A stretch of 64,000 nucleotides of DNA from positions 1,051,071 to 1,115,070 of the forward strand of contig NZ_LR732328.1 of NCBI RefSeq assembly GCF_902506325.1. The letters run 5' to 3'. This DNA is from Limnobacter sp. 130 (GTDB taxonomy: Bacteria; Pseudomonadota; Gammaproteobacteria; Burkholderiales; Burkholderiaceae_B). Shown here piece after piece: positions 1 to 64,000 of the stretch (positions are counted from its first letter, which is position 1; every line of letters begins with the position of its first letter). Both the position numbers and the translations under genes were made by a program. The notes under the pieces are model-generated. The model searched no databases and was not told the origin of the DNA. It saw only the letters and a list, made by a program, of their open reading frames with translations.

Positions 1-2613
1 GCCGTCGGTCACCATACAACCTGCAACAGAACCCACTTTGGAGATCTTGTACACTTCGCGGATTTCAACGTTGCCGATGATTTCCTCTTTCTTGTCAGGC
101 GTCAGCATGCCGGTCATCGCGGCTTTGATCTCGTCTACGGCATCGTAAATGATGTTGTAGTAGCGAATATCCACGCCGTTGTTCTCGGCTGTTTTACGGG
201 CGCCTTGGTCAGCACGCACGTTAAAGCCGATGATCACCGCTTTGGAGGCCACCGCCAGGTTGACATCAGATTCACTGATACCACCCACAGCAGCGTGCAC
301 AACCTGCACTTTCACTTCGTCGGTAGACAACTTCTGCAAGGCATGTGACAAGGCTTCTTGTGAACCCTGTACGTCGGCTTTCAGAATAACTGGCAGGTGT
401 TTAACTTCGCCTTCAGCCATTTGTTCAAACATGTTCTCCAGCTTGGCGGCCTGTTGCTTGGCCAGCTTCACGTCGCGGAACTTGCCTTGACGGAACAAGG
501 CAATTTCACGGGCTTTGCGCTCATCTGGCAACACAATCACTTCTTCACCAGCGGCCGGCACATCGCTCAAACCCTGAATTTCAACAGGAATTGAAGGACC
601 AGCGGATTCGATTGAACGACCGTTTTCGTCCACCATGGCGCGTACGCGACCAAATGCAGAACCAGCCAACACCACATCGCCTTTCTTCAAGGTACCGCTT
701 TGTACCAGCACGGTGGCCACTGGGCCACGGCCTTTGTCCAGGCGGGACTCAACAACCAGGCCTTTGGCTGGGGCTTCGATCTGAGCCTTCAGCTCGAGCA
801 CTTCCGCCTGCAGCAGCACTTGCTCCAGAAGGTCGTCAATGCCCAGGCCTGTTTTCGCAGACACAGGAACCATGGGCGAATCGCCGCCGTATTCCTCTGG
901 TACAACCGAGTGAGAAATCAATTCTTGCTTGACTCGCTCAGGATTTGCATCAGGCTTGTCAATCTTGTTGATTGCAACCACAAGGGGCACATTGGCTGCC
1001 TTGGCATGGTGAATGGCTTCAATGGTTTGTGGCATCACGCCGTCATCGGCCGATACCACCAGAATAACGATGTCGGTTGCCTTGGCACCGCGTGCACGCA
1101 TGGCAGTAAACGCCTCGTGACCCGGAGTATCCAGGAAGGTGATCATGCCGCGTTCGGTTTCTACGTGGTAAGCACCAATGTGCTGTGTAATGCCGCCGGC
1201 TTCGCCAGACGCCACTTTTGCGCTACGAATGTAATCAAGCAGCGATGTTTTACCGTGGTCAACGTGACCCATCACGGTAACCACCGGTGCGCGAGCCACT
1301 GACGGCGCTTCAGAATGCGCCACACCAGCTTGTTCGATCATGGCCTCTGGATCATCTAGCTTGGCAGCAATTGCCTTGTGGCCCAATTCCTCGGTCACAA
1401 TCATGGCCGTGTCTTGATCTAGCACCTGGTTAATGGTGACCATTTGGCCCATTTTCATCAGGCACTTGATCACCTCTGCGGCCTTCACGGACATTTTGTG
1501 CGCAAGTTCAGCCACCGTGATGGTTTCCGGCACATGAACGTCACGGATCACTGGTTCGGTGGGTTGATTGAAGTTGCTTTGTTCCTGGTTGTGGCGACTG
1601 TTTTTGCCCTTCGGGCCTTTCCAGCCACCCGCACCAGTGCGGCCAACTCCAGTTTCGCCTCGGGTTTTCAAACCACCACGACGGCGGCCCGGTTCTTCCT
1701 TGGCACCCGGTGCGCGAACACCTTTGCGAGCACGCCCTGCAGAGTCATCCTCTGCAGCAGTGGCCAACTTCTCAGGCTTTTTAATGGTTGCCGCAGCCTT
1801 GGGAGGCTCAACAGGCTCTTCAGCCTTCATGACCTTGGCGGGCTGGGACATCATGCGGTTAATTGCTGCAACTTCAGCTTCCGCGGCCTTGCGAGCGCGT
1901 TCTTGGTTCGCACTGGCCTTGGCCGCATCTTCGGCTGCTTTCTTGGCTTTTTGCTCTGCTTTCAGCGCATCGGCTGCGCGTTGTTCGCGGGCCTTGGCTT
2001 CCTCGGCACGCGCTGCCTGGGCTGCTTCGTCTTTGGTATCAGTTTCTTCTTCGGCTTTGGCAGGTTTGGCGTTTTCAGCCTTGGCCTGTTCAACCGCTTC
2101 ATGGGCAAGGCGCTCTTCTTCGGCGCGCTGGCGTGCTTCTTCCTGAAGCTTCAGTTCGCGCTCACGCTCTTGCTCAAGCTTGGCTTGTTTTTCTTTCAGC
2201 TCCGCTTCCTGACGCGCTTTCAATTCAGCCTGGCGTTGTGTTTCAGCATCACGGCGGGCCTGTTCAGCCGGATCCAGTTGAGCTTCCATAACGGGCTCGC
2301 TTTCACCTGCTTTTTCAGCGCGCTGCACGAATACGCGCTTTTTACGCACTTCAACCTGAACTGTGCGTGCACGGCCACCAGGGCCTGCTTGCTTGATTTC
2401 ACTGGTCTGCTTGCGGGTGAGGGTAATTTTCTTTTGACCGCTTTCAGATCCGTGCGCCTTTCTCAGGCTTTCCAAAAGCTTTCCCTTGTCCGCTTCAGTA
2501 ACTGCATCTGCCTCAGAAGTTTTGCTTACGCCAGCAGACTTCAGCTGCTCCAAAAGAACATCGGCGGGCATTTTCAACTCTGCTGCAAACTGTGCGACTG
2601 TGGTACTGGTCAT
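1..2613 (-). CDS. infB: Translation initiation factor IF-2 (3' end cut by window edge)
   Basis: IF-2 is the GTPase that brings initiator tRNA to the 30S subunit and drives subunit joining. The reading frame starts at the CAT at 2611-2613 ([14 protein letters not shown]), a typical IF2_N opening, followed by a long Lys/Glu/Ala-rich linker. The G1 motif GHVDHGKT is encoded near 1250-1275. The frame runs off the left edge near the family's C-terminal GCMVTDG segment, so only roughly 65 codons should be missing. It is the last visible gene of the minus-strand rimP-nusA-infB group, 72 bases after nusA. It is notable that the tRNA-fMet gene it serves lies a few kilobases away. Identity is secure. 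Confidence 0.97.
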
Positions 2614-2685
2614 CTACTATTCCTTCAAATTCCCTTACTGACCGGACCGAGTGGCCCGATTCGACTCTACTCAATACGGTTTGGA

Positions 2686-4155
2686 TTACTCAAACCAGTG
2701 TGCGCGCGCTTTCATAATGATGTCGCGAGCACGGTCTTCTTCAATTCCTGCAATTTCAACCAATTCATCGACGGCCAACTCGGCCAAACCTTCGCGGTCT
2801 GAAATATCAGCAGTAGCCAGCTTGCCAACCAGGTCGCCATCAACGCCTTCGATGGACATCAGGTCGCCTGCACCTTCTACTATTTCCTCGCGCGCAATGG
2901 CCTCGGTCAACAAAGCATTGCGGGCGCGGGTGCGAAGTGCTTCGACAGTATCGGCGTCAAATGCTTCAATTTCCTGCATTTCAGCGATTGGCACGTAGGC
3001 TACTTCTTCAAGGCCTGTGAAACCTTCCTCGATCAGAATGTTGGCCACTTCTTCGTCCACATCCAGCTTGCTGGTGAACAACTCACGCAACTTGCCGATT
3101 TCTTCTTCGGAACGCTTGGCCGATTCTTCGGGGGTCATGATATTGATTTGCCAACCGGTGAGATCAGAGGCCAAACGCACGTTTTGACCGCTGCGGCCGA
3201 TGGCTTGCGCCAGCTCGGCTTCGTCAACCACCACTTCCATCACGTGCTGGTCTTCATCAACAACAATGGATTGAACGGTTGCTGGCGACAAAGCACCAAT
3301 GACGAACTGGGCTGGGTCTTCGGACCACAATACGATGTCTACGCGTTCACCGCCCAACTCTTGGGTAACAGCCTGAACACGAGAGCCACGAACACCCACG
3401 CAAGTACCAATCGGGTCGATGCGGCGGTCATGGGCCAATACTGCAATTTTGGCTCGCATGCCGGGGTCGCGTGCAGCACCTTTAATTTCCAGGTGACCTT
3501 GCTCGATTTCCGGGACTTCCATGGCGAACAATGCTTTGATGAACTCAGGTGATGTGCGCGACAAAATAACTTGTTGACCGCGCGCCAAGCGATCTACCTT
3601 CCAGAGGTAGGCACGTACACGGTCGCCTGGGCGCAGGCTTTCACGGGGAATCATTTGATCGCGCGGCAAACGGGCTTCGATACGACCGCTTTCAACGATG
3701 GCATCGCCGCGTTCCATGCGCTTGACCTGACCAATGACAATTTTGTCGCCACGATCAAGGAAGTCTTGCAGGATTTGCTCACGCTCAGCGTCGCGAACGC
3801 GCTGCAGAATTACCTGCTTGGCGGCCTGGGCGCCAATTCGACCAAATTCAACGGGCTCAAGTTCTTCTTCGATGAAGTCGCCCATTTCGGCTTCTTCGTC
3901 ATGCTTCAAGGCTTGGTCTAACACCATTTGATAGGCGGGGTCGTAGAAGTCTTCTTCTGTGACCACTTCCCAGCGACGGAAAGTGTCGTAGTCGCCTGTG
4001 TCGCGATCGATGGACACGCGAACATCCACTTCTTCATCGAAGCGCTTCTTGGTTGCGGAAGCCAATGCCAATTCGAGCGCACCAAAGACGATGTCTTTGT
4101 CCACATTTTTTTCGCGCGCCAACGCATCAACTAATAAAAGCAACTCACGGCTCAT
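2686..4155 (-). CDS. nusA: Transcription termination/antitermination factor NusA
   Basis: NusA binds RNA polymerase and nascent RNA and modulates pausing, termination and antitermination. The 489-residue length is normal for betaproteobacteria. The order is the usual one: N-terminal polymerase-binding domain ([13 protein letters not shown]), S1 domain around residues 135-200, two KH domains ([10 protein letters not shown] and [13 protein letters not shown] visible), and C-terminal acidic repeats ending in [15 protein letters not shown]. It lies 10 bases downstream of rimP and upstream of infB on the minus strand, the conserved ribosome-maturation/initiation operon. Nothing unusual was seen. 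Confidence 0.97.
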
Positions 4156-4165
4156 TCCAGGGCTC

Positions 4166-4669
4166 CTAAAACTTTAGATGGGGGACCAGACGGGCACCCG
4201 CCAAATCAGTTATTTCAAAATCAAGCAAGTACGGCTCGGCATTTTTTCCGTCGGGAGTGACCAACACTCCCCAGGTTTGCTCTTTGCCTTTTTGCAATAC
4301 GCCTTTGAACTGTTTTTGATTGTTGATGGCCCGCTTAAACTTCAGGGACACCTCTTGATCCAAAAACCGTTCGAAATCTTTTTTGCGACGTAACACGCGA
4401 TCCACGCCCGGCGAGGAGATCTCGAGCCGCTCGTAGTTGACATTTTCGACGGTAAACAGGTGGGTGAGCTGGTGACTGACTTTTTCGCAGTCTTCAACGG
4501 TGACACCTGCTGGCGAATCAATCATGATACGCAACAGGCCATTGCCCTCACGCTCGATATCCGCAACCTCTAAACCCAGCGAGACAATCACGGCGTCGGC
4601 TTCCGTTACCCAGGACTCTGACCACACGCCAGACCATGAATTGCCAACAAACTCTTCAGGATTGATCAC
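4166..4669 (-). CDS. rimP: Ribosome maturation factor RimP
   Basis: RimP assists 30S subunit maturation. The 167-residue product carries the family pattern: an N-terminal [11 protein letters not shown] segment, the conserved [12 protein letters not shown] motif, and a C-terminal SH3-like domain ending in LVPHLKF. The first ~20 residues have no counterpart in typical RimP proteins, so translation could begin further in; the longer frame is kept because no in-frame ATG lies closer to the conserved start. It is the first gene of the minus-strand rimP-nusA-infB operon. Confidence 0.93.
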
Positions 4670-4734
4670 TTCGCTTCTTCGCCTTTACTAATTCGCTTGC
4701 TTCGTCTTTTAATTTGCTTCAAAACCGCCTCACC

Positions 4735-4759
4735 AAAAAAAAATGGGCCTGTAAGCCCA
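4735..4759 (-). terminator. Rho-independent terminator after rluB
   Basis: Read on the minus strand, a 5-bp GC stem (TGGGC/GCCCA, loop TTACAG) is followed directly by nine T. It lies about 100 bases beyond the rluB stop and just upstream of rimP, so it should separate the scpB-rluB transcript from the rimP operon. Confidence 0.8.
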
Positions 4760-4855
4760 CTTCATTTGAGACACCCTTTTTGGAGTGGGCGCTCAGGCAG
4801 CCTCAGAGAATAACCGAAACCGCCTTTATTTTCAAGTAATTTCCAGCTTGGGGAA

Positions 4856-6226
4856 CTACATGGTGGGGGCTTTCCTGCGTCTGCGCTGCTGCGGTTTCTG
4901 GGGCGCCCCGTTTCCGGCTTCGTTGCCTCGACCTGGACCACGCCCTGCTGAAGGCCCACCAGTGCGGGCACCTGCGCCACGCGGCCCGGCGGGTCGCTTT
5001 CCCGCACCTGCAAATTTACCGGCAGGCGCACTGGCGTTGCCATTGGCACCCGCCCTGTTGCCATTGCGGTCACCACCATTTCCACGGCGAGCAGAGCCGC
5101 CGGCAGATGACAAATTGTTCTGATTGCTCAAAGCCGCCGCCGCTGTCGCACCGGAAACCGTGAGGTAGGTTTGCGTGGGTGTAGTGAAGGCAAGGCCTGG
5201 ATCAATCAATGGCTGACCATTGCGGCGTTTGTTGTTTTTCGAACCAATGTTCTTTTTGTCACGGCGAATGGCCCCTTCTTGGGCGGACTCATCCACCTTC
5301 AAGCCCAGGGACTGCATGTACGACATGGCTTCAAGCGCTTCCATTTCCATGTGACGACCACGCTTGAGCGTGGAAGGCATCAAAATGTCGCCAAACCGGG
5401 TTCGGATCAGACGGCTCACGGTAAGTTTGCAGGCCTCGAACATTCGGCGAACCTCTCGGTTGCGCCCTTCTTTCAAACCGACCTTGTACCAGCGATTGGC
5501 GCCCTCGCCGCCTGCGGCATCGACGTAGAGAAACTTGGCAGGGCCGTCGTCAAGTTGAATACCTGTCAGCAATTGCTGGCGCTGTTCTTCGGTCAGTTCG
5601 CCAAGAATACGCACTGCATATTCACGCTGAACTTCATAGCGGGGGTGCATTAAACGGTTGGCCAACTCGCCCGAGGACGTGAACAACAACAGGCCTTCGG
5701 TGTTGAAGTCGAGACGGCCTACCGCAATCCACTTGCCATTGGATATTTTGGGTAACTTCTGAAATACGGTGGCTCGACCCTGGGGATCGTCCATTGAGAC
5801 AATTTCGCCTGCGGGCTTGTGATAAATGAGCACGCGTGGAGGCTTGGATTTGTTTTTACGCTGGATCAGCTTGCCGTTTACACGGACCTGATCGGTGGGC
5901 AACACCCGCTGACCCAAATGGGCAGGCTCAGCATTGACCGAAACCCGGCCAGCAACAATCAGTTCTTCCATTTCACGGCGGGAACCCATGCCGGAATCGG
6001 CCAGCACCTTGTGCAACTTGGGCGCCAACTCGGGATCAAGCCGCACATTCAATTTGCTGCGATTCTTGCCTGCGCCACCATTTTCTTCAGACTTCAGCCC
6101 TTCAACCTGATTCAGTACTTCGCCCCACTCCATGTCGTGGCTTTCGCTGTCGACACTGACAATGACTTGCTCAGGAATCGGGTTGGTATCGAGTGTTTCA
6201 GTTGCTTTGCGCTTGTTGGTTCTCAT
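4856..6226 (-). CDS. rluB: 23S rRNA pseudouridine synthase RluB (RsuA family) with long basic tail
   Basis: Members of this family convert a uridine in 23S rRNA helix 93 to pseudouridine (U2605 in E. coli). An S4 domain is visible ([20 protein letters not shown]), then the catalytic motif [14 protein letters not shown] with its aspartate, and the [12 protein letters not shown] segment. The start at 6226 ([10 protein letters not shown]) is preferred because a longer frame would run over 100 bases into scpB; this start overlaps scpB by 29 bases. The last ~110 residues form a low-complexity Gly/Asn/Arg/Pro tail, common in betaproteobacterial homologues and probably RNA-binding. RluB rather than RluE/F follows from the scpB neighbour. 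Confidence 0.93.
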
Positions 6227-6812
6227 CGTTTTCCGCTGTATCACTGTCATCCACATCAAATGGAATGACTTTTTGTAACTCATCAGCCAGCTGCTGGTCT
6301 TTTTCATCGTCCAGTGCAGGCAAATCGCTTAGGCTGACCAAATTAAGGTCGGCTAAAAACTGGGGCGTTGTGGCCCAAAGTGCTGGGCGCCCCGGTGCAT
6401 CGCGGTGACCGATTGACTCGATCCAGCCGCGATCTTCAAGTGCTTTCATGACCTGGGTAGACACAGTGACACCACGAATGGATTCGATGTCGCCCCGGGT
6501 AACCGGCTGCTTGTAGGCAATAATTGCCAAGGTTTCCATGGTAGCCCTTGAGTATTTCGGGGGCTTTTCAGGATTCATTTGCTCAAGGTAACGTTTGACG
6601 TCATCTCGGGTTTGAAAGCGCCATCCGGTTTTAACCTGCACCAGCTCCAAACCCTTGTGGGTCCAGTCGCGGCGGATGTCTTCCAATAGCGTTGTAACCA
6701 CTGAGGCGTCGATGGCATCGTCGAACAGACGCATCAATTCTTTGACCGCAATGGGCTCAACCGAACACAGCAGAGCTGCTTCTAATATGTTTTTAGCGCG
6801 CTGGGGATCCAT
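6198..6812 (-). CDS. scpB: Chromosome segregation/condensation protein ScpB
   Basis: ScpB is the winged-helix kleisin-binding subunit of the SMC-ScpA-ScpB condensin complex. The 204 residues show the two winged-helix units of the family: [13 protein letters not shown] at the N-terminus, the central [24 protein letters not shown] block that is diagnostic for ScpB, then [14 protein letters not shown] Asp/Glu/Gln-rich tail follows. It overlaps rluB, as in many proteobacteria. The usual partner scpA is not upstream; a 460-base non-coding stretch lies there instead. Confidence 0.95.
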
Positions 6813-7273
6813 CCAGGCGGACTCACTTTAAGAAATTCAGGTGTTGATAGGGAAATAGTGCCGATTGGTCCTGCAGGCCGAGGTGGCTGTTGCCAGCGGG
6901 GTGCAGGGGCGCAGCGTGAAACGAGTTGCGCGACGGGCATTTTATAAACCGATGGCGCATTGTAACCACGTTATCCACCGATCAGCAACCACTTGATCAC
7001 ACAATTAATTTCAAAAAAAACGGCTCACCTGGGCGAGCCGTATCTGAAAGTAACCCATGGAGGGTCGGAGACGTTTACAGTGTGCCCCGATTCGGTGCGC
7101 TGAACATCCCCACTGTGGCTTACCCCGAGGCTTGTGGAACTTATCCACACTGGGCGGGGAAAACCTTCCCGATTCGCTGTGGATAAAATTTTCAGCCCGT
7201 TGATTTTGTGCAGTTTTTGGTTGTTTGATTAAAAACTGAGCATGCGCTCTAGAGAGCAACCGCGCTTGCTATT
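6813..7273. other. Non-coding stretch with DnaA-box-like sites
   Basis: No convincing gene is present. It holds two perfect DnaA-box consensus 9-mers in opposite orientation (TTATCCACA at 7141-7149 and TGTGGATAA at 7178-7186) and a one-mismatch site TTATCCACC at 6971-6979. It also contains a strong minus-strand terminator at 7013-7040. The ~170 bases between the inverted boxes and the terminator are GC-rich and could be transcribed as a small RNA, but no known RNA family was recognised. Confidence 0.6.
7013..7040 (-). terminator. Strong rho-independent terminator
   Basis: On the minus strand a 6-bp stem CGGCTC/GAGCCG with an 8-base loop is followed by eight T. It lies more than 230 bases past the DUF1289 stop, so it either ends that operon after a long untranslated tail or ends a separate small RNA. 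Confidence 0.85.
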
Positions 7274-7489
7274 TCAGCTTTCCCAACGATAGCCAACACC
7301 CGCTTGGCGGATGCGCTTCCAGACGGCCTCTTTTTCCTCATCGCTTTTGAACAACCACCCATCAACCTCGTCGAGCGTACGACCGCAACCCATGCAAACG
7401 TCGTCGCCAAGGTTGGTTGAACAAAATCCCACACAGGGGGTATCGGCTTCGGGCCACACGGGCAGGTTGGCGTATTCAGGCTTTGACAT
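7274..7489 (-). CDS. DUF1289 domain protein
   Basis: This 71-residue protein has the DUF1289 signature: TPCVGFCST near residue 17, then GDDVCMGCGRTLDEVDGW, giving four closely spaced cysteines that suggest metal binding. A short C-terminal helix ends in KRIRQAG. The biochemical function of the family is unknown. It follows the DUF4442 gene by 9 bases on the minus strand, so the two are probably co-transcribed. Confidence 0.88.
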   Translation of the reverse strand: MSKPEYANLPVWPEADTPCVGFCSTNLGDDVCMGCGRTLDEVDGWLFKSDEEKEAVWKRIRQAGVGYRWES

Positions 7490-7498
7490 GTTGCTACT

Positions 7499-7993
7499 TT
7501 AATTGGAGTTGGGACGGTGTTGCTTCTTCAGGCGAATATAGAGCACTTTGGTGACGTGTGCGACAACCGAGCCATCGGCGTGGGTAATGTCGACCTCGAA
7601 TGTGTGCAATACCTTTTCGCCCGTGGCTGCTTTGGACTTGATTTCACTGAGCGTTTGATCATTGACTTGATACACGCCCTTGACCAGTGAATTGCCTGGC
7701 GCAATAAAACGAATGTTCGCCTCTTGGTCCCACACATGGTAGTGACTGCCCAAACGCTTCATGAGCACAAGCATGAAGAATGGATCGGCCATGGCATACA
7801 GTGAGCCGCCGAACTGAGTTCCCATGATGTTTTTATTGCGGCGCGTGAGTGGCATGTGCACTTCAACTTCGTCGAAATTGGCGCTGATGTGATGAACATG
7901 AATGCCCGCACCGCGCAGTGGTGCATAAAAATTCATGGCCCTGCGCATGAACTCGGGCTTGTTTGAAAGGTTTCTCAGAAATTTTTTAAACAT
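7499..7993 (-). CDS. DUF4442 hotdog-fold (thioesterase-like) protein
   Basis: The 164-residue product resembles the DUF4442/PaaI-like branch of the hotdog fold. Visible features are the N-terminal RRAMNFYAPLRGAGI segment, the MPLTRRNKNIMGTQFGGSLYAMAD block (substrate helix region), and a final beta strand VAHVTKVLYIRLKK. Hotdog proteins of this kind often hydrolyse acyl-CoA thioesters, but this subfamily has no assigned substrate. It is probably the first gene of a two-gene operon with the DUF1289 gene. Confidence 0.82.
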   Translation of the reverse strand: MFKKFLRNLSNKPEFMRRAMNFYAPLRGAGIHVHHISANFDEVEVHMPLTRRNKNIMGTQFGGSLYAMADPFFMLVLMKRLGSHYHVWDQEANIRFIAPGNSLVKGVYQVNDQTLSEIKSKAATGEKVLHTFEVDITHADGSVVAHVTKVLYIRLKKQHRPNSN

Positions 7994-8076
7994 TTTTTGC
8001 TGCGAATTTTTCTTGTGGTTTCAGTAGGATAAAGGTTTTTGAGGGGATGTTTGTGGGTTGAACTGCGTTTGTGCAC

Positions 8077-8105
8077 TTGCACACAAGGCGGAAACCCGCT
8101 ATAGT
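8077..8105 (+). promoter_or_regulatory. Sigma70 promoter of tRNA-fMet
   Basis: TTGCAC (8077-8082) and TATAGT (8100-8105) are separated by exactly 17 bases. The predicted transcript would start about 8 bases before the mature tRNA 5' end. Confidence 0.8.
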
Positions 8106-8120
8106 TTCGTTCTTACCAGA

Positions 8121-8197
<77 letters not shown>

Positions 8198-8212
8198 AAT
8201 TTTTATCATTAA

Positions 8213-8243
8213 AACCAATCACTTAGCGGTGGTTGGTTTTTTT
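8213..8243 (+). terminator. Rho-independent terminator of tRNA-fMet
   Basis: The arms AACCAATCAC and GTGGTTGGTT (9 of 10 pairs) around a 6-base loop run into a run of T. It ends the tRNA transcript 16 bases after the CCA. Confidence 0.82.
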
Positions 8244-8265
8244 GTTTTCTGGGCCACCCACAGCG

Positions 8266-8298
8266 TGTGCCCAAAATGTGCCCAACTGGTGCCCAACC
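8266..8298 (+). repeat. Three tandem 11-bp TGTGCCC iterons (copy A)
   Basis: TGTGCCC at 8266, TGTGCCC at 8277 and GGTGCCC at 8288 are spaced exactly 11 bases, about one helical turn, each followed by an A-rich tetramer. Such phased repeats resemble arm-type binding sites of tyrosine recombinases or replication iterons. Confidence 0.75.
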
Positions 8299-8524
8299 CC
8301 GATTTAGCCCGCCTTCACTTTCATGACCTTCGGTCAAACCCAATAACGGTCAACAGGGCACATCTGTAAACATTTCTTAAATTTTCCGGTTCACATTGTT
8401 GTGCCCAATGACCGTTTGGGAAATCAACCCGAAGGTCGCCAATTTTTGTATTTTTGAAGAGAATTTTTGTGCGGAATTTTCGAAAATTCGTGACCTTCAG
8501 GATGGAATTTGACTATTAATAGGA

Positions 8525-8557
8525 TGTGCCTAAGTTGTGCCCTAGTTGTGCCCTATG
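8525..8557 (+). repeat. Three tandem 11-bp TGTGCCC iterons (copy B)
   Basis: TGTGCCT at 8525, TGTGCCC at 8536 and TGTGCCC at 8547 repeat with the same 11-base spacing and orientation as the array at 8266. The matched spacing of two triplets 259 bases apart argues for a protein-binding function. Confidence 0.75.
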
Positions 8558-8811
8558 GGACGCCGAGATCATTAACTGAATTGAGGGAACGACCGGATAA
8601 CGAGCGCAGTTTTTTTGTTTAGCTCAATTAAAATCGTATTTTATGGGCACAAAGATACGTTATTTGGCAGTAACTATTGGAGATGACTAAAAGTGCTGTG
8701 CTGACCTTCGGGAAGCTGTGCGGGCGCCCTTGGGTTAGAGATAGCTGTCGCACTGGCCGATAATCGGCCTTACCTGACATTCGAGGCACATGGACAAACG
8801 GGCTGGTCTTG

Positions 8812-8952
8812 GGCCGGAGCGGACATTAGGACTTACTGCCGGAATGTCAGAGTTATTGGCGAAAGCAGACTTCTATATTTAGGCAGTAGTCGATGATGAG
8901 GTTGACCTTCGGAATCGAGTCCCAGTCTCACTGTTTGGGGGCGAATAACCAG
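8812..8952 (+). repeat. Left ~140-bp imperfect inverted repeat of the defence island
   Basis: This stretch matches the reverse complement of 15070-15209 over its whole length with one 1-base gap. The inner ~60 bases (about 8893-8952) are almost identical; the outer part keeps blocks such as GACATTAGGACT and GTTATTGGCGAAAGCAGACT. It ends 155 bases before the stop codon of the ATPase gene. Confidence 0.88.
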
Positions 8953-9107
8953 GGATTATTTTTTATCCTGTTCAAGCAATGTTTAACAATCAATTGCAAT
9001 GGCTGAGTTAAACAAATAATTCGCGATCTTAGGATATCAACGCCGAATTCAAGGTGTAGAGGAAGGCTATTAGATTAATGAAAAGGTCAGGTCTGAGCTG
9101 CCGAATT

Positions 9108-10907
9108 TTAGTCAATCGGGTAGAAGCCCCTTCTGCCTTCGTCACCTCCGTCCCCTACGAACTCCAGTGGCTCCAAAAGTGCTTTCACTTCTTCCTGGAT
9201 TTCTTGATTCTCCAATATGATGATTTGCCCCGGCCCCTCCCACTGCGCAAGCCATTTGTAGAAACGGTCCGTGACAGTGGATAATGCGACGTCTCTATTT
9301 TCTTTGCTTTTCGGATCAGCGTAGGACTTGAGTGGCGAGTCAATGACCACAAAGCCCAGGTGTGGATATCCATTACTAACAGCGTGTGCCATCACAGCAA
9401 TTGTTAGCGCGGCCAAGAATATTGCTCTTTTCCCTGCACCGAAATCTAGCCGAGCTTGACCGTCGATGATGAGATCGCAAGCTTCCGAATTCAACAAAAT
9501 AGATTGGATTCCAGTGAACCCCCAAGCATGTAAGTACGCCTTAGCATAATCGGCCACTTTGATAGAAGCATCTCCAACATCGCGGCTCAACATTGTTTTT
9601 GGGCGTTTTTTGCCCTGTTTGAGTTTCTCGATTTCGGCAAGGAGACGAGCTTCATCATCAAACCTGGCAAGTTGCTCAGATAGTTCACTCCGGCGAAAAG
9701 CAAGCGACTTAGGATCACCCGAAAATTCATATTTCGCAGTATTGACCCTACTTTTCTCGATCTGCTCCAAATCAGCAAGCTTCTGCCGATGTCCCTGGGA
9801 AACCACCCTCAGTCGTGCAACACGGAATTGCTCGTGCTCGAGCGCCTCTGCAAGACCTTTTCGGAGAACAACGATCTTTTCTATTTCGGCCTTTAACGCT
9901 CGACGATAGTTATCCTGCGCACCCTGTCTCAGTTGACGAGGATCGGGCTGTACATCCGAAGCTGTTCCACATAAAGGACAAGACACTTCCTCCAAGGCCT
10001 GAAACATCGAGACCCCTTCCCACGTTGCCCCCAACCGCTCGCTGTCGCTCTTGTACTTCTCGTCTAGAAGCTGGAAACGTTTAACCATCGCCAAGCTATG
10101 TGTAAGCTCACCTTCAGCTCTCTTGAGTTGTTCACTCTCGACCAGAATTTCGTCCCGAACTGACTTAAGCAGACTTGCTCGCGCCTCATAGTGGCTAGTC
10201 ATCGCATTTAAAGCTTCATCGACGCGTTCCAGTGCAGATGCGACCTCTTCACGGGTCGTATTGGTCGGCAAGTCTGCTCGTACCCGGGATAGAGATTGTT
10301 CTGCCCCGGTGATCTGCCCCGCAATATGATCAAGTTCTTTGCTAGTCTTGATGAGCGCGATAGCTGAATCGTCTGTGCCAGTAAGAAACATGTGAAAGGC
10401 CGCAACGCGTTGTGTCGCATTGGTACCGACCCCGGCGGTAGGGTCCTCGCTGATCATGTTTGGCTGAGACAGCAGGAACCAGTGGCGCAGGTCACCACCT
10501 GTTACGCCTCCTCGTTTGGAGCGAGAACGCAATAGCTGCATGCCTTTGGCCCCCGCGTTACGGACAAGAAGAGCACTGACTTCTTCGTCTATAACCTCAC
10601 GTCCAACCTCTCCATCAACTGAGGTAGTGAGACATGCCACTTCGGTGTCACCACCAGCATGGGCACGGCGTAGCTCATATGTGTCCTCTTCTGCTTTAAT
10701 TGTTAGGGCGAGAGAATCATAACCAGCAGACTCTCGAAACTTTTTTGTCGGTTTATCGCCACCAAGCAAGTACCAAAGACAATCTCGGATATATGACTTT
10801 CCTGTCTCACTAGGCCCGCGTACTAACGTCGCAGGGATACGGAAATTAACCCGAGCCTCTGGCTTGTCAGGTCCAGTTGCTACGAGTGAAATGAGTTTAA
10901 TCGTCAT
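9108..10907 (-). CDS. Rad50/SMC-like ABC ATPase of an ABC-three-component conflict system
   Basis: The 599-residue protein has a Walker A motif GPSETGKS near residue 35, a long central helical region with a single CPLC knuckle near residue 310 (Rad50 zinc-hook-like), an FGAGKRAIF segment near 480 in the place of the ABC signature, and a Walker B VVIDSP near 520. This is the architecture of SMC-type ABC ATPases that act on DNA. Its start overlaps the stop of the middle component by 4 bases (ATGA), so the two are translationally coupled. By the published classification of ABC-3C systems, the ATPase is thought to sense invasion and license the effector. The family call is from motifs and gene order. 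Confidence 0.82.
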   Translation of the reverse strand: MTIKLISLVATGPDKPEARVNFRIPATLVRGPSETGKSYIRDCLWYLLGGDKPTKKFRESAGYDSLALTIKAEEDTYELRRAHAGGDTEVACLTTSVDGEVGREVIDEEVSALLVRNAGAKGMQLLRSRSKRGGVTGGDLRHWFLLSQPNMISEDPTAGVGTNATQRVAAFHMFLTGTDDSAIALIKTSKELDHIAGQITGAEQSLSRVRADLPTNTTREEVASALERVDEALNAMTSHYEARASLLKSVRDEILVESEQLKRAEGELTHSLAMVKRFQLLDEKYKSDSERLGATWEGVSMFQALEEVSCPLCGTASDVQPDPRQLRQGAQDNYRRALKAEIEKIVVLRKGLAEALEHEQFRVARLRVVSQGHRQKLADLEQIEKSRVNTAKYEFSGDPKSLAFRRSELSEQLARFDDEARLLAEIEKLKQGKKRPKTMLSRDVGDASIKVADYAKAYLHAWGFTGIQSILLNSEACDLIIDGQARLDFGAGKRAIFLAALTIAVMAHAVSNGYPHLGFVVIDSPLKSYADPKSKENRDVALSTVTDRFYKWLAQWEGPGQIIILENQEIQEEVKALLEPLEFVGDGGDEGRRGFYPID

Positions 10908-11401
10908 AAAAGCCGCCTTTGATCTGCCGATTCGACCTCAGCACCCCAAAGGTGTCCTGCGTCGGAGAATATCTTGAGGAGTTCTGTTGAATCTGTAGCT
11001 CCAAAGCGTTCAGCGGCCCAGGCGCACCGCTTTTCTAGTTCCCTCCAGTACCGTGACGAAAGTGATCCGACCATAGTAAAGCTACTTGGTCCCGCCAAAT
11101 ATGTCATGCCTCTGTCGTCAAGCACAATATCAACAAGACCTCGCGTACTCATGAGATACAGGCCTTGCTCGATGCGCTCCCGGCGACTAAACAACTCAGC
11201 GTTACGGTATGGAACAGGGGTATGCAAGCTCGCAGGTCCACCGACGTCTTGCGAATAGACTATTGCATAGTCGAGGAGAACCAGTTTCTGTAGGTCAGCG
11301 CCGCCAGGTCGCAGCGCGAAAAGAAGGTAGACCATTCGCAGTCCGAGCTCGAATGGTGTGTTAAACAGCTCCGGTTGCTTGCGTATTTTTATCGAACCCA
11401 T
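10904..11401 (-). CDS. ABC-3C middle component (MC) protein
   Basis: The 165-residue protein has no enzymatic motif. The segments FNTPFELGLRMVYLLFAL, KLVLLDYAIVYSQD, and RRERIEQGLYLMSTRGLVDI resemble the winged-helix-like middle component of ABC-3C systems, which links ATPase and effector. The start at 11401 (MGSIKIRKQPELF) is preferred over 11434 because it shortens the overlap with the effector gene to 13 bases and begins at the conserved region. It sits between the nuclease effector and the ATPase, the expected order. Confidence 0.8.
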   Translation of the reverse strand: MGSIKIRKQPELFNTPFELGLRMVYLLFALRPGGADLQKLVLLDYAIVYSQDVGGPASLHTPVPYRNAELFSRRERIEQGLYLMSTRGLVDIVLDDRGMTYLAGPSSFTMVGSLSSRYWRELEKRCAWAAERFGATDSTELLKIFSDAGHLWGAEVESADQRRLL

Positions 11402-12456
11402 TTGAGTTGCTTTTCGTTCACCAGGTGATGGCATGCGCCAGGTAGGTCGCCCCCTCTGAGTCGGGTATATAGAACGCTGTCCGTCACACTTAAGGTAGTA
11501 GCCGCCATTATCGCGGCCTCATGTCGTTCTAGTCCCGTCTTGTGCAGTGGACTCCTTACTACGAGGCGCACACCCTTCAACACCATACCCAAAAGGGTAG
11601 CGAATTCATCTTCCGTATAGATATCTCGGCTGAACCGCTTAAGACCCTCGGCCGAATAAAAGGCTTCTCGTGCAGAGGCAAGGTGCTCTCCGTACTCTTC
11701 AGACGCAACGACGTTTGCTAAAGACATCTCTGAACCGCAGTGCTCAGCATAAGCTTTGACAAGCTCTTCGATATATATAAGTTCCAGAGTCTCAGCTTGT
11801 TGAGGAACTACAGGGTCGTCGCCTCGCTCGGGTTCGATACCAAAAAGCTTGTAGTGAGCCTTAGTATCCTTCTCGTGCCAAGTAAGCAGATCATGGACTT
11901 GGCATTCCTCGAAACGTGAAAAGTCGAAGGCTTTTACATAGGCCTCCATAGTAGAAGTAAGCTTAGAAACGTCATCCTTAAGACCATGGCTGCCACTCTT
12001 CCATGCTACTAAAAATGCCTTGCGGAACTCCTCAGGTTTCGCAATCAAGTCGTGGAGGTCCGGTCCTAAATTCCGAGGCGCGCAGAAATAGTACTTACGA
12101 GGAACTGGAAAACTGTTGGCCATTAGGTGGCCAAAAAGCTTCACTAGCTCAGGATATGCATTTCCGGGCGTAAGACGCTTTTCGTAGTGCTTGGCCTGAT
12201 ATAGATCCCACCGGTCGGCCACCAGCGCAGGCTCGAGTCGAGCCTCCACATCTCGCCCTTTGTCTCCAGCGTTGCCAAGCACCTTTACAGAAGCATACTT
12301 TGCGCCATTAACCTCACGATGCCGGCAGGCAGCCTCAATAAATTCTTCCCACTGCTTATCGGAGATGTGCAAAAGATAGACGGCAGGTGGTACGGCTCCA
12401 CGCTTGACAACATACTGATTAGGTTTCGGTCCGGCTTTTGGGCTCTTTGTCGACAT
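11389..12456 (-). CDS. ABC-3C effector: PD-(D/E)XK nuclease with C-terminal helical domain
   Basis: The N-terminal ~130 residues look like an Mrr/REase-type nuclease: WEEFIEAACRHR supplies the helix-borne acidic residue, GDKGRDVEARLE the catalytic Asp, and YQAKHYEK the Q-x-K of the PD-(D/E)XK core. The C-terminal ~150 residues (ELIYIEELVKAYAEH onward, through LERHEAAIMAATT) resemble the ABC-3C C-terminal domain that docks to the middle component. It is the first gene of the three-gene unit. The likely role is DNA cleavage on infection; target and trigger are unknown. Confidence 0.8.
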   Translation of the reverse strand: MSTKSPKAGPKPNQYVVKRGAVPPAVYLLHISDKQWEEFIEAACRHREVNGAKYASVKVLGNAGDKGRDVEARLEPALVADRWDLYQAKHYEKRLTPGNAYPELVKLFGHLMANSFPVPRKYYFCAPRNLGPDLHDLIAKPEEFRKAFLVAWKSGSHGLKDDVSKLTSTMEAYVKAFDFSRFEECQVHDLLTWHEKDTKAHYKLFGIEPERGDDPVVPQQAETLELIYIEELVKAYAEHCGSEMSLANVVASEEYGEHLASAREAFYSAEGLKRFSRDIYTEDEFATLLGMVLKGVRLVVRSPLHKTGLERHEAAIMAATTLSVTDSVLYTRLRGGDLPGACHHLVNEKQLKWVR

Positions 12457-12800
12457 TTGTTGTTTTGGGCTGCTCTATCTGACTTAATGGGCACATCTTC
12501 TTGCCAACCCATCGAGTTCACGCGGGTAGAACAAGGTGTGTCATGCTGAGTGGAATCGGATGTCGTGTGAAGACTCCCAAAACTGAAAAACGATTCATTT
12601 TATAAAGGTTAACATATCAATCCCCGTTTATCATCTAATCGCGGAAGAGACATATTAATAATTACTGGTTCGCTGTTTGATATAGGCTTTTTCGATTAAG
12701 TCGAACATGATTTTTCTTGCTTACGATTAAGCTAACCGGCCGCCAAAAATACAAACCTTGGGAAGTCCGGCGAACGAAGAGAGCAGCGTTGAGCGCATGC
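12457..12800. other. Non-coding gap upstream of the ABC-3C genes
   Basis: The 344 bases separate the ABC-3C unit from the Abi_C gene. The stretch is AT-rich in the middle and must hold the minus-strand promoter for the effector gene, but no promoter or operator stands out clearly. No short gene was recognised. Confidence 0.5.
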
Positions 12801-13553
12801 TTAGATTTTATCATTGCGCGATTCCCAAGTTTCGATAAGAAATAGCGTTGTGGCGCCAGCCAGGTTAACTGCTAATTGAGCATGCCTGGGGGCTGGTTTT
12901 ACAGGTGCTTTGCCTTGGCCGTGTGCGTCGCCAAGCCTATTTCTCAACGAGCCAAGCCCAATAACCACCGAGGTAACGCCGCCAAGAATTTGTTTGAAAA
13001 TTTCTTCTGTGTGTTGGCTGGGAGAAATATTAAGTTCTTTCGCAGTGATCCTATATAGTTCAGGAAGCTCAATCTTTTGTTTATCGTATTCAATGCGTTT
13101 ACTGTCCAGGATGTGCTTGCACACAGACTCCAGTAGCGTCCTACTAGCTGTAATTGCCCCTTCTGGATCAATGCTCCTGCGGTCTAATGCTTTTGCCCAG
13201 ACGGAGTGGACGCCTTCCGCATCAAAGCTTTTTAGTCCTTCTGATATCGTAGGGTCAGCGGGCTTTTTATTTTTCCCTTCAAGGAAATCTAGTAGGAGCG
13301 AGAACTCTGAATATATAAAGTCGCGGCGTTCTTGGTATTTAGCATATTCATATTTTATGAAGCTCCAGAACTGGGAGAGATCTCGGTTTGTACGAACGAA
13401 TTTAGGTAAAAACTCGCAAGTGGTTGGATTTTCGTTGAAATATTGTCGTAATGATTTGTAGTCACGATCCTCCCCAGCTCCGCCGGTCGAAACAGCAATA
13501 AGCATATTCTGGAGATATTCAGCTTTTTCTGCATCAGATCGAAGATCGTTCAT
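12801..13553 (-). CDS. Abortive-infection-type protein with Abi_C domain
   Basis: The 250-residue protein has an alpha-helical N-terminal half and a C-terminal Abi_C-like domain (ITASRTLLESVCKHIL, then LRNRLGDAHGQGK and RHAQLAVNLAGATTLFLIETWE). Abi_C domains are found in phage-abortive-infection proteins and are probably HEPN-like all-helical folds; RNase activity is possible but not shown. It lies 59 bases downstream of the Mrr-type gene on the same strand, so these may work together as a module separate from the ABC-3C unit. Confidence 0.8.
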   Translation of the reverse strand: MNDLRSDAEKAEYLQNMLIAVSTGGAGEDRDYKSLRQYFNENPTTCEFLPKFVRTNRDLSQFWSFIKYEYAKYQERRDFIYSEFSLLLDFLEGKNKKPADPTISEGLKSFDAEGVHSVWAKALDRRSIDPEGAITASRTLLESVCKHILDSKRIEYDKQKIELPELYRITAKELNISPSQHTEEIFKQILGGVTSVVIGLGSLRNRLGDAHGQGKAPVKPAPRHAQLAVNLAGATTLFLIETWESRNDKI

Positions 13554-13612
13554 TGTAAAAACCTAATGTTTGAATTAAGGGGCGCCGTTAGGCCTCTTAG
13601 TTGAAAGATGGG

Positions 13613-14371
13613 TTAGCTTTCTTGGTAGTCATCCAACCACCTTACGATTTCGTTGTAATCGGCGAGCGCCATATCCCATTTGCTAGCGGCTTCGTTTTCC
13701 ACAAACTCCTTAGCTCCTGATGTGAAAGTTGACGTTGTAGCCAAAATTGTCTTGTTTGGCCCATCCTTAGTATTCATTACTCCATGTAGCGCTCGGACAA
13801 TATCAACGCCCACTTTATTATCCTCAGCGTAGTGCTTGCATTCAATAAAATACTTACTTCGAATGCCTAGTCCATCGGTGTAAACAGCGATGATATCTTT
13901 TCCGCCGTCGCGGGTTTTCTTCGTTAAATCGACTATGAATCCTTTTGCTCTAAATATCTCCGCGACCACCTCTTCAAACTCCCTTGAGGAAATATCGCGG
14001 AGTAGACATGGATTGCCCTTTAGGGCAGAAACCAGTTCCGAGATTGACTCGTAAAGCTGGAATACATCTTTTGCACTGTAAATTTCGCGCAAGAATTCAA
14101 ATACTGGCTCATCGTCCGTCTGCGCGCCTGTAGAGTTGTTTAAGACGAAATTTAGGAACTCAACAGGATATTCTGAGGCTTCAAAAGCTAATGAGATCGG
14201 TCGGTTGCACTTTGGGCAGTCGAACTCGTAGGTTATTTCATAAATGTTTTCAGACCCCATCGAGCGTTCGGAGCCACCGATGCATTCGATGTGAAAATCA
14301 TCAACAGGGATTTCTGCACCGTCACCGCAAGTGGTGCACGTGTATTGGATGGATCCTGAAAATTTCCACAC
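13613..14371 (-). CDS. Zinc-ribbon Mrr-type restriction endonuclease
   Basis: The 252-residue protein starts with a probable zinc ribbon (CTTCGD near residue 12 and CPKCNR near 53), followed by a helical linker and a C-terminal Mrr_cat-like domain. The catalytic core is visible: FEEVVAEIFRAKGF, RDGGKDI (Asp) and FIECKHY (E-x-K), then ATTSTFTSGAKEF. Mrr-type enzymes cleave modified or foreign DNA. It sits 39 bases downstream of the small helical gene and upstream of the Abi_C gene, all on the minus strand. The substrate is unknown. Confidence 0.86.
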   Translation of the reverse strand: MWKFSGSIQYTCTTCGDGAEIPVDDFHIECIGGSERSMGSENIYEITYEFDCPKCNRPISLAFEASEYPVEFLNFVLNNSTGAQTDDEPVFEFLREIYSAKDVFQLYESISELVSALKGNPCLLRDISSREFEEVVAEIFRAKGFIVDLTKKTRDGGKDIIAVYTDGLGIRSKYFIECKHYAEDNKVGVDIVRALHGVMNTKDGPNKTILATTSTFTSGAKEFVENEAASKWDMALADYNEIVRWLDDYQES

Positions 14372-14410
14372 GTTGAGATCTCCGAGAAAGCTAAAGTTTG
14401 AGCAGACCGG

Positions 14411-14917
14411 TTAGGTCTCACTTGTTTTGCAGACTGGCGAAAGGACATCCTGAACTTCTTTTTCAATTGTAATTTCGTCGGCCGCTTCCTCAAGAAAGCG
14501 TTCCACCAGCGGCAGATCGGGAAGCTCATACCCCGAGAGAAGCGAGTTGAAGTTTGAAATAGCTCGATCAAGCGTTTCTCTGGCTTCGAACCTGGGGTTC
14601 ATTAATAGCTCAAGTCCCGTTTTGCCAGCGTGATGAGATTGGTTGTAGGCGTTGTTGAGGAGGTCGCCAATGTCCCTCTCCGTCGTCGGCTTGGCGTCGG
14701 AACCTGACTTTTCCTTGAGGGCATTCGCGATTTTGACAATGCTAGTCCGTAGTCTTGAGAACGCTGGATTGATACCATGCAGATGCAGGTATCCACCGAA
14801 CAACTGTTCCGCAGCAGCGGCCAGAACTAGTGCAGAGTAGTATCGACCGCCGAAGTAGGCTGCGAGTGCATCCTCCAACTGCTGAAGGGCCATGTCAATC
14901 TTCTTAACTTCTTGCAC
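14411..14917 (-). CDS. Small alpha-helical accessory-island protein (HEPN-like, unproven)
   Basis: The 168-residue product is predicted mostly helical. Segments such as YYSALVLAAAAEQLFGGYLHLHG and DIGDLLNNAYNQSHHAGK, then DRAISNFNSLL, recall a group of uncharacterised HEPN-like proteins common in defence and integrative islands. A canonical R-x4-6-H motif was not seen, but NQSHHAG occupies a similar place. Translation could also start at residue 9. It is first in the three-gene set with Mrr and Abi_C. Confidence 0.6.
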   Translation of the reverse strand: MQEVKKIDMALQQLEDALAAYFGGRYYSALVLAAAAEQLFGGYLHLHGINPAFSRLRTSIVKIANALKEKSGSDAKPTTERDIGDLLNNAYNQSHHAGKTGLELLMNPRFEARETLDRAISNFNSLLSGYELPDLPLVERFLEEAADEITIEKEVQDVLSPVCKTSET

Positions 14918-15069
14918 AGATTCTCCAAATGACGAGTGTTGTGAGGCCTAACTTGACTTAACGAACAATAACGGCGATATCCATTTATTCGAACAGCGTA
15001 AGTTATTTCTTTAACTTATTTATTTCAAATGCTAACTAAGCATTGCATGAACGGGATTAAAAACAAAAT

Positions 15070-15209
15070 CTGGTTATTCGCCCCCAAACAGTGAGACTGG
15101 AACTCGATTCCGAAGGTCAGCGCCATCATCAACTACCCCCCGATGTCGGAGTCTGCTTTCGCCAATAACACAGACGTTTAAGCGCTTAGTCCTAATGTCT
15201 GCTTCGGCC
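15070..15209 (-). repeat. Right ~140-bp imperfect inverted repeat of the defence island
   Basis: Reverse complement of 8812-8952 with one 1-base gap. The near-identical inner half (15070-15130) faces the island genes, ending 153 bases upstream of the first gene start at 14917. The two repeats bracket all six defence-type genes and nothing else. Confidence 0.88.
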
Positions 15210-15267
15210 GACTAACAGTCACCCGTCAACACCACCTTTTCAAAACGGCTATCTCCCACTTCACCAT

Positions 15268-15275
15268 TTGATCAA
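15268..15275 (+). promoter_or_regulatory. Candidate DmpR/XylR-type upstream activating site
   Basis: The palindrome TTGATCAA matches the core of XylR/DmpR enhancer sites and lies about 105 bases upstream of the -24 element, a usual distance for an IHF-bent sigma54 promoter. A second full site was not found, so this is tentative. Confidence 0.5.
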
Positions 15276-15373
15276 CTTGCACCGCAGCAATTCATCTTTT
15301 GAGTACCCGTAAATTTCTTAGAATAGTCCCTCTATTTTTTCAAACCCTTATTCTTTCAATCACTTAGCCTACA

Positions 15374-15388
15374 TGGCACACCCCTTGC
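15374..15388 (+). promoter_or_regulatory. Sigma54 (-24/-12) promoter of the phenol operon
   Basis: TGGCAC-N5-TTGC is an exact match to the RpoN consensus. Transcription would start near 15400, just before the dmpK ribosome binding site. This fits control by the downstream DmpR-type activator. Confidence 0.9.
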
Positions 15389-15424
15389 CCCCTATTACAA
15401 GGAAATCAAGCAAGAGGGTTCCAA

Positions 15425-15721
15425 ATGATCAAAGAAGTCAAATTATCCAAAAGCGACACCCCGCCACCGGAGATGAACGGAATTCTGGAGGCATCGATTC
15501 CACGTTATGTGCGCGTTACCGGCACCTTGAATGATCGCTTTATCGAATTCGAATTTTCGATTGGTGATCCCGAATTGTGTGTAGAGCTGGTCATGCAATT
15601 CGACCAGTTTCGGGAATTTTGCAAGCTGCACAAAGCCGTGGAATTAACTGCCGAGCAATGCGCATGGCTGGACTACGAACGCTTGAAATGGCAGTTCGGT
15701 CAAGCCGGCATCAGTGAATAA
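15425..15721 (+). CDS. dmpK: Phenol hydroxylase assembly protein DmpK
   Basis: DmpK is the small accessory protein needed to assemble active multicomponent phenol hydroxylase, probably in iron insertion into the oxygenase. The 98-residue protein shows the family core RYVRVTGTLNDRFIEFEFSIGDPELCVELVMQFD. It is first in the plus-strand operon, directly behind the sigma54 promoter, with AAGAGGG just upstream of the ATG. Length is as expected for the family. Confidence 0.93.
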   Translation: MIKEVKLSKSDTPPPEMNGILEASIPRYVRVTGTLNDRFIEFEFSIGDPELCVELVMQFDQFREFCKLHKAVELTAEQCAWLDYERLKWQFGQAGISE

Positions 15722-15749
15722 AAACTAAATAAAGGAAGGAGAAGACATT

Positions 15750-16763
15750 ATGCAAGTCGACATCAAAACGTCGAATATCAAACAACTGCGCAACACGTTC
15801 TCACATGTGGCCCGCAGGCTAGGCGCAGACAAACCTGCATCGCGGTATCAGGAAGCCACATTCGACATGCAGTCGGACACCAACTTCCACTACCGCCCTA
15901 TTTGGGACCCCCAGTTCGAACTGTACGACACTGCCCGCACAGCCATCAAGATGGCCGATTGGTACAGCTTCAAAGATCCACGCCAGTATTACTACGGCGT
16001 GTACACCATGAACCGTGCCAAGCAACAAGATGCAGCCGAAAAGCAGTTTGAGTTTGCAGAAAAGCGTGGTGTGTTTTTCAACCTCTCGGAAAAAGACAAG
16101 GAACATCTGATCTTCGCCGTGCTGCCGCTTCGCCACTACGAGTGGGGCGCAAACATGAACAACTGCTTCTGCACCAGCTTCGGTTACGGCGCTGCAATTA
16201 CACAAGCCACCATGTACAACACCATGGACCGCTTGGGCCTGGCGCAATACGTCAGCCGCCTCGGTTTGCTACTCGATGGCAACACTGGCGACTCGCTGGA
16301 AGTGGGTAAGCAACACTGGCTGCACACCCCGGAATGGCAAGAATTGCGCCGAAGCATGGAAAACCTGTTTGTCACCAAAGACTGGTTCGAAGTATTCCTC
16401 GCCCAGAACCTGGTGATGGATGGGTTGCTTTACCCCATGTTCTACAAGCACTTGGAAACACGACTGAATCCGATCGCGGGTCAAACCTTTTCCATGTGCA
16501 CCAACTTCATGCAGGAGTGGTTTACAGAAACCCAGCGCTGGGTTGATTCAACAGTAAAAACCGCTGTCGATGAATCACCAGAAAACAAGGAAATTCTGAG
16601 CCGATGGTTTGAAATCTGGATGGTAGAAACCACCCGCGCCTTGCTACCCCTCATGACCGCGTTGTTTGCGGAAGAAGCCGCCAGCACCTTCATGCAGATC
16701 AAGGAAGAGCTGTTGGTGCGTGCCAAGAAAATTGGTTTGAAAACTCCCGGAGCCACAGCATGA
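15750..16763 (+). CDS. dmpL: Phenol hydroxylase oxygenase beta subunit DmpL (P1)
   Basis: This is the smaller (beta) oxygenase subunit of the bacterial multicomponent diiron monooxygenase, which adds oxygen to phenol to give catechol. The 337 residues are of normal length and match the family (YRPIWDPQFELYDTARTAI near 45-65, then ADWYSFKDPRQYYYG). It lacks the iron ligands, as expected for the beta subunit. A strong AAGGAAGGAG site precedes the ATG. It overlaps dmpM by 4 bases, indicating translational coupling. Confidence 0.95.
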   Translation: MQVDIKTSNIKQLRNTFSHVARRLGADKPASRYQEATFDMQSDTNFHYRPIWDPQFELYDTARTAIKMADWYSFKDPRQYYYGVYTMNRAKQQDAAEKQFEFAEKRGVFFNLSEKDKEHLIFAVLPLRHYEWGANMNNCFCTSFGYGAAITQATMYNTMDRLGLAQYVSRLGLLLDGNTGDSLEVGKQHWLHTPEWQELRRSMENLFVTKDWFEVFLAQNLVMDGLLYPMFYKHLETRLNPIAGQTFSMCTNFMQEWFTETQRWVDSTVKTAVDESPENKEILSRWFEIWMVETTRALLPLMTALFAEEAASTFMQIKEELLVRAKKIGLKTPGATA

Positions 16764-17050
16764 CTGAAAGAACTTCAACACCCGTGTTTATCGCGTTTGT
16801 GACCAATGACGACACACGAAGCATCGTCGAGGCCATTCGTGAAGACAACCCGCAGGCAACCGTGGAGGAATTCCCCGCCATGGTGAAGATTGAGTCACCG
16901 GGTCGTTTGGTGGTGAAGCGTCAAAGTGTTGCCGACCTGATGGGACGGGATTGGAATCTTCAGGAAATCCACCTGAACCTGATTTCACTGTCGGGCAGCA
17001 TCAATGAAACAGAGGATGAATTTGAACTGTACTGGGGCCATGCGGCTTAA
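16760..17050 (+). CDS. dmpM: Phenol hydroxylase effector protein DmpM (P2)
   Basis: DmpM is the cofactor-free coupling/effector protein that binds the oxygenase and tunes turnover (MmoB/DmpM family). The 96-residue length and the segments VFIAFVTNDDTRSIVEAIRE and IKIESPGRLVV-like MVKIESPGRLVVKR are typical. It overlaps dmpL by 4 bases and is followed by dmpN after 39 bases with an AAGGAG site. Confidence 0.95.
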   Translation: MTERTSTPVFIAFVTNDDTRSIVEAIREDNPQATVEEFPAMVKIESPGRLVVKRQSVADLMGRDWNLQEIHLNLISLSGSINETEDEFELYWGHAA

Positions 17051-17089
17051 AGCCAACCCTGGAAATTTTCAACTTGAAGGAGTAGAGAC

Positions 17090-18631
17090 ATGAGCGCAGT
17101 ACCCAAGAACACAGGCAACAAAAAATTGGGCCTGAAAGAGAAATACGGCATGATGACACGCGGCCTTGGATGGGACACCACTTACCAGGCCATGGACGAT
17201 GTGTTCCCGTACGATCAGTTTGAAGGCATCAAAATTCATGACTGGGACAAGTGGGAGGACCCGTTCCGCTTAACCATGGATGCCTACTGGAAATTCCAGG
17301 GCGAAAAAGAGAAAAAGCTGTACGCCATTATTGATGCATTTGCACAAAACAATGGCCAGTTCAATGTGACAGACGCCCGTTACATCAACACGCTGAAGCT
17401 ATTCCTCACAGGTGTTTCACCACTGGAATATGCAGCGCACCGTGGTTACGCCCACGTGGGCCGTTCATTCCGAGGCGTCAGTGCACGAATTGCATCACAA
17501 ATGCAGGCGATTGATGAATTGCGCCACGCTCAAACACAAGTGCACACCATCAGCCACTACAACAAGTTCTTCAACGGCTTGCACGACTTCCGTCACATGC
17601 ACGACCGTGTGTGGTACCTCAGCGTGCCGAAAAGCTACTTTGAAGACGCGCAATCAGCGGGCCCGTTCGAATTCATTACAGCGATCTCGTTTTCTTTTGA
17701 GTATGTATTAACCAACCTGCTGTTCATGCCCTTCATGAGTGGTGCGGCTTACAACGGTGACATGGCCACCGTTACTTTTGGTTTCTCGGCGCAGTCGGAT
17801 GAATCGCGCCACATGACGCTAGGCCTGGAAGTGGTTAAGTTCATGCTGGAACAAGACCCGGGCAACCGCGAGATTGTCCAGAAGTGGATCGACAAATGGT
17901 TCTGGCGCGGTTACCGCCTGCTGGCGCTGGTGTCGATGATGATGGACTACATGCTGCCCAAGCGCGTGATGAGCTGGCAAGAAGCCTGGGAAACCTACTT
18001 CGAGAAAAACGGTGGCGCACTGTTTGAAGACCTGAGCCGCTATGGCATTCGCATGCCCAAGTACCACGAAGTGGCCAGCAAAGAAAAAAGCCGTCTGAGC
18101 CATGAAGTGTGGGCCACCTTCTACAACTTCAGCCACGCTGCCGCATTTCACACCTGGGTGCCCGAAGAAAGCGAATTGAAGTGGCTGAGCGAGAAGTACC
18201 CCGATACATTCGACAAGCACTATCGCCCACGTTTTGAGCACTGGGATGCCCTTCAAAAAGAAGGAAACCGCTGGAGTAACCCCGGCCTGCCCATGCTGTG
18301 CCAGGTGTGTCAGGTTCCCACTATTTTCACAGAACCCGATGACCCCACAAAAACCTGTCTGCGAGATTCCACCTACCACGGCATGAAGTACAACTTCTGC
18401 TCCGATGGCTGCAAGGACATTTTTGACAACGAGCCGGAGAAGTACGTTCAAAGCTGGTTGCCCGTGCACCAGATTTTCCAGGGCAACTGCGGTGGCGAAG
18501 GCTTGGACAACGTTCTCAAGTACTACAACCTAGTGCCCGGCCAGGACAACGGCGAATACATGGGCAGTCAGGACCAGGGCAACTGGGAGCAATGGACGGG
18601 GCGCAACCACAAAGACGCCCCCGCCAACTGA
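17090..18631 (+). CDS. dmpN: Phenol hydroxylase oxygenase alpha subunit DmpN (P3)
   Basis: This is the catalytic diiron subunit that hydroxylates phenol at the ortho position. The 513 residues contain the two iron-ligand motifs DELRHAQ near residue 145 and DESRHMT near 243 (D/E-E-x-R-H type), with the first ligands of each helix pair in the preceding helices. The C-terminal Cys-containing region (CQVCQVPT, then CSDGCKDIF) is the zinc-type module found in DmpN homologues. Length and order in the operon are normal. Confidence 0.96.
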   Translation: MSAVPKNTGNKKLGLKEKYGMMTRGLGWDTTYQAMDDVFPYDQFEGIKIHDWDKWEDPFRLTMDAYWKFQGEKEKKLYAIIDAFAQNNGQFNVTDARYINTLKLFLTGVSPLEYAAHRGYAHVGRSFRGVSARIASQMQAIDELRHAQTQVHTISHYNKFFNGLHDFRHMHDRVWYLSVPKSYFEDAQSAGPFEFITAISFSFEYVLTNLLFMPFMSGAAYNGDMATVTFGFSAQSDESRHMTLGLEVVKFMLEQDPGNREIVQKWIDKWFWRGYRLLALVSMMMDYMLPKRVMSWQEAWETYFEKNGGALFEDLSRYGIRMPKYHEVASKEKSRLSHEVWATFYNFSHAAAFHTWVPEESELKWLSEKYPDTFDKHYRPRFEHWDALQKEGNRWSNPGLPMLCQVCQVPTIFTEPDDPTKTCLRDSTYHGMKYNFCSDGCKDIFDNEPEKYVQSWLPVHQIFQGNCGGEGLDNVLKYYNLVPGQDNGEYMGSQDQGNWEQWTGRNHKDAPAN

Positions 18632-18664
18632 CTCACCACAACAACAAGTAAAGAGGAGAACAAC

Positions 18665-19027
18665 ATGGCACTAGTTTCATTGCACCCAGGCTACACCGGG
18701 CAAGTGCGCGATCTTGAGGAAAATTTTCACGGCAACCGTTTGCTGTTTGTGAATTGGGAGCACCACCTCATGTTCTGCGCACCCATGGCCCTGCCGCTGC
18801 CACCCACCATGCCTTTCGAGGCTTTGGTGAACGAGGTGCTGCCATCGCTGTATAGCAGCCACCCCGACTTTGCAAAAATTGAATGGAGCAAAGTTGAGTG
18901 GCAACACGGTTGTGACGATTTCACACCAGATCTGAGCAAATCGCTGGATGAAAACGGCCTAGCCCACAAGTCAGTGCTGCGTTTCACGACCCCCGGTTTG
19001 ACGGGCCTTTCCGGCTCTTGCGCTTAA
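18665..19027 (+). CDS. dmpO: Phenol hydroxylase gamma subunit DmpO (P4)
   Basis: DmpO is the small gamma subunit of the (alpha-beta-gamma)2 oxygenase. The 120-residue protein shows the family pattern DLEENFHGNRLLFVNWEHHLMFCAPMA and a C-terminal HKSVLRFTTPGL. An AGAGGAG site precedes the ATG. It lies between dmpN and dmpP as in other phenol hydroxylase operons. Confidence 0.94.
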   Translation: MALVSLHPGYTGQVRDLEENFHGNRLLFVNWEHHLMFCAPMALPLPPTMPFEALVNEVLPSLYSSHPDFAKIEWSKVEWQHGCDDFTPDLSKSLDENGLAHKSVLRFTTPGLTGLSGSCA

Positions 19028-19045
19028 GTAGAAGGGAGATCCCGC

Positions 19046-20104
19046 ATGAGCTATCAACTCACCATCGAGCCCATTGGCGCCACGGTGGACATTGAAGAAG
19101 GTCAAACTGTGCTGGACGCCTGCTTGCGGGCGGGTGTCTGGCTGCCCCACGCCTGTGGTCATGGTCTGTGCGCCACTTGCAAGGTACAAGTGGTGGAAGG
19201 TGAATTTGAACATGGCGAAGCCTCACCGTTTGCGCTGATGGACTTTGAACGCGATGAACGAAAAATTCTGGCGTGCTGCGCAACCGTTGAATGCGACACC
19301 GTAATTGAGGCTGAGGTGGATGAAGATCCGGATGCGCAATTCATCGGACTTCAGGATTTTTCCGGGCGTGTGGTTAAAGCTGACATGCTCACCCCCACCA
19401 TTCGGGGCATCTGGCTTGAAGTCGACGAACCAGTTCACTTTCAAGCTGGGCAATACGTCATGCTGAAAGTACCGGGCGTACAGGGCGAACGTGCGTTTTC
19501 AATTGGCAATGCCCCAGGCACAAACCTGGTTGAATTGCACATTCGAAAAGTACCAGGTGGCGCAGCAACCACCTGGCTGCACGATGAGCTGAACCTAGGC
19601 GATACGCTTGAGTTCACAGCCCCATTGGGACGGTTCTTCACGCGTAAATCGGCAAATCTACCCATGATCTTTCTGGCTGGTGGTTCAGGCCTATCAAGCC
19701 CCAAAGCCATGATTGAAGAACTGTTCAATGAAGGCTGCACACTGCCCATCACTCTTGTGCAAGGCGCTCGCAATGAGGCTGAGCTTTATTACCACAACTA
19801 CTTCACTGGACTGGCAGCCAAACACGCCAACTTCACCTACATTCCTGCCCTCTCGGATACAGACGTGAGTGCAAGTTGGACCGGCGCAAAAGGTTTTGTT
19901 CACGAGGCATTGAAGACGCACTTCAATAATGATTTTCGGGGCCACAAGGCTTACATGTGCGGACCACCACCCATGATCGAAGCATGTATTTCCACGCTGA
20001 TGCAAGGGCAATTATTTGAACGAGACATTTACACCGAACGGTTCCTGACCTCAGCAGATGCAGAGGGATTGGCGAAGAAAAGTCCGCTGTTTAAACACGT
20101 GTAA
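19046..20104 (+). CDS. dmpP: Phenol hydroxylase reductase DmpP (P5)
   Basis: This reductase passes electrons from NAD(P)H through FAD and a [2Fe-2S] cluster to the oxygenase. The 352 residues show an N-terminal plant-type ferredoxin domain (CGHGLCATC near residue 37 with a further Cys near 77), an FAD-binding RAFSIGN near 152, and an NAD-binding LAGGSGLSSPKAM near 210, ending in the CGPPPMIEA motif. All expected motifs are present. Confidence 0.96.
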   Translation: MSYQLTIEPIGATVDIEEGQTVLDACLRAGVWLPHACGHGLCATCKVQVVEGEFEHGEASPFALMDFERDERKILACCATVECDTVIEAEVDEDPDAQFIGLQDFSGRVVKADMLTPTIRGIWLEVDEPVHFQAGQYVMLKVPGVQGERAFSIGNAPGTNLVELHIRKVPGGAATTWLHDELNLGDTLEFTAPLGRFFTRKSANLPMIFLAGGSGLSSPKAMIEELFNEGCTLPITLVQGARNEAELYYHNYFTGLAAKHANFTYIPALSDTDVSASWTGAKGFVHEALKTHFNNDFRGHKAYMCGPPPMIEACISTLMQGQLFERDIYTERFLTSADAEGLAKKSPLFKHV

Positions 20105-20119
20105 TGGAGGGCCGCACAC

Positions 20120-20446
20120 ATGCACCGCGTGGCCATTCAAAACACAAAGGAAGAGTACACCTGCAGCTCAGAGGACAACCTGCTGAAAGGCATGGAGCAA
20201 CTGAACCGCAAAGGCATCCCGGTGGGGTGCCGTGGAGGTGGATGCGGCGTATGCCGTATCCGGATTGAATCGGGCGAATACTACACCCTGAAAATGAGTC
20301 GACAGCATGTTACTGCTGAAGAACAAGCCCAGGGTGTGGTGCTGGCCTGCAGATGTTTTCCGCTAACCGACCTTGAACTGTCGGCAATCGGAAAAATGGA
20401 AAAGTGCATTGCAAAGCATTTCGCCAAGCAACCCATGCACACATAG
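20120..20446 (+). CDS. dmpQ: Plant-type [2Fe-2S] ferredoxin DmpQ/XylT-like
   Basis: XylT/DmpQ ferredoxins reduce the oxidised, inactive iron of catechol 2,3-dioxygenase and so reactivate it. The 108-residue protein has the plant-type cluster motif CRGGGCGVC near residue 34 plus a further Cys near 73. Its place directly before the dioxygenase gene supports that role. GGAGG precedes the ATG. Confidence 0.92.
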   Translation: MHRVAIQNTKEEYTCSSEDNLLKGMEQLNRKGIPVGCRGGGCGVCRIRIESGEYYTLKMSRQHVTAEEQAQGVVLACRCFPLTDLELSAIGKMEKCIAKHFAKQPMHT

Positions 20447-20476
20447 CTATAAAACCATAGGGATAAGGAGATCAAC

Positions 20477-21412
20477 ATGGCAATGACAGGCGTATTAAGG
20501 CCAAGCCACGTGGCGCTTCGGGTACTGGATTTGGAACCAGCCGTGAAGCATTACACCGATGTGCTGGGCCTGCTGGAAACCGGGCGCGACAAACAAGGTC
20601 GCGTGTACCTGAAGGCATGGGATGAACACGATCACCACAGTGTGGTGCTGCGTGAGGCCGACGCTGCAGGTATGGACTACATGGGCTGGCGCGTGGACAG
20701 CATTCAAACTATGAAAGACTTGTCCAGAAAGGTTGAAGAAAGTGGCCTTGCCACCGATTGCTGCTGGATACCTGCTGGCGAGCATCTGGAAACTGGTGAA
20801 CGCTTTCGCTTCACCACAACCACTGGCCACACGATGGAGTTGCTGGCCGAGAAAAACAAAGTGGGTAACTGCCTTCCTCTGGTGAACCCAGACCCCTGGC
20901 CCGATGGCCTGAAGGGCATGGGCCCCTCCCGCTTTGACCATTGCCTGCTGTACGGCGATGATCTGGATGGCGTGGTGAAACTTTTCACCGAAGTGCTTGG
21001 CTTCGACATCACTGAACAAGTGGTGGCTGAGGACAACCACGACTTTCGCATTAGTGTGTTTTTAAGTTGCTCCACAAAACCGCACGATGTGGCCTTCATT
21101 CGACAGCCCATGAAAGGTGCGTTCCACCACGCATCCTTTATTCTGGACAACTGGGGTGAAGTACTGAAAGCAGCCGATATTATTTCCAAAAAGAAAGTGT
21201 CGCTGGATTTGGGCCCCACACGCCACGGCATTACCCGCGGTGAAACCATTTACTTCTTTGACCCCTCGGGCAACCGCAACGAGGTGTTTGCTGGCGGGTA
21301 TATTCACTACCCCGACAAGCCAATAATTACCTGGACCAGCGACGATCTGGGCCGGGCGATTTTCTACCACGACAGAAAGCTCAACGAGAACTTTCTGGGC
21401 GTATTCACCTAA
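20477..21412 (+). CDS. dmpB: Catechol 2,3-dioxygenase DmpB
   Basis: This extradiol dioxygenase opens catechol to 2-hydroxymuconic semialdehyde using Fe(II). The 311-residue length suits the type I two-domain enzymes. The iron ligands are visible in FDHCLLYGDD (His near 154), FHHASFILDNW (His near 215) and FFDPSGNRNEVFAGGY (Glu near 266). It is the last gene of the upper operon; a terminator follows. The rest of the meta pathway is encoded 16-22 kb downstream on the other strand. Confidence 0.96.
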   Translation: MAMTGVLRPSHVALRVLDLEPAVKHYTDVLGLLETGRDKQGRVYLKAWDEHDHHSVVLREADAAGMDYMGWRVDSIQTMKDLSRKVEESGLATDCCWIPAGEHLETGERFRFTTTTGHTMELLAEKNKVGNCLPLVNPDPWPDGLKGMGPSRFDHCLLYGDDLDGVVKLFTEVLGFDITEQVVAEDNHDFRISVFLSCSTKPHDVAFIRQPMKGAFHHASFILDNWGEVLKAADIISKKKVSLDLGPTRHGITRGETIYFFDPSGNRNEVFAGGYIHYPDKPIITWTSDDLGRAIFYHDRKLNENFLGVFT

Positions 21413-21457
21413 GCAGCAACGTTTAGCCCGCGAACCTTTTTTTCAAAGGCCCTATTT

Positions 21458-21492
21458 AGCCCAAGCGGGTAGTAAATCTGCTTGGGCTTTTT
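21458..21492 (+). terminator. Rho-independent terminator after dmpB
   Basis: The 9-bp perfect stem AGCCCAAGC/GCTTGGGCT runs into five T. It separates the phenol operon from dmpR, so dmpR should have its own promoter in the following ~90 bases. Confidence 0.9.
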
Positions 21493-21586
21493 ACAGTTTA
21501 TTTTTCGGAAAAACAAGGCATAATTAAATGACATAGGTTGACTCTAGATCGGCCATTACAAAGATACCAAAAGGCACATTGGAGAC

Positions 21587-23251
21587 ATGAATACTGTGAC
21601 CGACCTGCAATCCCTGTTGAAATTCAACTTGCCATCTGGTCACATTTGGCTGGATGAGCAACGTATGTTGCTCATGCACGCACGCGCACTGGGCGCCCTG
21701 CGCAAAGAACTGTTTGAAACCCTAGGCTTGAAACGTGCGAGGGGGCTTCTTGTTCGCCTTGGCTTTGCATCTGGCATTCGGGATGGACAACTGGCACAGA
21801 AACACCGTCGCCCTGGAAGTTCGATCGAAGAAGCCTTTATGCTGGGCCCCCAACTGCATACGCTTGAAGGCATGGTGCAGGTTGAAAAGCTCAGCATAGA
21901 AATCAACCTGCCCACCAAACACTTCTACGGTGAATTTGTGTGGAAGAACTCCTGGGAAGACGAAGCCCATGTTGCCGACTACGGCCAAGGCGATGAACCA
22001 GCTTGCTGGACCATGATTGGCTATGCCTCGGGTTACACCAGTGCCTTCATGGGCAAGCTGGTACTGTTCCGTGAAATGGAATGTATGAGCCAGGGAGATT
22101 CGCAGTGCCTGATCATCGGACAAAGCGCGGAAGCTTGGAACGACCCTGACTACGAGGATTATTTCAAGGCTCAGGCGTTTGCAGAAGAATTGATTGAATA
22201 TCACATGGCTGCGGAGAAGCTCGACAGTGCGCTGATTCGCCGCCGCAGCAACGACGACTTGGTGGGTGTGTCGCCTGCCTTTATGCAAGCTTTTGAATTG
22301 CTGCAACGCGCAGCACAGGGCAGCATCACCGTGCTGCTGTTGGGCGAAACCGGCGTGGGCAAGGAAATGTTTGCCCGCTGGCTGCACGACAACAGTCCAC
22401 GCGCCAAAGGCCCCTTCTTGGCAGTGAACTGCGCAGCCATTCCGCATGAACTAATTGAAGCTGAATTGTTTGGTGTGGAAAAAGGCGCCTACACCGGTGC
22501 GCATACGCCACGTGCAGGCCGATTCGAGCGCGCGGATCACGGCACCCTGTTTCTAGACGAAGTGGGCGATCTGCCACTGTCCACGCAGGTCAAATTGTTG
22601 CGTGTGCTACAAACTGGCGAGTTTGAACGCTTGGGTTCCGAGCGGGTTCAAAAAGTGAATGTGCGAATCGTGGCGGCCACCAATGTGGAGTTGCAACAAG
22701 CAATTCGCGACAACAAGTTCCGTATCGATTTGTATTATCGCTTGAATACCTTCCCCATCAAAATTCCGCCACTGCGTGAACGACAGGCCGACATTCCCCC
22801 CCTGATCAATCGCTTTATGACCAAGTACAGCGCAAGCTACAACAAGAAGCTTTTGGGGCTAACCGACAAGGCCATGCAAGAGGTGATGAGCTACGAGTGG
22901 CCCGGGAACATTCGCGAGCTGGAAAACCTGATTGAACGTGCCGTGGTGCTGGCGCCTGATAGCGGCTATGTAGAAGCCTGCCACCTGTTTGATGACCGTA
23001 TCGAGCCCTGCAAGGAAAAATCGCAGCTGAACTCCCAAGGAGAATTGGCCCCAGTCGAAAGCCGGCCTATCGACGATCTGTGTCATGAAATCTTGACCAA
23101 GAATGTTGGGCTAGACAAACTTGAACGCCGCCTGATGCAGACCGCCTTAAAGCAGGCCAAGGGCAACTTGTCTCAGGCTGCACGCGTGTTGGGCATTACA
23201 CGCCCTCAACTGGCCTATCGTTTGAAAAAGGAAGGCATTCCGCTGGAGTGA
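21587..23251 (+). CDS. dmpR: Phenol-responsive sigma54 activator (DmpR/XylR type)
   Basis: This NtrC-family activator binds phenolic effectors directly and drives the sigma54 promoter of the phenol operon. The 554 residues follow the DmpR layout: XylR_N sensor domain at 1-160 (IWLDEQRMLLMHARALGALR), V4R-type domain to about 210, then an AAA+ domain with Walker A GETGVGKE near 250, the sigma54-contact motif GAYTGA near 303, and Walker B LFLDEVGDLP. The Fis-type HTH at the end contains GITRPQLAYRLKK. Unusually it lies downstream of the operon in the same direction. Its last 37 bases overlap the end of a convergent regulator gene. Confidence 0.94.
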   Translation: MNTVTDLQSLLKFNLPSGHIWLDEQRMLLMHARALGALRKELFETLGLKRARGLLVRLGFASGIRDGQLAQKHRRPGSSIEEAFMLGPQLHTLEGMVQVEKLSIEINLPTKHFYGEFVWKNSWEDEAHVADYGQGDEPACWTMIGYASGYTSAFMGKLVLFREMECMSQGDSQCLIIGQSAEAWNDPDYEDYFKAQAFAEELIEYHMAAEKLDSALIRRRSNDDLVGVSPAFMQAFELLQRAAQGSITVLLLGETGVGKEMFARWLHDNSPRAKGPFLAVNCAAIPHELIEAELFGVEKGAYTGAHTPRAGRFERADHGTLFLDEVGDLPLSTQVKLLRVLQTGEFERLGSERVQKVNVRIVAATNVELQQAIRDNKFRIDLYYRLNTFPIKIPPLRERQADIPPLINRFMTKYSASYNKKLLGLTDKAMQEVMSYEWPGNIRELENLIERAVVLAPDSGYVEACHLFDDRIEPCKEKSQLNSQGELAPVESRPIDDLCHEILTKNVGLDKLERRLMQTALKQAKGNLSQAARVLGITRPQLAYRLKKEGIPLE

Positions 23252-25986
23252 TCCTGTCCGAGCCTGATTGCTTCGAGGCGGGATTTAACTCCCATTTTCG
23301 AGAAAATATTGCGCAAGTGGTATTTCACCGTCGCCCTGCTTACGTAAAGATCTTGTGCAATTTGATCGTTAGTTTTGTACATTAACAATAACCTCAATAC
23401 CTCTTGTTCGCGACTCGTTAGCGCATCCAGCATCTCGGGGCCCGGCTGGCTTGCCGTCTTACGATCCAGCAAGCTCTTGTCCCTTGTCAAAACAAAACTT
23501 AAAGAAGAAGGCAGTTTCGAGATCAATCGTTCGAGGTAATTCAACAAATGGTGATGAGCAACAAGGTGAGGTTTTGATTGCACCCACTGCAGATGGGCAC
23601 AAATCAGCGAATCCAATGGCTCGCCCTCGTCGAGGAAAATACCCATAAATTGGCCAGGCGTAGCAAGAGTCAGAGCATTGTGCAAGCTTGTATGCGCATG
23701 CTCAAAATGACCCAAGCTTGCATGACACAAAGCCACCAATGTGTGAAGCTTTATCTGGCGTAGCACGCGAGACTCCTGTTCGGCTTGCAACAAAGCCTGC
23801 TCCGCCAAGTCCATTGCCTCCTCTAGCTTTCCTTCGTGATATCGCAAGCGAATCTGACTGATTCTCGCCCCATCAATTTCTTCCGAAAAACGTACCCACC
23901 CCGCCTTATCGCTCACCTTGGAGTGGTTTAGACGGGTAAAAATAAGTTGCGCGTTGGTCAAACTACCATGCAGCAACTCAAACCGAACCCGTTCATGCCC
24001 CATCATCACAGCAGCTCTTGGCCAACGCCCCGACAGTGCAAGATGTTCGCCATCGGTCAATATTTTTAAGGCCTTTTCATACTGTCCCATGCGCTGATAG
24101 ATTCTTGACACAGCCCTATAACAAATGATCAGGTAATCGTGAATAGCCGCATTCTCGATAATTTCCTCAAACTGTTCGAACTGCGCCAACGCTTCATCAA
24201 GCTCATCATATTCGTAAAGCACTGCGATGTAGCTACAAGCCAGGCAAGCTTTGGACACCGATTCTTCTAGGTGTAACACCGGTTCACGCATCGATGACTC
24301 GAGGTGCACCAATGCATCCTGCAAATATCCCTGAAACATCAGGCTTAGCCCGGACTTGGCCAACGAATATGCCAGAGTAAACGTTGCATCCGCTTGCTCG
24401 CTTAGCGTTCGGCTGTAGGCAAAACAGGCAAGTGCAGCTTCGAACTGACCTTTTGCCATGGAGATGTAACCACGTATGTTGTAAACCGCGCTTAATTCGA
24501 AAATCCTGAAACGATGGTTCGACGGCTCGTGTAAATCAACCGTCATTAAATAATCCATAGCATTCTCTGGTTCATCCTGCAGTATCGAAATCAAAGCAAG
24601 TGCCACCGCTGGGTCACCAACTTTCAGATCCTGAAACAGGTTCGCCCGCAGGCTGGATAACGTTTTCGCAAGCTTTTCGTGGCGACTCAAAAACATAAAT
24701 ACCCAGGCAAGCTTCACCACCACACCTGGTCTTTTCAACATCTCCTCGAGTGGCAAGCGGTCGAACCAGTTGTCCACTGTAATCAAGTGTCCATCGGGGA
24801 CCAATGTTTCAGTCCATTGGTCGAATACATCAACAGCATCCTCAAAAGACCGAGCCGCAACGAAATGATGAAGAGCCTCTTCCAGGTGACCATTGTCGCG
24901 ATACCAATTGGCGGCTCGCAAATGAATCCGGGTGGTTTCGTCGTGAGGAAACCTATAAAATTGCCCTCTAAGGAATTCTGAGAACAATGCATGGTAGCTA
25001 AACCAATCTTGTGCAGACTCCAGCCTTCTAACGAAAAATCCTTCGCGCTCTAACTTAGCCAGCACATCACAAGAGTCATTACGCTCAAGTACAGCGTCGC
25101 ACAGATGAGAACACATAGTTGAGAGAATGGAAGTTCTCAACAAGAAACTGCGTAAGATTTCATCTTGCTGGGATAACACGTGTTCTGCTAGGTAGTCTGT
25201 TACGCCCCGAGGATAAAATCTGTTTTGCCGACTGAATGAACTTCTGAATGTTTCGGACTGAAGCGCAAGCCGATAAAACTGAACCACGGCGGGCCACCCT
25301 TCAGTGTCCCTGTAAATTGCTTCCACGTCTTGATGCGACATATCAAGATCGTTATTCACCTCAAATACCTTGCGGGTCTCCTCTTTTGAGAATCTCAATT
25401 CATCCGCATTGATGATAAGAATATGCTCGCCCAACAACAACTTAGACAAATTTAAATCTGGTAACACACGGCTTGAAACGAACCATCGGATGCGATCTGG
25501 GGAACTGCGAATCAAATCCTTGATAAACCGAAGCGTAGCTGGGTTGTTAATGGTGTGTAGGTCATCTAAAAAAACCCCCACAGGCTTTCCCACGGCCAGA
25601 AATTGCTCAATCACCCAATCCGTGCCGTTCTCAGCTTCACGCAAGAAATCGGTCTCGTTTGAATCTGGCGAATTTCTGGGTAGTGATTGGAAATGTGAGT
25701 TTAAACGCGACTGAAAGTAACTCATCAGGCGTCGAACTTCATTGTCACTTTCGTCCAGCGAAATCCAGCAAGTAAAAAAGTCTTGTTCTCGGCATAGTTG
25801 CTCGACTTGAAGCATCAAGCTTGTTTTGCCATGTCCAGCGGGTGCCTGAAAAATAACCACGGATGCCGGGTCGTTATCACGGAAAATTCGCCCTAATAAT
25901 GCACTGCGCTCAATCGCTAGGCGATTGGGCTTGGGCGTGACAATTTTTAATTCAAACAACCTGCTACGCGGACTTGAATCCATCAC
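23215..25986 (-). CDS. MalT-type ATP-dependent LuxR-family regulator
   Basis: The 923-residue protein is a large STAND-type transcription activator. It has a Walker A motif APAGHGKTSLM near residue 50, a long TPR-like helical middle region, and a C-terminal LuxR HTH (LTSREQEVLRLLL, then NDQIAQDLYVSRATVKYHLRNIFSKMG). MalT-like proteins bind a small-molecule inducer and ATP before activating. It is divergent from the monooxygenase-esterase-DUF1329 operon, so it probably regulates that operon; similar genes sit beside terpenoid, steroid or ketone catabolic genes. The inducer is unknown. Confidence 0.88.
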   Translation of the reverse strand: MMDSSPRSRLFELKIVTPKPNRLAIERSALLGRIFRDNDPASVVIFQAPAGHGKTSLMLQVEQLCREQDFFTCWISLDESDNEVRRLMSYFQSRLNSHFQSLPRNSPDSNETDFLREAENGTDWVIEQFLAVGKPVGVFLDDLHTINNPATLRFIKDLIRSSPDRIRWFVSSRVLPDLNLSKLLLGEHILIINADELRFSKEETRKVFEVNNDLDMSHQDVEAIYRDTEGWPAVVQFYRLALQSETFRSSFSRQNRFYPRGVTDYLAEHVLSQQDEILRSFLLRTSILSTMCSHLCDAVLERNDSCDVLAKLEREGFFVRRLESAQDWFSYHALFSEFLRGQFYRFPHDETTRIHLRAANWYRDNGHLEEALHHFVAARSFEDAVDVFDQWTETLVPDGHLITVDNWFDRLPLEEMLKRPGVVVKLAWVFMFLSRHEKLAKTLSSLRANLFQDLKVGDPAVALALISILQDEPENAMDYLMTVDLHEPSNHRFRIFELSAVYNIRGYISMAKGQFEAALACFAYSRTLSEQADATFTLAYSLAKSGLSLMFQGYLQDALVHLESSMREPVLHLEESVSKACLACSYIAVLYEYDELDEALAQFEQFEEIIENAAIHDYLIICYRAVSRIYQRMGQYEKALKILTDGEHLALSGRWPRAAVMMGHERVRFELLHGSLTNAQLIFTRLNHSKVSDKAGWVRFSEEIDGARISQIRLRYHEGKLEEAMDLAEQALLQAEQESRVLRQIKLHTLVALCHASLGHFEHAHTSLHNALTLATPGQFMGIFLDEGEPLDSLICAHLQWVQSKPHLVAHHHLLNYLERLISKLPSSLSFVLTRDKSLLDRKTASQPGPEMLDALTSREQEVLRLLLMYKTNDQIAQDLYVSRATVKYHLRNIFSKMGVKSRLEAIRLGQDHSSGMPSFFKR

Positions 25987-26196
25987 ACCAGTCTCCTCAA
26001 TTTTTAGGTCTTTTGATTGATTCTAGCCCCTGGGCGGGGAAATAACACCTAGCCACTAACACTTTTCAACCTAGCCTTCAGGATAAAAAACCATCCTTTT
26101 GAACGGGGACAAGCCACCTCGCCAACCTTTAATTTGGCGAAAACATCAAGAGTCCGGACATGGCTCAAGAAACTCAAACAAATTGGAGGAGACCAA
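25987..26196. other. Divergent regulatory region between MalT-type regulator and monooxygenase operon
   Basis: About 210 bases must hold both promoters. No clear -35/-10 or -24/-12 pair and no obvious MalT-type box was recognised. An AT-rich run and the short inverted pair CCTTTAATTTGGCG lie close to the monooxygenase start. Confidence 0.4.
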
Positions 26197-27804
26197 ATGA
26201 ACACAGGTTATGAACGCAAAGTGGATGTAGTAGTGGTAGGTGCAGGTTTCGCGGGCTTGTATGCCCTGCACACACTGCGCAACAAAGGTTATTCCGTACA
26301 GGTATACGAGGCTGGAGCAGGTATCGGCGGCACTTGGTACTGGAACAGGTACCCGGGAGCGCGTTGTGACATCGAAAGTATCGAGTACTCTTACTCGTTC
26401 TCAGACGAACTTCAACAGGAATGGAATTGGTCGGCGCGCTACGCAACACAGCCTGAAATTCTTGCATACATGAATCATGTGGCCGACAAATTCGATCTGA
26501 GAAAAAATATCCAACTGGAAACTCGTGTTGTCAGCACTAAATTCGATGAATCCACTTCTCGCTGGGATATTACGACCAACACTGGCGATAAGGTGAACTG
26601 CCAGTTCGTCATCATGGCGACAGGGTCTCTGTCCACTCCCAAGAAGCTGGATATTGAGGGCCTTGACAACTTCAAAGGCGATCAACTGCACACCGCCTAC
26701 TGGCCAGAAAAGGGCTATGACTTTGCAGGTAAACGCGTTGGCATCATCGGTACTGGCTCTACGGCAATTCAAGCTATCCCAATTATCGCCAAACAGGCGA
26801 AACACCTGACCGTTTTTCAGCGTACCCCTAACTTCAGTATTCCTGCCTGGAACTATGAATTGAGTGACGAAGAGCGTCAGAAATTAAAAAAGGACTATAA
26901 ACAGTTGCGCCAGAACGAATGGAAATCTCAAATTGGCATTGTTCGCTTGCCCCCCCGAACAGAAAGTGCATTAGAGGTCAGCGAAGAAGAACGCCTGAAA
27001 GAATTTGAAGCTCGCTGGAATTTTGGTGGGATCAGCTTTTATTCGTCATTTCCTGACCTGCTGATGAACGAAGAGTCCAACAAACTGGTTGCGGAATTTG
27101 TTCGCAATAAGATCCGTCAGAAAATCAACGACCCAAAACTAGCTGAAATACTAATACCAAGGGGTTATCCGTTTGGTGCAAAGCGCCTTTGCGCAGATAC
27201 CAATTATTACGAAACCTACAACCTTCCACACGTGAAGCTGGTGGATGTCAACGCAACACCATTTGTAAAATTCACACCGCTTGGCTTGCAAACCACTAGT
27301 GAGTTTCACGAACTGGATGTGCTGATTACGGCGACTGGATTCGATGCCCTGACTGGCACGCTGAACAATATTGAGATCACAGGCCGTAATGGTGAAGTGT
27401 TGAAGAATAAGTGGAAAGACGGTCCTCGTACTTACCTAGGAATCATGATTGCTGGCTTTCCAAATATGTTCATGACCACCGGCCCGGGAAGTCCCTCGGT
27501 ACTTTTCAACATGGTACTCGGCAATGAATATCACGTGAACTGGATATCACGCGCAATTGACGATGTCCGTTCCAAAGGAAGCCTAACGATTGAAGCCAAG
27601 GTGGAGTCTGAAGACGAATGGAGCACACATGTGACCGAAGTCGGTAACCAGACTTTGTTCCCAAAGGCGAACTCTTGGTATGTCGGCGCCAATGTTCCTG
27701 GAAAACCTCGCGTCATTCTGCTTTATTTGGGCGGATTTCAAGGCTACTCCCAACGCTGTGAACAAGAAGCCGCAAATGGCTACACAGGTTGCATTCTCGC
27801 TTAA
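26197..27804 (+). CDS. Flavin-dependent Baeyer-Villiger monooxygenase
   Basis: Class B flavin monooxygenases of this kind insert oxygen next to a ketone, giving an ester or lactone, using NADPH and FAD. The 535 residues show the FAD Rossmann motif GAGFAGLY near residue 15, the BVMO fingerprint FKGDQLHTAYWP near 165, and the NADPH Rossmann motif GTGSTA near 190. The start at 26197 has an excellent GGAGGAG site; an upstream ATG gives 21 unlikely residues. It is followed by an esterase gene, which would cleave the ester made. It belongs to the cyclohexanone/steroid-type group; the substrate is unknown. Confidence 0.9.
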   Translation: MNTGYERKVDVVVVGAGFAGLYALHTLRNKGYSVQVYEAGAGIGGTWYWNRYPGARCDIESIEYSYSFSDELQQEWNWSARYATQPEILAYMNHVADKFDLRKNIQLETRVVSTKFDESTSRWDITTNTGDKVNCQFVIMATGSLSTPKKLDIEGLDNFKGDQLHTAYWPEKGYDFAGKRVGIIGTGSTAIQAIPIIAKQAKHLTVFQRTPNFSIPAWNYELSDEERQKLKKDYKQLRQNEWKSQIGIVRLPPRTESALEVSEEERLKEFEARWNFGGISFYSSFPDLLMNEESNKLVAEFVRNKIRQKINDPKLAEILIPRGYPFGAKRLCADTNYYETYNLPHVKLVDVNATPFVKFTPLGLQTTSEFHELDVLITATGFDALTGTLNNIEITGRNGEVLKNKWKDGPRTYLGIMIAGFPNMFMTTGPGSPSVLFNMVLGNEYHVNWISRAIDDVRSKGSLTIEAKVESEDEWSTHVTEVGNQTLFPKANSWYVGANVPGKPRVILLYLGGFQGYSQRCEQEAANGYTGCILA

Positions 27805-27832
27805 CAACTGACCACAAGAAAAGGAGATACCA

Positions 27833-28765
27833 ATGCCAGTCGATCCACAGGTCGAGCAACTGCTCGCGAACATGGTTGCTCAAGGTGTTAAAAGCTTTGA
27901 ACAGATGAGCGTCGACGAATGCCGTGCAGTTGCAGCCGTATTCATTGAAATGGAAGGTCCTGTCGAGGAAATACATCGGACTAAGGATTATTCAATCATC
28001 GTCAACAATGGTCAGATTCCAGTACGTGTCTACTACCCCACCGCGGCCAACAACCTTCCAGTCGTCGTTTATTACCATGGCGGCGGATTTGTCTTCGGTG
28101 ATCTCGATGTGGTCGACAAGGTCGCTCGATGTATTGCAAAAGACACAGGAGCAGCGGTGGTCTCGGTGGGATACAGGAAAGCGCCTGAACACAAGTTTCC
28201 AACTGCACACGAGGATGCCTATGCCGCTTTGCTCTGGGTATATGACAACGCTTTTGATTTGAATGTAGATCAATCCCGAATAGCTGTGATGGGCGACAGT
28301 GCGGGAGGCAACATCGCCACTGCAGTAGCACACATGGCTCGCGACCACCATGGACCTGCACTGAAACATCAAGCTCTGGTGTATCCACTCGTTGACCCGG
28401 CAGGCGATTACCCCTCAAAAACTAAATATAGCGAGGGATACCTGCTGACCAGTGCGGCATTGGGCTGGTTTGCTGGGCATTACCTGAACAACCCAGGTGA
28501 GGAAGTACAGCACCCCTACATGACTCCGCTGAAGGCCAACTTGAAAGACCTACCCTCGACCACCATCATCACTGCCGAATACGATCCACTGACTGACGAG
28601 GGAGAGGCCTATGCCTCTGCACTTCGCAAAGCTGGCGTGGGTGTGAACTATTACATGTTTCCCGGCATGGTTCATGGCTTTTTCTGGATGAAGGGCGTGA
28701 TCAATAAGAGTGGATCAGCTTTCAAACTGGTCAATGAAAAACTAAAGGCAGCACTGAACAACTAG
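27833..28765 (+). CDS. HSL-family alpha/beta-hydrolase (esterase)
   Basis: The 310-residue enzyme is a hormone-sensitive-lipase-type carboxylesterase. It has the oxyanion motif HGGGFVFGD near residue 80, the nucleophile GDSAGGN near 155, the acid in YDPLTDEG near 250 and the catalytic His in VHGFFW near 280. No signal peptide is seen, so it is cytoplasmic. It lies 28 bases after the monooxygenase with an AAGGAG site and most likely hydrolyses its ester product. Confidence 0.92.
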   Translation: MPVDPQVEQLLANMVAQGVKSFEQMSVDECRAVAAVFIEMEGPVEEIHRTKDYSIIVNNGQIPVRVYYPTAANNLPVVVYYHGGGFVFGDLDVVDKVARCIAKDTGAAVVSVGYRKAPEHKFPTAHEDAYAALLWVYDNAFDLNVDQSRIAVMGDSAGGNIATAVAHMARDHHGPALKHQALVYPLVDPAGDYPSKTKYSEGYLLTSAALGWFAGHYLNNPGEEVQHPYMTPLKANLKDLPSTTIITAEYDPLTDEGEAYASALRKAGVGVNYYMFPGMVHGFFWMKGVINKSGSAFKLVNEKLKAALNN

Positions 28766-28791
28766 ACCAATATCACCAAGGAGGAGATGAA

Positions 28792-30093
28792 ATGAAGCAA
28801 AGAAAAATCGCGATTGCCATCACATTAATGGGAACAACTTTTGTAAGTCATGCAGCAACCGAGGCTGATGTAGATCAGGCGTTCAATCCCTACAAGAATG
28901 GGGCCCCAAGCATACAAATGCTTACACCCGGTACAGTCATCAACAAAGCAAACCTAGCCCAGTTTGAAAAGTATATCGACAAGGGTAATGCATTCGCTAT
29001 CAAAAATGGCTGGTACGAAATTAAAGTTGGAAAACACAGCAACTTTCTACCACACGCAAGCTATATTGCAGAAACAAAGAAAAATCTGAACAAAACAAAG
29101 CTAGGAGCGAAACTGGGCGACATTGAAGGCTATGCAGGTGGCCTGCCCTTTCCGGAAGAACCAAAGTCGAACGATCCACGTGCTGGCGAGAAACTGGCTT
29201 GGAACTTTAAATATAACTTTGGCGCAGGTGACGGCAGCAAATACGATCCATTCTTCTACCAGTTCCGAAACATGAATGATGGCAAACTGGAACGTGTAAT
29301 CAAATTTAGCTACAACGTGCAGAAACACAAGTTCCGAGTTCGCCAGGAACCAATTGGCGAGATGCTGCCCAACCCGTCAGAACTCTTTCGAAGCTTCTAT
29401 ATCAAGGTATCAGAACCTCAAGACGTCAAGGACACACAGCTGCTGATTCAACGCTACCTCGATGACAAAAAACTGGATGATGCCTACCTATACTTAGGTT
29501 TTCAGCGTCGAGTTCGCCGACTGGCCACAGGGCAAACAACCGATCCCTTCCTAGGTACAGACCTGATGATCGAAGATTTCGAGGGCTACAATGCACGGGT
29601 TTCAGACACCCACTGGAAGTATAAGGAGACAACCACGATCCTGCTGCCTATGTACAACCACAATGAGTTACCTCTGGCTGAAGAAGGCAAGGAGTCGGAC
29701 GGATACAAATACGTAGCCTCCACTGGGCAGGGTAACTGTTTTGTGGATGTCACATGGCAACCCCGGAAGGTTTACGTAGTTGAGGGTTCGCCCGTGAAAG
29801 ACAATCATCCGGTAAGTAAGCGAGTGTTTTATATCGACGCACAAACATTCACAATTCCACAGACCAACATTTACGACCGTAAGGGTGAATTGTGGAAAAT
29901 ATGGACAATCGGCTTGAGCCACCCCGATCAACACCTCCCTGTCAATAAGGGTACCGGTGTTCCCCTATTTGATTCGTTCAGCATGGTCGACGTGCAAAGT
30001 AAGCACTGCACCGTGGGTTTGATCCGAGGGGAAGTGAAACAACCCGACCCAAGACTATTTACAGTGCAGCAAATGCGAGGGGGTACAAACTAA
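28792..30093 (+). CDS. DUF1329 outer-membrane-associated protein (copy 1)
   Basis: The 433-residue protein has a Sec signal peptide (residues 1-22, ending SHA-A) and matches DUF1329 (LolA/LppX-like fold), with GEKLAWNFKYNFGAGDG and RRVRRLATGQTTDPFLGTDLMIEDFEGYN as the conserved blocks. DUF1329 proteins are found with DUF1302 porin-like proteins and MMPL transporters in operons for hydrophobic compounds and are thought to handle lipophilic ligands in the periplasm. It closes the monooxygenase-esterase operon. A second copy lies convergent, 200 bases on. Confidence 0.88.
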   Translation: MKQRKIAIAITLMGTTFVSHAATEADVDQAFNPYKNGAPSIQMLTPGTVINKANLAQFEKYIDKGNAFAIKNGWYEIKVGKHSNFLPHASYIAETKKNLNKTKLGAKLGDIEGYAGGLPFPEEPKSNDPRAGEKLAWNFKYNFGAGDGSKYDPFFYQFRNMNDGKLERVIKFSYNVQKHKFRVRQEPIGEMLPNPSELFRSFYIKVSEPQDVKDTQLLIQRYLDDKKLDDAYLYLGFQRRVRRLATGQTTDPFLGTDLMIEDFEGYNARVSDTHWKYKETTTILLPMYNHNELPLAEEGKESDGYKYVASTGQGNCFVDVTWQPRKVYVVEGSPVKDNHPVSKRVFYIDAQTFTIPQTNIYDRKGELWKIWTIGLSHPDQHLPVNKGTGVPLFDSFSMVDVQSKHCTVGLIRGEVKQPDPRLFTVQQMRGGTN

Positions 30094-30129
30094 GGTTAAG
30101 AGTTACACCAAAGTTTGTATCCGCTTTTA

Positions 30130-30161
30130 CCCTGACCATTCAAATAGGTCAGGGTTTTTTT
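30130..30161 (+). terminator. Rho-independent terminator of the monooxygenase operon
   Basis: An 8-bp perfect stem CCCTGACC/GGTCAGGG with a 9-base loop is followed by seven T, 37 bases after the DUF1329 stop. Confidence 0.92.
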
Positions 30162-30201
30162 ATATCCGTTGCTTATCACAGCTTCAATTATATCAAGGCT
30201 T

Positions 30202-30228
30202 AAAAAAACCCCTGCTGAAGCAGGGGTT
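30202..30228 (-). terminator. Rho-independent terminator of the long minus-strand operon
   Basis: Read on the minus strand, a 7-bp perfect stem CCCCTGC/GCAGGGG with a 4-base loop (extended by AA/TT) runs into T. It lies 66 bases beyond the stop of the second DUF1329 gene. Confidence 0.9.
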
Positions 30229-30293
30229 GTAAACCTCCGGGTGGAGGTGTCTATCCGGGAGACGTTACCGGAATCTGGATAGCACTGGGGTGA

Positions 30294-31598
30294 TTAATTG
30301 CCTCCACGCATGTACTGAACACGCATCATTTCTGGAGGAGTCAGTTTGGGATCTACCAAGCCCTTGAACTGACCTGTGGTGCAGTGTTTACTTTGCACAT
30401 CCACCATGCTGAAACTATCGTCAATGGCAATACCTGTACCCTTGTTGATGGGATGATGATGATCAGGATGGCTCTTGCCAATTGTCCAGCTTTTCCATAA
30501 CTCATTCTTGCGGTCGTACACCAGAGTTCTCGACACGGCAAAGGTTTGAGCATCCACATGCATGACACGTTTGCCAATCGGGTGAGACGAGCTTACAGGC
30601 TTGGCCTCGAGAACATGTACCTTACGTAGCTGCCAGGTAATGTCGGGAAAACACTGGCCCTGACCGCCAAAATTAATGAACTTGAACCCGTCAGATTCCT
30701 TGAATTCATCTGTGAGCTTCATTTCATTGTGATTGTAGAAAGGCATCAAGATATTTTTAGTACCTTTGAAGGTCCAGGTCATATCTGAAACACGACCGTT
30801 GTACCCCTCGAAATCTTCGATCATCAGGTCAGAGCCCAGGAACGAATCTGTGGTTTGGCCAGTGGCCAAGCGGCGTACACGACGCTGAAAACCGAGGTAC
30901 AGGTTAGCCTCGTCCAGCTTCTGATCATCGTCATAACGTTGAATCAGCAACTGAGTGTCTTTTAAGTCTTGCGGTTCGAGCACTTTCACATAAATGGCCC
31001 GAAACAAATTGGACGGGTTAGGAGAAATTTCAGGTGTCGGTGCATGCTGCACACGATGCTTCAAATTCAAAAAATGGAAGTTGTACTTGATCGTACGCTC
31101 CAACTGGCCGGTTTCCAGGTTTCTGAATTTCCAATAGAAGGGATAAATAGCCGCGCCATCACCCCAGTTAATACCATATTTGTAATTCCACGCCAGTTTT
31201 TCGCCTGCACGTGGATCCTTTAGGTCCGGTTCCTCCAAAAAAGGACGGCCGCCAGCAAACCCGGTCAGGTCGCCATTATTGGCACCCAACTTCGTTTTAC
31301 CCAAATTCTTGCGGCTCGCTTCAACATAATACTTATCCACATCAAAACTGGTGGTTCCACCAACCTTAATGTCGTACCAACCATTCTTGAGCACCATATA
31401 CATACCGGGATCAAGCACATCTTTGAATTGTTCGACGTTTGCCTTGGAGACCACGCTCCCAGGATTAAGCCCGTTGAATTTCGGAACACCGTCTTTGTAC
31501 GGAAAAAACGAACGTTGCAAATCGGCTTCTGTTGCAGCATATGCCGTACCTGTCATTCCTAAAATCGAGAGCGCCAATGCGAGGTAGCGTGGTTTCAC
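30294..31598 (-). CDS. DUF1329 outer-membrane-associated protein (copy 2)
   Basis: The 434-residue protein has a signal peptide (residues 1-21, ending AYA-A) and the same conserved blocks as the copy at 28792: GEKLAWNYKYGINWGDG and RRVRRLATGQTTDSFLGSDLMIEDFEGYN. The two proteins are clearly paralogous along their whole length. It lies 41 bases downstream of the DUF1302 gene with an AAAGGAG site, the usual pairing for these families. The role in ligand handling is inferred from context. Confidence 0.88.
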   Translation of the reverse strand: MKPRYLALALSILGMTGTAYAATEADLQRSFFPYKDGVPKFNGLNPGSVVSKANVEQFKDVLDPGMYMVLKNGWYDIKVGGTTSFDVDKYYVEASRKNLGKTKLGANNGDLTGFAGGRPFLEEPDLKDPRAGEKLAWNYKYGINWGDGAAIYPFYWKFRNLETGQLERTIKYNFHFLNLKHRVQHAPTPEISPNPSNLFRAIYVKVLEPQDLKDTQLLIQRYDDDQKLDEANLYLGFQRRVRRLATGQTTDSFLGSDLMIEDFEGYNGRVSDMTWTFKGTKNILMPFYNHNEMKLTDEFKESDGFKFINFGGQGQCFPDITWQLRKVHVLEAKPVSSSHPIGKRVMHVDAQTFAVSRTLVYDRKNELWKSWTIGKSHPDHHHPINKGTGIAIDDSFSMVDVQSKHCTTGQFKGLVDPKLTPPEMMRVQYMRGGN

Positions 31599-31639
31599 TT
31601 TCTTCTCCTTTGAAGGTTGTGTCTTATGTTTTTGTATGA

Positions 31640-33604
31640 TTAAAAGTTGTAACGCATCTGAACAAACAGATCGTCTTCTTTAAATGCAGCCCCAATTGGT
31701 CCAGCGCGGAATCGACCCAAGGGTTCGAATCCACCCAAACCAAATGAGCCTGGTGCTGCACCTTGCCCATCACCTGCGTATTGGGTAAATGGCGCATACG
31801 GGTTACAAGAACGACAGTCGTCGAATTGGTACTTGGAATTGTCTGCCACCTTAAAATTTGCACCGAATACTAACTTCAAGTTGTCAGTCACCAGCCATTC
31901 CACCGAAGGCGCAATCGCAGTGGCTTTGGCTCGTACGTCGTGCGCCATTATCAGTGTAGGGCTGACTCGATCATTGGCTAGGAAAGCTTTGATCAGAAGC
32001 GTACCAATTGCATTGGTTTCCCAATCAGGCATACCGGCAAGACCAAGCGGCTTTTGCTCTACTTCATGGTCGAGAATGTGCTGCAAGAATAACTGACCGG
32101 AAATCAGAGTAGTACGACGTGGGTTGATCCAGTCGATGAATGTTGGACGATCCACGCCCACCACGGCTCGGAATACATTGTTCTCCGAATACAACTGGGG
32201 ACGCAGCGTATTGGCAAATTCTTCGCCTTCTGTCATTGCGGCTTCAACGCGAACAGCAGCTCCGGCTGACTCCAGCTGGAAGTCGAGTGAGCCACCAATC
32301 AGGTTAACCCGTGGGTATACGAAATCAAACGCGATTAGGTGAGTATTCGAAGTGGTTTGAGGTGTGCCTGTGAAAGGGTTCACAGCGCCAGTTTGAATAC
32401 CCCGAAGCGACGGCAACTGAGAACGGTAGGTTAATGCATTCACCGAGAAGCTCAAACCTTCCTGGGTAATGCCCTCATATTTCAAACCAAGCTGTGTGTT
32501 GTCCAGTTTCCAGTCTGGTAACTCAACATTTCGAATACCAATCTGATTGGGACCAAAGTTGGTTGCGAAGTGTTGACCAGTACCATTGGATGCGAAGTTA
32601 GCCACCGTACCACCGTTGTCCCACAAATTTTTCAAACCACGGAACAAACAACCAGCATCCAGAATTACGTTGGGTTGACCACACTGACCAAGGTTATTGG
32701 GGCGAAACTGATCGAAGTTCCACACCACTTGTAGGTTACGGTCTTGCATGGTCTCCGAAGGACCCAGGCGCCACTCAGCCTGAGCAATCCACATTGGAAT
32801 ACGAATATCTTCCAGCTCGTCGTAGATATTGTTGCGTGAAAAATCAACCGGGTTGATTACATCCAGTACACGGAATAAATCTGTTCGACCCCACACTACT
32901 TGCTGTTTACCGACTTTAACAAACAGATCAGTGCCATCCTTCAGTGCAAAGGTATTGGTGGCATACGCCTCTCGAATAAAATCAAGGCGACTGTTAAATT
33001 CAGGTGCAGCCAGTTCGTTGAAGGTCAAATCACCGTAACCGCCAAAGTCGACGCAACCACGGGGATCAACATCGCAAGGACGAACAGGCACACCGAATGC
33101 CGCACCGCCATTGGTACCGTGCCAGCGGTCGCCACTGACACGCAGGCCTTCGTTTGGATTATTGGGGTAATTGTCAACAAACTGGTTGTTTGGTAAACCA
33201 AAAGCGCCGTTCACAGCAGTGAAACCGAGGCCTCCTCCTTGGGGAACTGATCCGCCAATCGCAGTACTCTCCAACATGATTGGACCACCCGCAGTTTTAC
33301 CAAACTGATCTGGATTAAGGTGGTAAACACCGTCATATGTACCGCGAAAAATGCCATTGAAACGCCAGCCGTTCTTTCCAGTGCGTTCCCCCTCAGCGAT
33401 CAGCGTGTTACGAAATTTCGCAATACCAACAGTTTGATCGGTGTTGTCTTTTCCTCGAAATGCGGTGTGGTTTTCATAGAATAAATCGACTTCGTAATCC
33501 TCGCCTTCAAACGTTGCGGCCTCTGCAATGCCTGGTAGTGCACCAAGCAAGGCAGCTGCCAACACCGCTGAATGCAGCACGGGTTTATGTCTCATCTTTT
33601 TCAT
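31640..33604 (-). CDS. DUF1302 outer-membrane beta-barrel-like protein
   Basis: The 654-residue protein has a signal peptide (residues 1-29, ending AEA-A), alternating beta strands through the sequence, and ends in a C-terminal aromatic residue (VQMRYNF), the usual outer-membrane beta-barrel sorting signal. Blocks such as KVGKQQVVWGRTDLFRVLDVINP are conserved in DUF1302. The family is encoded beside DUF1329 and MMPL genes in catabolic clusters and probably forms a channel for hydrophobic compounds. Confidence 0.88.
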   Translation of the reverse strand: MKKMRHKPVLHSAVLAAALLGALPGIAEAATFEGEDYEVDLFYENHTAFRGKDNTDQTVGIAKFRNTLIAEGERTGKNGWRFNGIFRGTYDGVYHLNPDQFGKTAGGPIMLESTAIGGSVPQGGGLGFTAVNGAFGLPNNQFVDNYPNNPNEGLRVSGDRWHGTNGGAAFGVPVRPCDVDPRGCVDFGGYGDLTFNELAAPEFNSRLDFIREAYATNTFALKDGTDLFVKVGKQQVVWGRTDLFRVLDVINPVDFSRNNIYDELEDIRIPMWIAQAEWRLGPSETMQDRNLQVVWNFDQFRPNNLGQCGQPNVILDAGCLFRGLKNLWDNGGTVANFASNGTGQHFATNFGPNQIGIRNVELPDWKLDNTQLGLKYEGITQEGLSFSVNALTYRSQLPSLRGIQTGAVNPFTGTPQTTSNTHLIAFDFVYPRVNLIGGSLDFQLESAGAAVRVEAAMTEGEEFANTLRPQLYSENNVFRAVVGVDRPTFIDWINPRRTTLISGQLFLQHILDHEVEQKPLGLAGMPDWETNAIGTLLIKAFLANDRVSPTLIMAHDVRAKATAIAPSVEWLVTDNLKLVFGANFKVADNSKYQFDDCRSCNPYAPFTQYAGDGQGAAPGSFGLGGFEPLGRFRAGPIGAAFKEDDLFVQMRYNF

Positions 33605-33648
33605 GTTGCCCCTTCTCCTTTGTTGCTGTTGTACTGCTTGATAATTTT

Positions 33649-36057
33649 TCAGGCGGCTTTCGCCAGTTTCAAATCAGGGGCTTGTGCTTTATCTCCCAGC
33701 ACTTCACCCATTACAAACTTCGGTTTGAACACCACACACCACGCCGGCACAATCAACATGGCGGCAATGGCATTCACAATCAGCATGAAACTTAGCAACA
33801 CGGCTGCATCCGACTGGAATCGGAGATCGGACATGAAAATCCACAACACCACACCGGCAATCAAAGTGGCGGCCGTGAAACTGACGGCATATCCAGTGGA
33901 GGCCACCGCATTGATCACGGCTTGCTTGATGTTCTTGACGGTGTGCATTTCTTCACGAATGCGGTCCATGAAATACACGGCGTAGTCGATGCCCACGCCG
34001 ACACCCACTGCGATGACAGGCACGGTGTTCACGCTGATACCGATACCGAATGCACCCATGTAGGCATACGTCATCAAGGTGGCGAACAACATGGGCATGA
34101 TCATCAACCAACCCGCATGCACCGAGCGGTAATACAGCATCACCAAAGTGAAGGCCATCAACATGACTGCAGGAATAATGATCATGTGATCGGTGTGCAA
34201 AGCCTGATTGGCCGCAGCTGTTACACCGATGATGCCGCCACCCAATTCAATGGTCAGGCCGGGTACTTCAGCTTCGGCAATGCGCTTACCTTCTTCAGCC
34301 AAAGCCACCACTCGGTTAATGGTGCTGGCCTTGTGGTCTTTGTAATAAAAGACCATGTTGGCTTCGTTTTCATCGGGTGTTACAAACTCTTTCAGCGCAC
34401 CAGGAATCGGGCTGGACACCTGGTAGGCGAACATCAAGCCACCCACCTCCGATTCGTTGTCGGGCAACTGTGCCCAACGGGGATCGTCGTTGTGCAGCAA
34501 TCTGTTTACCACACGCACTACACCGGGAATCGCCTTGGTGCCACCCAGCTCAGGGTCACTCAACATATGTGCCTGAAACTTTTCAATGGCGGCCATCACC
34601 TCAGGGCGCTTGATACCGCCCTTCTCTGCCGTACGCGCCAGCACATGCAATTCCTCAGAACCTGGGAACAGATCATTGATTGCTTTGGTGCCCAGGTTGT
34701 AATCATGGTCGCGGTTCAGAATTGGCGAACCGGGTTCCGATTCACCCATCTGCACATCTTTCACGTAATAAAACCCCACAGCTGACAGAGCCACCGTGGC
34801 AACCAATACCGTGAGTGCGCCATTAAAACGCGCGACGGTTTTGCTGGTGATGCCGCCCAGTGCGTCGCGAATCCCCTGATTTTCGTTCTTGGTATTCTTG
34901 GGCTGTGGCAACACAGTCAGTGCCAGCGGCACCATGAAGTGCACAGTGAAGATTACCGAGAAACCCCAAAAACCGGCTGCAATACCCAACTTGTAATTGA
35001 ATGGAGCAGCGCCCAACACCAATACAGCAATACCCAATGCGTCCACAATAATGGCCAGCGAACCGGGGCGGAACAAGGCCTCCAACGCATTGCGCGCAGC
35101 CTTCTTGCCATTCTTTACAATCGCCAGTTCTTCGTAATAACGCACCACCAGCTGCACACCGTGCGAGGTGGCACGCGCCGCAATCAGAAAAGGAATCGGC
35201 AATGACAGAGGCTCAAGGTTGATGCCCACCATGGCCATGAAACCCAAGCCCCAAATGGATGACAAGGCAATGCCCAACAGCGGCAAAGCAACACCATAGA
35301 AACGGCGGAAGTACACGATCAACAACAAGGTGAGCAAAGCTAGCGTGTAAGCCATAATGGCCACAAGTTGATCAAGGTAGGTGTACACCCAGCCTGTCAA
35401 CACCGGGTTGCCAGTGGTGTAAATGTTGTGTTTTTCATCAGTCAATTCAGCGCGCAATTGAATCAGCGCACCGAATGTTTTTTCGTAATCAATGTCGCCT
35501 TCGTTCAACTGCGCCTTGATCAAGGCGGCTTTCATGTCTGGCGACACGAGCAAACCGTAAATCGTAGGGTTTGCAGTCACATCCTTTTGCAACTGCTTTA
35601 ACTGTGCTTCACTCAGCTCGCCGTTATTACTGTCGTAGAAGGTGTCTGACAGGAAGGCACCCGTTTCATCCAGGTAAATTTTTCGAGAAGAACGATGGGT
35701 CAGGCTGCTCACCAGGTTGTGATTCACACTGGGCAGGTTGTCCACACCTTGCGTGGCTTTTTCAATCAACTTCAATGTGTCGTTGTTGAAAATCGTGCCC
35801 TCTTTCACCTCCACGGCCATCACCACCATATTGGCCCCACCAAAATTTTCTTTCAGCTGGTTGTAGGTTTTGATGTAAGGGTGGTTTTGTGGCAGCAGGT
35901 CCGAGAAATCGGAATACACCTTGAGCTGTGGAATGGCGGCAGCAAATCCCACGGTGACCAGCATGATCATACTGAGCACAATTTTCGGATTCGCGAACAA
36001 CCACTCTTCAGCGCGAATAATTTGAGCGATCATACGATCGGCGAATGACTTGATCAT
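33649..36057 (-). CDS. MMPL/RND-family transporter
   Basis: The 802-residue protein has the RND layout: a membrane segment near residues 25-45, a periplasmic loop of ~170 residues, five to six membrane segments (YTLALLTLLLIVYFRR onward), a second loop and a final membrane block with GVGVGIDYAVYFMDRIREE, the motif of the hydrophobe/amphiphile exporter-3/MMPL group. It likely moves a hydrophobic substrate across the inner membrane with proton-motive force. It overlaps the YCF48-like gene by 4 bases and precedes DUF1302, a set seen together in catabolic clusters. Confidence 0.9.
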   Translation of the reverse strand: MIKSFADRMIAQIIRAEEWLFANPKIVLSMIMLVTVGFAAAIPQLKVYSDFSDLLPQNHPYIKTYNQLKENFGGANMVVMAVEVKEGTIFNNDTLKLIEKATQGVDNLPSVNHNLVSSLTHRSSRKIYLDETGAFLSDTFYDSNNGELSEAQLKQLQKDVTANPTIYGLLVSPDMKAALIKAQLNEGDIDYEKTFGALIQLRAELTDEKHNIYTTGNPVLTGWVYTYLDQLVAIMAYTLALLTLLLIVYFRRFYGVALPLLGIALSSIWGLGFMAMVGINLEPLSLPIPFLIAARATSHGVQLVVRYYEELAIVKNGKKAARNALEALFRPGSLAIIVDALGIAVLVLGAAPFNYKLGIAAGFWGFSVIFTVHFMVPLALTVLPQPKNTKNENQGIRDALGGITSKTVARFNGALTVLVATVALSAVGFYYVKDVQMGESEPGSPILNRDHDYNLGTKAINDLFPGSEELHVLARTAEKGGIKRPEVMAAIEKFQAHMLSDPELGGTKAIPGVVRVVNRLLHNDDPRWAQLPDNESEVGGLMFAYQVSSPIPGALKEFVTPDENEANMVFYYKDHKASTINRVVALAEEGKRIAEAEVPGLTIELGGGIIGVTAAANQALHTDHMIIIPAVMLMAFTLVMLYYRSVHAGWLMIMPMLFATLMTYAYMGAFGIGISVNTVPVIAVGVGVGIDYAVYFMDRIREEMHTVKNIKQAVINAVASTGYAVSFTAATLIAGVVLWIFMSDLRFQSDAAVLLSFMLIVNAIAAMLIVPAWCVVFKPKFVMGEVLGDKAQAPDLKLAKAA

Positions 36058-37061
36058 GATGGGTCCGCCTGACTTAAATTGGAACTTTGAAGGGTGCGAA
36101 GCAAGCCACCAGGGCCACCCACCACAATAGATTGGCTACCCGATACCGCAGCACCCAGGAAAGACAACACCGGGCTGTCGTAAGCAACGCGCACCCACTG
36201 ATCGCCCTCAAGGCGGGCGAGCGTACCGTTGGCACCCACACCATGCGGAGCACCGGCATGCATGAACAGGCGGTACAAAGGTGCCTCGGTCGTATTGTCC
36301 ATACGAACCCAGCTGATGCCACTATCCGTGGTTTTCAACACTTGCCCAGCGAGCCCGCTTGCATAGCCTGTTTCAGCACTGGTAAATAAAGCGTCGTAGG
36401 TGTAAAAGTCACCTGCAATCGGTTCGCCACGTTGCCAGGTTTGCCCGCCATCATTGGTGAAGGTCAACATGCCGAACTCGCCAAAGGCAATGCCGGTTGT
36501 GTCGCTGGTGAAAGCCAGTGCGGTGAACTGCGCATCTTCGTCAAAGCTGACCACGCGCCAGGTTTTGCCCTGATCGGTGGAATTGATCAAATTAGAGCCT
36601 GAGCCAACAACCCACAGACCACTGCTGTGGCATTCAATGGCAACCGGGCTGGAAGGTTTGTCGAACTTGCTGGGTAACCAGTCTTTGAAATCACCAGAGG
36701 ATGTCCACACGGTGTTGTAAACATCCAGCATGGCTGCACTGCCATCCTGGCAGAATGCAGAATCAATGAAAGATGCCGTGCTGGATACCCGCTGGCGGAG
36801 CCACGAACTACCCCCGTCTGTTGACACAGTCACCACGCCTGTTTGCGTACCACCCAGCACTGTTCTGCCTTGAGCACTCAGGGTTTGAATGACCTCGTAA
36901 CGCTCAACTGTTTTGGTGACTTGCTGCACGGTATCAACCGAGACCTGCTCTGCACTTTCGGCGCAGGCATTCAATAGCGCTGCACCTGTAACTGCAAGCA
37001 GTGCCAAGCCAAGTGTTGATTTTTTCAGGCGCAAAGGCGCCCCTGAATACTGAATATTCAC
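36054..37061 (-). CDS. YCF48/BNR-repeat lipoprotein
   Basis: The 335-residue protein has an N-terminal signal with a lipobox (LLNAC near residue 33), so it is probably a lipoprotein. The rest is a series of BNR/YCF48-like repeats (STDGGSSWLRQ, STDQGKTWRVV, TNDGGQTWQRG, TTDSGISWVRM), expected to form a beta propeller. Genes of this kind directly precede MMPL transporters in degradation clusters; an accessory role in transport is inferred. It overlaps the transporter gene by 4 bases. Confidence 0.85.
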   Translation of the reverse strand: MNIQYSGAPLRLKKSTLGLALLAVTGAALLNACAESAEQVSVDTVQQVTKTVERYEVIQTLSAQGRTVLGGTQTGVVTVSTDGGSSWLRQRVSSTASFIDSAFCQDGSAAMLDVYNTVWTSSGDFKDWLPSKFDKPSSPVAIECHSSGLWVVGSGSNLINSTDQGKTWRVVSFDEDAQFTALAFTSDTTGIAFGEFGMLTFTNDGGQTWQRGEPIAGDFYTYDALFTSAETGYASGLAGQVLKTTDSGISWVRMDNTTEAPLYRLFMHAGAPHGVGANGTLARLEGDQWVRVAYDSPVLSFLGAAVSGSQSIVVGGPGGLLRTLQSSNLSQADPS

Positions 37062-37093
37062 AATGTCTCCTGCCTTCTCTGTTTGGCAAATGA

Positions 37094-37120
37094 AAGCCGC
37101 CTGGTTTTTATGTGCGGCTT
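37094..37120 (-). terminator. Weak hairpin after dmpI
   Basis: A 7-bp perfect stem AAGCCGC/GCGGCTT with a 13-base loop lies in the 63-base gap between dmpI and the YCF48-like gene. The T-run on the minus strand is short, so it may only attenuate expression of the transport genes, or stabilise the upstream mRNA. Confidence 0.55.
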
Positions 37121-37124
37121 TTAA

Positions 37125-37316
37125 TTAGCGTCCCCGGTCTTTTGCCGACACGCCTGCAATTCCCCAGTTGGTGCTGGGCACTTCAATGATCTGGACCCGA
37201 ACTGTTTCAACGGGTGCACCCACCGCCTCTACAAGGGCCTGGGTTACCTTCTCAATCACCGCGCGTTTTTGGTCTTCCGTGCGGCCTTCAATCAAATTGA
37301 TTTGTGCAAATGGCAT
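37125..37316 (-). CDS. dmpI: 4-oxalocrotonate tautomerase DmpI
   Basis: This small tautomerase interconverts 2-hydroxymuconate and 2-oxohex-3-enedioate in the 4-oxalocrotonate branch. The 63-residue protein begins M-P, exposing the catalytic N-terminal proline after Met removal, and keeps arginines near positions 12 and 40. It is normal in length. It is the last enzyme gene of dmpCDEFGHI, followed by a hairpin and the transport genes. Confidence 0.94.
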   Translation of the reverse strand: MPFAQINLIEGRTEDQKRAVIEKVTQALVEAVGAPVETVRVQIIEVPSTNWGIAGVSAKDRGR

Positions 37317-37327
37317 GGTTTGCTCCC

Positions 37328-38116
37328 TTACTCAAAACGCAGGCCAACCTGGCCCAGGCCCTGCACATGCAAGGTCACGTTATCGCCGGATTCCACGGCA
37401 ACAGCCTCGGTAATGCCACCCGACAAAATCAGCGAACCTGCGGGCACAAACTGATCGCGCTTTGCCAGCTCGTTGGCCAACATGGCAATGGCTGCAGCAG
37501 GGTGCCCCACCACGGCGGCGCCTGCGCCAAAAGCCACAGGCACACCATTTTTTTCCAGCACAATGCCGGTGGTTTTGAGGTCCATCCCATCGACTGGTTT
37601 CATGGTGCCGCCCACTACAAAACGTGAAGCAGACGTGTTGTCGGCAATCACACTTTTCAAATCGAATTTGAAATCGCGGTAACGCGAGTCAATCACTTCA
37701 ATGGCGGGCATCACAAAATCAGTGGCCGCCAACACAGTGGCAATGTTGCAACCCGGGCCGCGCAAATCAGCCTTGGTCACGAATGCAATTTCAGGTTCAA
37801 CCTTGGGGTGAATCAGCTCGTTCACTTTCACGGCTGACCCTTCAGGCACGCTGAAGTAATCGGCCAAAAAACCAAACACCGGCGTGTCCACACCCATCTG
37901 TTTCATCTTCGAGTGCGAAGTCAAACCTGCTTTCAAACCCACAATGCGCACACCGCGGCGTTCTTTGCGGGCACGAATTTCATCCTGAATGGCATAGGCA
38001 TCATCCCAGTCCATGTCGGGGTGATCATCAGTAATCTTCACCACATCGCGTGCATTCAGTTCGGCACTTTCCAAATGCTCGGCCAGTGCAGAAATTGTTT
38101 TCTTGTCCAGTTTCAT
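37328..38116 (-). CDS. dmpH: 4-oxalocrotonate decarboxylase DmpH
   Basis: DmpH decarboxylates 2-oxohex-3-enedioate to 2-hydroxypenta-2,4-dienoate in complex with the hydratase DmpE. The 262 residues carry the family pattern ([26 protein letters not shown] with metal-ligand Glu residues). It is distinguished from the homologous hydratase by that [10 protein letters not shown] segment. It overlaps dmpG by 4 bases. Confidence 0.92.
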
Positions 38117-39141
38117 GCGGCGCTCCTTGCACGGGCCATGGTGATGGCGGTGTCTTCAATCATGTCTTCCTGGCCACCCACCATGCCGCGTCGGCCCAGC
38201 TCCACCAGAATTTCACGGGCGCTGATGCCGTACTTTTTCTCGGCGCGTTTGGCGAACAACAGGAAGCTGGAATACACACCGGCATAACCCAGGGTCATGG
38301 AGTCGCGATCAATTCGAATGGGGTGGTCCATGATGGGCACCACCAGGTCTTCGGCCACATCGGAAATCTTGAATACGTCCACACCGGTTTGGATGCCCAT
38401 GCGCTCGCACACCGCTACCAGTACTTCCATGGGGGTGTTGCCAGCGCCAGCGCCCAAACCTGCGGCGGCTGCATCAATGCGGCGAGCACCGCCACGAATG
38501 GCCTCAATCGAGTTGGACACACCCATCGACAAATTGTGGTGGCCATGAAAACCAATTTCAGTTTCAGGCTTTAGTGCGTTGCGCACCGCGCTGATTTTTG
38601 CGTACACCTCATCAGGCAACATGTAGCCTGCGGAATCCGTCACATAAATACAATTCGCACCATAGCCTTCCATCAACCTGGCCTGCTCGATCAACTTCTC
38701 GGCGCTGGCCATGTGGGCCATCATCAAAAAACCCACCGTGTCCATATCCAGTTTGCGGGCATGGGTAATGTGCTGTTCACTCACATCGGCTTCGGTACAG
38801 TGCGTGGCAACACGTATGGTGTGCACGCCCAAATCTTTCGCCATTTTCAAATGGTCCACCGTGCCAATGCCGGGCAACAACAAGGCTGACACCTTGGCCT
38901 GCTTCATCGCAGGAATCACGGTGCTCAAATATTCTTCATCACTGTGGGCAGGAAAGCCGTAGTTCACCGATGAACCACCCAAGCCATCGCCATGGGTTAC
39001 TTCAATCAGTGGCACACCCGCTTCATCCAAACCTTTGGAAATACTCAGCATTTGTTCCAAGCTCATCAAATGGCGCTTGGGGTGCATGCCATCGCGAAGC
39101 GTCATGTCATGCACTTTGATTTCAATTCCTTTCAAGTTCAT
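38113..39141 (-). CDS. dmpG: 4-hydroxy-2-oxovalerate aldolase DmpG
   Basis: DmpG splits 4-hydroxy-2-oxovalerate to pyruvate and acetaldehyde, which is channelled to DmpF in a bifunctional complex. The 342 residues begin with the HMGL-type catalytic motif [10 protein letters not shown] near residue 12 and contain the metal-binding GFHGHHN near 198. Length and place before dmpH (4-base overlap) and after dmpF (11-base gap) are standard. Confidence 0.95.
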
Positions 39142-39152
39142 GGGGGTTCTCC

Positions 39153-40067
39153 TTAGGCGCTCACGGTGGGTTCAAGGGTCAGCTTGCCGCTGAGAATTTC
39201 TTCGGCAAACATCTCGGCAGTGCGGGCCGCTGCAGCGGTCATAATGTCCAGGTTGCCGGCGTACTTGGGCAGGTAATCCCCCAGGCCTTCCACCTGCATG
39301 AACACCGAAACACGGTTTCCATCAAACACCGGGCCATTGACCAGCGTGTAGCCAGGCACATACTTCTGCACCTCCTTGATCATGTCCTGAACCGACTTGG
39401 TAATTGCTTCCTGATCGGGCGTGCCTTCGACCAGACAATGCACGGTGTCGCGCATGATCAAAGGTGGTTCGGCCGGGTTGATGATGATGATGGCTTTGCC
39501 CTTTTTTGCACCGCCCACTTTTTCCACAGCACCGGCTGTGGTGCGTGTAAATTCATCAATGTTTTTGCGGGTACCGGGACCAACGGATTTTGATGACACC
39601 GTGGCCACAATTTCACCGTAACTCACGGGCTGAACGCGCGACACGGCATACACCATGGGAATGGTGGCTTGGCCACCGCACGTCACCATGTTCACATTCA
39701 TTTCACGCTTGCCCAAGTGTTCTTTCAAATTCACCGGGGGCACGCAGAAAGGCCCAACAGCCGCAGGCGTCAAGTCGATCATCAACACACCCAGCTCATT
39801 CAGCTTGCGGCTGTTCTCGGCATGCACATACGCACTGGTCGCATCGAATGCAATTTGCACACCGTCGGCTTCAACGTGGGGCAGTAAACCATCCACACCT
39901 TCTGAGGTGGTTTTAATGCCCATTTCACGCGCACGTTTCAAGCCATCGGATTCAGGGTCAATGCCCACCATCCACACCGGCTCCAGCACTCTGCTGCGTT
40001 TCAGTTTCATCAAGAGATCAGTGCCGATATTGCCGGGACCAATCAATGCGCATTTGATTTTTTTCAT
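39153..40067 (-). CDS. dmpF: Acetaldehyde dehydrogenase (acylating) DmpF
   Basis: DmpF converts acetaldehyde from DmpG to acetyl-CoA with NAD+. The start at 40067 ([18 protein letters not shown]) puts the Rossmann GPGNIG at the normal position; an upstream ATG would add 21 residues not found in the family. The catalytic cysteine is in [11 protein letters not shown] near residue 130. The resulting 304 residues are of standard length. Confidence 0.95.
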
Positions 40068-40092
40068 GATCGAATTCCTTTTGCCTTGTAAC

Positions 40093-40875
40093 TTAAGCGA
40101 AGCGAACAGAGCAGTTGCCAATCCCGCCAATCGACATCTGCAGCGAATCGCCTGCCTTCACGGGAATAAGTGCTGCCAGTGAACCTGACAGAATGATTTC
40201 GCCAGTCTTCAGGCCAATGCCCAAACGGCCCAGTGTGTTGGTCAGCCACACGATGGCATTGACGGGGTGACCCAATGCAGCGGCGCCTGCACCAGTGCCC
40301 ACAATGTCACCATTCTTTTGCAACACCATGCCGCAGGTAAACAGGTCTACTTTGCGGGGGTCGACCACACGATCGCCCAACACAATGGCGCCACACGAGG
40401 CGTTGTCCGCCACGGTGTCCTGAATCTTGATTTTCCAGTCGGCAATGCGCGAGTCCACAATCTCGAAGCAGGCCATCACGCCTTCGGTTGCAGCCAGCAC
40501 ATCCGCAGCCGTTACACCGGGTCCCATCAGGTCGCGCTTCATCAAAAAAGCAATTTCGCCTTCGGCACGTGGTTGAATCAGGCTGGCCGCTTCAATGGCC
40601 TCGCCCTCGTTGTAAACCATGCCGTTGAGCAAATAGCCAAAGTCAGGTTGGTGCACATTGAGCATGTTCATCACTGCTGCGCTAGTGACACCAATTTTTT
40701 TACCAATCACATGCTCGCCATTGTCCAGGCGCCGCGCAATCATGCGTTGCTGAATGTGGTACGCATCTTCAATCGTGATATCGAAACCACGGCTGGTCAG
40801 CGGTGCAATGGTGTGGCGTTGCGTCAGTGCGTTGTAAAGTTCATCGCCCAAATCGCGAATTTGAGTTGCGTCCAT
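40093..40875 (-). CDS. dmpE: 2-oxopent-4-enoate (2-hydroxypentadienoate) hydratase DmpE
   Basis: DmpE adds water to 2-hydroxypenta-2,4-dienoate to form 4-hydroxy-2-oxovalerate. The 260-residue enzyme is homologous to DmpH but has the hydratase-type [17 protein letters not shown] segment and [12 protein letters not shown] with acidic metal ligands. It lies 25 bases upstream of the dmpF start and 5 bases after dmpD. Confidence 0.92.
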
Positions 40876-40880
40876 TTGCT

Positions 40881-41711
40881 TTATGCCTCTTGCAGGAAGT
40901 CGGTCACCAAACGCTCAAAGCGCGCGGCGTGTTCAATCTGGGTCCAGTGGCCGCACTTGCCATACACATGCAGTTGCGAATCCACAATCATTTCGTGCAG
41001 GCACAGCGAGGTGCTCAAGGGGATCACCTGGTCATCTCGGCCATGCACAATCAAGGTGCTTTTCTTCAATGCACGAATGTCGGTTTCATGGCTGGCCATG
41101 GCGTCTACCCAGCGTTGGCGGGGTGCGGGAAACATGGCTGAGAAACTCTCCTGAAAGCCGGGGCGAACGCTGGCCTGATAACGCAGTTGGGCCAGCTCGT
41201 CATTGACCAGGCTGCGGTCATAGGCAAAGTAGTCCATGATGCGGCGCATGTTTTCAAACGAAGGCTGATAACCCCACACTGCATCCAACCCTTCAGTGAT
41301 GGGGAATGGCACGCCCACACTGCCCATCAGCACCAGTTTGCGCACACGCTCGGGGTGGCGAATGGCCAATGCCAGTGCAACCGCACCACCAAAAGAGTTA
41401 CCTATCAGGTCTGTTTGCTCAATGTTCAATGCGTCCATCACGCCCACAGCGTGGGCCACCCAGCTGTCCAGGTTGTATTGGTAGCCTTGGCGGCGCTCAG
41501 TGAAACCGAAGCCCACCATGTCTGGGGCCACTACGCGGAATTGTTTTGCAAAACCGGGTATCACCAAGCGCCAGTTCGCCCAAGCCGACACGCCGGGTCC
41601 AGAACCATGAATCAACATCAGGTTCGTGCCCTGGCCTTGATCGTGATAATTCGTGTGAAGGCCATTGGCCTCGATACTCAATCCAATTTCGGGTGAAGCA
41701 GGTGCATTCAT
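40881..41711 (-). CDS. dmpD: 2-hydroxymuconic semialdehyde hydrolase DmpD
   Basis: DmpD is the alpha/beta-hydrolase of the hydrolytic branch, used for ring-cleavage products that cannot be oxidised, releasing formate or another acid. The 276 residues show HGSGPGVSAWANW near 35-47, the nucleophile elbow GNSFGGA near 103, and the C-terminal acid/His region with HGRDDQVIPL and GHWTQIE. Length and order are normal. Confidence 0.94.
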   Translation of the reverse strand: MNAPASPEIGLSIEANGLHTNYHDQGQGTNLMLIHGSGPGVSAWANWRLVIPGFAKQFRVVAPDMVGFGFTERRQGYQYNLDSWVAHAVGVMDALNIEQTDLIGNSFGGAVALALAIRHPERVRKLVLMGSVGVPFPITEGLDAVWGYQPSFENMRRIMDYFAYDRSLVNDELAQLRYQASVRPGFQESFSAMFPAPRQRWVDAMASHETDIRALKKSTLIVHGRDDQVIPLSTSLCLHEMIVDSQLHVYGKCGHWTQIEHAARFERLVTDFLQEA

Positions 41712-41721
41712 CGTGTTTTCC

Positions 41722-43176
41722 TCACAGCTTCACGCAAATATTTTTCAGTTCGGTGTAAAACTCCAGCGAGTGCACACCCCCTTCCCGGCCAATGCCCGAT
41801 TGCTTGGCACCACCAAACGGCGTACGCAAATCACGTAAGAACCAGCTGTTGACCCAAGCCAAACCCACTTCGATTGAAGCGGCCACGCGGTGCGCTTTGG
41901 CAAGGCTTTGTGTCCACACAGCGGTGGAAAGGCCATACACATTGTTGTTGACGCGAGCAATTACCTCGTCTTCCGAATCAAATGGCGCGATGTGGCAGCA
42001 AGGTCCAAAAATTTCCTCCACACACACAGCTGCATCGTCATCCAGACCGGTCCAGATGGTGGGCTGCACCCAGGCACCATTATTCAAATCACCAGGCATC
42101 TCGATTACACCGCCACCCGTCACCACGGTGGCACCCTGCTCTACTGCCTTGCGGTAATAGCCCAATACTTTTTCACGGTGTTCTTGAGAAATCACAGGGC
42201 CAATGCCTGTGTCTTTGTTTTCGGGCAAGCCAGGTTTCAGGCTTTCTGCACCCTTCTTCATGGCGGCCACAAATTTGTCGAAAATCGGGCGCTCTACATA
42301 CACCCGCTCGGTGCCCAAACACACCTGTCCGCTATTGGCAAACACCGAGCGCATGGTGCCCTCAATGGCCGCCTCAAAATCGCAGTCTGCAAACACAATG
42401 GCTGCATTCTTGCCACCCATTTCCAGGCTCACGGGGCGTGCGCCTTGCGCAGCTGCTTTCATGATGGCGGCACCGGTGCGTGTTTCGCCAGTGAAGGTAA
42501 TTGCGTTCACATCGGGGTGAGTCGTTACAAATTCACCCGCTGAATCAGGGCCAAAGCCGTGCACCACGTTGTACACACCCGGTGGCACACCCACTTTGTT
42601 CATGACCTCACCCAACAAGGCGGCAGTCTGCGGCGTTTCCTCGGAAGGCTTCACCACCACGGTGTTGCCACAGGCCAGTGCAGGGCCGACTTTCCATGTC
42701 ATTAACAGCAAAGGCAGGTTCCAGGGGCAAATCACGCCTACCACACCCACCGGGCGACGAATGGAATAGTTCAGCGCACCGCGTCCATCGGGGGTAGACA
42801 TCTCGAAGCATTCGGTGGGTACGTTCTTGATGGTGTCCGCAAACACTTTGAAGTTGGCAGCACCACGGGGAATGTCAATATGACTGGCCAGGCTAACTGG
42901 CTTGCCAGTGTCGGCGACCTCAGCCTGCAAAAAGTCGTCGAAGCGGCGATTGATTTCATCAGCCACGGCGTACAGCATTTGCACCCGGTCGGCCACAGTC
43001 AATTTGCCCCACGGGCCTTTCAAGGCAGCCTTGGCTGCAGCCACCGCATCATTTACCTGTGCGCGACTTGCTTCATGCACCTGCGCAATCACGGCGTTGT
43101 TCACGGGTGAATATTTGGGAAATGTGTTTCCCGCCGCAACAAACTCCCCGTTGATGAAGTTTAAAACTTCTTTCAT
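41722..43176 (-). CDS. dmpC: 2-hydroxymuconic semialdehyde dehydrogenase DmpC
   Basis: DmpC oxidises 2-hydroxymuconic semialdehyde to 2-hydroxymuconate with NAD+, the entry to the oxalocrotonate branch. The start at 43176 (MKEVLNFINGEFV) fits the aldehyde dehydrogenase family; an upstream frame start adds 22 residues. Catalytic motifs ELGG-type LEMGGKN (Glu) and GQVCLGTERVYV (Cys near 285) are present. It is first in the minus-strand lower-pathway operon and faces the GntR gene across a divergent promoter region. Confidence 0.95.
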   Translation of the reverse strand: MKEVLNFINGEFVAAGNTFPKYSPVNNAVIAQVHEASRAQVNDAVAAAKAALKGPWGKLTVADRVQMLYAVADEINRRFDDFLQAEVADTGKPVSLASHIDIPRGAANFKVFADTIKNVPTECFEMSTPDGRGALNYSIRRPVGVVGVICPWNLPLLLMTWKVGPALACGNTVVVKPSEETPQTAALLGEVMNKVGVPPGVYNVVHGFGPDSAGEFVTTHPDVNAITFTGETRTGAAIMKAAAQGARPVSLEMGGKNAAIVFADCDFEAAIEGTMRSVFANSGQVCLGTERVYVERPIFDKFVAAMKKGAESLKPGLPENKDTGIGPVISQEHREKVLGYYRKAVEQGATVVTGGGVIEMPGDLNNGAWVQPTIWTGLDDDAAVCVEEIFGPCCHIAPFDSEDEVIARVNNNVYGLSTAVWTQSLAKAHRVAASIEVGLAWVNSWFLRDLRTPFGGAKQSGIGREGGVHSLEFYTELKNICVKL

Positions 43177-43338
43177 TGCACTCTTCCTTGCCAATCGATT
43201 AAACCATGAACAAACGATAAAACTATTTTTTCTCGACGTCAATATATTTTCTCGAGAATATTATTTTTAATCGATAATGTTGATTAGCGTCGCAACTCGA
43301 CTACAATGACGAAACAGAGAGAATTTTTTGGAGTGTGT
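43177..43338. promoter_or_regulatory. Divergent control region of lower meta pathway and gntR
   Basis: The 162 bases between dmpC and the GntR gene are AT-rich. A perfect 10-bp palindrome TTCTCGAGAA (43249-43258) lies in the middle in an imperfect longer dyad; it is a candidate operator for the divergent regulator. Clear -35/-10 boxes were not assigned. Confidence 0.55.
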
Positions 43339-44049
43339 ATGAATGAAGTGGTCTCATTGCCTGGCAGCGTCACCAGCGGGGAAAGCCTGACCCTGGCAGA
43401 AACTGCCTACCGCAAACTGCGCAATGACATCATTGAAGGCGTGCACAAGCCGGGCACCAAGCTACGGGTAGAACACCTTAAAGACGATTACGAAGTGGGC
43501 GCGGGCACCTTGCGGGAAGCCTTGCAACTGCTGCTGAACGACGGACTGGTGGTGGCGCAAGGACACCGAGGCTTTACCGTGGCCCCCATGTCTGCGGAAG
43601 ATTTTCAAGACATTACCCGCACCCGCGTCATGATTGAAACTGAAGCACTGCGGCAAGCCATTGCACTGGGCGATGACCAGTGGGAAGCTGAAGTGATGGG
43701 TGCGTTCCATATGCTAAGCCGGGCAGAATCACGTCTTGGCGAGGAAACAGTTGAAACCCGCAGCGAGTGGGAACGGAAGAACCGCCTGTTTCACGACACA
43801 CTCATTTCCGCCTGTCCTTCTCGCTGGCTAAAACAGTTTCAACATTTGCTGTACATGCAATCCGAGCGTTATCGCAGGCTGATTCTTTCTGAAAAACCCA
43901 TTCCCCGCGATGTGCACTCCGAACACGAAGAAATTTTGACGGCAACACTGAATCGAAACAGCGAGCTGGCCACGCAAATTTTGGCTGATCACATCAACCG
44001 ATCATTGGTAGCGGTACAGAAACTACCCAAAGAACGATTTGGAAAGTAA
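43339..44049 (+). CDS. GntR-family (FCD) regulator of the lower meta pathway
   Basis: The 236-residue protein has an N-terminal GntR winged helix (AETAYRKLRNDIIEGVHKPGTKLRVEHL, then GAGTLREALQLLLNDGLV) and a helical FCD ligand domain with metal-type histidines. It is divergent from dmpC, so it probably controls the dmpCDEFGHI operon by sensing a pathway intermediate. The start at 43339 follows TTGGAG by a normal distance. Its stop abuts the stop of the convergent panE-like gene with no gap. Confidence 0.88.
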   Translation: MNEVVSLPGSVTSGESLTLAETAYRKLRNDIIEGVHKPGTKLRVEHLKDDYEVGAGTLREALQLLLNDGLVVAQGHRGFTVAPMSAEDFQDITRTRVMIETEALRQAIALGDDQWEAEVMGAFHMLSRAESRLGEETVETRSEWERKNRLFHDTLISACPSRWLKQFQHLLYMQSERYRRLILSEKPIPRDVHSEHEEILTATLNRNSELATQILADHINRSLVAVQKLPKERFGK

Positions 44050-45006
44050 TCAGCTGCTGAGCATTGAATGAATTAATGCTGTTACGGGTGTATCGATCCC
44101 CAAGCGTTCAGCTCGTCGAAGCACACTGCCACTGATCGCATCTAGCTCTAAAGGACGGCCCTTTTCAAGGTCTACCAACATCGAGGTTTTGATCGAATCA
44201 AACTCACAGATCAATTTGAACATCTCATCCACATCAGACTGACTTAACACAACCTCGTCAGCCTTCGCAACTACAGCAACCTCTTGCATTGCTGCGTAAA
44301 TCACCCGCCTGTAATGTGGGTGATTTGTTAGAAAACCAGTATCCTTTCGAATCAGAGCGGACAGGGGATTCACACCATTGTTCACCAACAGTTTTTTCCA
44401 CAACTCATGTCGAATATCGACAGCGGTCCGGGTGGGAATTCCTGACGCATTGAATGTATCCGCTAGCATTTCCACTGCGCTTTGCGAGCCTTCATTTACG
44501 ACCGAATTGGGCCATGCACCCAACACAATTTGTCCCAAACCCTGCGCCTCGATACATCCTGGCGAAACTATATGTGCGCCAATTCTTACAGCCAATCCAC
44601 CAACCACACGATCAACACCCAACACCTTGCTGAGTACTGCTTCATTCTCGACACCATTTTGCAAAGACAGAACTGGTGTAGCGCCTGCGGCCAGCCAAAT
44701 TGAATTTGAATCGAGCCAACTCGCCGTATCCTGAGATTTCACACACAGTACAAGTACATCGAAATCACTGCATCGGTAATGGCGCTGCATCGTGATTTCA
44801 TCGACTGCACACACTGGCTGCTTGAATGAAAACTGATCGTGCTCAACCTGTAACCCGTGTCTTTGCATTGCTTCAAGGTGATTCCCCCTTGCCACTAACA
44901 CCACTGAGTTTCCGCCCTCGATCAAGCGTGCTGCATAGTAAGCGCCCACGCCCCCAGCACCCACGAACAACAAGCGCAGTGACTTATTCTCACCAAGCGT
45001 TTCCAT
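44050..45006 (-). CDS. 2-dehydropantoate 2-reductase (PanE/ApbA family)
   Basis: PanE-family enzymes reduce 2-dehydropantoate to pantoate with NADPH; many paralogues act on other oxo acids. The Rossmann motif FVGAGGVGAYYAARL lies near residue 15 from the start at 45006, which has AAAGGAG upstream; the longer frame (to 45213) adds 69 residues outside the family. The active-site region ELWKKLLVNNGVNPLSAL with the catalytic Lys is present. No other pantothenate genes are near, so a catabolic or unrelated role is possible. Confidence 0.85.
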   Translation of the reverse strand: METLGENKSLRLLFVGAGGVGAYYAARLIEGGNSVVLVARGNHLEAMQRHGLQVEHDQFSFKQPVCAVDEITMQRHYRCSDFDVLVLCVKSQDTASWLDSNSIWLAAGATPVLSLQNGVENEAVLSKVLGVDRVVGGLAVRIGAHIVSPGCIEAQGLGQIVLGAWPNSVVNEGSQSAVEMLADTFNASGIPTRTAVDIRHELWKKLLVNNGVNPLSALIRKDTGFLTNHPHYRRVIYAAMQEVAVVAKADEVVLSQSDVDEMFKLICEFDSIKTSMLVDLEKGRPLELDAISGSVLRRAERLGIDTPVTALIHSMLSS

Positions 45007-45505
45007 ACAGTCTCCTTTGGCATCACGATAACGCAGAAGGAATTCCGAAATATTAGCAATCAACAATAAATATCCATTATTCCCAAGAATACTGAAGCTT
45101 AATTCACTGCTGATGAAGGACATCGAAAATCTAACCTCGCAATCTTCAAAGCAACTTTTGAACTGGTTAGCTATGAAAATAAGATTTCTTTTCCAACGAG
45201 ACGTTCGGAACATTTAAAAGCCTAAGATCGCTGCTGCAATATAAATTACAGCGCGATTTGATCTGGATGATTCCTCGAATTTCTGATCATCTCAAGTTCA
45301 AAGCATTCCGCCTTGAGTCCCTCACCCTCCCTTGTCAAAAGTTGTCTGTCCGTTTAGGACTGATCAGTTTCACTTTCATCAACAAGTAAAAAGCCTGCAA
45401 AAAGTCCAAAATTTCTTCGATTTTGGCACTTGCGCAAATGAAGACTTTTGCTAACTTGAATTTACCCCGCTGATCTTTTGCGGGATTTTTCAAGAGAGGA
45501 AAAGT
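45007..45505. other. Non-coding left flank of the integrase region
   Basis: About 500 bases, AT-rich, with no convincing gene. It contains an inverted pair CCAAAAT/ATTTTGG at 45406-45426 that runs into TGGCACTT, similar to repeats at 53891 and 54076, and a terminator-like hairpin at 45466-45490 before the first gene. The left end of the mobile element probably lies in this stretch. Confidence 0.55.
45466..45490 (+). terminator. Terminator-like hairpin before the excisionase-like gene
   Basis: The stem CCCGC/GCGGG with a 9-base loop is followed by ATTTTT, 15 bases before the ATG at 45506. It may block read-through into the integrase genes from outside, or sequester their leader. Confidence 0.6.
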
Positions 45506-45733
45506 ATGAGTACAGAGTATCTAACCACCGCCGAACTCGCCGGGCGGCTCAAATACGATGAGCGAACCATCCGTGAAAAACTCATGGATTCAGTGTTGCT
45601 TGAAGGGGTGCATTATCTGCGTCCGTTTGGGCGTCGCAAGATTCTTTTCATCTGGCAAGCCATTGAAGAGGATTTGAGCAAGGGCCCAAAATTCTCCGTG
45701 CCCATGGCCAACGGAGGTGTTCTCCATGGCTAG
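45506..45733 (+). CDS. Excisionase-like helix-turn-helix protein
   Basis: The 75-residue protein opens with a MerR-type/excisionase helix-turn-helix (YLTTAELAGRLKYDERTIREKL) followed by a short wing (FGRRKILF). Such proteins bend DNA and direct an integrase to excision, or act as regulators. It is preceded by AGAGAGGAAAAG and overlaps the start of the integrase gene by 8 bases, which supports the recombination directionality role. Activity is inferred. Confidence 0.72.
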   Translation: MSTEYLTTAELAGRLKYDERTIREKLMDSVLLEGVHYLRPFGRRKILFIWQAIEEDLSKGPKFSVPMANGGVLHG

Positions 45734-46991
45734 TATTCGCACCCGGAAGCAGACCGGAAAACTGTACCTGGACTTTTACTTCGATGGCGCGCGTTACAGG
45801 GAGCAAACCGCCCTGCCCGACACACCAGAGAACCGCACCAAGCTCGGTAAACTTGCTGACAAACTTGAGCGGGAAATTGCCCGAGGCAAATTCAACTACG
45901 CCGAGTTCTTTGGCAAACCTGCCAAGGAACCCCGCGTAAAGGCCTCTGATGCGTATCCGAGACCTGGTGGCCATCATCGTAACTCTGGCGTAGAGGTAGC
46001 CAGTCAAGTGAATGCCCCTGCGGTGCAGACACCCACTTTCTCGGAGTTCTTGGATATCTGGCGAAATGAAAACTTCGTGCAGTTTCGAAAGAGTTACCAA
46101 AGAACTGTAGAAGACATCTTCAAGGCCCACTTGGTGCCCAAGTTTGGGAATACGAGGGTCGGAGACATTCGACGGGAAGACCTTTTAACCTTTCGCTCAG
46201 TCCTCGCCAAAGCACCGGGGCGTAAAGGTTTAACGATGTCTCCCAAGCGAGTGAACGCCGTCATGGCACTGTTAAGTCAGGTCATGAGTGAAGCCTCCGA
46301 CCGGTACCACTTTACCAATCCGTACCAAAACATCAAGTCTCTTCGCTTACGTAAACCCGATGTGGAGCCTTTTACCTTGCAAGAGGTGAACCTGATTCTG
46401 AACACGGTTCGTGAAGACATGCGCAATTACTACATTGTGCGGTTTTTCACGGGCATGCGGACGGGCGAAATTGATGGGCTGAAATGGAAGTACGTTGATT
46501 TGGAACGCCGCCAAATTCTGATCCGCTCGACCATTGTCGCTGGGATCGAGGAAGAAGACGGCAAGACCTACGACTCCATACGGGACATTGAAATCTCAGA
46601 AGTCGTCTGCCAAGCCTTGAAACGGCAGCGGCTTGTGACTTATCGCAAAAGTGACTATGTGTTTTGCAACAGCGTGGGCCAACCTCTGGACCACAACAAC
46701 GTCACCAAAAGGGTTTGGTATCCCCTACTTCGCCACCTTGGGCTTGCACGCAGGCGCCCTTACATAACCCGCCACACAGCGGCCACCTTGTGGCTTGCTG
46801 CCGGTGAAAACCCACTTTGGATTGCCAGACAGCTGGGGCACAGCTCAACCGAGATGCTCTACAAAGTGTACGGCAGATTTGTTCCCAACCTGACACGCCT
46901 TGATGGCTCGGCTTTTGATCGATTGCTGGCCACCAACACCAACATTGGTGAACTGGGCAACGCTTTGCAACTGGAGGTGAAAAATGGGTAA
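45726..46991 (+). CDS. Tyrosine recombinase/integrase with arm-binding (DUF3596) domain
   Basis: The 421-residue protein (start at 45726, MASIRTRKQTGK) has an N-terminal arm-DNA-binding domain of the DUF3596 type (TGKLYLDFYFDGARYRE), a SAM-like core-binding domain (around 115-215) and a catalytic domain. Catalytic residues seen: Arg in GMRTGEIDG, the RHT box in YITRHTAATL, His in QLGHSS and the nucleophile Tyr in EMLYKVYGRF. It is an intact phage/island-type integrase. It overlaps both its neighbours by 8 bases, so the three genes form one operon. Confidence 0.93.
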   Translation: MASIRTRKQTGKLYLDFYFDGARYREQTALPDTPENRTKLGKLADKLEREIARGKFNYAEFFGKPAKEPRVKASDAYPRPGGHHRNSGVEVASQVNAPAVQTPTFSEFLDIWRNENFVQFRKSYQRTVEDIFKAHLVPKFGNTRVGDIRREDLLTFRSVLAKAPGRKGLTMSPKRVNAVMALLSQVMSEASDRYHFTNPYQNIKSLRLRKPDVEPFTLQEVNLILNTVREDMRNYYIVRFFTGMRTGEIDGLKWKYVDLERRQILIRSTIVAGIEEEDGKTYDSIRDIEISEVVCQALKRQRLVTYRKSDYVFCNSVGQPLDHNNVTKRVWYPLLRHLGLARRRPYITRHTAATLWLAAGENPLWIARQLGHSSTEMLYKVYGRFVPNLTRLDGSAFDRLLATNTNIGELGNALQLEVKNG

Positions 46992-47814
46992 GTCCAGCTT
47001 TTTTGGTGAAACAACCACCGCAGTGCAAGGGATTGTCACTGGATCATGGGTCAGTGAATTTGAACACGATGGCCAGGTGAGCTATTGCTTACAGACCGAG
47101 GTCTACGATTCTTGGCACGTTCATTATTTTCATGTGTACACCTTGGTACCGGCAAAAAGGATAGAAGTGGGACGATTTGTTCTGATTCATCCTTTGGGCA
47201 AGAAACGACAGGCTGATCCAATATTCGACACCGAAGCGATCTTCAATGAAACCAGCTTTGGTATCGAGCACAATCCATTTGATTTCTTGCCAGCAAGGAC
47301 CAAGGAGCAGCAAAAGTCCAAGGGAGTGTTGGTTTGGTCTTACTCCCATCTTCAAGCCGAGTTGAAAGAGGTCGTCCTACGGGTCATTCAATTAAGACCG
47401 GATCTTTTTGTATCGTCTCTCGCAACTCCAGGCCTGCTTCAGATAATCAGCGAAACCAGTGAAAAACACTCAAAACGGGTTCCCTTGCGTATGGCATCGG
47501 AAGATGACGAGGTTTCAATGGAATCGCAGCCAATGCACTTCGCACCAATCGCGGCTTTTTTGCAGATGTTTTGCAAAGCCAACCGAAACTTTTGTACCGG
47601 GTGGCCTCAGGGCGTGCGGGTTTCATTTTCGGGGTTTTGGCAGTTCAGCAACCTGCGGCCTGGCGATGAGAGATTGTTAGCGAACGCGCAGGAGCTGCTG
47701 CACTCGGTTGGACAGATCCTCGAGGAGCACGGTTTTCAGAAGGCTCCGGATTTCATTAGAGTCAATGAAAAGTACTTTCTAATGGCCGCTCTTGAGCGAT
47801 ACAGGGAATGCTAA
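46984..47814 (+). CDS. Uncharacterised protein coupled to the integrase gene
   Basis: The 276-residue protein was not recognised. The N-terminal ~75 residues look like a small beta domain (AVQGIVTGSWVSEF, then VGRFVLIHPLGKKRQ), possibly OB-like; the rest is helical. Its start overlaps the integrase stop by 8 bases with a GGAGG site, so it is translated with the integrase and is probably part of the element's core. No catalytic motif, signal peptide or membrane segment is visible. Confidence 0.7.
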   Translation: MGKSSFFGETTTAVQGIVTGSWVSEFEHDGQVSYCLQTEVYDSWHVHYFHVYTLVPAKRIEVGRFVLIHPLGKKRQADPIFDTEAIFNETSFGIEHNPFDFLPARTKEQQKSKGVLVWSYSHLQAELKEVVLRVIQLRPDLFVSSLATPGLLQIISETSEKHSKRVPLRMASEDDEVSMESQPMHFAPIAAFLQMFCKANRNFCTGWPQGVRVSFSGFWQFSNLRPGDERLLANAQELLHSVGQILEEHGFQKAPDFIRVNEKYFLMAALERYREC

Positions 47815-47982
47815 ACAGCCAAGACAGTAGGTTATCAGCGCTTGATTTTCCATGCAGGAAAGACTTTCCTGTGTGGATTTTTTCTTTGCGGAAACGAAAT
47901 TGGGGATAGGTTAAAAAAGCACCGTTAGGGCGGGCTCAGTAATTTTCTGATGGACGCTGCGAAACAGATCGCATAATATAAA

Positions 47983-48002
47983 TACTGTTTTTATATACAG
48001 CA
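47983..48002 (+). promoter_or_regulatory. LexA (SOS) box
   Basis: TACTGTTTTTATATACAGCA matches the proteobacterial LexA consensus, with perfect CTGT-N8-ACAG half-sites and an AT-rich spacer. It ends 7 bases before the ATG at 48010, so LexA bound here would block transcription or initiation. Confidence 0.85.
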
Positions 48003-48009
48003 CTTAATT

Positions 48010-48351
48010 ATGCTCTTTAACCTCACTCTGCTTCGCGAACGCGGCAAACGCCTGGATGCTCCAAGCGTAATCCACGATGATGCGGTCATCAAAAGTAACC
48101 AGGATGGCAAATTCATGTCTTTAAGCGTGAATTCCTACTACGGCGGGGTGAGTCGAGCACCAGGCCTTTATGAAGCAAAATTGATGAAATTCAATGCTGA
48201 TGAAATTGTGTTCCTCGGATTCGAAACGGTGGAGGGGCGAGCCTATGTTCAAGAATGGAAATTGACACCATCGAAAGTGTCTTCAACCTGGCATGTCGTG
48301 AGAAATGAAGAGATGTCGACGCATCACACCCAGCGGTTGATGGATGCTTAA
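48010..48351 (+). CDS. Small SOS-box-controlled protein of unknown function
   Basis: The 113-residue product (MLFNLTLLRERGKRL...) was not recognised. It is a compact mixed alpha/beta sequence without signal peptide, membrane segment or catalytic motif. Placed behind a consensus LexA box, it should be induced by DNA damage. Its stop is 6 bases from the stop of the convergent trio operon. In mobile elements SOS-induced small genes often trigger excision or inhibit the host, but no role can be assigned here. Confidence 0.72.
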   Translation: MLFNLTLLRERGKRLDAPSVIHDDAVIKSNQDGKFMSLSVNSYYGGVSRAPGLYEAKLMKFNADEIVFLGFETVEGRAYVQEWKLTPSKVSSTWHVVRNEEMSTHHTQRLMDA

Positions 48352-48357
48352 ACTGTC

Positions 48358-49155
48358 TCATTCATCAATTAGCTGCTCAATGGTTGCACTGTTTACCCTT
48401 TGCATTCCTTTTCGTTTCTTAAGACTAATGCGACAAATGAAGTTCGCAGGCTGACCGCTGCGTAACAGCTTTTCGAATCGATCCAGATAATTATTTTCTT
48501 CATCGAAAAGATATGATGGCCGAAACCTCACCGGAAATGTCTTTTGATTCACAATCACCGGATTAGTTTTGTGCCAGCGTACCGACTCAAGGACTACAGA
48601 TTGACGTCCTTTGAATCTAACTGTGGCCTGAAAACTCAACCGATGTTCTGTATCTGGGCCATTTTGCTCAATGGTTTTCAAGTGGTGATTATTTGCCCAG
48701 GACTCCGTCGTCCAATGTGAATCAAGCAAAGAGCGCAAAATAGAAAACGCTTGATATTCTTGCGGCGATAGGGATTTGAGAGGCTTGAGTTGCTGGGCCT
48801 GTAGCAGCGTTTCAAGCATCATCGGAAGCCTAGCGAATTCTTCAAGACAGCTTTTTAAAATTACCTCGATTTTTGCAGCTCGATCAACGTCGAATTGCAA
48901 CTGAAGCTGCCGAGAGGCAATAAGAACTGGTTGGTAAAAAACCTCCTCACGATGCGTACTAGGATTTATTCGATTTTCCAGGGCACCGGAAATTGTAAGC
49001 TCAGGTATGAGTGCAAAAACAGGCGATAGCACAGCGCGGACTTTTCGATCAATTTCCTCAAAATCACGACTATGTAGCTCATGAATGAACTTGCTTATCT
49101 TCATTGGCCAGAGCCAATCTAACGGAATTGCCACTTTTTCAATCGAGCGCTTCAT
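48358..49155 (-). CDS. Third protein of the recombinase trio, unknown function
   Basis: The 265-residue protein (start at 49155, MKRSIEKVAIPLDWLW) has no recognised domain. It has a helical middle and a basic C-terminal part (SLKKRKGMQRVNSATI). Its ATG overlaps the stop of the 900-residue integrase-like gene (ATGA, 4 bases), so it is translationally coupled. Position and coupling match the third, non-recombinase member of mobile trios such as GmtX, though no homology can be shown by reading alone. Confidence 0.65.
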   Translation of the reverse strand: MKRSIEKVAIPLDWLWPMKISKFIHELHSRDFEEIDRKVRAVLSPVFALIPELTISGALENRINPSTHREEVFYQPVLIASRQLQLQFDVDRAAKIEVILKSCLEEFARLPMMLETLLQAQQLKPLKSLSPQEYQAFSILRSLLDSHWTTESWANNHHLKTIEQNGPDTEHRLSFQATVRFKGRQSVVLESVRWHKTNPVIVNQKTFPVRFRPSYLFDEENNYLDRFEKLLRSGQPANFICRISLKKRKGMQRVNSATIEQLIDE

Positions 49156-51854
49156 AACTTCCCCCTCTGGTGAATATCCCAAATAACTACCTGACAAAAA
49201 AGAGCCGCTTGCAAGCAAACCCCAATCGAAGCCCTGTTGCCAGGTCTTGATCTTCTTGGTGTCAAAATGCTAATCAGCGCATTCTTTTCGCTGTTGAACG
49301 CTTTTGAAGTTGATCCTGAATTCGGCTTGAAAAGATGCAGCCGCACATGCTTTCTTCCATTGCCCCTGCAGTAACTCACTAGTGGTGCATGAAGATATGA
49401 ATATTTGAATAGATTGATTAGCTGATCACTGTCACTTTGATTTACACGTACTCCGACCTCAAAACTGCATTGCTCGGCCTGAACCCCTGACGCTTTTAGA
49501 AGCGCGATGATCTTTTTGAAACGTGGATCATTTAGCGGAACAACAAGGTGTCTTGATGTAAATATTTCACGGAGATAGAAATAGTCTTGCCCCTGGTTAA
49601 AAGGACCAGATATCAAAGCAAGTAACATGGCTTCAGTCGTGCGAGCAAAACCATGACTAAATGCTTTTTCCAACTGCGAGCAATAACGCAGAACGTCTGG
49701 GTTCCACACAGATGCCGATTCGAATCGACCGTACTGTCCAAGCGTCCAATAAAGTCGATCAAAGATTTCTCGATCGATACCAAACTGCTGAATCAGCTTG
49801 GCTTTATCAATCCCTTCAGCGCTGGTCAACTGATTCACCAGCTTAAAAACATCCAAAGGGGTCAAATCCGTAGCTGTTTTGCTCTCAGGCCAGATTTCCT
49901 CAAGACTTGGAAACTGGATCAAGGATTGGTCAAAAGGTGGAGATATTTCTTTTTCTCTATCCCCGTAGATCAGCCTGGCATGCGATCGACCGATGGAAAC
50001 ACCTCGAGAATTTCCCCGTCTAACAGTCGATTTGTAGGTATTTGCGCTCCCAAAACCTAACCAAATCCTGAAGTCCCACGATGGCAGGTATTCGCTCGGG
50101 ATCGAACTCCAGAGGTTTCTCGCAGCCAAGGCGATCAAATAATCTACACAGTGTGTGTAAGTGGTCCATGACGTGGAAAAACTCAAATGACCCAGATCTG
50201 CCACGATCGCGAAAACTGGATTGTGTTGCTGAGAATATCGGGAATGGCCGTTGAAGAGTTGCCAAAACTCGGAGGTTACTTTCGAGTGGGACAGCCAATG
50301 AAAACGCGCGCCTGGTTCACCTGTTACCACTTTCAGAATTCCGTTCAGAGTGGCTCGGAACGTTGCGCTACGATAAACGTCTTCAGTCTCGTAGTTTCCC
50401 CATAGAGATGATTTAGGGCCTGCCTGATCAATGGTGATGCGATAGGTCAGAAACTGCTCCAGCAGGCGTGCTCGATCTATGGGAATGCGCACGGTGCGCT
50501 CGCCAGCGTCAGATTTACTGTGCCGGATGGTCACCAACAATGATTGCTCAAGTTTCGATAGCTGAAAATCCCCAATCTCGAGTCGCAATAGCTCACCGAT
50601 ACGCAGTCTCACCAATGTCGCTAAAATAAGGGCTACTGAACAGTTCACCGCAAGGGTCCGATCAAGGATTGCTCGGGCTTCCTGGATCGCATCTAGAATT
50701 TCACTTGGCCAAATGAGTTCCGCCTCAATAATCCCTCTGTGGCTTCGCATCTTGGCTATGTCCGTCTCAATAGAATAAACATCCGCCAAGTACACTTTGA
50801 ACACATCTAAACCGGCATTAAGTTGTGGGGCTGATGAACCAGCAACACTCGAAGAGACTTGGAGCTCGGACGCCTTTAAGTGCTGGGTGATGAAGTCGAA
50901 GACAGATAAATGGGGGTTTAGGCTTTCGAACAAATGGCGAAAGACAAGCCGTGCATACTGTTCGATAGTGCTTGGCTTTAGCTTTGATTTGTATCGCGAA
51001 CCGCAGACAATCAAGTAGCGAACCCAGTCGAGATATATATAACCAATAGTGTCTGGTTCCAAAAGCCGTGTAACACCTGAGTCGATTCGAATCAGAATTG
51101 AGTTCCTAGACATGGAACCCTTCACATGGTTTTTAAGCCAATCTTGAACCTGCTTGGCAAACCACCAGTCAGAATCCTCCACCTGACGGTTTTGAATTCC
51201 TAAAGCCAAGGATTCATTGATTTCATCTGCGTCAGCTTTAGATCTACATTGAACACCATTGGCCCGTTTAAACACTCGTTCTTCTAAGGATGCGTACTCC
51301 AAAAACCCGGCAACTGATGCAAAAACAATCGGGAGTAAATATTGCTTTAACACGAGCGCAAACCCACCCACGAAACTTTCAGTTCGATCCTGACCCCAGA
51401 ACCATTTATCAATCCGGGTCAGTGTTTTCTTAACATCGAGTTCAACATTGCCAAGGTCAGCATGGTGTTTGGTGATTAAACGAATCGTCGCAGCGCTTAT
51501 CAAAACGTTAATCACTGCCCCGTTCTCCAGCACTACCGACACACGGCTTTCGATAGTGAGTTCTTTCTGAGAACTAGCCAAAATCGTACAAACCACCTCC
51601 TCGAGCAAATCTAGACGCAAAACCAGGTCATTAATCATTAGGCTAAGTAGCAAACGCTCAGCAATCCCTAGGCGCTGAAGTTCCTCGGTCCGAACGCGTT
51701 TCCATCTTTCAATAAATAATTTTTCAACAAAGGCTTTATTGGGCCTAATGCTTACGACTACGTCACGAAAGTCGTTTTGAGCTGCGTAAAAATAGCTGTC
51801 AACCAACTTAGTACTGTTGTCGCGCTTGCTGAAAAGAGCCACTTGCGTCATCAC
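49152..51854 (-). CDS. Large tyrosine-recombinase-like protein of the trio
   Basis: The 900-residue protein carries a tyrosine-recombinase catalytic domain in its middle (about 390-600): VRLRIGELLRL (catalytic Arg), RHSKSDAGERTVRIP (Lys region), FHWLSHSKVT (His; the usual second Arg position reads Ser), DLGHLSFSTSW (His) and TTYTHCVDY (nucleophile Tyr). Long N- and C-terminal regions of unknown function surround it. It is twice the size of ordinary integrases, as in GmtZ-like trio integrases. It starts 5 bases after the preceding gene's stop. Confidence 0.75.
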   Translation of the reverse strand: MMTQVALFSKRDNSTKLVDSYFYAAQNDFRDVVVSIRPNKAFVEKLFIERWKRVRTEELQRLGIAERLLLSLMINDLVLRLDLLEEVVCTILASSQKELTIESRVSVVLENGAVINVLISAATIRLITKHHADLGNVELDVKKTLTRIDKWFWGQDRTESFVGGFALVLKQYLLPIVFASVAGFLEYASLEERVFKRANGVQCRSKADADEINESLALGIQNRQVEDSDWWFAKQVQDWLKNHVKGSMSRNSILIRIDSGVTRLLEPDTIGYIYLDWVRYLIVCGSRYKSKLKPSTIEQYARLVFRHLFESLNPHLSVFDFITQHLKASELQVSSSVAGSSAPQLNAGLDVFKVYLADVYSIETDIAKMRSHRGIIEAELIWPSEILDAIQEARAILDRTLAVNCSVALILATLVRLRIGELLRLEIGDFQLSKLEQSLLVTIRHSKSDAGERTVRIPIDRARLLEQFLTYRITIDQAGPKSSLWGNYETEDVYRSATFRATLNGILKVVTGEPGARFHWLSHSKVTSEFWQLFNGHSRYSQQHNPVFAIVADLGHLSFSTSWTTYTHCVDYLIALAARNLWSSIPSEYLPSWDFRIWLGFGSANTYKSTVRRGNSRGVSIGRSHARLIYGDREKEISPPFDQSLIQFPSLEEIWPESKTATDLTPLDVFKLVNQLTSAEGIDKAKLIQQFGIDREIFDRLYWTLGQYGRFESASVWNPDVLRYCSQLEKAFSHGFARTTEAMLLALISGPFNQGQDYFYLREIFTSRHLVVPLNDPRFKKIIALLKASGVQAEQCSFEVGVRVNQSDSDQLINLFKYSYLHAPLVSYCRGNGRKHVRLHLFKPNSGSTSKAFNSEKNALISILTPRRSRPGNRASIGVCLQAALFCQVVIWDIHQRGKL

Positions 51855-51859
51855 AGGCC

Positions 51860-53812
51860 TCAGCCTTGAAGACCGGGCAATGGAAGTACGCCTATCTGTT
51901 TCAATAGATCCTCAGTGCTCCGAACTACATTCGTTGCGGATTCTTCCGGTGAAAGGTCAACTCCCATGTTATTGCTTGATTGAAAGATCGATCCGTGTCT
52001 TGAAATTCGATTGATCTCCACCCGCTTTAAACCACAAAGATGAGACTGAACGAAATGACGACCGAAGTTCGGTGGCAAATTAAAGCCGTGCAGATTAAGC
52101 GCATCAGACAAATGATCTGATCCCAGTCGACTCAGACCATTTCGGGTTAGGCGGAATAACAGTGGCTCAGAAGAGCCTAGCTCTAGAATTTTTGTGATGT
52201 TGTTAGGTATCTTCTCAGCGCATTCCAGTTCTCGAGATTTCCCCCAAAGTTGCTCAAGGTGTTCGATATAAAGATCCAGCTGGGCTTTTACAATCTGACC
52301 AAATGGGACCTCGACGAACTCGGTCACCTGATGGCTGTCTTTGTCGTTAAACACCACGAAATCAGCTCCAATTGAGCAACGCTTGAGGGGAAAACTTTGC
52401 GTGGGACGCAAGGCCAATGCGATTGAACACATGAATGCAGTCGCAATTGCAAATGCGTTGTGAAACGTCGCAAGCTCTGACCACTTGCTGTTTTTCGTAG
52501 GTCTTAGCGAATCAACTTGTGTTTTTAATTCAGTCCAAGCTCTAGCTATGTACTCTTTCCGAACTTGGGCAAGCGCGCCAAACCCCCGCTCAGAGCTCAT
52601 ATCAATCGATACTGTTGGTATTCCAAACGACTCTAAGACCGAACAAAATAATTTCGCGGCATCTTTCTGTTTTATATTTCTATAATATGCAGGCCCACGA
52701 GACAGCAAGCGCGGATCAGAAAATGCGAAAGCAGCCAGTACATCATCACCACACTGATTCACACCTTCAATCGACAATCGATTGCGCAGATCTGTAATTT
52801 CAGGGTTCTCTCGATTGATGTCTTTCTCAGAAACCCCTATCAACGCACCCAGATTCTTTGCATCAGGGTTTTGGGTCAAAGCATACTGAAGCGGATTCTT
52901 TAGTGCTTGTGCAATCGGCCTTGCCAAATACCACTGATCTGCTTGCTGATTTGAGTCACCATCCACGCGTCCTTTGGGCATGAACAATGACCGATTCGTA
53001 TAGATGCGTGACTCTCGAACGGACAGCCAATGAAAAGCGCCGGGCTCTGGCCAACAAGGTAAAGCCACGGTGAAACTTGGAGGACAATTGATATGTAGCG
53101 ATAGAAGCTCACAAATTGATGGGCCATCGCCCTGCTTCGCACCTTCCTGAATCTGCGTACTGGCTGCAATCAAGGTCTCTTGCGAAAAGCGCGCGTGGGT
53201 GAGTAAAACTCTCTTTTTCTGCAAGTCGTGCTCGCCATGTAAACGCATGTGATAAGCCTGCAAGCGATCGAGCGATGATCGCACGGAGCCTTCAATCAAA
53301 CAGTCCAACACCTTCTCAGATTGAGACTTGGCTCGCTCTAATGCATGCTTAACCTGAATATCAGGGCGAAACGAAAGATCTTCGAGAGGGTCGCGCTTTA
53401 CATGTTTGCTTAGAATTTGAATCAGCGTTCTAGGGTGATAGTCCCCAAGGTACATCGCTGTTAACACCAGCGCGAGATCTAACTTCTGTGAATCATTTAC
53501 CCGGCGATATGCCATCAGGCATGACAACGGCCCTTGCTCTGGAACCAGTTTGACTCCCCAGTCCTTCGACGGAAGGCATTCGAGACGATGCTTGATTTTG
53601 GTGAGAACAAAGCTTGCCTCAAGCAGCTTTGGAAAGTCGATACGTTCCTTCGCCACTCGCTCGAGGGCATCGATTAAGTTTTGAACTGCGCAGTGAAGAT
53701 CTGCCGCGCAATGCGCCAAACCAAACACTTTGATGAACCTCGAGAGGTCATGATCAGCTATGATTTGCTCGATTGATTCGTCTGTGAAAACTCTTGAATT
53801 TTCCATTTGCAT
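51860..53812 (-). CDS. Degenerate tyrosine-recombinase-like protein of the trio
   Basis: The 650-residue protein has a C-terminal region that can be read as a tyrosine-recombinase fold: ALALRPTQSFPL (Arg), VVFNDKDSHQ (Lys), NFGRHFVQSHL (Arg-His box) and ISRHGSIFQSSNN (His). No Tyr is seen where the nucleophile should be. The N-terminal ~350 residues are unassigned. Translation may start at the third codon (53806), which has AGGGG at a better distance. It leads the three-gene operon and may be an accessory or inactive partner. Similarity to GmtY-type proteins is a hypothesis. Confidence 0.65.
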   Translation of the reverse strand: MQMENSRVFTDESIEQIIADHDLSRFIKVFGLAHCAADLHCAVQNLIDALERVAKERIDFPKLLEASFVLTKIKHRLECLPSKDWGVKLVPEQGPLSCLMAYRRVNDSQKLDLALVLTAMYLGDYHPRTLIQILSKHVKRDPLEDLSFRPDIQVKHALERAKSQSEKVLDCLIEGSVRSSLDRLQAYHMRLHGEHDLQKKRVLLTHARFSQETLIAASTQIQEGAKQGDGPSICELLSLHINCPPSFTVALPCWPEPGAFHWLSVRESRIYTNRSLFMPKGRVDGDSNQQADQWYLARPIAQALKNPLQYALTQNPDAKNLGALIGVSEKDINRENPEITDLRNRLSIEGVNQCGDDVLAAFAFSDPRLLSRGPAYYRNIKQKDAAKLFCSVLESFGIPTVSIDMSSERGFGALAQVRKEYIARAWTELKTQVDSLRPTKNSKWSELATFHNAFAIATAFMCSIALALRPTQSFPLKRCSIGADFVVFNDKDSHQVTEFVEVPFGQIVKAQLDLYIEHLEQLWGKSRELECAEKIPNNITKILELGSSEPLLFRLTRNGLSRLGSDHLSDALNLHGFNLPPNFGRHFVQSHLCGLKRVEINRISRHGSIFQSSNNMGVDLSPEESATNVVRSTEDLLKQIGVLPLPGLQG

Positions 53813-54184
53813 CCCCTGATTACCCGAAGGTCATGGGGAAATGTTTTCACAGATTTGGAAATCGTGTTTTGGTTGAAAGTGCCTTTTTTTGGCACTTTCA
53901 GTAGTGAAGTCTAGTTAGCAGTAAGCCATCAAGAGATTCTTGAAGGATGGAAAGTGCCGAGTACAGGCTGAGCGATTCACCATAGCAACAGGGAATCCCC
54001 AACAGCCCAAAAGTCGCCATAAGGTAATTTTTTCAAAGTCATGAAAAAGAGTTTTCAGCGAAACGGCCATTTTATGGCACTTTCAGTACCTATTTACCTG
54101 CGATAACATTGCAACGTAGGCGTGTCGGATATCAAGTAACAAACTGACCAAGAAAAGTGGGAAATTTGCCCTAGTCGAATCATC
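53813..54184. other. Non-coding right flank of the trio element
   Basis: The 372 bases hold a perfect 10-bp inverted repeat TGAAAGTGCC-T7-GGCACTTTCA (53874-53900), a 13-bp direct repeat GGCACTTTCAGTA (53891-53903 and 54076-54088) and another GAAAGTGCC near 53950. The promoter of the trio must lie here; no gene was recognised. Confidence 0.6.
53874..53900. repeat. 10-bp perfect inverted repeat upstream of the trio
   Basis: TGAAAGTGCC and GGCACTTTCA flank seven T. The right arm continues as GGCACTTTCAGTA, which recurs at 54076-54088. It could be an attachment site, an operator of the trio, or both. Confidence 0.7.
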
Positions 54185-55057
54185 CTAACGATAAGTGGCA
54201 CTAGATCTTTTGACAGTGACGCCGACAAATCCATTCTTCTCAAGAAATTTGCTGACTACGAATTCTGGCGTGATGTTCTTAGGACCTAAAATCACCTCCC
54301 TTATCGCCGGTATGTCAAGGTTCTTCAATGCAATTGAACGGAAAGGTATAAGGCGTTCAGCTGAGATACGGAACTCACACTCATCTTCAAGTTCGTTGAA
54401 GAGATGAGAAATAAGTCGCCATTCCGCCTCTTCCCTGAATGCAGGATTCTTCAATCTAAATAAATGAGACAAAACCATAAAGACCTTGCTCATCATGTTG
54501 TGCACCGCTTTACCGTATTCCTCTCTTGCTAATTCGTATATTTTTTGGCCAGCTTCATGATCAAGCCCCATCAACATTGAGGGAGGGCTAGGTGGATTCA
54601 ACTTGCCTATCAATATGTCTTGTAAGATTCTCTCAAAAATCGGCTGCAACGCACTCTCGTGCTCAGCCAACTCATAAATTACTCGTTCAGTGCTAAAGCC
54701 TGGTGTATTTTTATCCCGGCTATTATTTAGCGACTCCAAGTATTCCTTTGAGAATCCAATCGAAAAACCTTGTCCATCTCCTGAGTAACCACGCCACTGA
54801 CTGAGTAGATCACCTTTTTCTGACAAACAAAAACCCAAGCCGTCGATCACTTCCTCAAGCGACTTGATTGCATCAATCACCATAGACGCCTGTTTTTCAT
54901 TCAGTTTATTGCGGTCAAATAGTGTCCTAAAAGTAGAGCCAACCAATTTCCCCTCCATCGCGTCATTGGAGAGCGACAAGGATGACAACCAAATACAGCG
55001 GTTACCGATAATTGATAAAAATGCCGCCGGATTACAGTAATGGTAAAGAATATCCAT
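54185..55057 (-). CDS. DUF2971 family protein
   Basis: The 290-residue protein matches DUF2971: LYHYCNPAAFLSIIGNRCIWLSS at the N-terminus, then SQWRGYSGDGQGFSIGF and a C-terminal REVILGPKN. The family is of unknown function and is often found in accessory and defence-rich regions. The start at 55057 is chosen because AGAGGG lies 7 bases upstream; an ATG five codons earlier overlaps that site. It has no obvious operon partner. Confidence 0.82.
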   Translation of the reverse strand: MDILYHYCNPAAFLSIIGNRCIWLSSLSLSNDAMEGKLVGSTFRTLFDRNKLNEKQASMVIDAIKSLEEVIDGLGFCLSEKGDLLSQWRGYSGDGQGFSIGFSKEYLESLNNSRDKNTPGFSTERVIYELAEHESALQPIFERILQDILIGKLNPPSPPSMLMGLDHEAGQKIYELAREEYGKAVHNMMSKVFMVLSHLFRLKNPAFREEAEWRLISHLFNELEDECEFRISAERLIPFRSIALKNLDIPAIREVILGPKNITPEFVVSKFLEKNGFVGVTVKRSSATYR

Positions 55058-55174
55058 GAAATCCCTCTGCATTAAAACAAAACCATTTATAAAACTGCAC
55101 TGTACCGTGTGCTGCAGCTGTTCTTTATCAGAACAATAAGTACAAAGCGAAATGCAAAATATTCAAGATGTAGT

Positions 55175-56077
55175 TTAGTCAAAACTCAAATTTGTATTTG
55201 CTTCCAAATAGTCCAAAAAACTTTTCATGACCGGGGATAGCCTAGTTAATTCTTTGTAACAAACCATAAGCTGACGCGTGGCCCATGAATCGCTTAATCG
55301 AACGACACCAAAACCAAACTTACGACGAAATCTTCTCGCGGTACGCTCGGGAATAATTGCAACTCCAACCCCGTGACCAACGAACTGACAAACTGACTCA
55401 AATGTTTTCAACCGAACGCGTACATTTAAGTTCCGGTTGAGATTTCTTGCGTGCGCTTCGATATGCGCTTGAAGCGCATCTCCGTGAGTGAGACCCACCA
55501 TCGGCTCAAAGAGAACACGTTCAAAGCTGATTTCTTTTTCAGTCCAAAACTTGTGCTTCGGTGAAACAATTAACACCAAGTTGTCGTCCGTTAAAGCGCG
55601 TGTGATCAATCCGGCGGCAGGCACAGAACTCGAAACAATGCCCGCCTCCGCCAGTCCAAGCTGAACGGCCTTGACAATTTCCTCGCTTGTCCGCTCTTTG
55701 AGCACCACCTTTAAATTCGGCCACCCTTCGAGCCACATTGCCAATTTGGCGGGTAAGAATTCCATCAAAGCCGCTGTGTTCGCATACAAAGTGATAGATC
55801 CTCTTGCGCCTGTCGCAAAATCCTGTAACTCATCTTCCATTAAATTGCGTTGTTGCAATATTAGACGGGCATGGTGGGCCAGGGCTTCACCTGCCTCCGT
55901 TGGTACCACACCCCGCGCCTTTCTGATCAGCAGAACGACCCCCAGGTCCTGCTCCAGTTTTCTGATCCGCTCACTGGCAGATGCCAAAGCCAAATTCGAA
56001 AGATAGGCCCCTTGGGTAATGCTGCCGGACTCAACAACTTTCAGAAACAGATTTAAATCCACAAGGTCGAGGTTCAT
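55175..56077 (-). CDS. LysR-family transcriptional regulator
   Basis: The 300-residue protein has the LysR N-terminal winged helix (LNLFLKVVESGSITQGAYLSNLALASASERIRKLEQDLGV) and a periplasmic-binding-type effector domain. It is divergent from the TauE/SafE gene across 77 bases, so it probably controls that gene and perhaps the MFS-SDR set beyond it. The ligand is unknown. Confidence 0.9.
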   Translation of the reverse strand: MNLDLVDLNLFLKVVESGSITQGAYLSNLALASASERIRKLEQDLGVVLLIRKARGVVPTEAGEALAHHARLILQQRNLMEDELQDFATGARGSITLYANTAALMEFLPAKLAMWLEGWPNLKVVLKERTSEEIVKAVQLGLAEAGIVSSSVPAAGLITRALTDDNLVLIVSPKHKFWTEKEISFERVLFEPMVGLTHGDALQAHIEAHARNLNRNLNVRVRLKTFESVCQFVGHGVGVAIIPERTARRFRRKFGFGVVRLSDSWATRQLMVCYKELTRLSPVMKSFLDYLEANTNLSFD

Positions 56078-56154
56078 TTTGCCAAGCCTTCGTTTCAGCC
56101 GAAGGCTAAGGGTATAAAAGCCTGATTGTGCATGCGAAATAGCTGCGATTCAAT

Positions 56155-56907
56155 ATGGGCATGAACGAACCACTTCCACTCGCTTTGGCGTTAATCGCCA
56201 TTTTCCTTTCTGCTGGCCTGGTCAAAGGTGTTACCGGAATGGGACTGCCTACCGTGGCCATGGGCTTACTGGGAAGCTTCATGTCACCCGTGACCGCGGC
56301 CGCTATCCTGATCATCCCTTCGCTGGTTACCAATCTTTGGCAACTATTAACCGGGCCCTCACTGCAGGGGTCAATTCGCAGGTTCTGGCCCATGATGACA
56401 GGCATCGTATTAGCAACTGTGTTGTTCACAATGCTGCTGTCAAGAATCAACCCTGACTGGTCGCGAACATTCATTGGTATGACACTGGTTGTCTATTCGA
56501 TGTATGCCCTGCTCGGCCCAGCCTTGGTAATCTCAAAATCACTTGAACACCGTATATCGTTGATCGTTGGGTTAATTACTGGCGCCATAACGGGACTCAC
56601 CGGAATATTTGTAGTTCCCGCAGTCCCGTTTTTTCAAGCACTGAACCTGAGTAAGGACGATCTAGTGCAAGCCCTTGGACTCTCATTCACAGTCTCAACA
56701 CTTTCACTAGCAGCGGGTTTGCTGATTCAAGACGCAATGGAGTTAGAGCAATTGGGGACATCAATGGCAGCGCTTGTACCAGCGCTAGTGGGGATGTGGA
56801 TTGGTCAGAGGATAAGAACCTTGCTAAAACCGAGTACCTTTCGATTCCTGTTCTTGATGTTTCTCATGCTGCTGGGGATTGAACTGGCAACGAGATCTTT
56901 TGTATGA
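56155..56907 (+). CDS. TauE/SafE-family membrane permease
   Basis: The 250-residue protein is very hydrophobic with about seven to eight membrane segments and the family's paired conserved blocks (VKGVTGMGLPTVAMGLLGS near 24 and GAITGLTGIFVVPAVPF near 145). TauE/SafE permeases move small organic or sulfur-containing anions. It is divergent from a LysR gene; the substrate cannot be told. Confidence 0.88.
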   Translation: MGMNEPLPLALALIAIFLSAGLVKGVTGMGLPTVAMGLLGSFMSPVTAAAILIIPSLVTNLWQLLTGPSLQGSIRRFWPMMTGIVLATVLFTMLLSRINPDWSRTFIGMTLVVYSMYALLGPALVISKSLEHRISLIVGLITGAITGLTGIFVVPAVPFFQALNLSKDDLVQALGLSFTVSTLSLAAGLLIQDAMELEQLGTSMAALVPALVGMWIGQRIRTLLKPSTFRFLFLMFLMLLGIELATRSFV

Positions 56908-57055
56908 GCCAGAGGTGTAAAAAGTCAACATCTGGAACATCAATTCAGTTGATCGGCTTATCAAAACTTCCAATAGGTGATTACAAGTGTCAAGAGCACA
57001 CTTGCATGCAATATTTCAACAAGCAGAACGCCAACCCACAGTGGTCTGAAGTCGC

Positions 57056-58213
57056 ATGAGTGCCCAAAAATCAAAAGCCCTGGTGGGACTGTGTTTGCTT
57101 GAATTCTTAAGTTGGGGGATTCTCTTCTACACCCTGCCAATTGCCTCAACTCGACTGAGCACTGCGATGGGATGGACTACTTCAGTGGTCCCCACCGCCT
57201 ATACATTGTCATTGCTTAGCGCCGCATTCGCCGGGCCGTGGGTGGGACGTCAAATAGACAATCATGGCCCCCAGAAGGTCATGCTTTGGGGGGTAATCCT
57301 TGGAGCCATATCAATTTTCTTGTCGAGTCAAACGAACTCAGTCCTGATCTTTACAATCGCTTGGGTGTTAGTAGGAGTTTCACAAGCCGCTACTCTTTAT
57401 CCCCCGGCTTTCGCAGCGGCTAGTCAGTGGTTTGGCTCTAATAACAAGTGGCAACTGCTGGCAATTACTTTTGCAGGTGGATTGTCATCCACTGGATTCG
57501 CTCCGCTCACCGCGCATTTAATAGATAGCCGGGGATTCGAGATGACCTTTATGCTTTTAGCCATCGCATACGGTGCTCTTGGTTGGCTATGCATCGCCTT
57601 CCTATTAAAAATGCCGTGGAGGAAGTCAAACAAGACAGCGAATGATTCAAAAAATCACTTGCGATCCATTACCAGTGAGCGTGGGTTCACCTACTCCCAA
57701 GTTGCACTCACTGTGGCCTCAATCGGCCTTTACGGAACAACCCTGAATCTAATTCCCCTGCTTCAAGAGCTCAATCTGGACTACCAGGATGCCGCATTTA
57801 TATTTGGGCTCGTCGGAGCGGCGCAATTGCTAGGAAGAATCGCATTTATCCCATTGGGAAGCCTTGGAACATCAACGCAGAGGTTAAGCGCCCTGCTCTT
57901 TTGCAGCATGTTGTCGCTCCTTGTTCTCGGACTCACAAATGAATCGATGATCTGGATTCTGTGCGGAGCCTTGGCAGCAGGATCAGTGCGAGGCGCCCAA
58001 ACACTTGCGATTGCATCGACAGTATCAGAGCGATGGGGCACAGAAGCCTACGCAACCATCTACGGCAAATTCAATTTGCCAATTGCTACAGGTATTGCCT
58101 GCAGTCCATTTCTAGGCGAAATCACCGCAAAGGCACTGGGAAGCTATCAATACGCAACGCTGTTATTTGCTGCATTGACATTTTTTGCAGCAATTGTGGC
58201 TCTAAGAAACTGA
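57056..58213 (+). CDS. Major facilitator superfamily transporter
   Basis: The 385-residue protein has the twelve-segment MFS pattern with the loop 2-3 motif GRQIDNHGPQKVMLWG near residue 65. The central cytoplasmic loop is near 195. It resembles small-molecule or carboxylate MFS carriers without a specific subfamily being clear. It is followed by an SDR gene after 33 bases with AAGGAG, so the two are probably co-transcribed and it may import or export the SDR substrate or product. Confidence 0.86.
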   Translation: MSAQKSKALVGLCLLEFLSWGILFYTLPIASTRLSTAMGWTTSVVPTAYTLSLLSAAFAGPWVGRQIDNHGPQKVMLWGVILGAISIFLSSQTNSVLIFTIAWVLVGVSQAATLYPPAFAAASQWFGSNNKWQLLAITFAGGLSSTGFAPLTAHLIDSRGFEMTFMLLAIAYGALGWLCIAFLLKMPWRKSNKTANDSKNHLRSITSERGFTYSQVALTVASIGLYGTTLNLIPLLQELNLDYQDAAFIFGLVGAAQLLGRIAFIPLGSLGTSTQRLSALLFCSMLSLLVLGLTNESMIWILCGALAAGSVRGAQTLAIASTVSERWGTEAYATIYGKFNLPIATGIACSPFLGEITAKALGSYQYATLLFAALTFFAAIVALRN

Positions 58214-58246
58214 AATTTAATTCAATAGCTAAATAAGGAGAGAATC

Positions 58247-59002
58247 GTGGTCAAAGAGAAATCTGTGGTGATAGTAACTGGAGGCACTCGAGGCATTGGG
58301 CGTTCGTGCGTAGAGCGCCTGCACAAAGACGGCTTCAATGTGCTTTTTACTCACTCAAACTCTGAAAATGATGCGCAAGAATTACAGAATACTTTGAACA
58401 CGACGAAGACAAAGCGGATCAAAGGACTTCACTGTAACGTGACCGACCTTGATGCCGCATCGCGAATCTTTTGCGAGGCTGAAAAACTGGGTGAGGTGGT
58501 TGGACTGGTCAACAACGCAGGCATCACCGGAAAACTTGGGCCCATGACCCAGCTAACGGACGCAGATCTGAGCAATGTAGTCGAGGTGAACCTCACATCT
58601 ACGATACGACTTTGCCGCGAAGCAGCAATTCGTTGGAGCAACAACTCAAACGGAATAAGACGTTCAATCGTCAACATTTCCTCAGTGGCTGCCCGCACCG
58701 GATCACCAGGAGAATATGTTGCCTATGCAGCAACAAAAGCGGCTGTGGAGACATTGAGTATCGGACTTGCCAAAGAACTTGCAAGTGTCGGCGTACTGGT
58801 CAACGCAGTGTCGCCGGGAACGATTGACACAACAATTCATGCTCGCGCTGGTGAGCCAGGTCGCGCCATGCGAGTCGCGTCTCGAATCCCCTTGGGACGC
58901 CCTGGGCAACCGGAGGAAATCGCCAATGCAGTGGCATGGATGCTTTCTGACGAGTCGAGCTACGTCACCGCAAGCGTAATGAATGTGGCGGGAGGCCTGT
59001 AA
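58247..59002 (+). CDS. Short-chain dehydrogenase/reductase (FabG-like)
   Basis: The 251-residue classical SDR uses a GTG start behind AAGGAG. It has the cofactor motif TGGTRGIGRS near residue 11, NNAG near 90, the catalytic Ser in IVNISSVAA near 144 and YAATK (Tyr-x-x-x-Lys) near 160. It oxidises or reduces an alcohol/ketone with NAD(P). Substrate is unknown. It precedes the CmcJ-like gene by 111 bases. Confidence 0.92.
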   Translation: MVKEKSVVIVTGGTRGIGRSCVERLHKDGFNVLFTHSNSENDAQELQNTLNTTKTKRIKGLHCNVTDLDAASRIFCEAEKLGEVVGLVNNAGITGKLGPMTQLTDADLSNVVEVNLTSTIRLCREAAIRWSNNSNGIRRSIVNISSVAARTGSPGEYVAYAATKAAVETLSIGLAKELASVGVLVNAVSPGTIDTTIHARAGEPGRAMRVASRIPLGRPGQPEEIANAVAWMLSDESSYVTASVMNVAGGL

Positions 59003-59113
59003 ACGAGGGTTCAAAATGAATCATCGGAAAAAGTGATAGCTTCATAGAAAAGACGATTTGAGCGCGTATCGTTGGGCATCGAGAATGAGGTTTTCCACGC
59101 AAAGGATTTCCTC

Positions 59114-59926
59114 ATGAGCGCTACAGTTCAAGCAAGAATTAACTATCTAAGAGCAGATGCAGACGGTGCGAGGGTGTCGATGATCACCGGAAAGCTCGAA
59201 GATGAGAATGTCAACCCATTCGTCTCCACAGTTGAGCATATCCGGGACTGCAGAACCGATTCCCACAAGCCTAATTTTGAGTCGAATGGATGGACCTGGA
59301 ATAACATTGAACCCATCAAGCTCGAGAGTGATGATCGCCCTTCTCATTCAAGTGTGAAGTCGATTGAGGAGATGGTTCAATATTTGACACATGCCAAACG
59401 GGTTCAAGTATTTGATTCAGCGGTAAGGCGTGTGGAGAAAGTTGATCAAACACCTGACATTGGCAGAGACAGCGCCTTGAAAACGCCGCAAGCAGTTCAG
59501 CTTGCGCACTGTGATTACACAAGTTCCTCCGGCTGCGCATGCCTTGAGAGAAATACTGACTGGAATCTCGGCGAGAGGCGATTTTTGATTGTGAATGTCT
59601 GGATTCCTTTGTCCCATGCCGTGACTAACCCCCCACTGGCAATCGGCGTACCGTTTAACCAGAATGACTTCCACATCGGCGAGTGTCAGCTGATTTATGC
59701 AGAACGCACAGGTCTAATGAACTTGGTTAAAGACTCATCTGCGCTTCAATGGAATTATGTGAGTGCGCTGAATCTTGACGAGGCATTAATATTCAAAACA
59801 TTTGACAGTGCACCAGGTGAATCGAGTTGGATTAGCACGCCCCACAGCGCCTTTTGGACTGAAATAGACCCAAATCAACCTCTACGCCAAAGTATCGAGT
59901 TGCGATGCGCCGTCGAGTTGAATTGA
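59114..59926 (+). CDS. CmcJ/AsaB-like putative oxygenase
   Basis: The 270-residue protein resembles the CmcJ/NvfI/AsaB hydroxylase-desaturase family: the region AQARINYLRAD at the start, VQLAHCDYT (His-x-Asp type) near 140, and the NVWIPLSHAVTNPPLAI block near 180. Members act on secondary metabolites, probably with non-haem iron. The start at 59114 has AAAGGA upstream and is preferred over a TTG 42 bases earlier. The substrate is unknown. It may act with the SDR encoded upstream. Confidence 0.7.
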   Translation: MSATVQARINYLRADADGARVSMITGKLEDENVNPFVSTVEHIRDCRTDSHKPNFESNGWTWNNIEPIKLESDDRPSHSSVKSIEEMVQYLTHAKRVQVFDSAVRRVEKVDQTPDIGRDSALKTPQAVQLAHCDYTSSSGCACLERNTDWNLGERRFLIVNVWIPLSHAVTNPPLAIGVPFNQNDFHIGECQLIYAERTGLMNLVKDSSALQWNYVSALNLDEALIFKTFDSAPGESSWISTPHSAFWTEIDPNQPLRQSIELRCAVELN

Positions 59927-59930
59927 CACC

Positions 59931-60461
59931 TCAAACCAAGGAAATGAGATCCGTGAGACCAGGATCTCTACCTTTTTGAAAAAGAAGCGTGGTGATTTGT
60001 CCGCGATGATGAGTCTGGTGATTAAAGAAATGAAGTAGAGCCTTACCCAACACCACTTCTCGCCTTTGAGGCGAGACAAAACTTACGTAACTCAGCGTGC
60101 GTTGAAGTTTTGCTGCGTCTAAGGAACCCACAAATTGGGATATGGCCTTGTCCATTTCTGTTCGGCGATGTCGAACTTTCTCAAGATAGTCAAAACGGAT
60201 CTGATCAAGTGCCCTGATTTGATGCGGCTCACCTGTAAAGCGACTCAACCACAACTCGTCAGCATTGATTAAATGATTCAAGGTACCAAGTATTGAACCG
60301 AAATAGGCTCCCAAGTTTTCATGAAGCACCGACTCCTCAAGAGTCTCGCAGCACTCAAGAAGTCGGCTATTCATCACCGAATTGTAGGATGCATAAATTT
60401 GGAACAATTCAAGACTCTTACACTCCGTAACGTCATTGGTCACGACTAGCCCCCGTTTCAA
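59931..60461 (-). CDS. DinB-family protein
   Basis: The 176-residue protein matches DinB-like four-helix proteins with three metal-binding histidines: NHLINADELWLSRF near 85, and HFFNHQTHHRGQITTLL near 148. The family includes thiol-dependent S-transferases and proteins of unknown function. It overlaps the upstream hydrolase gene by 29 bases if this start is used; the family core begins at FQIYASYN, so a slightly later start is possible. Confidence 0.8.
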   Translation of the reverse strand: MKRGLVVTNDVTECKSLELFQIYASYNSVMNSRLLECCETLEESVLHENLGAYFGSILGTLNHLINADELWLSRFTGEPHQIRALDQIRFDYLEKVRHRRTEMDKAISQFVGSLDAAKLQRTLSYVSFVSPQRREVVLGKALLHFFNHQTHHRGQITTLLFQKGRDPGLTDLISLV

Positions 60462-61377
60462 TATTCTTCAGCAACGCTAAAAGATCAGCGTTAAACTTTA
60501 CCGCCTCTGTAACGAAAGGCGCATGATGTGATGCCTCGTAAATTGCCACTTTTGAACCTTGCACTTTGGAAGCCATATCGACTGAGGAACGCGCTAACAC
60601 GGCTTGGTCCAGTTGACCATGGCTAAAAATCACTGGCACTCGGATAGATCTTAGCGTGTCAGTGTGATCAACTTGTCGAGCAAAGATATAGCGGCGGACG
60701 TAGTACGGCGTCAACATGCTTGCAGCGAGGCCACGAGCATAGATATCACGATCGACTGTGTTGCCAAAATTCGCATTAGCAAGCGCCATAACCCCGTCGA
60801 TTTGATCGTTGAAGCGTTCACTGGTTGCCAGCTTGATACGCCCAAAGTCGGGGCCAATGTAGGCTGTCACAGACTGATTACCCATCCCGGCCAAAGCACC
60901 TACGAAGTTGATCGCCATGAGATTATTGTCACCATAAAGGCTCAGATAATCCATCAACGCAATTGCCCCGTAGGAGTGGGCAACGACGGTGACATTGCGC
61001 AGGCCCAATTTACGAATCACGGCATTCAGGTCATCGGCCCAATTATTCGCCGACACGTATTCTGCAGGATTCATGGTCTTGGTTGATTGGCCATGACCCC
61101 TCAAATCATAGGCGATCAAGCGATAACCCTGCAGTTCAGGTGCTGTTAATTGCTGGTTCCACATCTCTTTGCTTTGAGACCAACCATGAATGAATAGCAC
61201 CGGTTGACCATTCGGGTTTCCGTATTCACCCAACGAAAGTTTCACGCCATTGGTGGAGTAAACATATTCCGATGTCACTTTATCTGAACCGCAAGCACCC
61301 ACGAGAAGAGTAATTGACATCACGAAGAACATTATGAACAGGCGTGCAAAAGTAGGTCGATATATGGCATTTGTCAT
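60433..61377 (-). CDS. Alpha/beta-hydrolase lipoprotein
   Basis: The 314-residue protein has an N-terminal signal with a lipobox (LLVGAC near residue 29), so it is probably a membrane-anchored lipoprotein. The hydrolase fold is clear: HGWSQSKEMW (oxyanion region) near 65, the nucleophile HSYGA near 133, the acid in SHGQLDQAV near 252 and His in SHHAPF near 282. It may cleave an ester or lactone outside the cytoplasm; substrate is unknown. It is first in a two-gene minus-strand operon. Confidence 0.88.
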   Translation of the reverse strand: MTNAIYRPTFARLFIMFFVMSITLLVGACGSDKVTSEYVYSTNGVKLSLGEYGNPNGQPVLFIHGWSQSKEMWNQQLTAPELQGYRLIAYDLRGHGQSTKTMNPAEYVSANNWADDLNAVIRKLGLRNVTVVAHSYGAIALMDYLSLYGDNNLMAINFVGALAGMGNQSVTAYIGPDFGRIKLATSERFNDQIDGVMALANANFGNTVDRDIYARGLAASMLTPYYVRRYIFARQVDHTDTLRSIRVPVIFSHGQLDQAVLARSSVDMASKVQGSKVAIYEASHHAPFVTEAVKFNADLLALLKNIETGASRDQ

Positions 61378-61525
61378 GATTATCCTCGCTGATGTAACAA
61401 CCCAACATTAGCGGGAGGTAGTTGATTAGCAGTTGAATTTATTGAATAGGGCCATCAAATAATTTGTTGGTGGAGGCAATCAGGAAAGGCAAAATATTGA
61501 TAGCTAACTTTTCGGAGCCTGTCCA

Positions 61526-62128
61526 TTGAACAAGCAAATTGATCTGTACTTCGACTTCTCTAGTCCTTACTCGTATTTGGCCGTTGCGAGGATCGATAAG
61601 TTGGCAGCAGCCCGTGGAATCAAGATTCGACTAGTTCCTGTAGTACTCGGTGCAATTTTTAATCGCCTTGGCTGGCAATCAAGTCCTTTTCTTGCCCAAC
61701 CCAGAAAACTTGCTTACATGTGGCAAGACGTCAAACGCCAAGCCAATAAATATTCACTGGAGTTTGAACAACCAACCCAGTTTCCAATTGGAAGTATTTT
61801 GCCCGCTCGAATAGCAACAGCCTTTTCTGATGCACCGTGGATTCATGCGTTTTGCGTCAATGTATTTAGATCCTACTTTGCGCTGAACAAGGACATCTCC
61901 ACCACAGATACGATCGAGCGAATTCTCAAGCAAATGGACCTTGATCCTCAGGAGATTCTTCCCCATGCCAGTAGCCAGGAAACCAAGGATCGACTCAAGC
62001 TGATTACAGAGCAGGCTGACGGTCTTCAAATTTTTGGTGCTCCATCTTTCATTGTTCATGATCAACTTTTTTGGGGGGACGATCGACTGGAAGATGCGAT
62101 CGAATTCTATTTAAGAGGAGAAATTTGA
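61526..62128 (+). CDS. 2-hydroxychromene-2-carboxylate isomerase-like (DsbA-fold) protein
   Basis: The 200-residue protein belongs to the NahD-like kappa-class GST/DsbA-fold group: DLYFDFSSPYSYLAV at the N-terminus (Ser where DsbA has Cys), and FGAPSFIVHDQLFWGDDRL near the end. HCCA isomerases act in naphthalene-type degradation with glutathione. It uses a TTG start. Its stop overlaps the ATG of the thioesterase gene, so the two are translationally coupled. Its substrate may differ from naphthalene intermediates, as no such pathway is seen here. Confidence 0.86.
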   Translation: MNKQIDLYFDFSSPYSYLAVARIDKLAAARGIKIRLVPVVLGAIFNRLGWQSSPFLAQPRKLAYMWQDVKRQANKYSLEFEQPTQFPIGSILPARIATAFSDAPWIHAFCVNVFRSYFALNKDISTTDTIERILKQMDLDPQEILPHASSQETKDRLKLITEQADGLQIFGAPSFIVHDQLFWGDDRLEDAIEFYLRGEI

Positions 62129-62541
62129 TGGGGAATGTAGCGGAAAACTCTGTGGTGCTTAGCGAGGATCTTAGCCCGGTTGTAAAGCTGTTTTCACCCA
62201 TTCAAAAAAGTAGCCGAGATGGCAAGGACTATTATGAATTACTCGTGACCGAACAGCACTTAAACAAGGCAGGCACCTTTCATGGTGGCTTTTATTGCAC
62301 CGTGTTTGACATTGCGATGGGCAGCACCGCCACTGATTCAATCGACACTATCAAAAAAATTGCCACTGTCAACCTCAACGTCTCATTAATTCGAGCGGCT
62401 TTCTTGGGAGACACGCTAAGCATTCGTGTCAGCCTGCTTAGAAAAACAGAAAGACTGATTTACCTGTCGGCCGAGATGTTCTCAAAAGAATCACTACTGG
62501 CGAATGCCACATCCACTATTTATTACGTGGCCAATCATTGA
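62128..62541 (+). CDS. PaaI/4HBT-type thioesterase
   Basis: The 137-residue hotdog-fold protein shows the family core HLNKAGTFHGGFYCTVFDIAMGST (conserved HGG) and the strand VNLNVSLIRAAFLGDTL. It probably hydrolyses an acyl- or aryl-CoA. Its ATG overlaps the preceding stop (TGATG) with GGAG upstream, so it is coupled to the HCCA-isomerase-like gene. A longer frame start within that gene is not needed. Confidence 0.85.
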   Translation: MGNVAENSVVLSEDLSPVVKLFSPIQKSSRDGKDYYELLVTEQHLNKAGTFHGGFYCTVFDIAMGSTATDSIDTIKKIATVNLNVSLIRAAFLGDTLSIRVSLLRKTERLIYLSAEMFSKESLLANATSTIYYVANH

Positions 62542-62553
62542 ATTGCGGGAGCG

Positions 62554-63462
62554 TCATGATGCCTGCGCAACAAGCCAGTCATACAAGCGCCTTACTTGGG
62601 TTTGTTCTAATGCGTGAGGAGAAGAACAAATGAAGATGCTTCGACCAGTTCTTAACTCATAGTTGATTGGCGAGATAAGCTTGCGATCATGAATTTTGTG
62701 CTCAACAAAGGCCTTGGGCAAAAGGGCTATTCCTTGTGACAACTCGCAAGCCTGAAGCATCAGATTGACATCGCTATAAAAGGGACCTCGTTGTGGTTCA
62801 TCACACTCGAGGCCCTGGGCTGAAAACCACTCTTTCCAGCTAAAAATACTTTGCCGAAGTAGTGTCGCTTTCAACATACTCTCTGGACAAACAATCCAAG
62901 GATTCGCTTTCAAATAGGCGGGGCTGCACACTGAAACCAAGTCAATTTGAAATAATCTAGATTTCACGAGGCTTGGCCAATCATCATCACTCCCCCTGCG
63001 CACACCAATATCCGCTTCCCCACCCTTCAAATTGGCGAAGGTCGCGGAAATGGTAATTTCAAGATCGATATCCGGATTATCGCGCTGAAAAGCGGTCAAA
63101 TAGTGACTGACCAGATGTGAACCAACCAGTGGTGGCAGACTCAGACGAACCCGTTTGACAGCTTTTGCTTGTAGCACCGAGATCGCATTTTCCAGTGCTG
63201 ACAGGATCTCTTGAACTTTTGGCAAGAACACCTCGCCTGCCTCGGTCAGTTCCGTTTGTGATGTTTGTCGGTGAAAAAGCGTAGTACCAAGCCTTGCCTC
63301 AAGCTGTTGAATTCGATGACTGATTGCACTTTGAGTAACCGAAAGTTCATCGGCTGCTTTGGAAAAATTCTTATGCCTGGCGATTGCCTCAAAGGCAATC
63401 AGCTCTGGGACACTTGGAACCTGACTCGCCGAATACTTGGGTGTACGTGCGTTCATCCACAA
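62554..63462 (-). CDS. LysR-family regulator (GcvA-like)
   Basis: The 302-residue protein has a LysR winged helix (ELIAFEAIARHKNFSKAADELSVTQSAISHRIQQLEARLG) and an effector domain of the GcvA-like group (GGEADIGVRRG near 155). It is convergent with the thioesterase gene and lies downstream of the cupin gene on the same strand. The target is not clear. Confidence 0.9.
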   Translation of the reverse strand: MWMNARTPKYSASQVPSVPELIAFEAIARHKNFSKAADELSVTQSAISHRIQQLEARLGTTLFHRQTSQTELTEAGEVFLPKVQEILSALENAISVLQAKAVKRVRLSLPPLVGSHLVSHYLTAFQRDNPDIDLEITISATFANLKGGEADIGVRRGSDDDWPSLVKSRLFQIDLVSVCSPAYLKANPWIVCPESMLKATLLRQSIFSWKEWFSAQGLECDEPQRGPFYSDVNLMLQACELSQGIALLPKAFVEHKIHDRKLISPINYELRTGRSIFICSSPHALEQTQVRRLYDWLVAQAS

Positions 63463-63491
63463 CTCTCTGTCTATTCGTCACGAAAGGCAAT

Positions 63492-63968
63492 CTATAAAGG
63501 AGTGCCGTCTTTTCTGGTAAAGACCCAGCTGCCACTGACAAATTTGGCACACAAATCATCATCAGGATAGGTCACATTATCGTGCTCCGTTCGGTCACCT
63601 ACCTCCAGATAGACTACATCCTCTTCGCTTTCGTTGATCAAAGAGTGCGCGTTGCCGGTACCAGCCTTAAAACCTGCACACATTCCTGGCGATAACAGCG
63701 ATCGCCCTTCATCGGTGTATAAGCTGGGATACCCCTGAAGAATATAGATGAATTCATCTTGTTTCGAATGCGCATGGCGAAATGAGGATGCCGCGCCGGG
63801 CGGCAGTCGAGTCAAATTTACGCCGAAATTGGATAAGCCAAACAGATCACCCAAAGGACGCTTTTCTCGACCTTTAACCCGCGCTTGCAGCTCAGACGGA
63901 TACGCTGAAGGTTTGGCACGCAGAGGAGCTTCGGCTGCTCGAATAGCGATCAAAGGGTTAGTGCTCAT
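63492..63968 (-). CDS. Cupin-domain protein
   Basis: The 158-residue protein has a single cupin barrel. Motif 1 is in FRHAHSKQDEFIYILQGYPSL (His, His, Glu ligands) and motif 2 in GTGNAHSLINES. It is likely a metal-binding enzyme or small-molecule-binding protein; no substrate can be named. The ATG at 63968 is chosen; a TTG two codons upstream is an alternative. The upstream region is cut by the window end. Confidence 0.85.
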   Translation of the reverse strand: MSTNPLIAIRAAEAPLRAKPSAYPSELQARVKGREKRPLGDLFGLSNFGVNLTRLPPGAASSFRHAHSKQDEFIYILQGYPSLYTDEGRSLLSPGMCAGFKAGTGNAHSLINESEEDVVYLEVGDRTEHDNVTYPDDDLCAKFVSGSWVFTRKDGTPL

Positions 63969-64000
63969 ACTCAATAGAAGCTGCTATTGTTCACAACGAA

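Follow-up and report, generated by a model that had tools for sequence, protein, structure and literature searches.

A giant recombinase-like protein pair on a mobile-looking, cargo-bearing element of Limnobacter

Introduction

Cargo islands of the GMT, GInt, SE, RIT and Tn554 types carry sets of at least two recombinase-like proteins, and why they need so many is an open question. A coupled trio of genes in Limnobacter sp. 130 raises the same question and asks, in addition, to which of these systems it belongs. The trio lies in a window of 64,000 nucleotides (contig NZ_LR732328.1, positions 1,051,071 to 1,115,070), which is the whole stretch of DNA analysed here. A preliminary description of this window had likened the trio to the GmtY-GmtZ-GmtX genes of gammaproteobacterial islands that are rich in defence genes. 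Judged by profile comparison, two of the three genes instead belong to a widespread family of giant recombinase-like pairs, not to GMT. The trio forms one arm of an element that looks mobile and that, according to the gene content of one copy, can carry phage-defence genes.

Results

The three genes are encoded on the minus strand. They comprise Y, a giant partner of 650 aa (51860..53812), Z, a giant tyrosine-recombinase relative of 900 aa with a GTG start (49152..51854), and X, the third gene, read as an ORF of 265 aa (48358..49155). The ORF coordinates confirm the coupled layout of 650, 900 and 265 codons that had been reported: Y and Z are separated by a gap of 5 bases, and X shares the last 4 bases of Z. 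In the mechanical ORF list, X has a TTG start 21 codons upstream of the start of the 265-aa form. We observed Y, Z and X in identical order and at full length in further Limnobacter genomes. The betaproteobacterial host proposed previously is supported. Comparing the window to three other copies, the dN/dS of the trio genes was 0.13–0.20 in the eight comparisons with computable dS; the value for Y versus L011 was left out as dS was saturated. The trio genes are under purifying selection, and their recurrence at full length together with the low dN/dS shows that they are not chance ORFs. The interval 48358–53812 thus contains a real trio; however, it is only part of a unit that spans ~45.3 kb to 53,979.

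GMT islands resemble the locus in several respects, as they also have three head-to-tail genes, a recombinase core in a protein of ~900 aa and cargo-like genes after the third gene. The GMT-style order Y-Z-X in one operon is present, and Z is similar in length to GmtZ (908 aa in L050). The trio could therefore be a genuine or diverged GMT member, and its gene order, its association with cargo and the length of Z would agree with this. However, the GMT models (NF040693 for GmtY, NF047926 for GmtZ and NF040692 for GmtX) recognise true GMT loci, as the proteins of L050 and L051 matched the expected models (GmtZ of L051 below its cut-off), whereas no model matched Y, Z or X at E<=1. A comparison of Y, Z and X to eight-sequence GMT alignments with hhalign was also empty; the Limnobacter profiles are shallow (Neff ~1.4), which limits this comparison, but the same profiles did link Z and Y to the giant-pair family described below. 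In addition, GmtY has 441 aa in L050 whereas Y has 650 aa and lacks the tyrosine, and the Limnobacter element has a separate integrase at its far end. We thus find no sequence or profile relation to GMT, and membership in GMT is exceedingly unlikely. The preliminary description had itself named missing similarity to GMT or RIT trio proteins, together with no mobility of the locus, as evidence against its proposal; for GMT, missing similarity is what we found. Of the searches that it suggested, the GMT models gave no match and the structure-based searches gave no fold for Y; with the search for further copies, the trio is represented by seven Limnobacter copies in all.

For Z, residues 407–521 match phrog_1 of PHROGs weakly (E 6e-4), and profile comparison gives a strong match to a family of giant tyrosine recombinases, here termed Z' (E 9.5e-16 over 510 columns), in line with the recombinase core that had been noticed within the 900-residue protein. 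The profile comparison of Z with ordinary integrases was empty, and a profile search against solved structures gave no match. As Z matches Z' but not ordinary integrases, the link is family-specific; Z has a tyrosine-recombinase core with long parts on either side. Residues R418, K447, H519, H523, H556 and Y566 are present, and the place of Arg-II is taken by Ser522 in all seven Limnobacter copies.

In the same comparison, Y matches the corresponding Y' family with E 2.5e-9. It has R469, K491, R585, H586 and H606 and lacks a tyrosine at the usual place. The view that both large proteins are recombinase-like is therefore borne out by a profile match for Z, whereas Y can be called recombinase-like through its family membership and the order of its motifs; searches of the libraries and of solved structures gave no known fold for Y and only noise-level matches (among them HamB1 of PADLOC, E 0.011). 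In the profile searches of solved structures, X and Y had one noise-level match each, and none of the three trio proteins had an accepted NCBIfam or Pfam family. Predicted structures of X and Y, built from 5-sequence alignments, had a mean pLDDT of 44.4 and 35.4 and were too poor to use. X also stays unassigned, as had been stated before: the NCBIfam matches are far below threshold (BenD, 17 bits versus a cut-off of 380), and a single weak match to a 223-aa protein of L078 (E 0.02) was set aside as evidence. The X profile had no match in the non-Limnobacter Y'/Z' stretches searched, and X has no clear relative beyond Limnobacter; thus, the trio as such is lineage-specific.

The pair of Y and Z is not. 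In the four Limnobacter stretches that were scored, models built without Limnobacter match Y with E 6e-12 to 2e-6 for Y', and Z with E 3e-18 to 2e-14 for Z', in a small search set. Of 17 places found by Y' alone, 16 have Z' either fused to Y' or immediately on its 3' side, and the 17th is a 3-kb contig; the Limnobacter Y, coupled and directly upstream of Z, has the same arrangement. Z and Y are, on the basis of these profiles, divergent members of a widespread family of adjacent, often overlapping and sometimes fused giant proteins. Of 359 Pseudomonadota genomes sampled, 14 (~4%) contain the Y type, and the pair spans at least two classes of this phylum; the genome of the window itself was not called by the Y' profile at E 1e-6. 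Plasmid searches with the window's Z (E 1e-5) and Y (E 0.01) returned no relatives; with Z of L011, the matches were limited to seven C. difficile records and covered a third of this protein. Searches of viral contigs with Z, and of phages with the Z' of L066 alone, were also negative. No description of the giant pair was found among the listed titles and first parts of abstracts of open PMC papers.

In solved structures, Z' matches tyrosine recombinases, whereas the Y' profiles match neither these structures nor ordinary integrases. The active-site residues read in Z' (Arg-I, Lys, Arg-II, His-III and Tyr) are kept in all 24 non-Limnobacter Z proteins; the Y proteins have Arg, Lys, Arg and His and lack the tyrosine. 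The Limnobacter Z lacks this full set, with Arg-II replaced in 7/7 copies and present in 24/24 others. Thus, the tyrosine-recombinase sites of the Limnobacter Z and Y each look incomplete. One speculative reading is that the pair is an undescribed recombination system with a catalytic site divided over two proteins, in which Y would give the phosphate-binding Arg, Lys, Arg and His and Z the tyrosine; together with the distal integrase, it would make up an island with two ends, in which a fixed internal slot receives the cargo, phage defence included. Under this reading, the Limnobacter Z would depend on Y as it has lost Arg-II. We consider it unlikely.

Homology between the trio copies ends on the left between 45313 and 45332 and on the right at 53979, and most flanks differ beyond these points. 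This delimits an element of ~8.7 kb when empty (~45.3–53.98 kb), with the trio as its right arm and a second, convergent arm on the plus strand. The second arm includes a small HTH-like ORF of 75 aa (45506..45733) just upstream of the integrase, also found in L046 (75 aa) and L058 (87 aa); its HTH nature was assigned by eye, and it may encode an excisionase. The integrase Int (45717..46991) is a canonical tyrosine integrase of 424 aa with the Pfam domains Arm-DNA-bind_2, Phage_int_SAM_3 and Phage_integrase. Its residues R248, K283, R352, H353, H375 and Y385 are all in invariant columns, and it is the complete catalytic integrase within the conserved element ends. The end of Int is overlapped by orf276 (46984..47814), which is conserved in the copies and had no family in NCBIfam, Pfam, PHROGs or PADLOC. 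The arm also contains orf113 (48010..48351), which is 85–94% identical between copies and has only weak PHROGs matches (best E 0.016).

Both ends of the element recur. The right terminal motif (53965..53979; reference CAGCTGGGCGATTCA, with 3 differences in the window) is found at a similar distance from Y in all seven copies with a pattern loosened to fit, and the left end CCCCTCAATTAAGCCCC is exact in four of the six copies whose left end was read. Upstream of Y, a perfect 9-bp inverted repeat with a T7 loop (53875..53899) is exact in the window, L053, L047, L049 and L056 and has 4 changes in L057 and L015. The seven copies are from G000 (two copies), G006, G009, G010, G013 and Limnobacter sp. 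P1, and one is without a left end. Furthermore, G010 contains a truncated copy that consists of Y residues 1–270 and the right end and whose match stops exactly at 53979. A partial second right-end sequence just beyond the element (54005..54089) is probably what is left of a further copy. Beyond the right end lies a DUF2971 protein that matches the PADLOC candidate PDC-S31 (E 4e-7).

Of 16 genomes of the genus, the five with the trio, and no others, have the close form of Int. In the six copies for which both ends were read, the trio and Int lie within common ends. Other Limnobacter integrases (L041–L045, ~51% identical) were considered as trio islands and rejected, as they have different ORFs and no match to a trio gene. 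If the trio were a domesticated passenger that serves in regulation or defence and is now outside mobility, the loss of Arg-II in the Limnobacter Z and the PDC-S31-like neighbour would be in keeping with this; however, the trio sits within Int's ends, and a truncated copy and duplicated right ends exist, so that we regard such a passenger as very improbable.

The surroundings of the element, a larger island hotspot, contain tRNA-Met 3'-end-like sequences. The idea that the element itself targets tRNA-Met is unsupported, since its ends are not tRNA sequence. A search for a precise empty target site found conserved neighbours and no unoccupied junction. The flanks are partly common to two pairs of copies (1.3 kb on the left in L048/L055 and ~0.55 kb on the right in L007/L009), and thus some of the flank evidence could reflect module shuffling inside the tRNA-Met island. 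In L011, Int is 95% identical and the trio 58–65%. Since Int and the trio differ in their degree of divergence, the arms can become separated.

Between the convergent stops of orf113 and X lie 6 bases (48352..48357), and two other copies have 6 and 8 kb inserted here. This cargo slot is empty in five of the seven copies; a likeness of its sequence to the left end was noticed by eye only, and we do not put it forward as a finding. The slot of the MED105 copy contains all three genes of the defence system Shango according to PADLOC (SngA, SngB and SngC), which, by the PADLOC names, make up the whole system. The other loaded copy (L014) has 8 kb with a phosphatase, ParA and further genes. The island setting of the preliminary description is thus upheld as a mobile-looking, cargo-bearing element with defence cargo in one copy. 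These insertions might also mean that Int alone moves the element and that the trio is an integron-like device for capturing cargo at this slot. The cargo is at the X/orf113 junction in both loaded copies and, in L008, is framed by a direct repeat of 62 bp from the 3' end of X; however, no such repeat was seen around the cargo of the second loaded copy (L009), only two loaded copies are available and there is no cassette array, which makes a capture device improbable.

Discussion

The constant ends and gene content, the mostly different flanks and the cargo slot between converging arms support a discrete integrative element. We favour the explanation that the trio is the right arm of this element, with Int cutting the strands and Y, Z and X acting as an accessory recombination complex, and give it a probability of about 0.55. 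Int would be the strand-cutting recombinase, whereas Y and Z, in a complex with X, might attach to the ends of the element and perhaps also to the target. Such a complex could determine the place and manner of joining and could let cargo enter at the X/orf113 junction. The role of Y and Z may be comparable to that of the non-catalytic recombinase-fold partners of SE and GInt or to the target selector TnsF. We count the partly common flanks, the divergent arms, the missing empty site and the presence of Int at a minority of outside places against this explanation. The same goes for the window's genome being missed by the Y' profile, for the Y' profiles matching neither integrases nor solved structures, for the poor models of X and Y and for the restriction of X to Limnobacter.

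The last point needs a closer look. An Int of this type was present in the fetched stretch at 8 of 25 non-Limnobacter Y'/Z' places and was not seen in it at 17, where some contigs are short. The trio itself could thus be the moving machinery, a GInt- or SE-like system in which a large recombinase works with a partner that lacks the tyrosine, and Int-orf276-orf113 a separately acquired module. The arms diverge at different rates, the catalytic residues read are kept in all 24 Z' proteins, and in both loaded copies the cargo sets in at the stop codon of X, the last trio gene, just as GInt cargo is described to start at the ginD stop (PMC5385486). However, Arg-II of Z is replaced by Ser in each of the seven Limnobacter copies, and the close Int was never seen apart from the trio in the genus. 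We therefore consider movement by the trio rather unlikely, and an accessory complex beside Int remains our preferred explanation.

The constant partner of the giant pair keeps four active-site residues while the nucleophile is missing. Limnobacter offers natural variants, as Arg-II is lost, the slot is full or empty and one genome has two copies, which makes the division of labour testable. Furthermore, the cargo slot is a place to seek unknown defence genes.

Lastly, we compared the element to other known systems, from which it is set apart by description and not by sequence. In GInts (ginABCD), like here, an operon at one end includes a degenerate recombinase-like protein, and cargo follows the last stop (PMC5385486, PMC10214605); however, the operon has four genes instead of three, and the other end is short and AT-rich, whereas here it carries Int-orf276-orf113. 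SE (intA-tfp-intB-srap) similarly combines recombinases, a recombinase-fold partner without catalytic residues and an accessory protein (PMC10214605). In contrast to the Limnobacter element, where this synteny is absent, its genes differ in order and content; here the genes are split over two ends and the host is betaproteobacterial. Tsy/TnsF shares with our element a YRec, a small protein of the HTH type and a partner derived from a recombinase, whose activity can be lost (PMC10293859). However, Y and Z have no Pfam family and thus no zinc finger, and no comM insertion was seen. The RIT and Tn554 trios also have three coupled genes for recombinases or helpers. RIT elements are described as ~3.5 kb with three proteins that each have a catalytic motif (PMC3414803), whereas Y here is without the tyrosine and X without a recombinase match. 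The giant pair is one more such set of recombinase-like proteins, and it is unrelated in sequence to GMT, the one system compared by sequence.

Structure and distribution of the element

When comparing the copies of the trio, we find that it is half of one larger element of about 8.7 kb (window ~45.3-53.98 kb). The layout in the preliminary description is exact: the three genes have 650, 900 and 265 codons, Y and Z are 5 bases apart, and Z overlaps X by 4 bases. All three ORFs are on the minus strand, with Y (650 aa) at 53812-51860, Z (900 aa) at 51854-49152 and X (265 aa) at 49155-48358. The unit common to the copies consists of a left end, a small HTH-like ORF, Int, orf276, orf113, the convergent genes X-Z-Y, a hairpin and a right end. 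The Int protein is a complete Arm-DNA-bind_2 / Phage_integrase protein.

The left-end sequence CCCCTCAATTAAGCCCC is exact in four fetched stretches (L046, L048, L055 and L058) but not in the two own-genome copies. With a search pattern that was loosened to fit, all 7/7 copies show a motif for the right end, GATTCA or one of its variants, ~158-169 bases upstream of Y. The right end was also used as a DNA query, and as an independent check this detected a second, truncated copy in the Limnobacter genome G010 that comprises Y residues 1-270 and the right end; its match to the window ends exactly at 53979. The copy comparison also revealed a partial second right end outside the element (54005-54089), and in another copy (L007) two right-end motifs flank a stretch encoding an SGKV-repeat protein, which is also present in MED105 (L009).

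Several genes were observed next to the ends. The SGKV-repeat protein gene adjoins the right end in two copies (L049:2701-3042 and L053:15621-15950). A two-gene module (144 + 308 aa) is located at the left end in two genomes (L048:6682-7978 and L055:14226-15522), where the further flanks differ. Beside the element in the window (54185-55072), a DUF2971 protein matches the PADLOC candidate PDC-S31 (E 4e-7).

Z is present in five of 149 relatives, including the own genome (3.28 Mb, with the window on contig C3 and two copies of Z), and all five belong to a single genus. In an order-level search with Z across 399 genomes, a single short fragment (E 7e-4) was the only match outside the own genome. 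A pattern-based scan of GTDB contigs detected four trio loci (G006, G009, G013 and Limnobacter sp. P1), and the distinct trio copies total seven; the P1 contig stops within orf276, so that any Int arm of this copy would lie outside the available sequence. Full-length homologues in other genomes are 58-81% (Y), 59-74% (Z) and 65-82% (X) identical to those of the window, with dN/dS of 0.13-0.20 for the trio (eight comparisons with unsaturated dS; Y versus L011 was not computable). Among 16 Limnobacter genomes, close Int proteins (94-100%) are present in all five trio genomes and in no others; six of the 16 encode more distant integrases (22-52%).

Cargo and exchange between the arms

In the window and in L007, L010, L011 and L015, only six bases separate the stop codons of X and orf113. 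This slot is filled with 6 kb in MED105 and 8.2 kb in G009. The MED105 cargo encodes TerB-type, BrxC/D-type and DEAD-helicase proteins, which match the PADLOC Shango components SngA (E 5e-103), SngB (2e-180) and SngC (4e-277). In G009 the cargo encodes, among others, a ParA-type ATPase as well as PhoD-like and metallophosphoesterase proteins; PADLOC gave no convincing match for three of its proteins. At the borders of this cargo, the X 3' end is present as a 62-bp direct repeat (90% identical), and no such repeat was reported around the MED105 cargo in the copy comparison. Between L011 and the window, the Int arm is 86-95% identical whereas the trio is only 58-65% identical. We thus conclude that the arms have exchanged, with the divergence shift at or near the X/orf113 junction.

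Genomic setting

The element is located within a larger tRNA-Met island. Sequences resembling the tRNA 3' end (79-91%, ~100 bases or more) flank it on both sides in the own genome, G006, G010 and G013; in G009 and for the second own-genome copy they are present on one side only. The element may therefore also be carried passively with the island. No precise empty site was found in the compared Limnobacter genomes.

The middle of the window is inside this large island, and similar tRNA-Met 3'-end-like sequences surround the trio elements of other Limnobacter genomes. The tRNA-Met lies at window 8121-8197, with a 3'-end-like copy ~61 kb away (G000:C3:1119892-1120293). Near the tRNA, six minus-strand ORFs (9108-14917), one with an ATPase-like P-loop start, by eye resemble an uncharacterised defence-type cluster. 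A ~250-bp interspersed repeat, which recurs near several Limnobacter islands, has inverted copies at 8809-9036 and 14946-15211. The same island contains an aromatic degradation cluster of phenol hydroxylase and meta-cleavage type (15750-43242; judged by eye from ORF starts). A different Limnobacter island type (L041-L045) carries an Int of ~51% identity, followed by conserved ORFs of ~383-535 aa in 4/5 loci.

A wider family of paired recombinase-like proteins

A class-level search with Z matched 2/369 genomes, the own genome and G586, the latter through one 1033-aa protein (E 2.3e-5). The stretch around this protein (L066) encodes Int, an HD-domain protein and then, convergently, two giant proteins: the 1033-aa protein itself, which we term Z', and an 831-aa protein, termed Y'. 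A search with the G586 protein matched 6/229 genomes, the own genome included, and profiles of Z' and Y' were built from those finds plus two plasmid loci. In profile comparisons, Z aligns with Z' (E 9.5e-16, 510 columns) and Y with Y' (E 2.5e-9, 292 columns). As controls, the Z and Y profiles were compared to six ordinary Ints, which resulted in no match; thus, a generic integrase signal does not account for the link. Ordinary Ints are matched by Z' itself (E 1.2e-7), as are solved tyrosine recombinases, with 3nkh as the best (E 2e-8) and XerH and XerD at 4e-4 to 8e-4. Y' matched neither ordinary Ints nor solved structures in profile searches, and its recombinase nature thus rests on motif order.

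Using a profile without Limnobacter sequences, Y' was found in 14/359 Pseudomonadota genomes at 17 places. The own genome was not called in this search at a threshold of 1e-6, and this speaks against a straightforward link. In a smaller search, in which four Limnobacter stretches were scored, E-values were 6e-12 to 2e-6 for Y with the same Y' profile and 3e-18 to 2e-14 for Z with the Z' profile. Z' directly follows Y' on the same strand, or is fused to it, in 16/17 places, the remaining place being a 3-kb contig; among the 16 are one place with a Y' frame of only 137 aa and two with fusion frames (1872 and 1157 aa). Based on an Int model that takes in three of the surveyed sequences, the fetched stretch contains a same-type Int in at least 5/17 places and at least 3/8 earlier places, and is convergent with Z' in at least 5/25, these counts at Y'/Z' places being lower bounds because several stretches end early. 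Natural Y'-Z' fusions were also observed at L078:2374-7419 and L083:6633-12110 (1681 and 1825 aa), one of them on an Acinetobacter lwoffii plasmid.

All 24 non-Limnobacter Z' sequences retain Arg-I, Lys, Arg-II and the His that follows it, together with His-III and Tyr (His-II column excluded). Limnobacter Z has Ser at Arg-II in all seven copies (four in the HMM alignment survey); its His-III and Tyr columns lie beyond the HMM alignment, and H556 and Y566 were assigned from the Z'-Z profile comparison. Among 29 Y'/Y sequences, Arg is kept in 27, Lys in 26, Asn in 27, Arg in 28 and His in 25, with gaps accounting for 10 of the 12 departures. The expected tyrosine place is occupied by Ser in 22/29; a Tyr immediately precedes that Ser in four sequences and in none of the others.

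Mechanism and comparison with known systems

The element has discrete ends, constant genes and a cargo slot, and its recombinase-like pair belongs to a family with a recurrent residue pattern. In the proposed mechanism, Int would be the cutting recombinase, Y-Z-X would form an accessory complex and cargo would enter through recombination at the slot.

Kinship with GmtY, GmtZ and GmtX had been proposed for the trio; this did not hold, as no GMT model matches it at E<=1. The same NCBIfam models detect GmtY, GmtZ and GmtX in two true GMT loci (L050 and L051, the L051 GmtZ below cut-off), and X has three non-GMT NCBIfam matches, all far below cut-off. Neither hhalign comparisons of the trio alignments with alignments of eight GMT sets nor the Z' and Y' profiles gave a match to GMT. 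RIT, Tn554-like and BIM sets are described in PMC3414803. In the literature consulted, the closest parallels are Tfp/GinC, which are recombinase-fold proteins without catalytic residues (PMC10214605, PMC5385486), and TnsF (PMC10293859).
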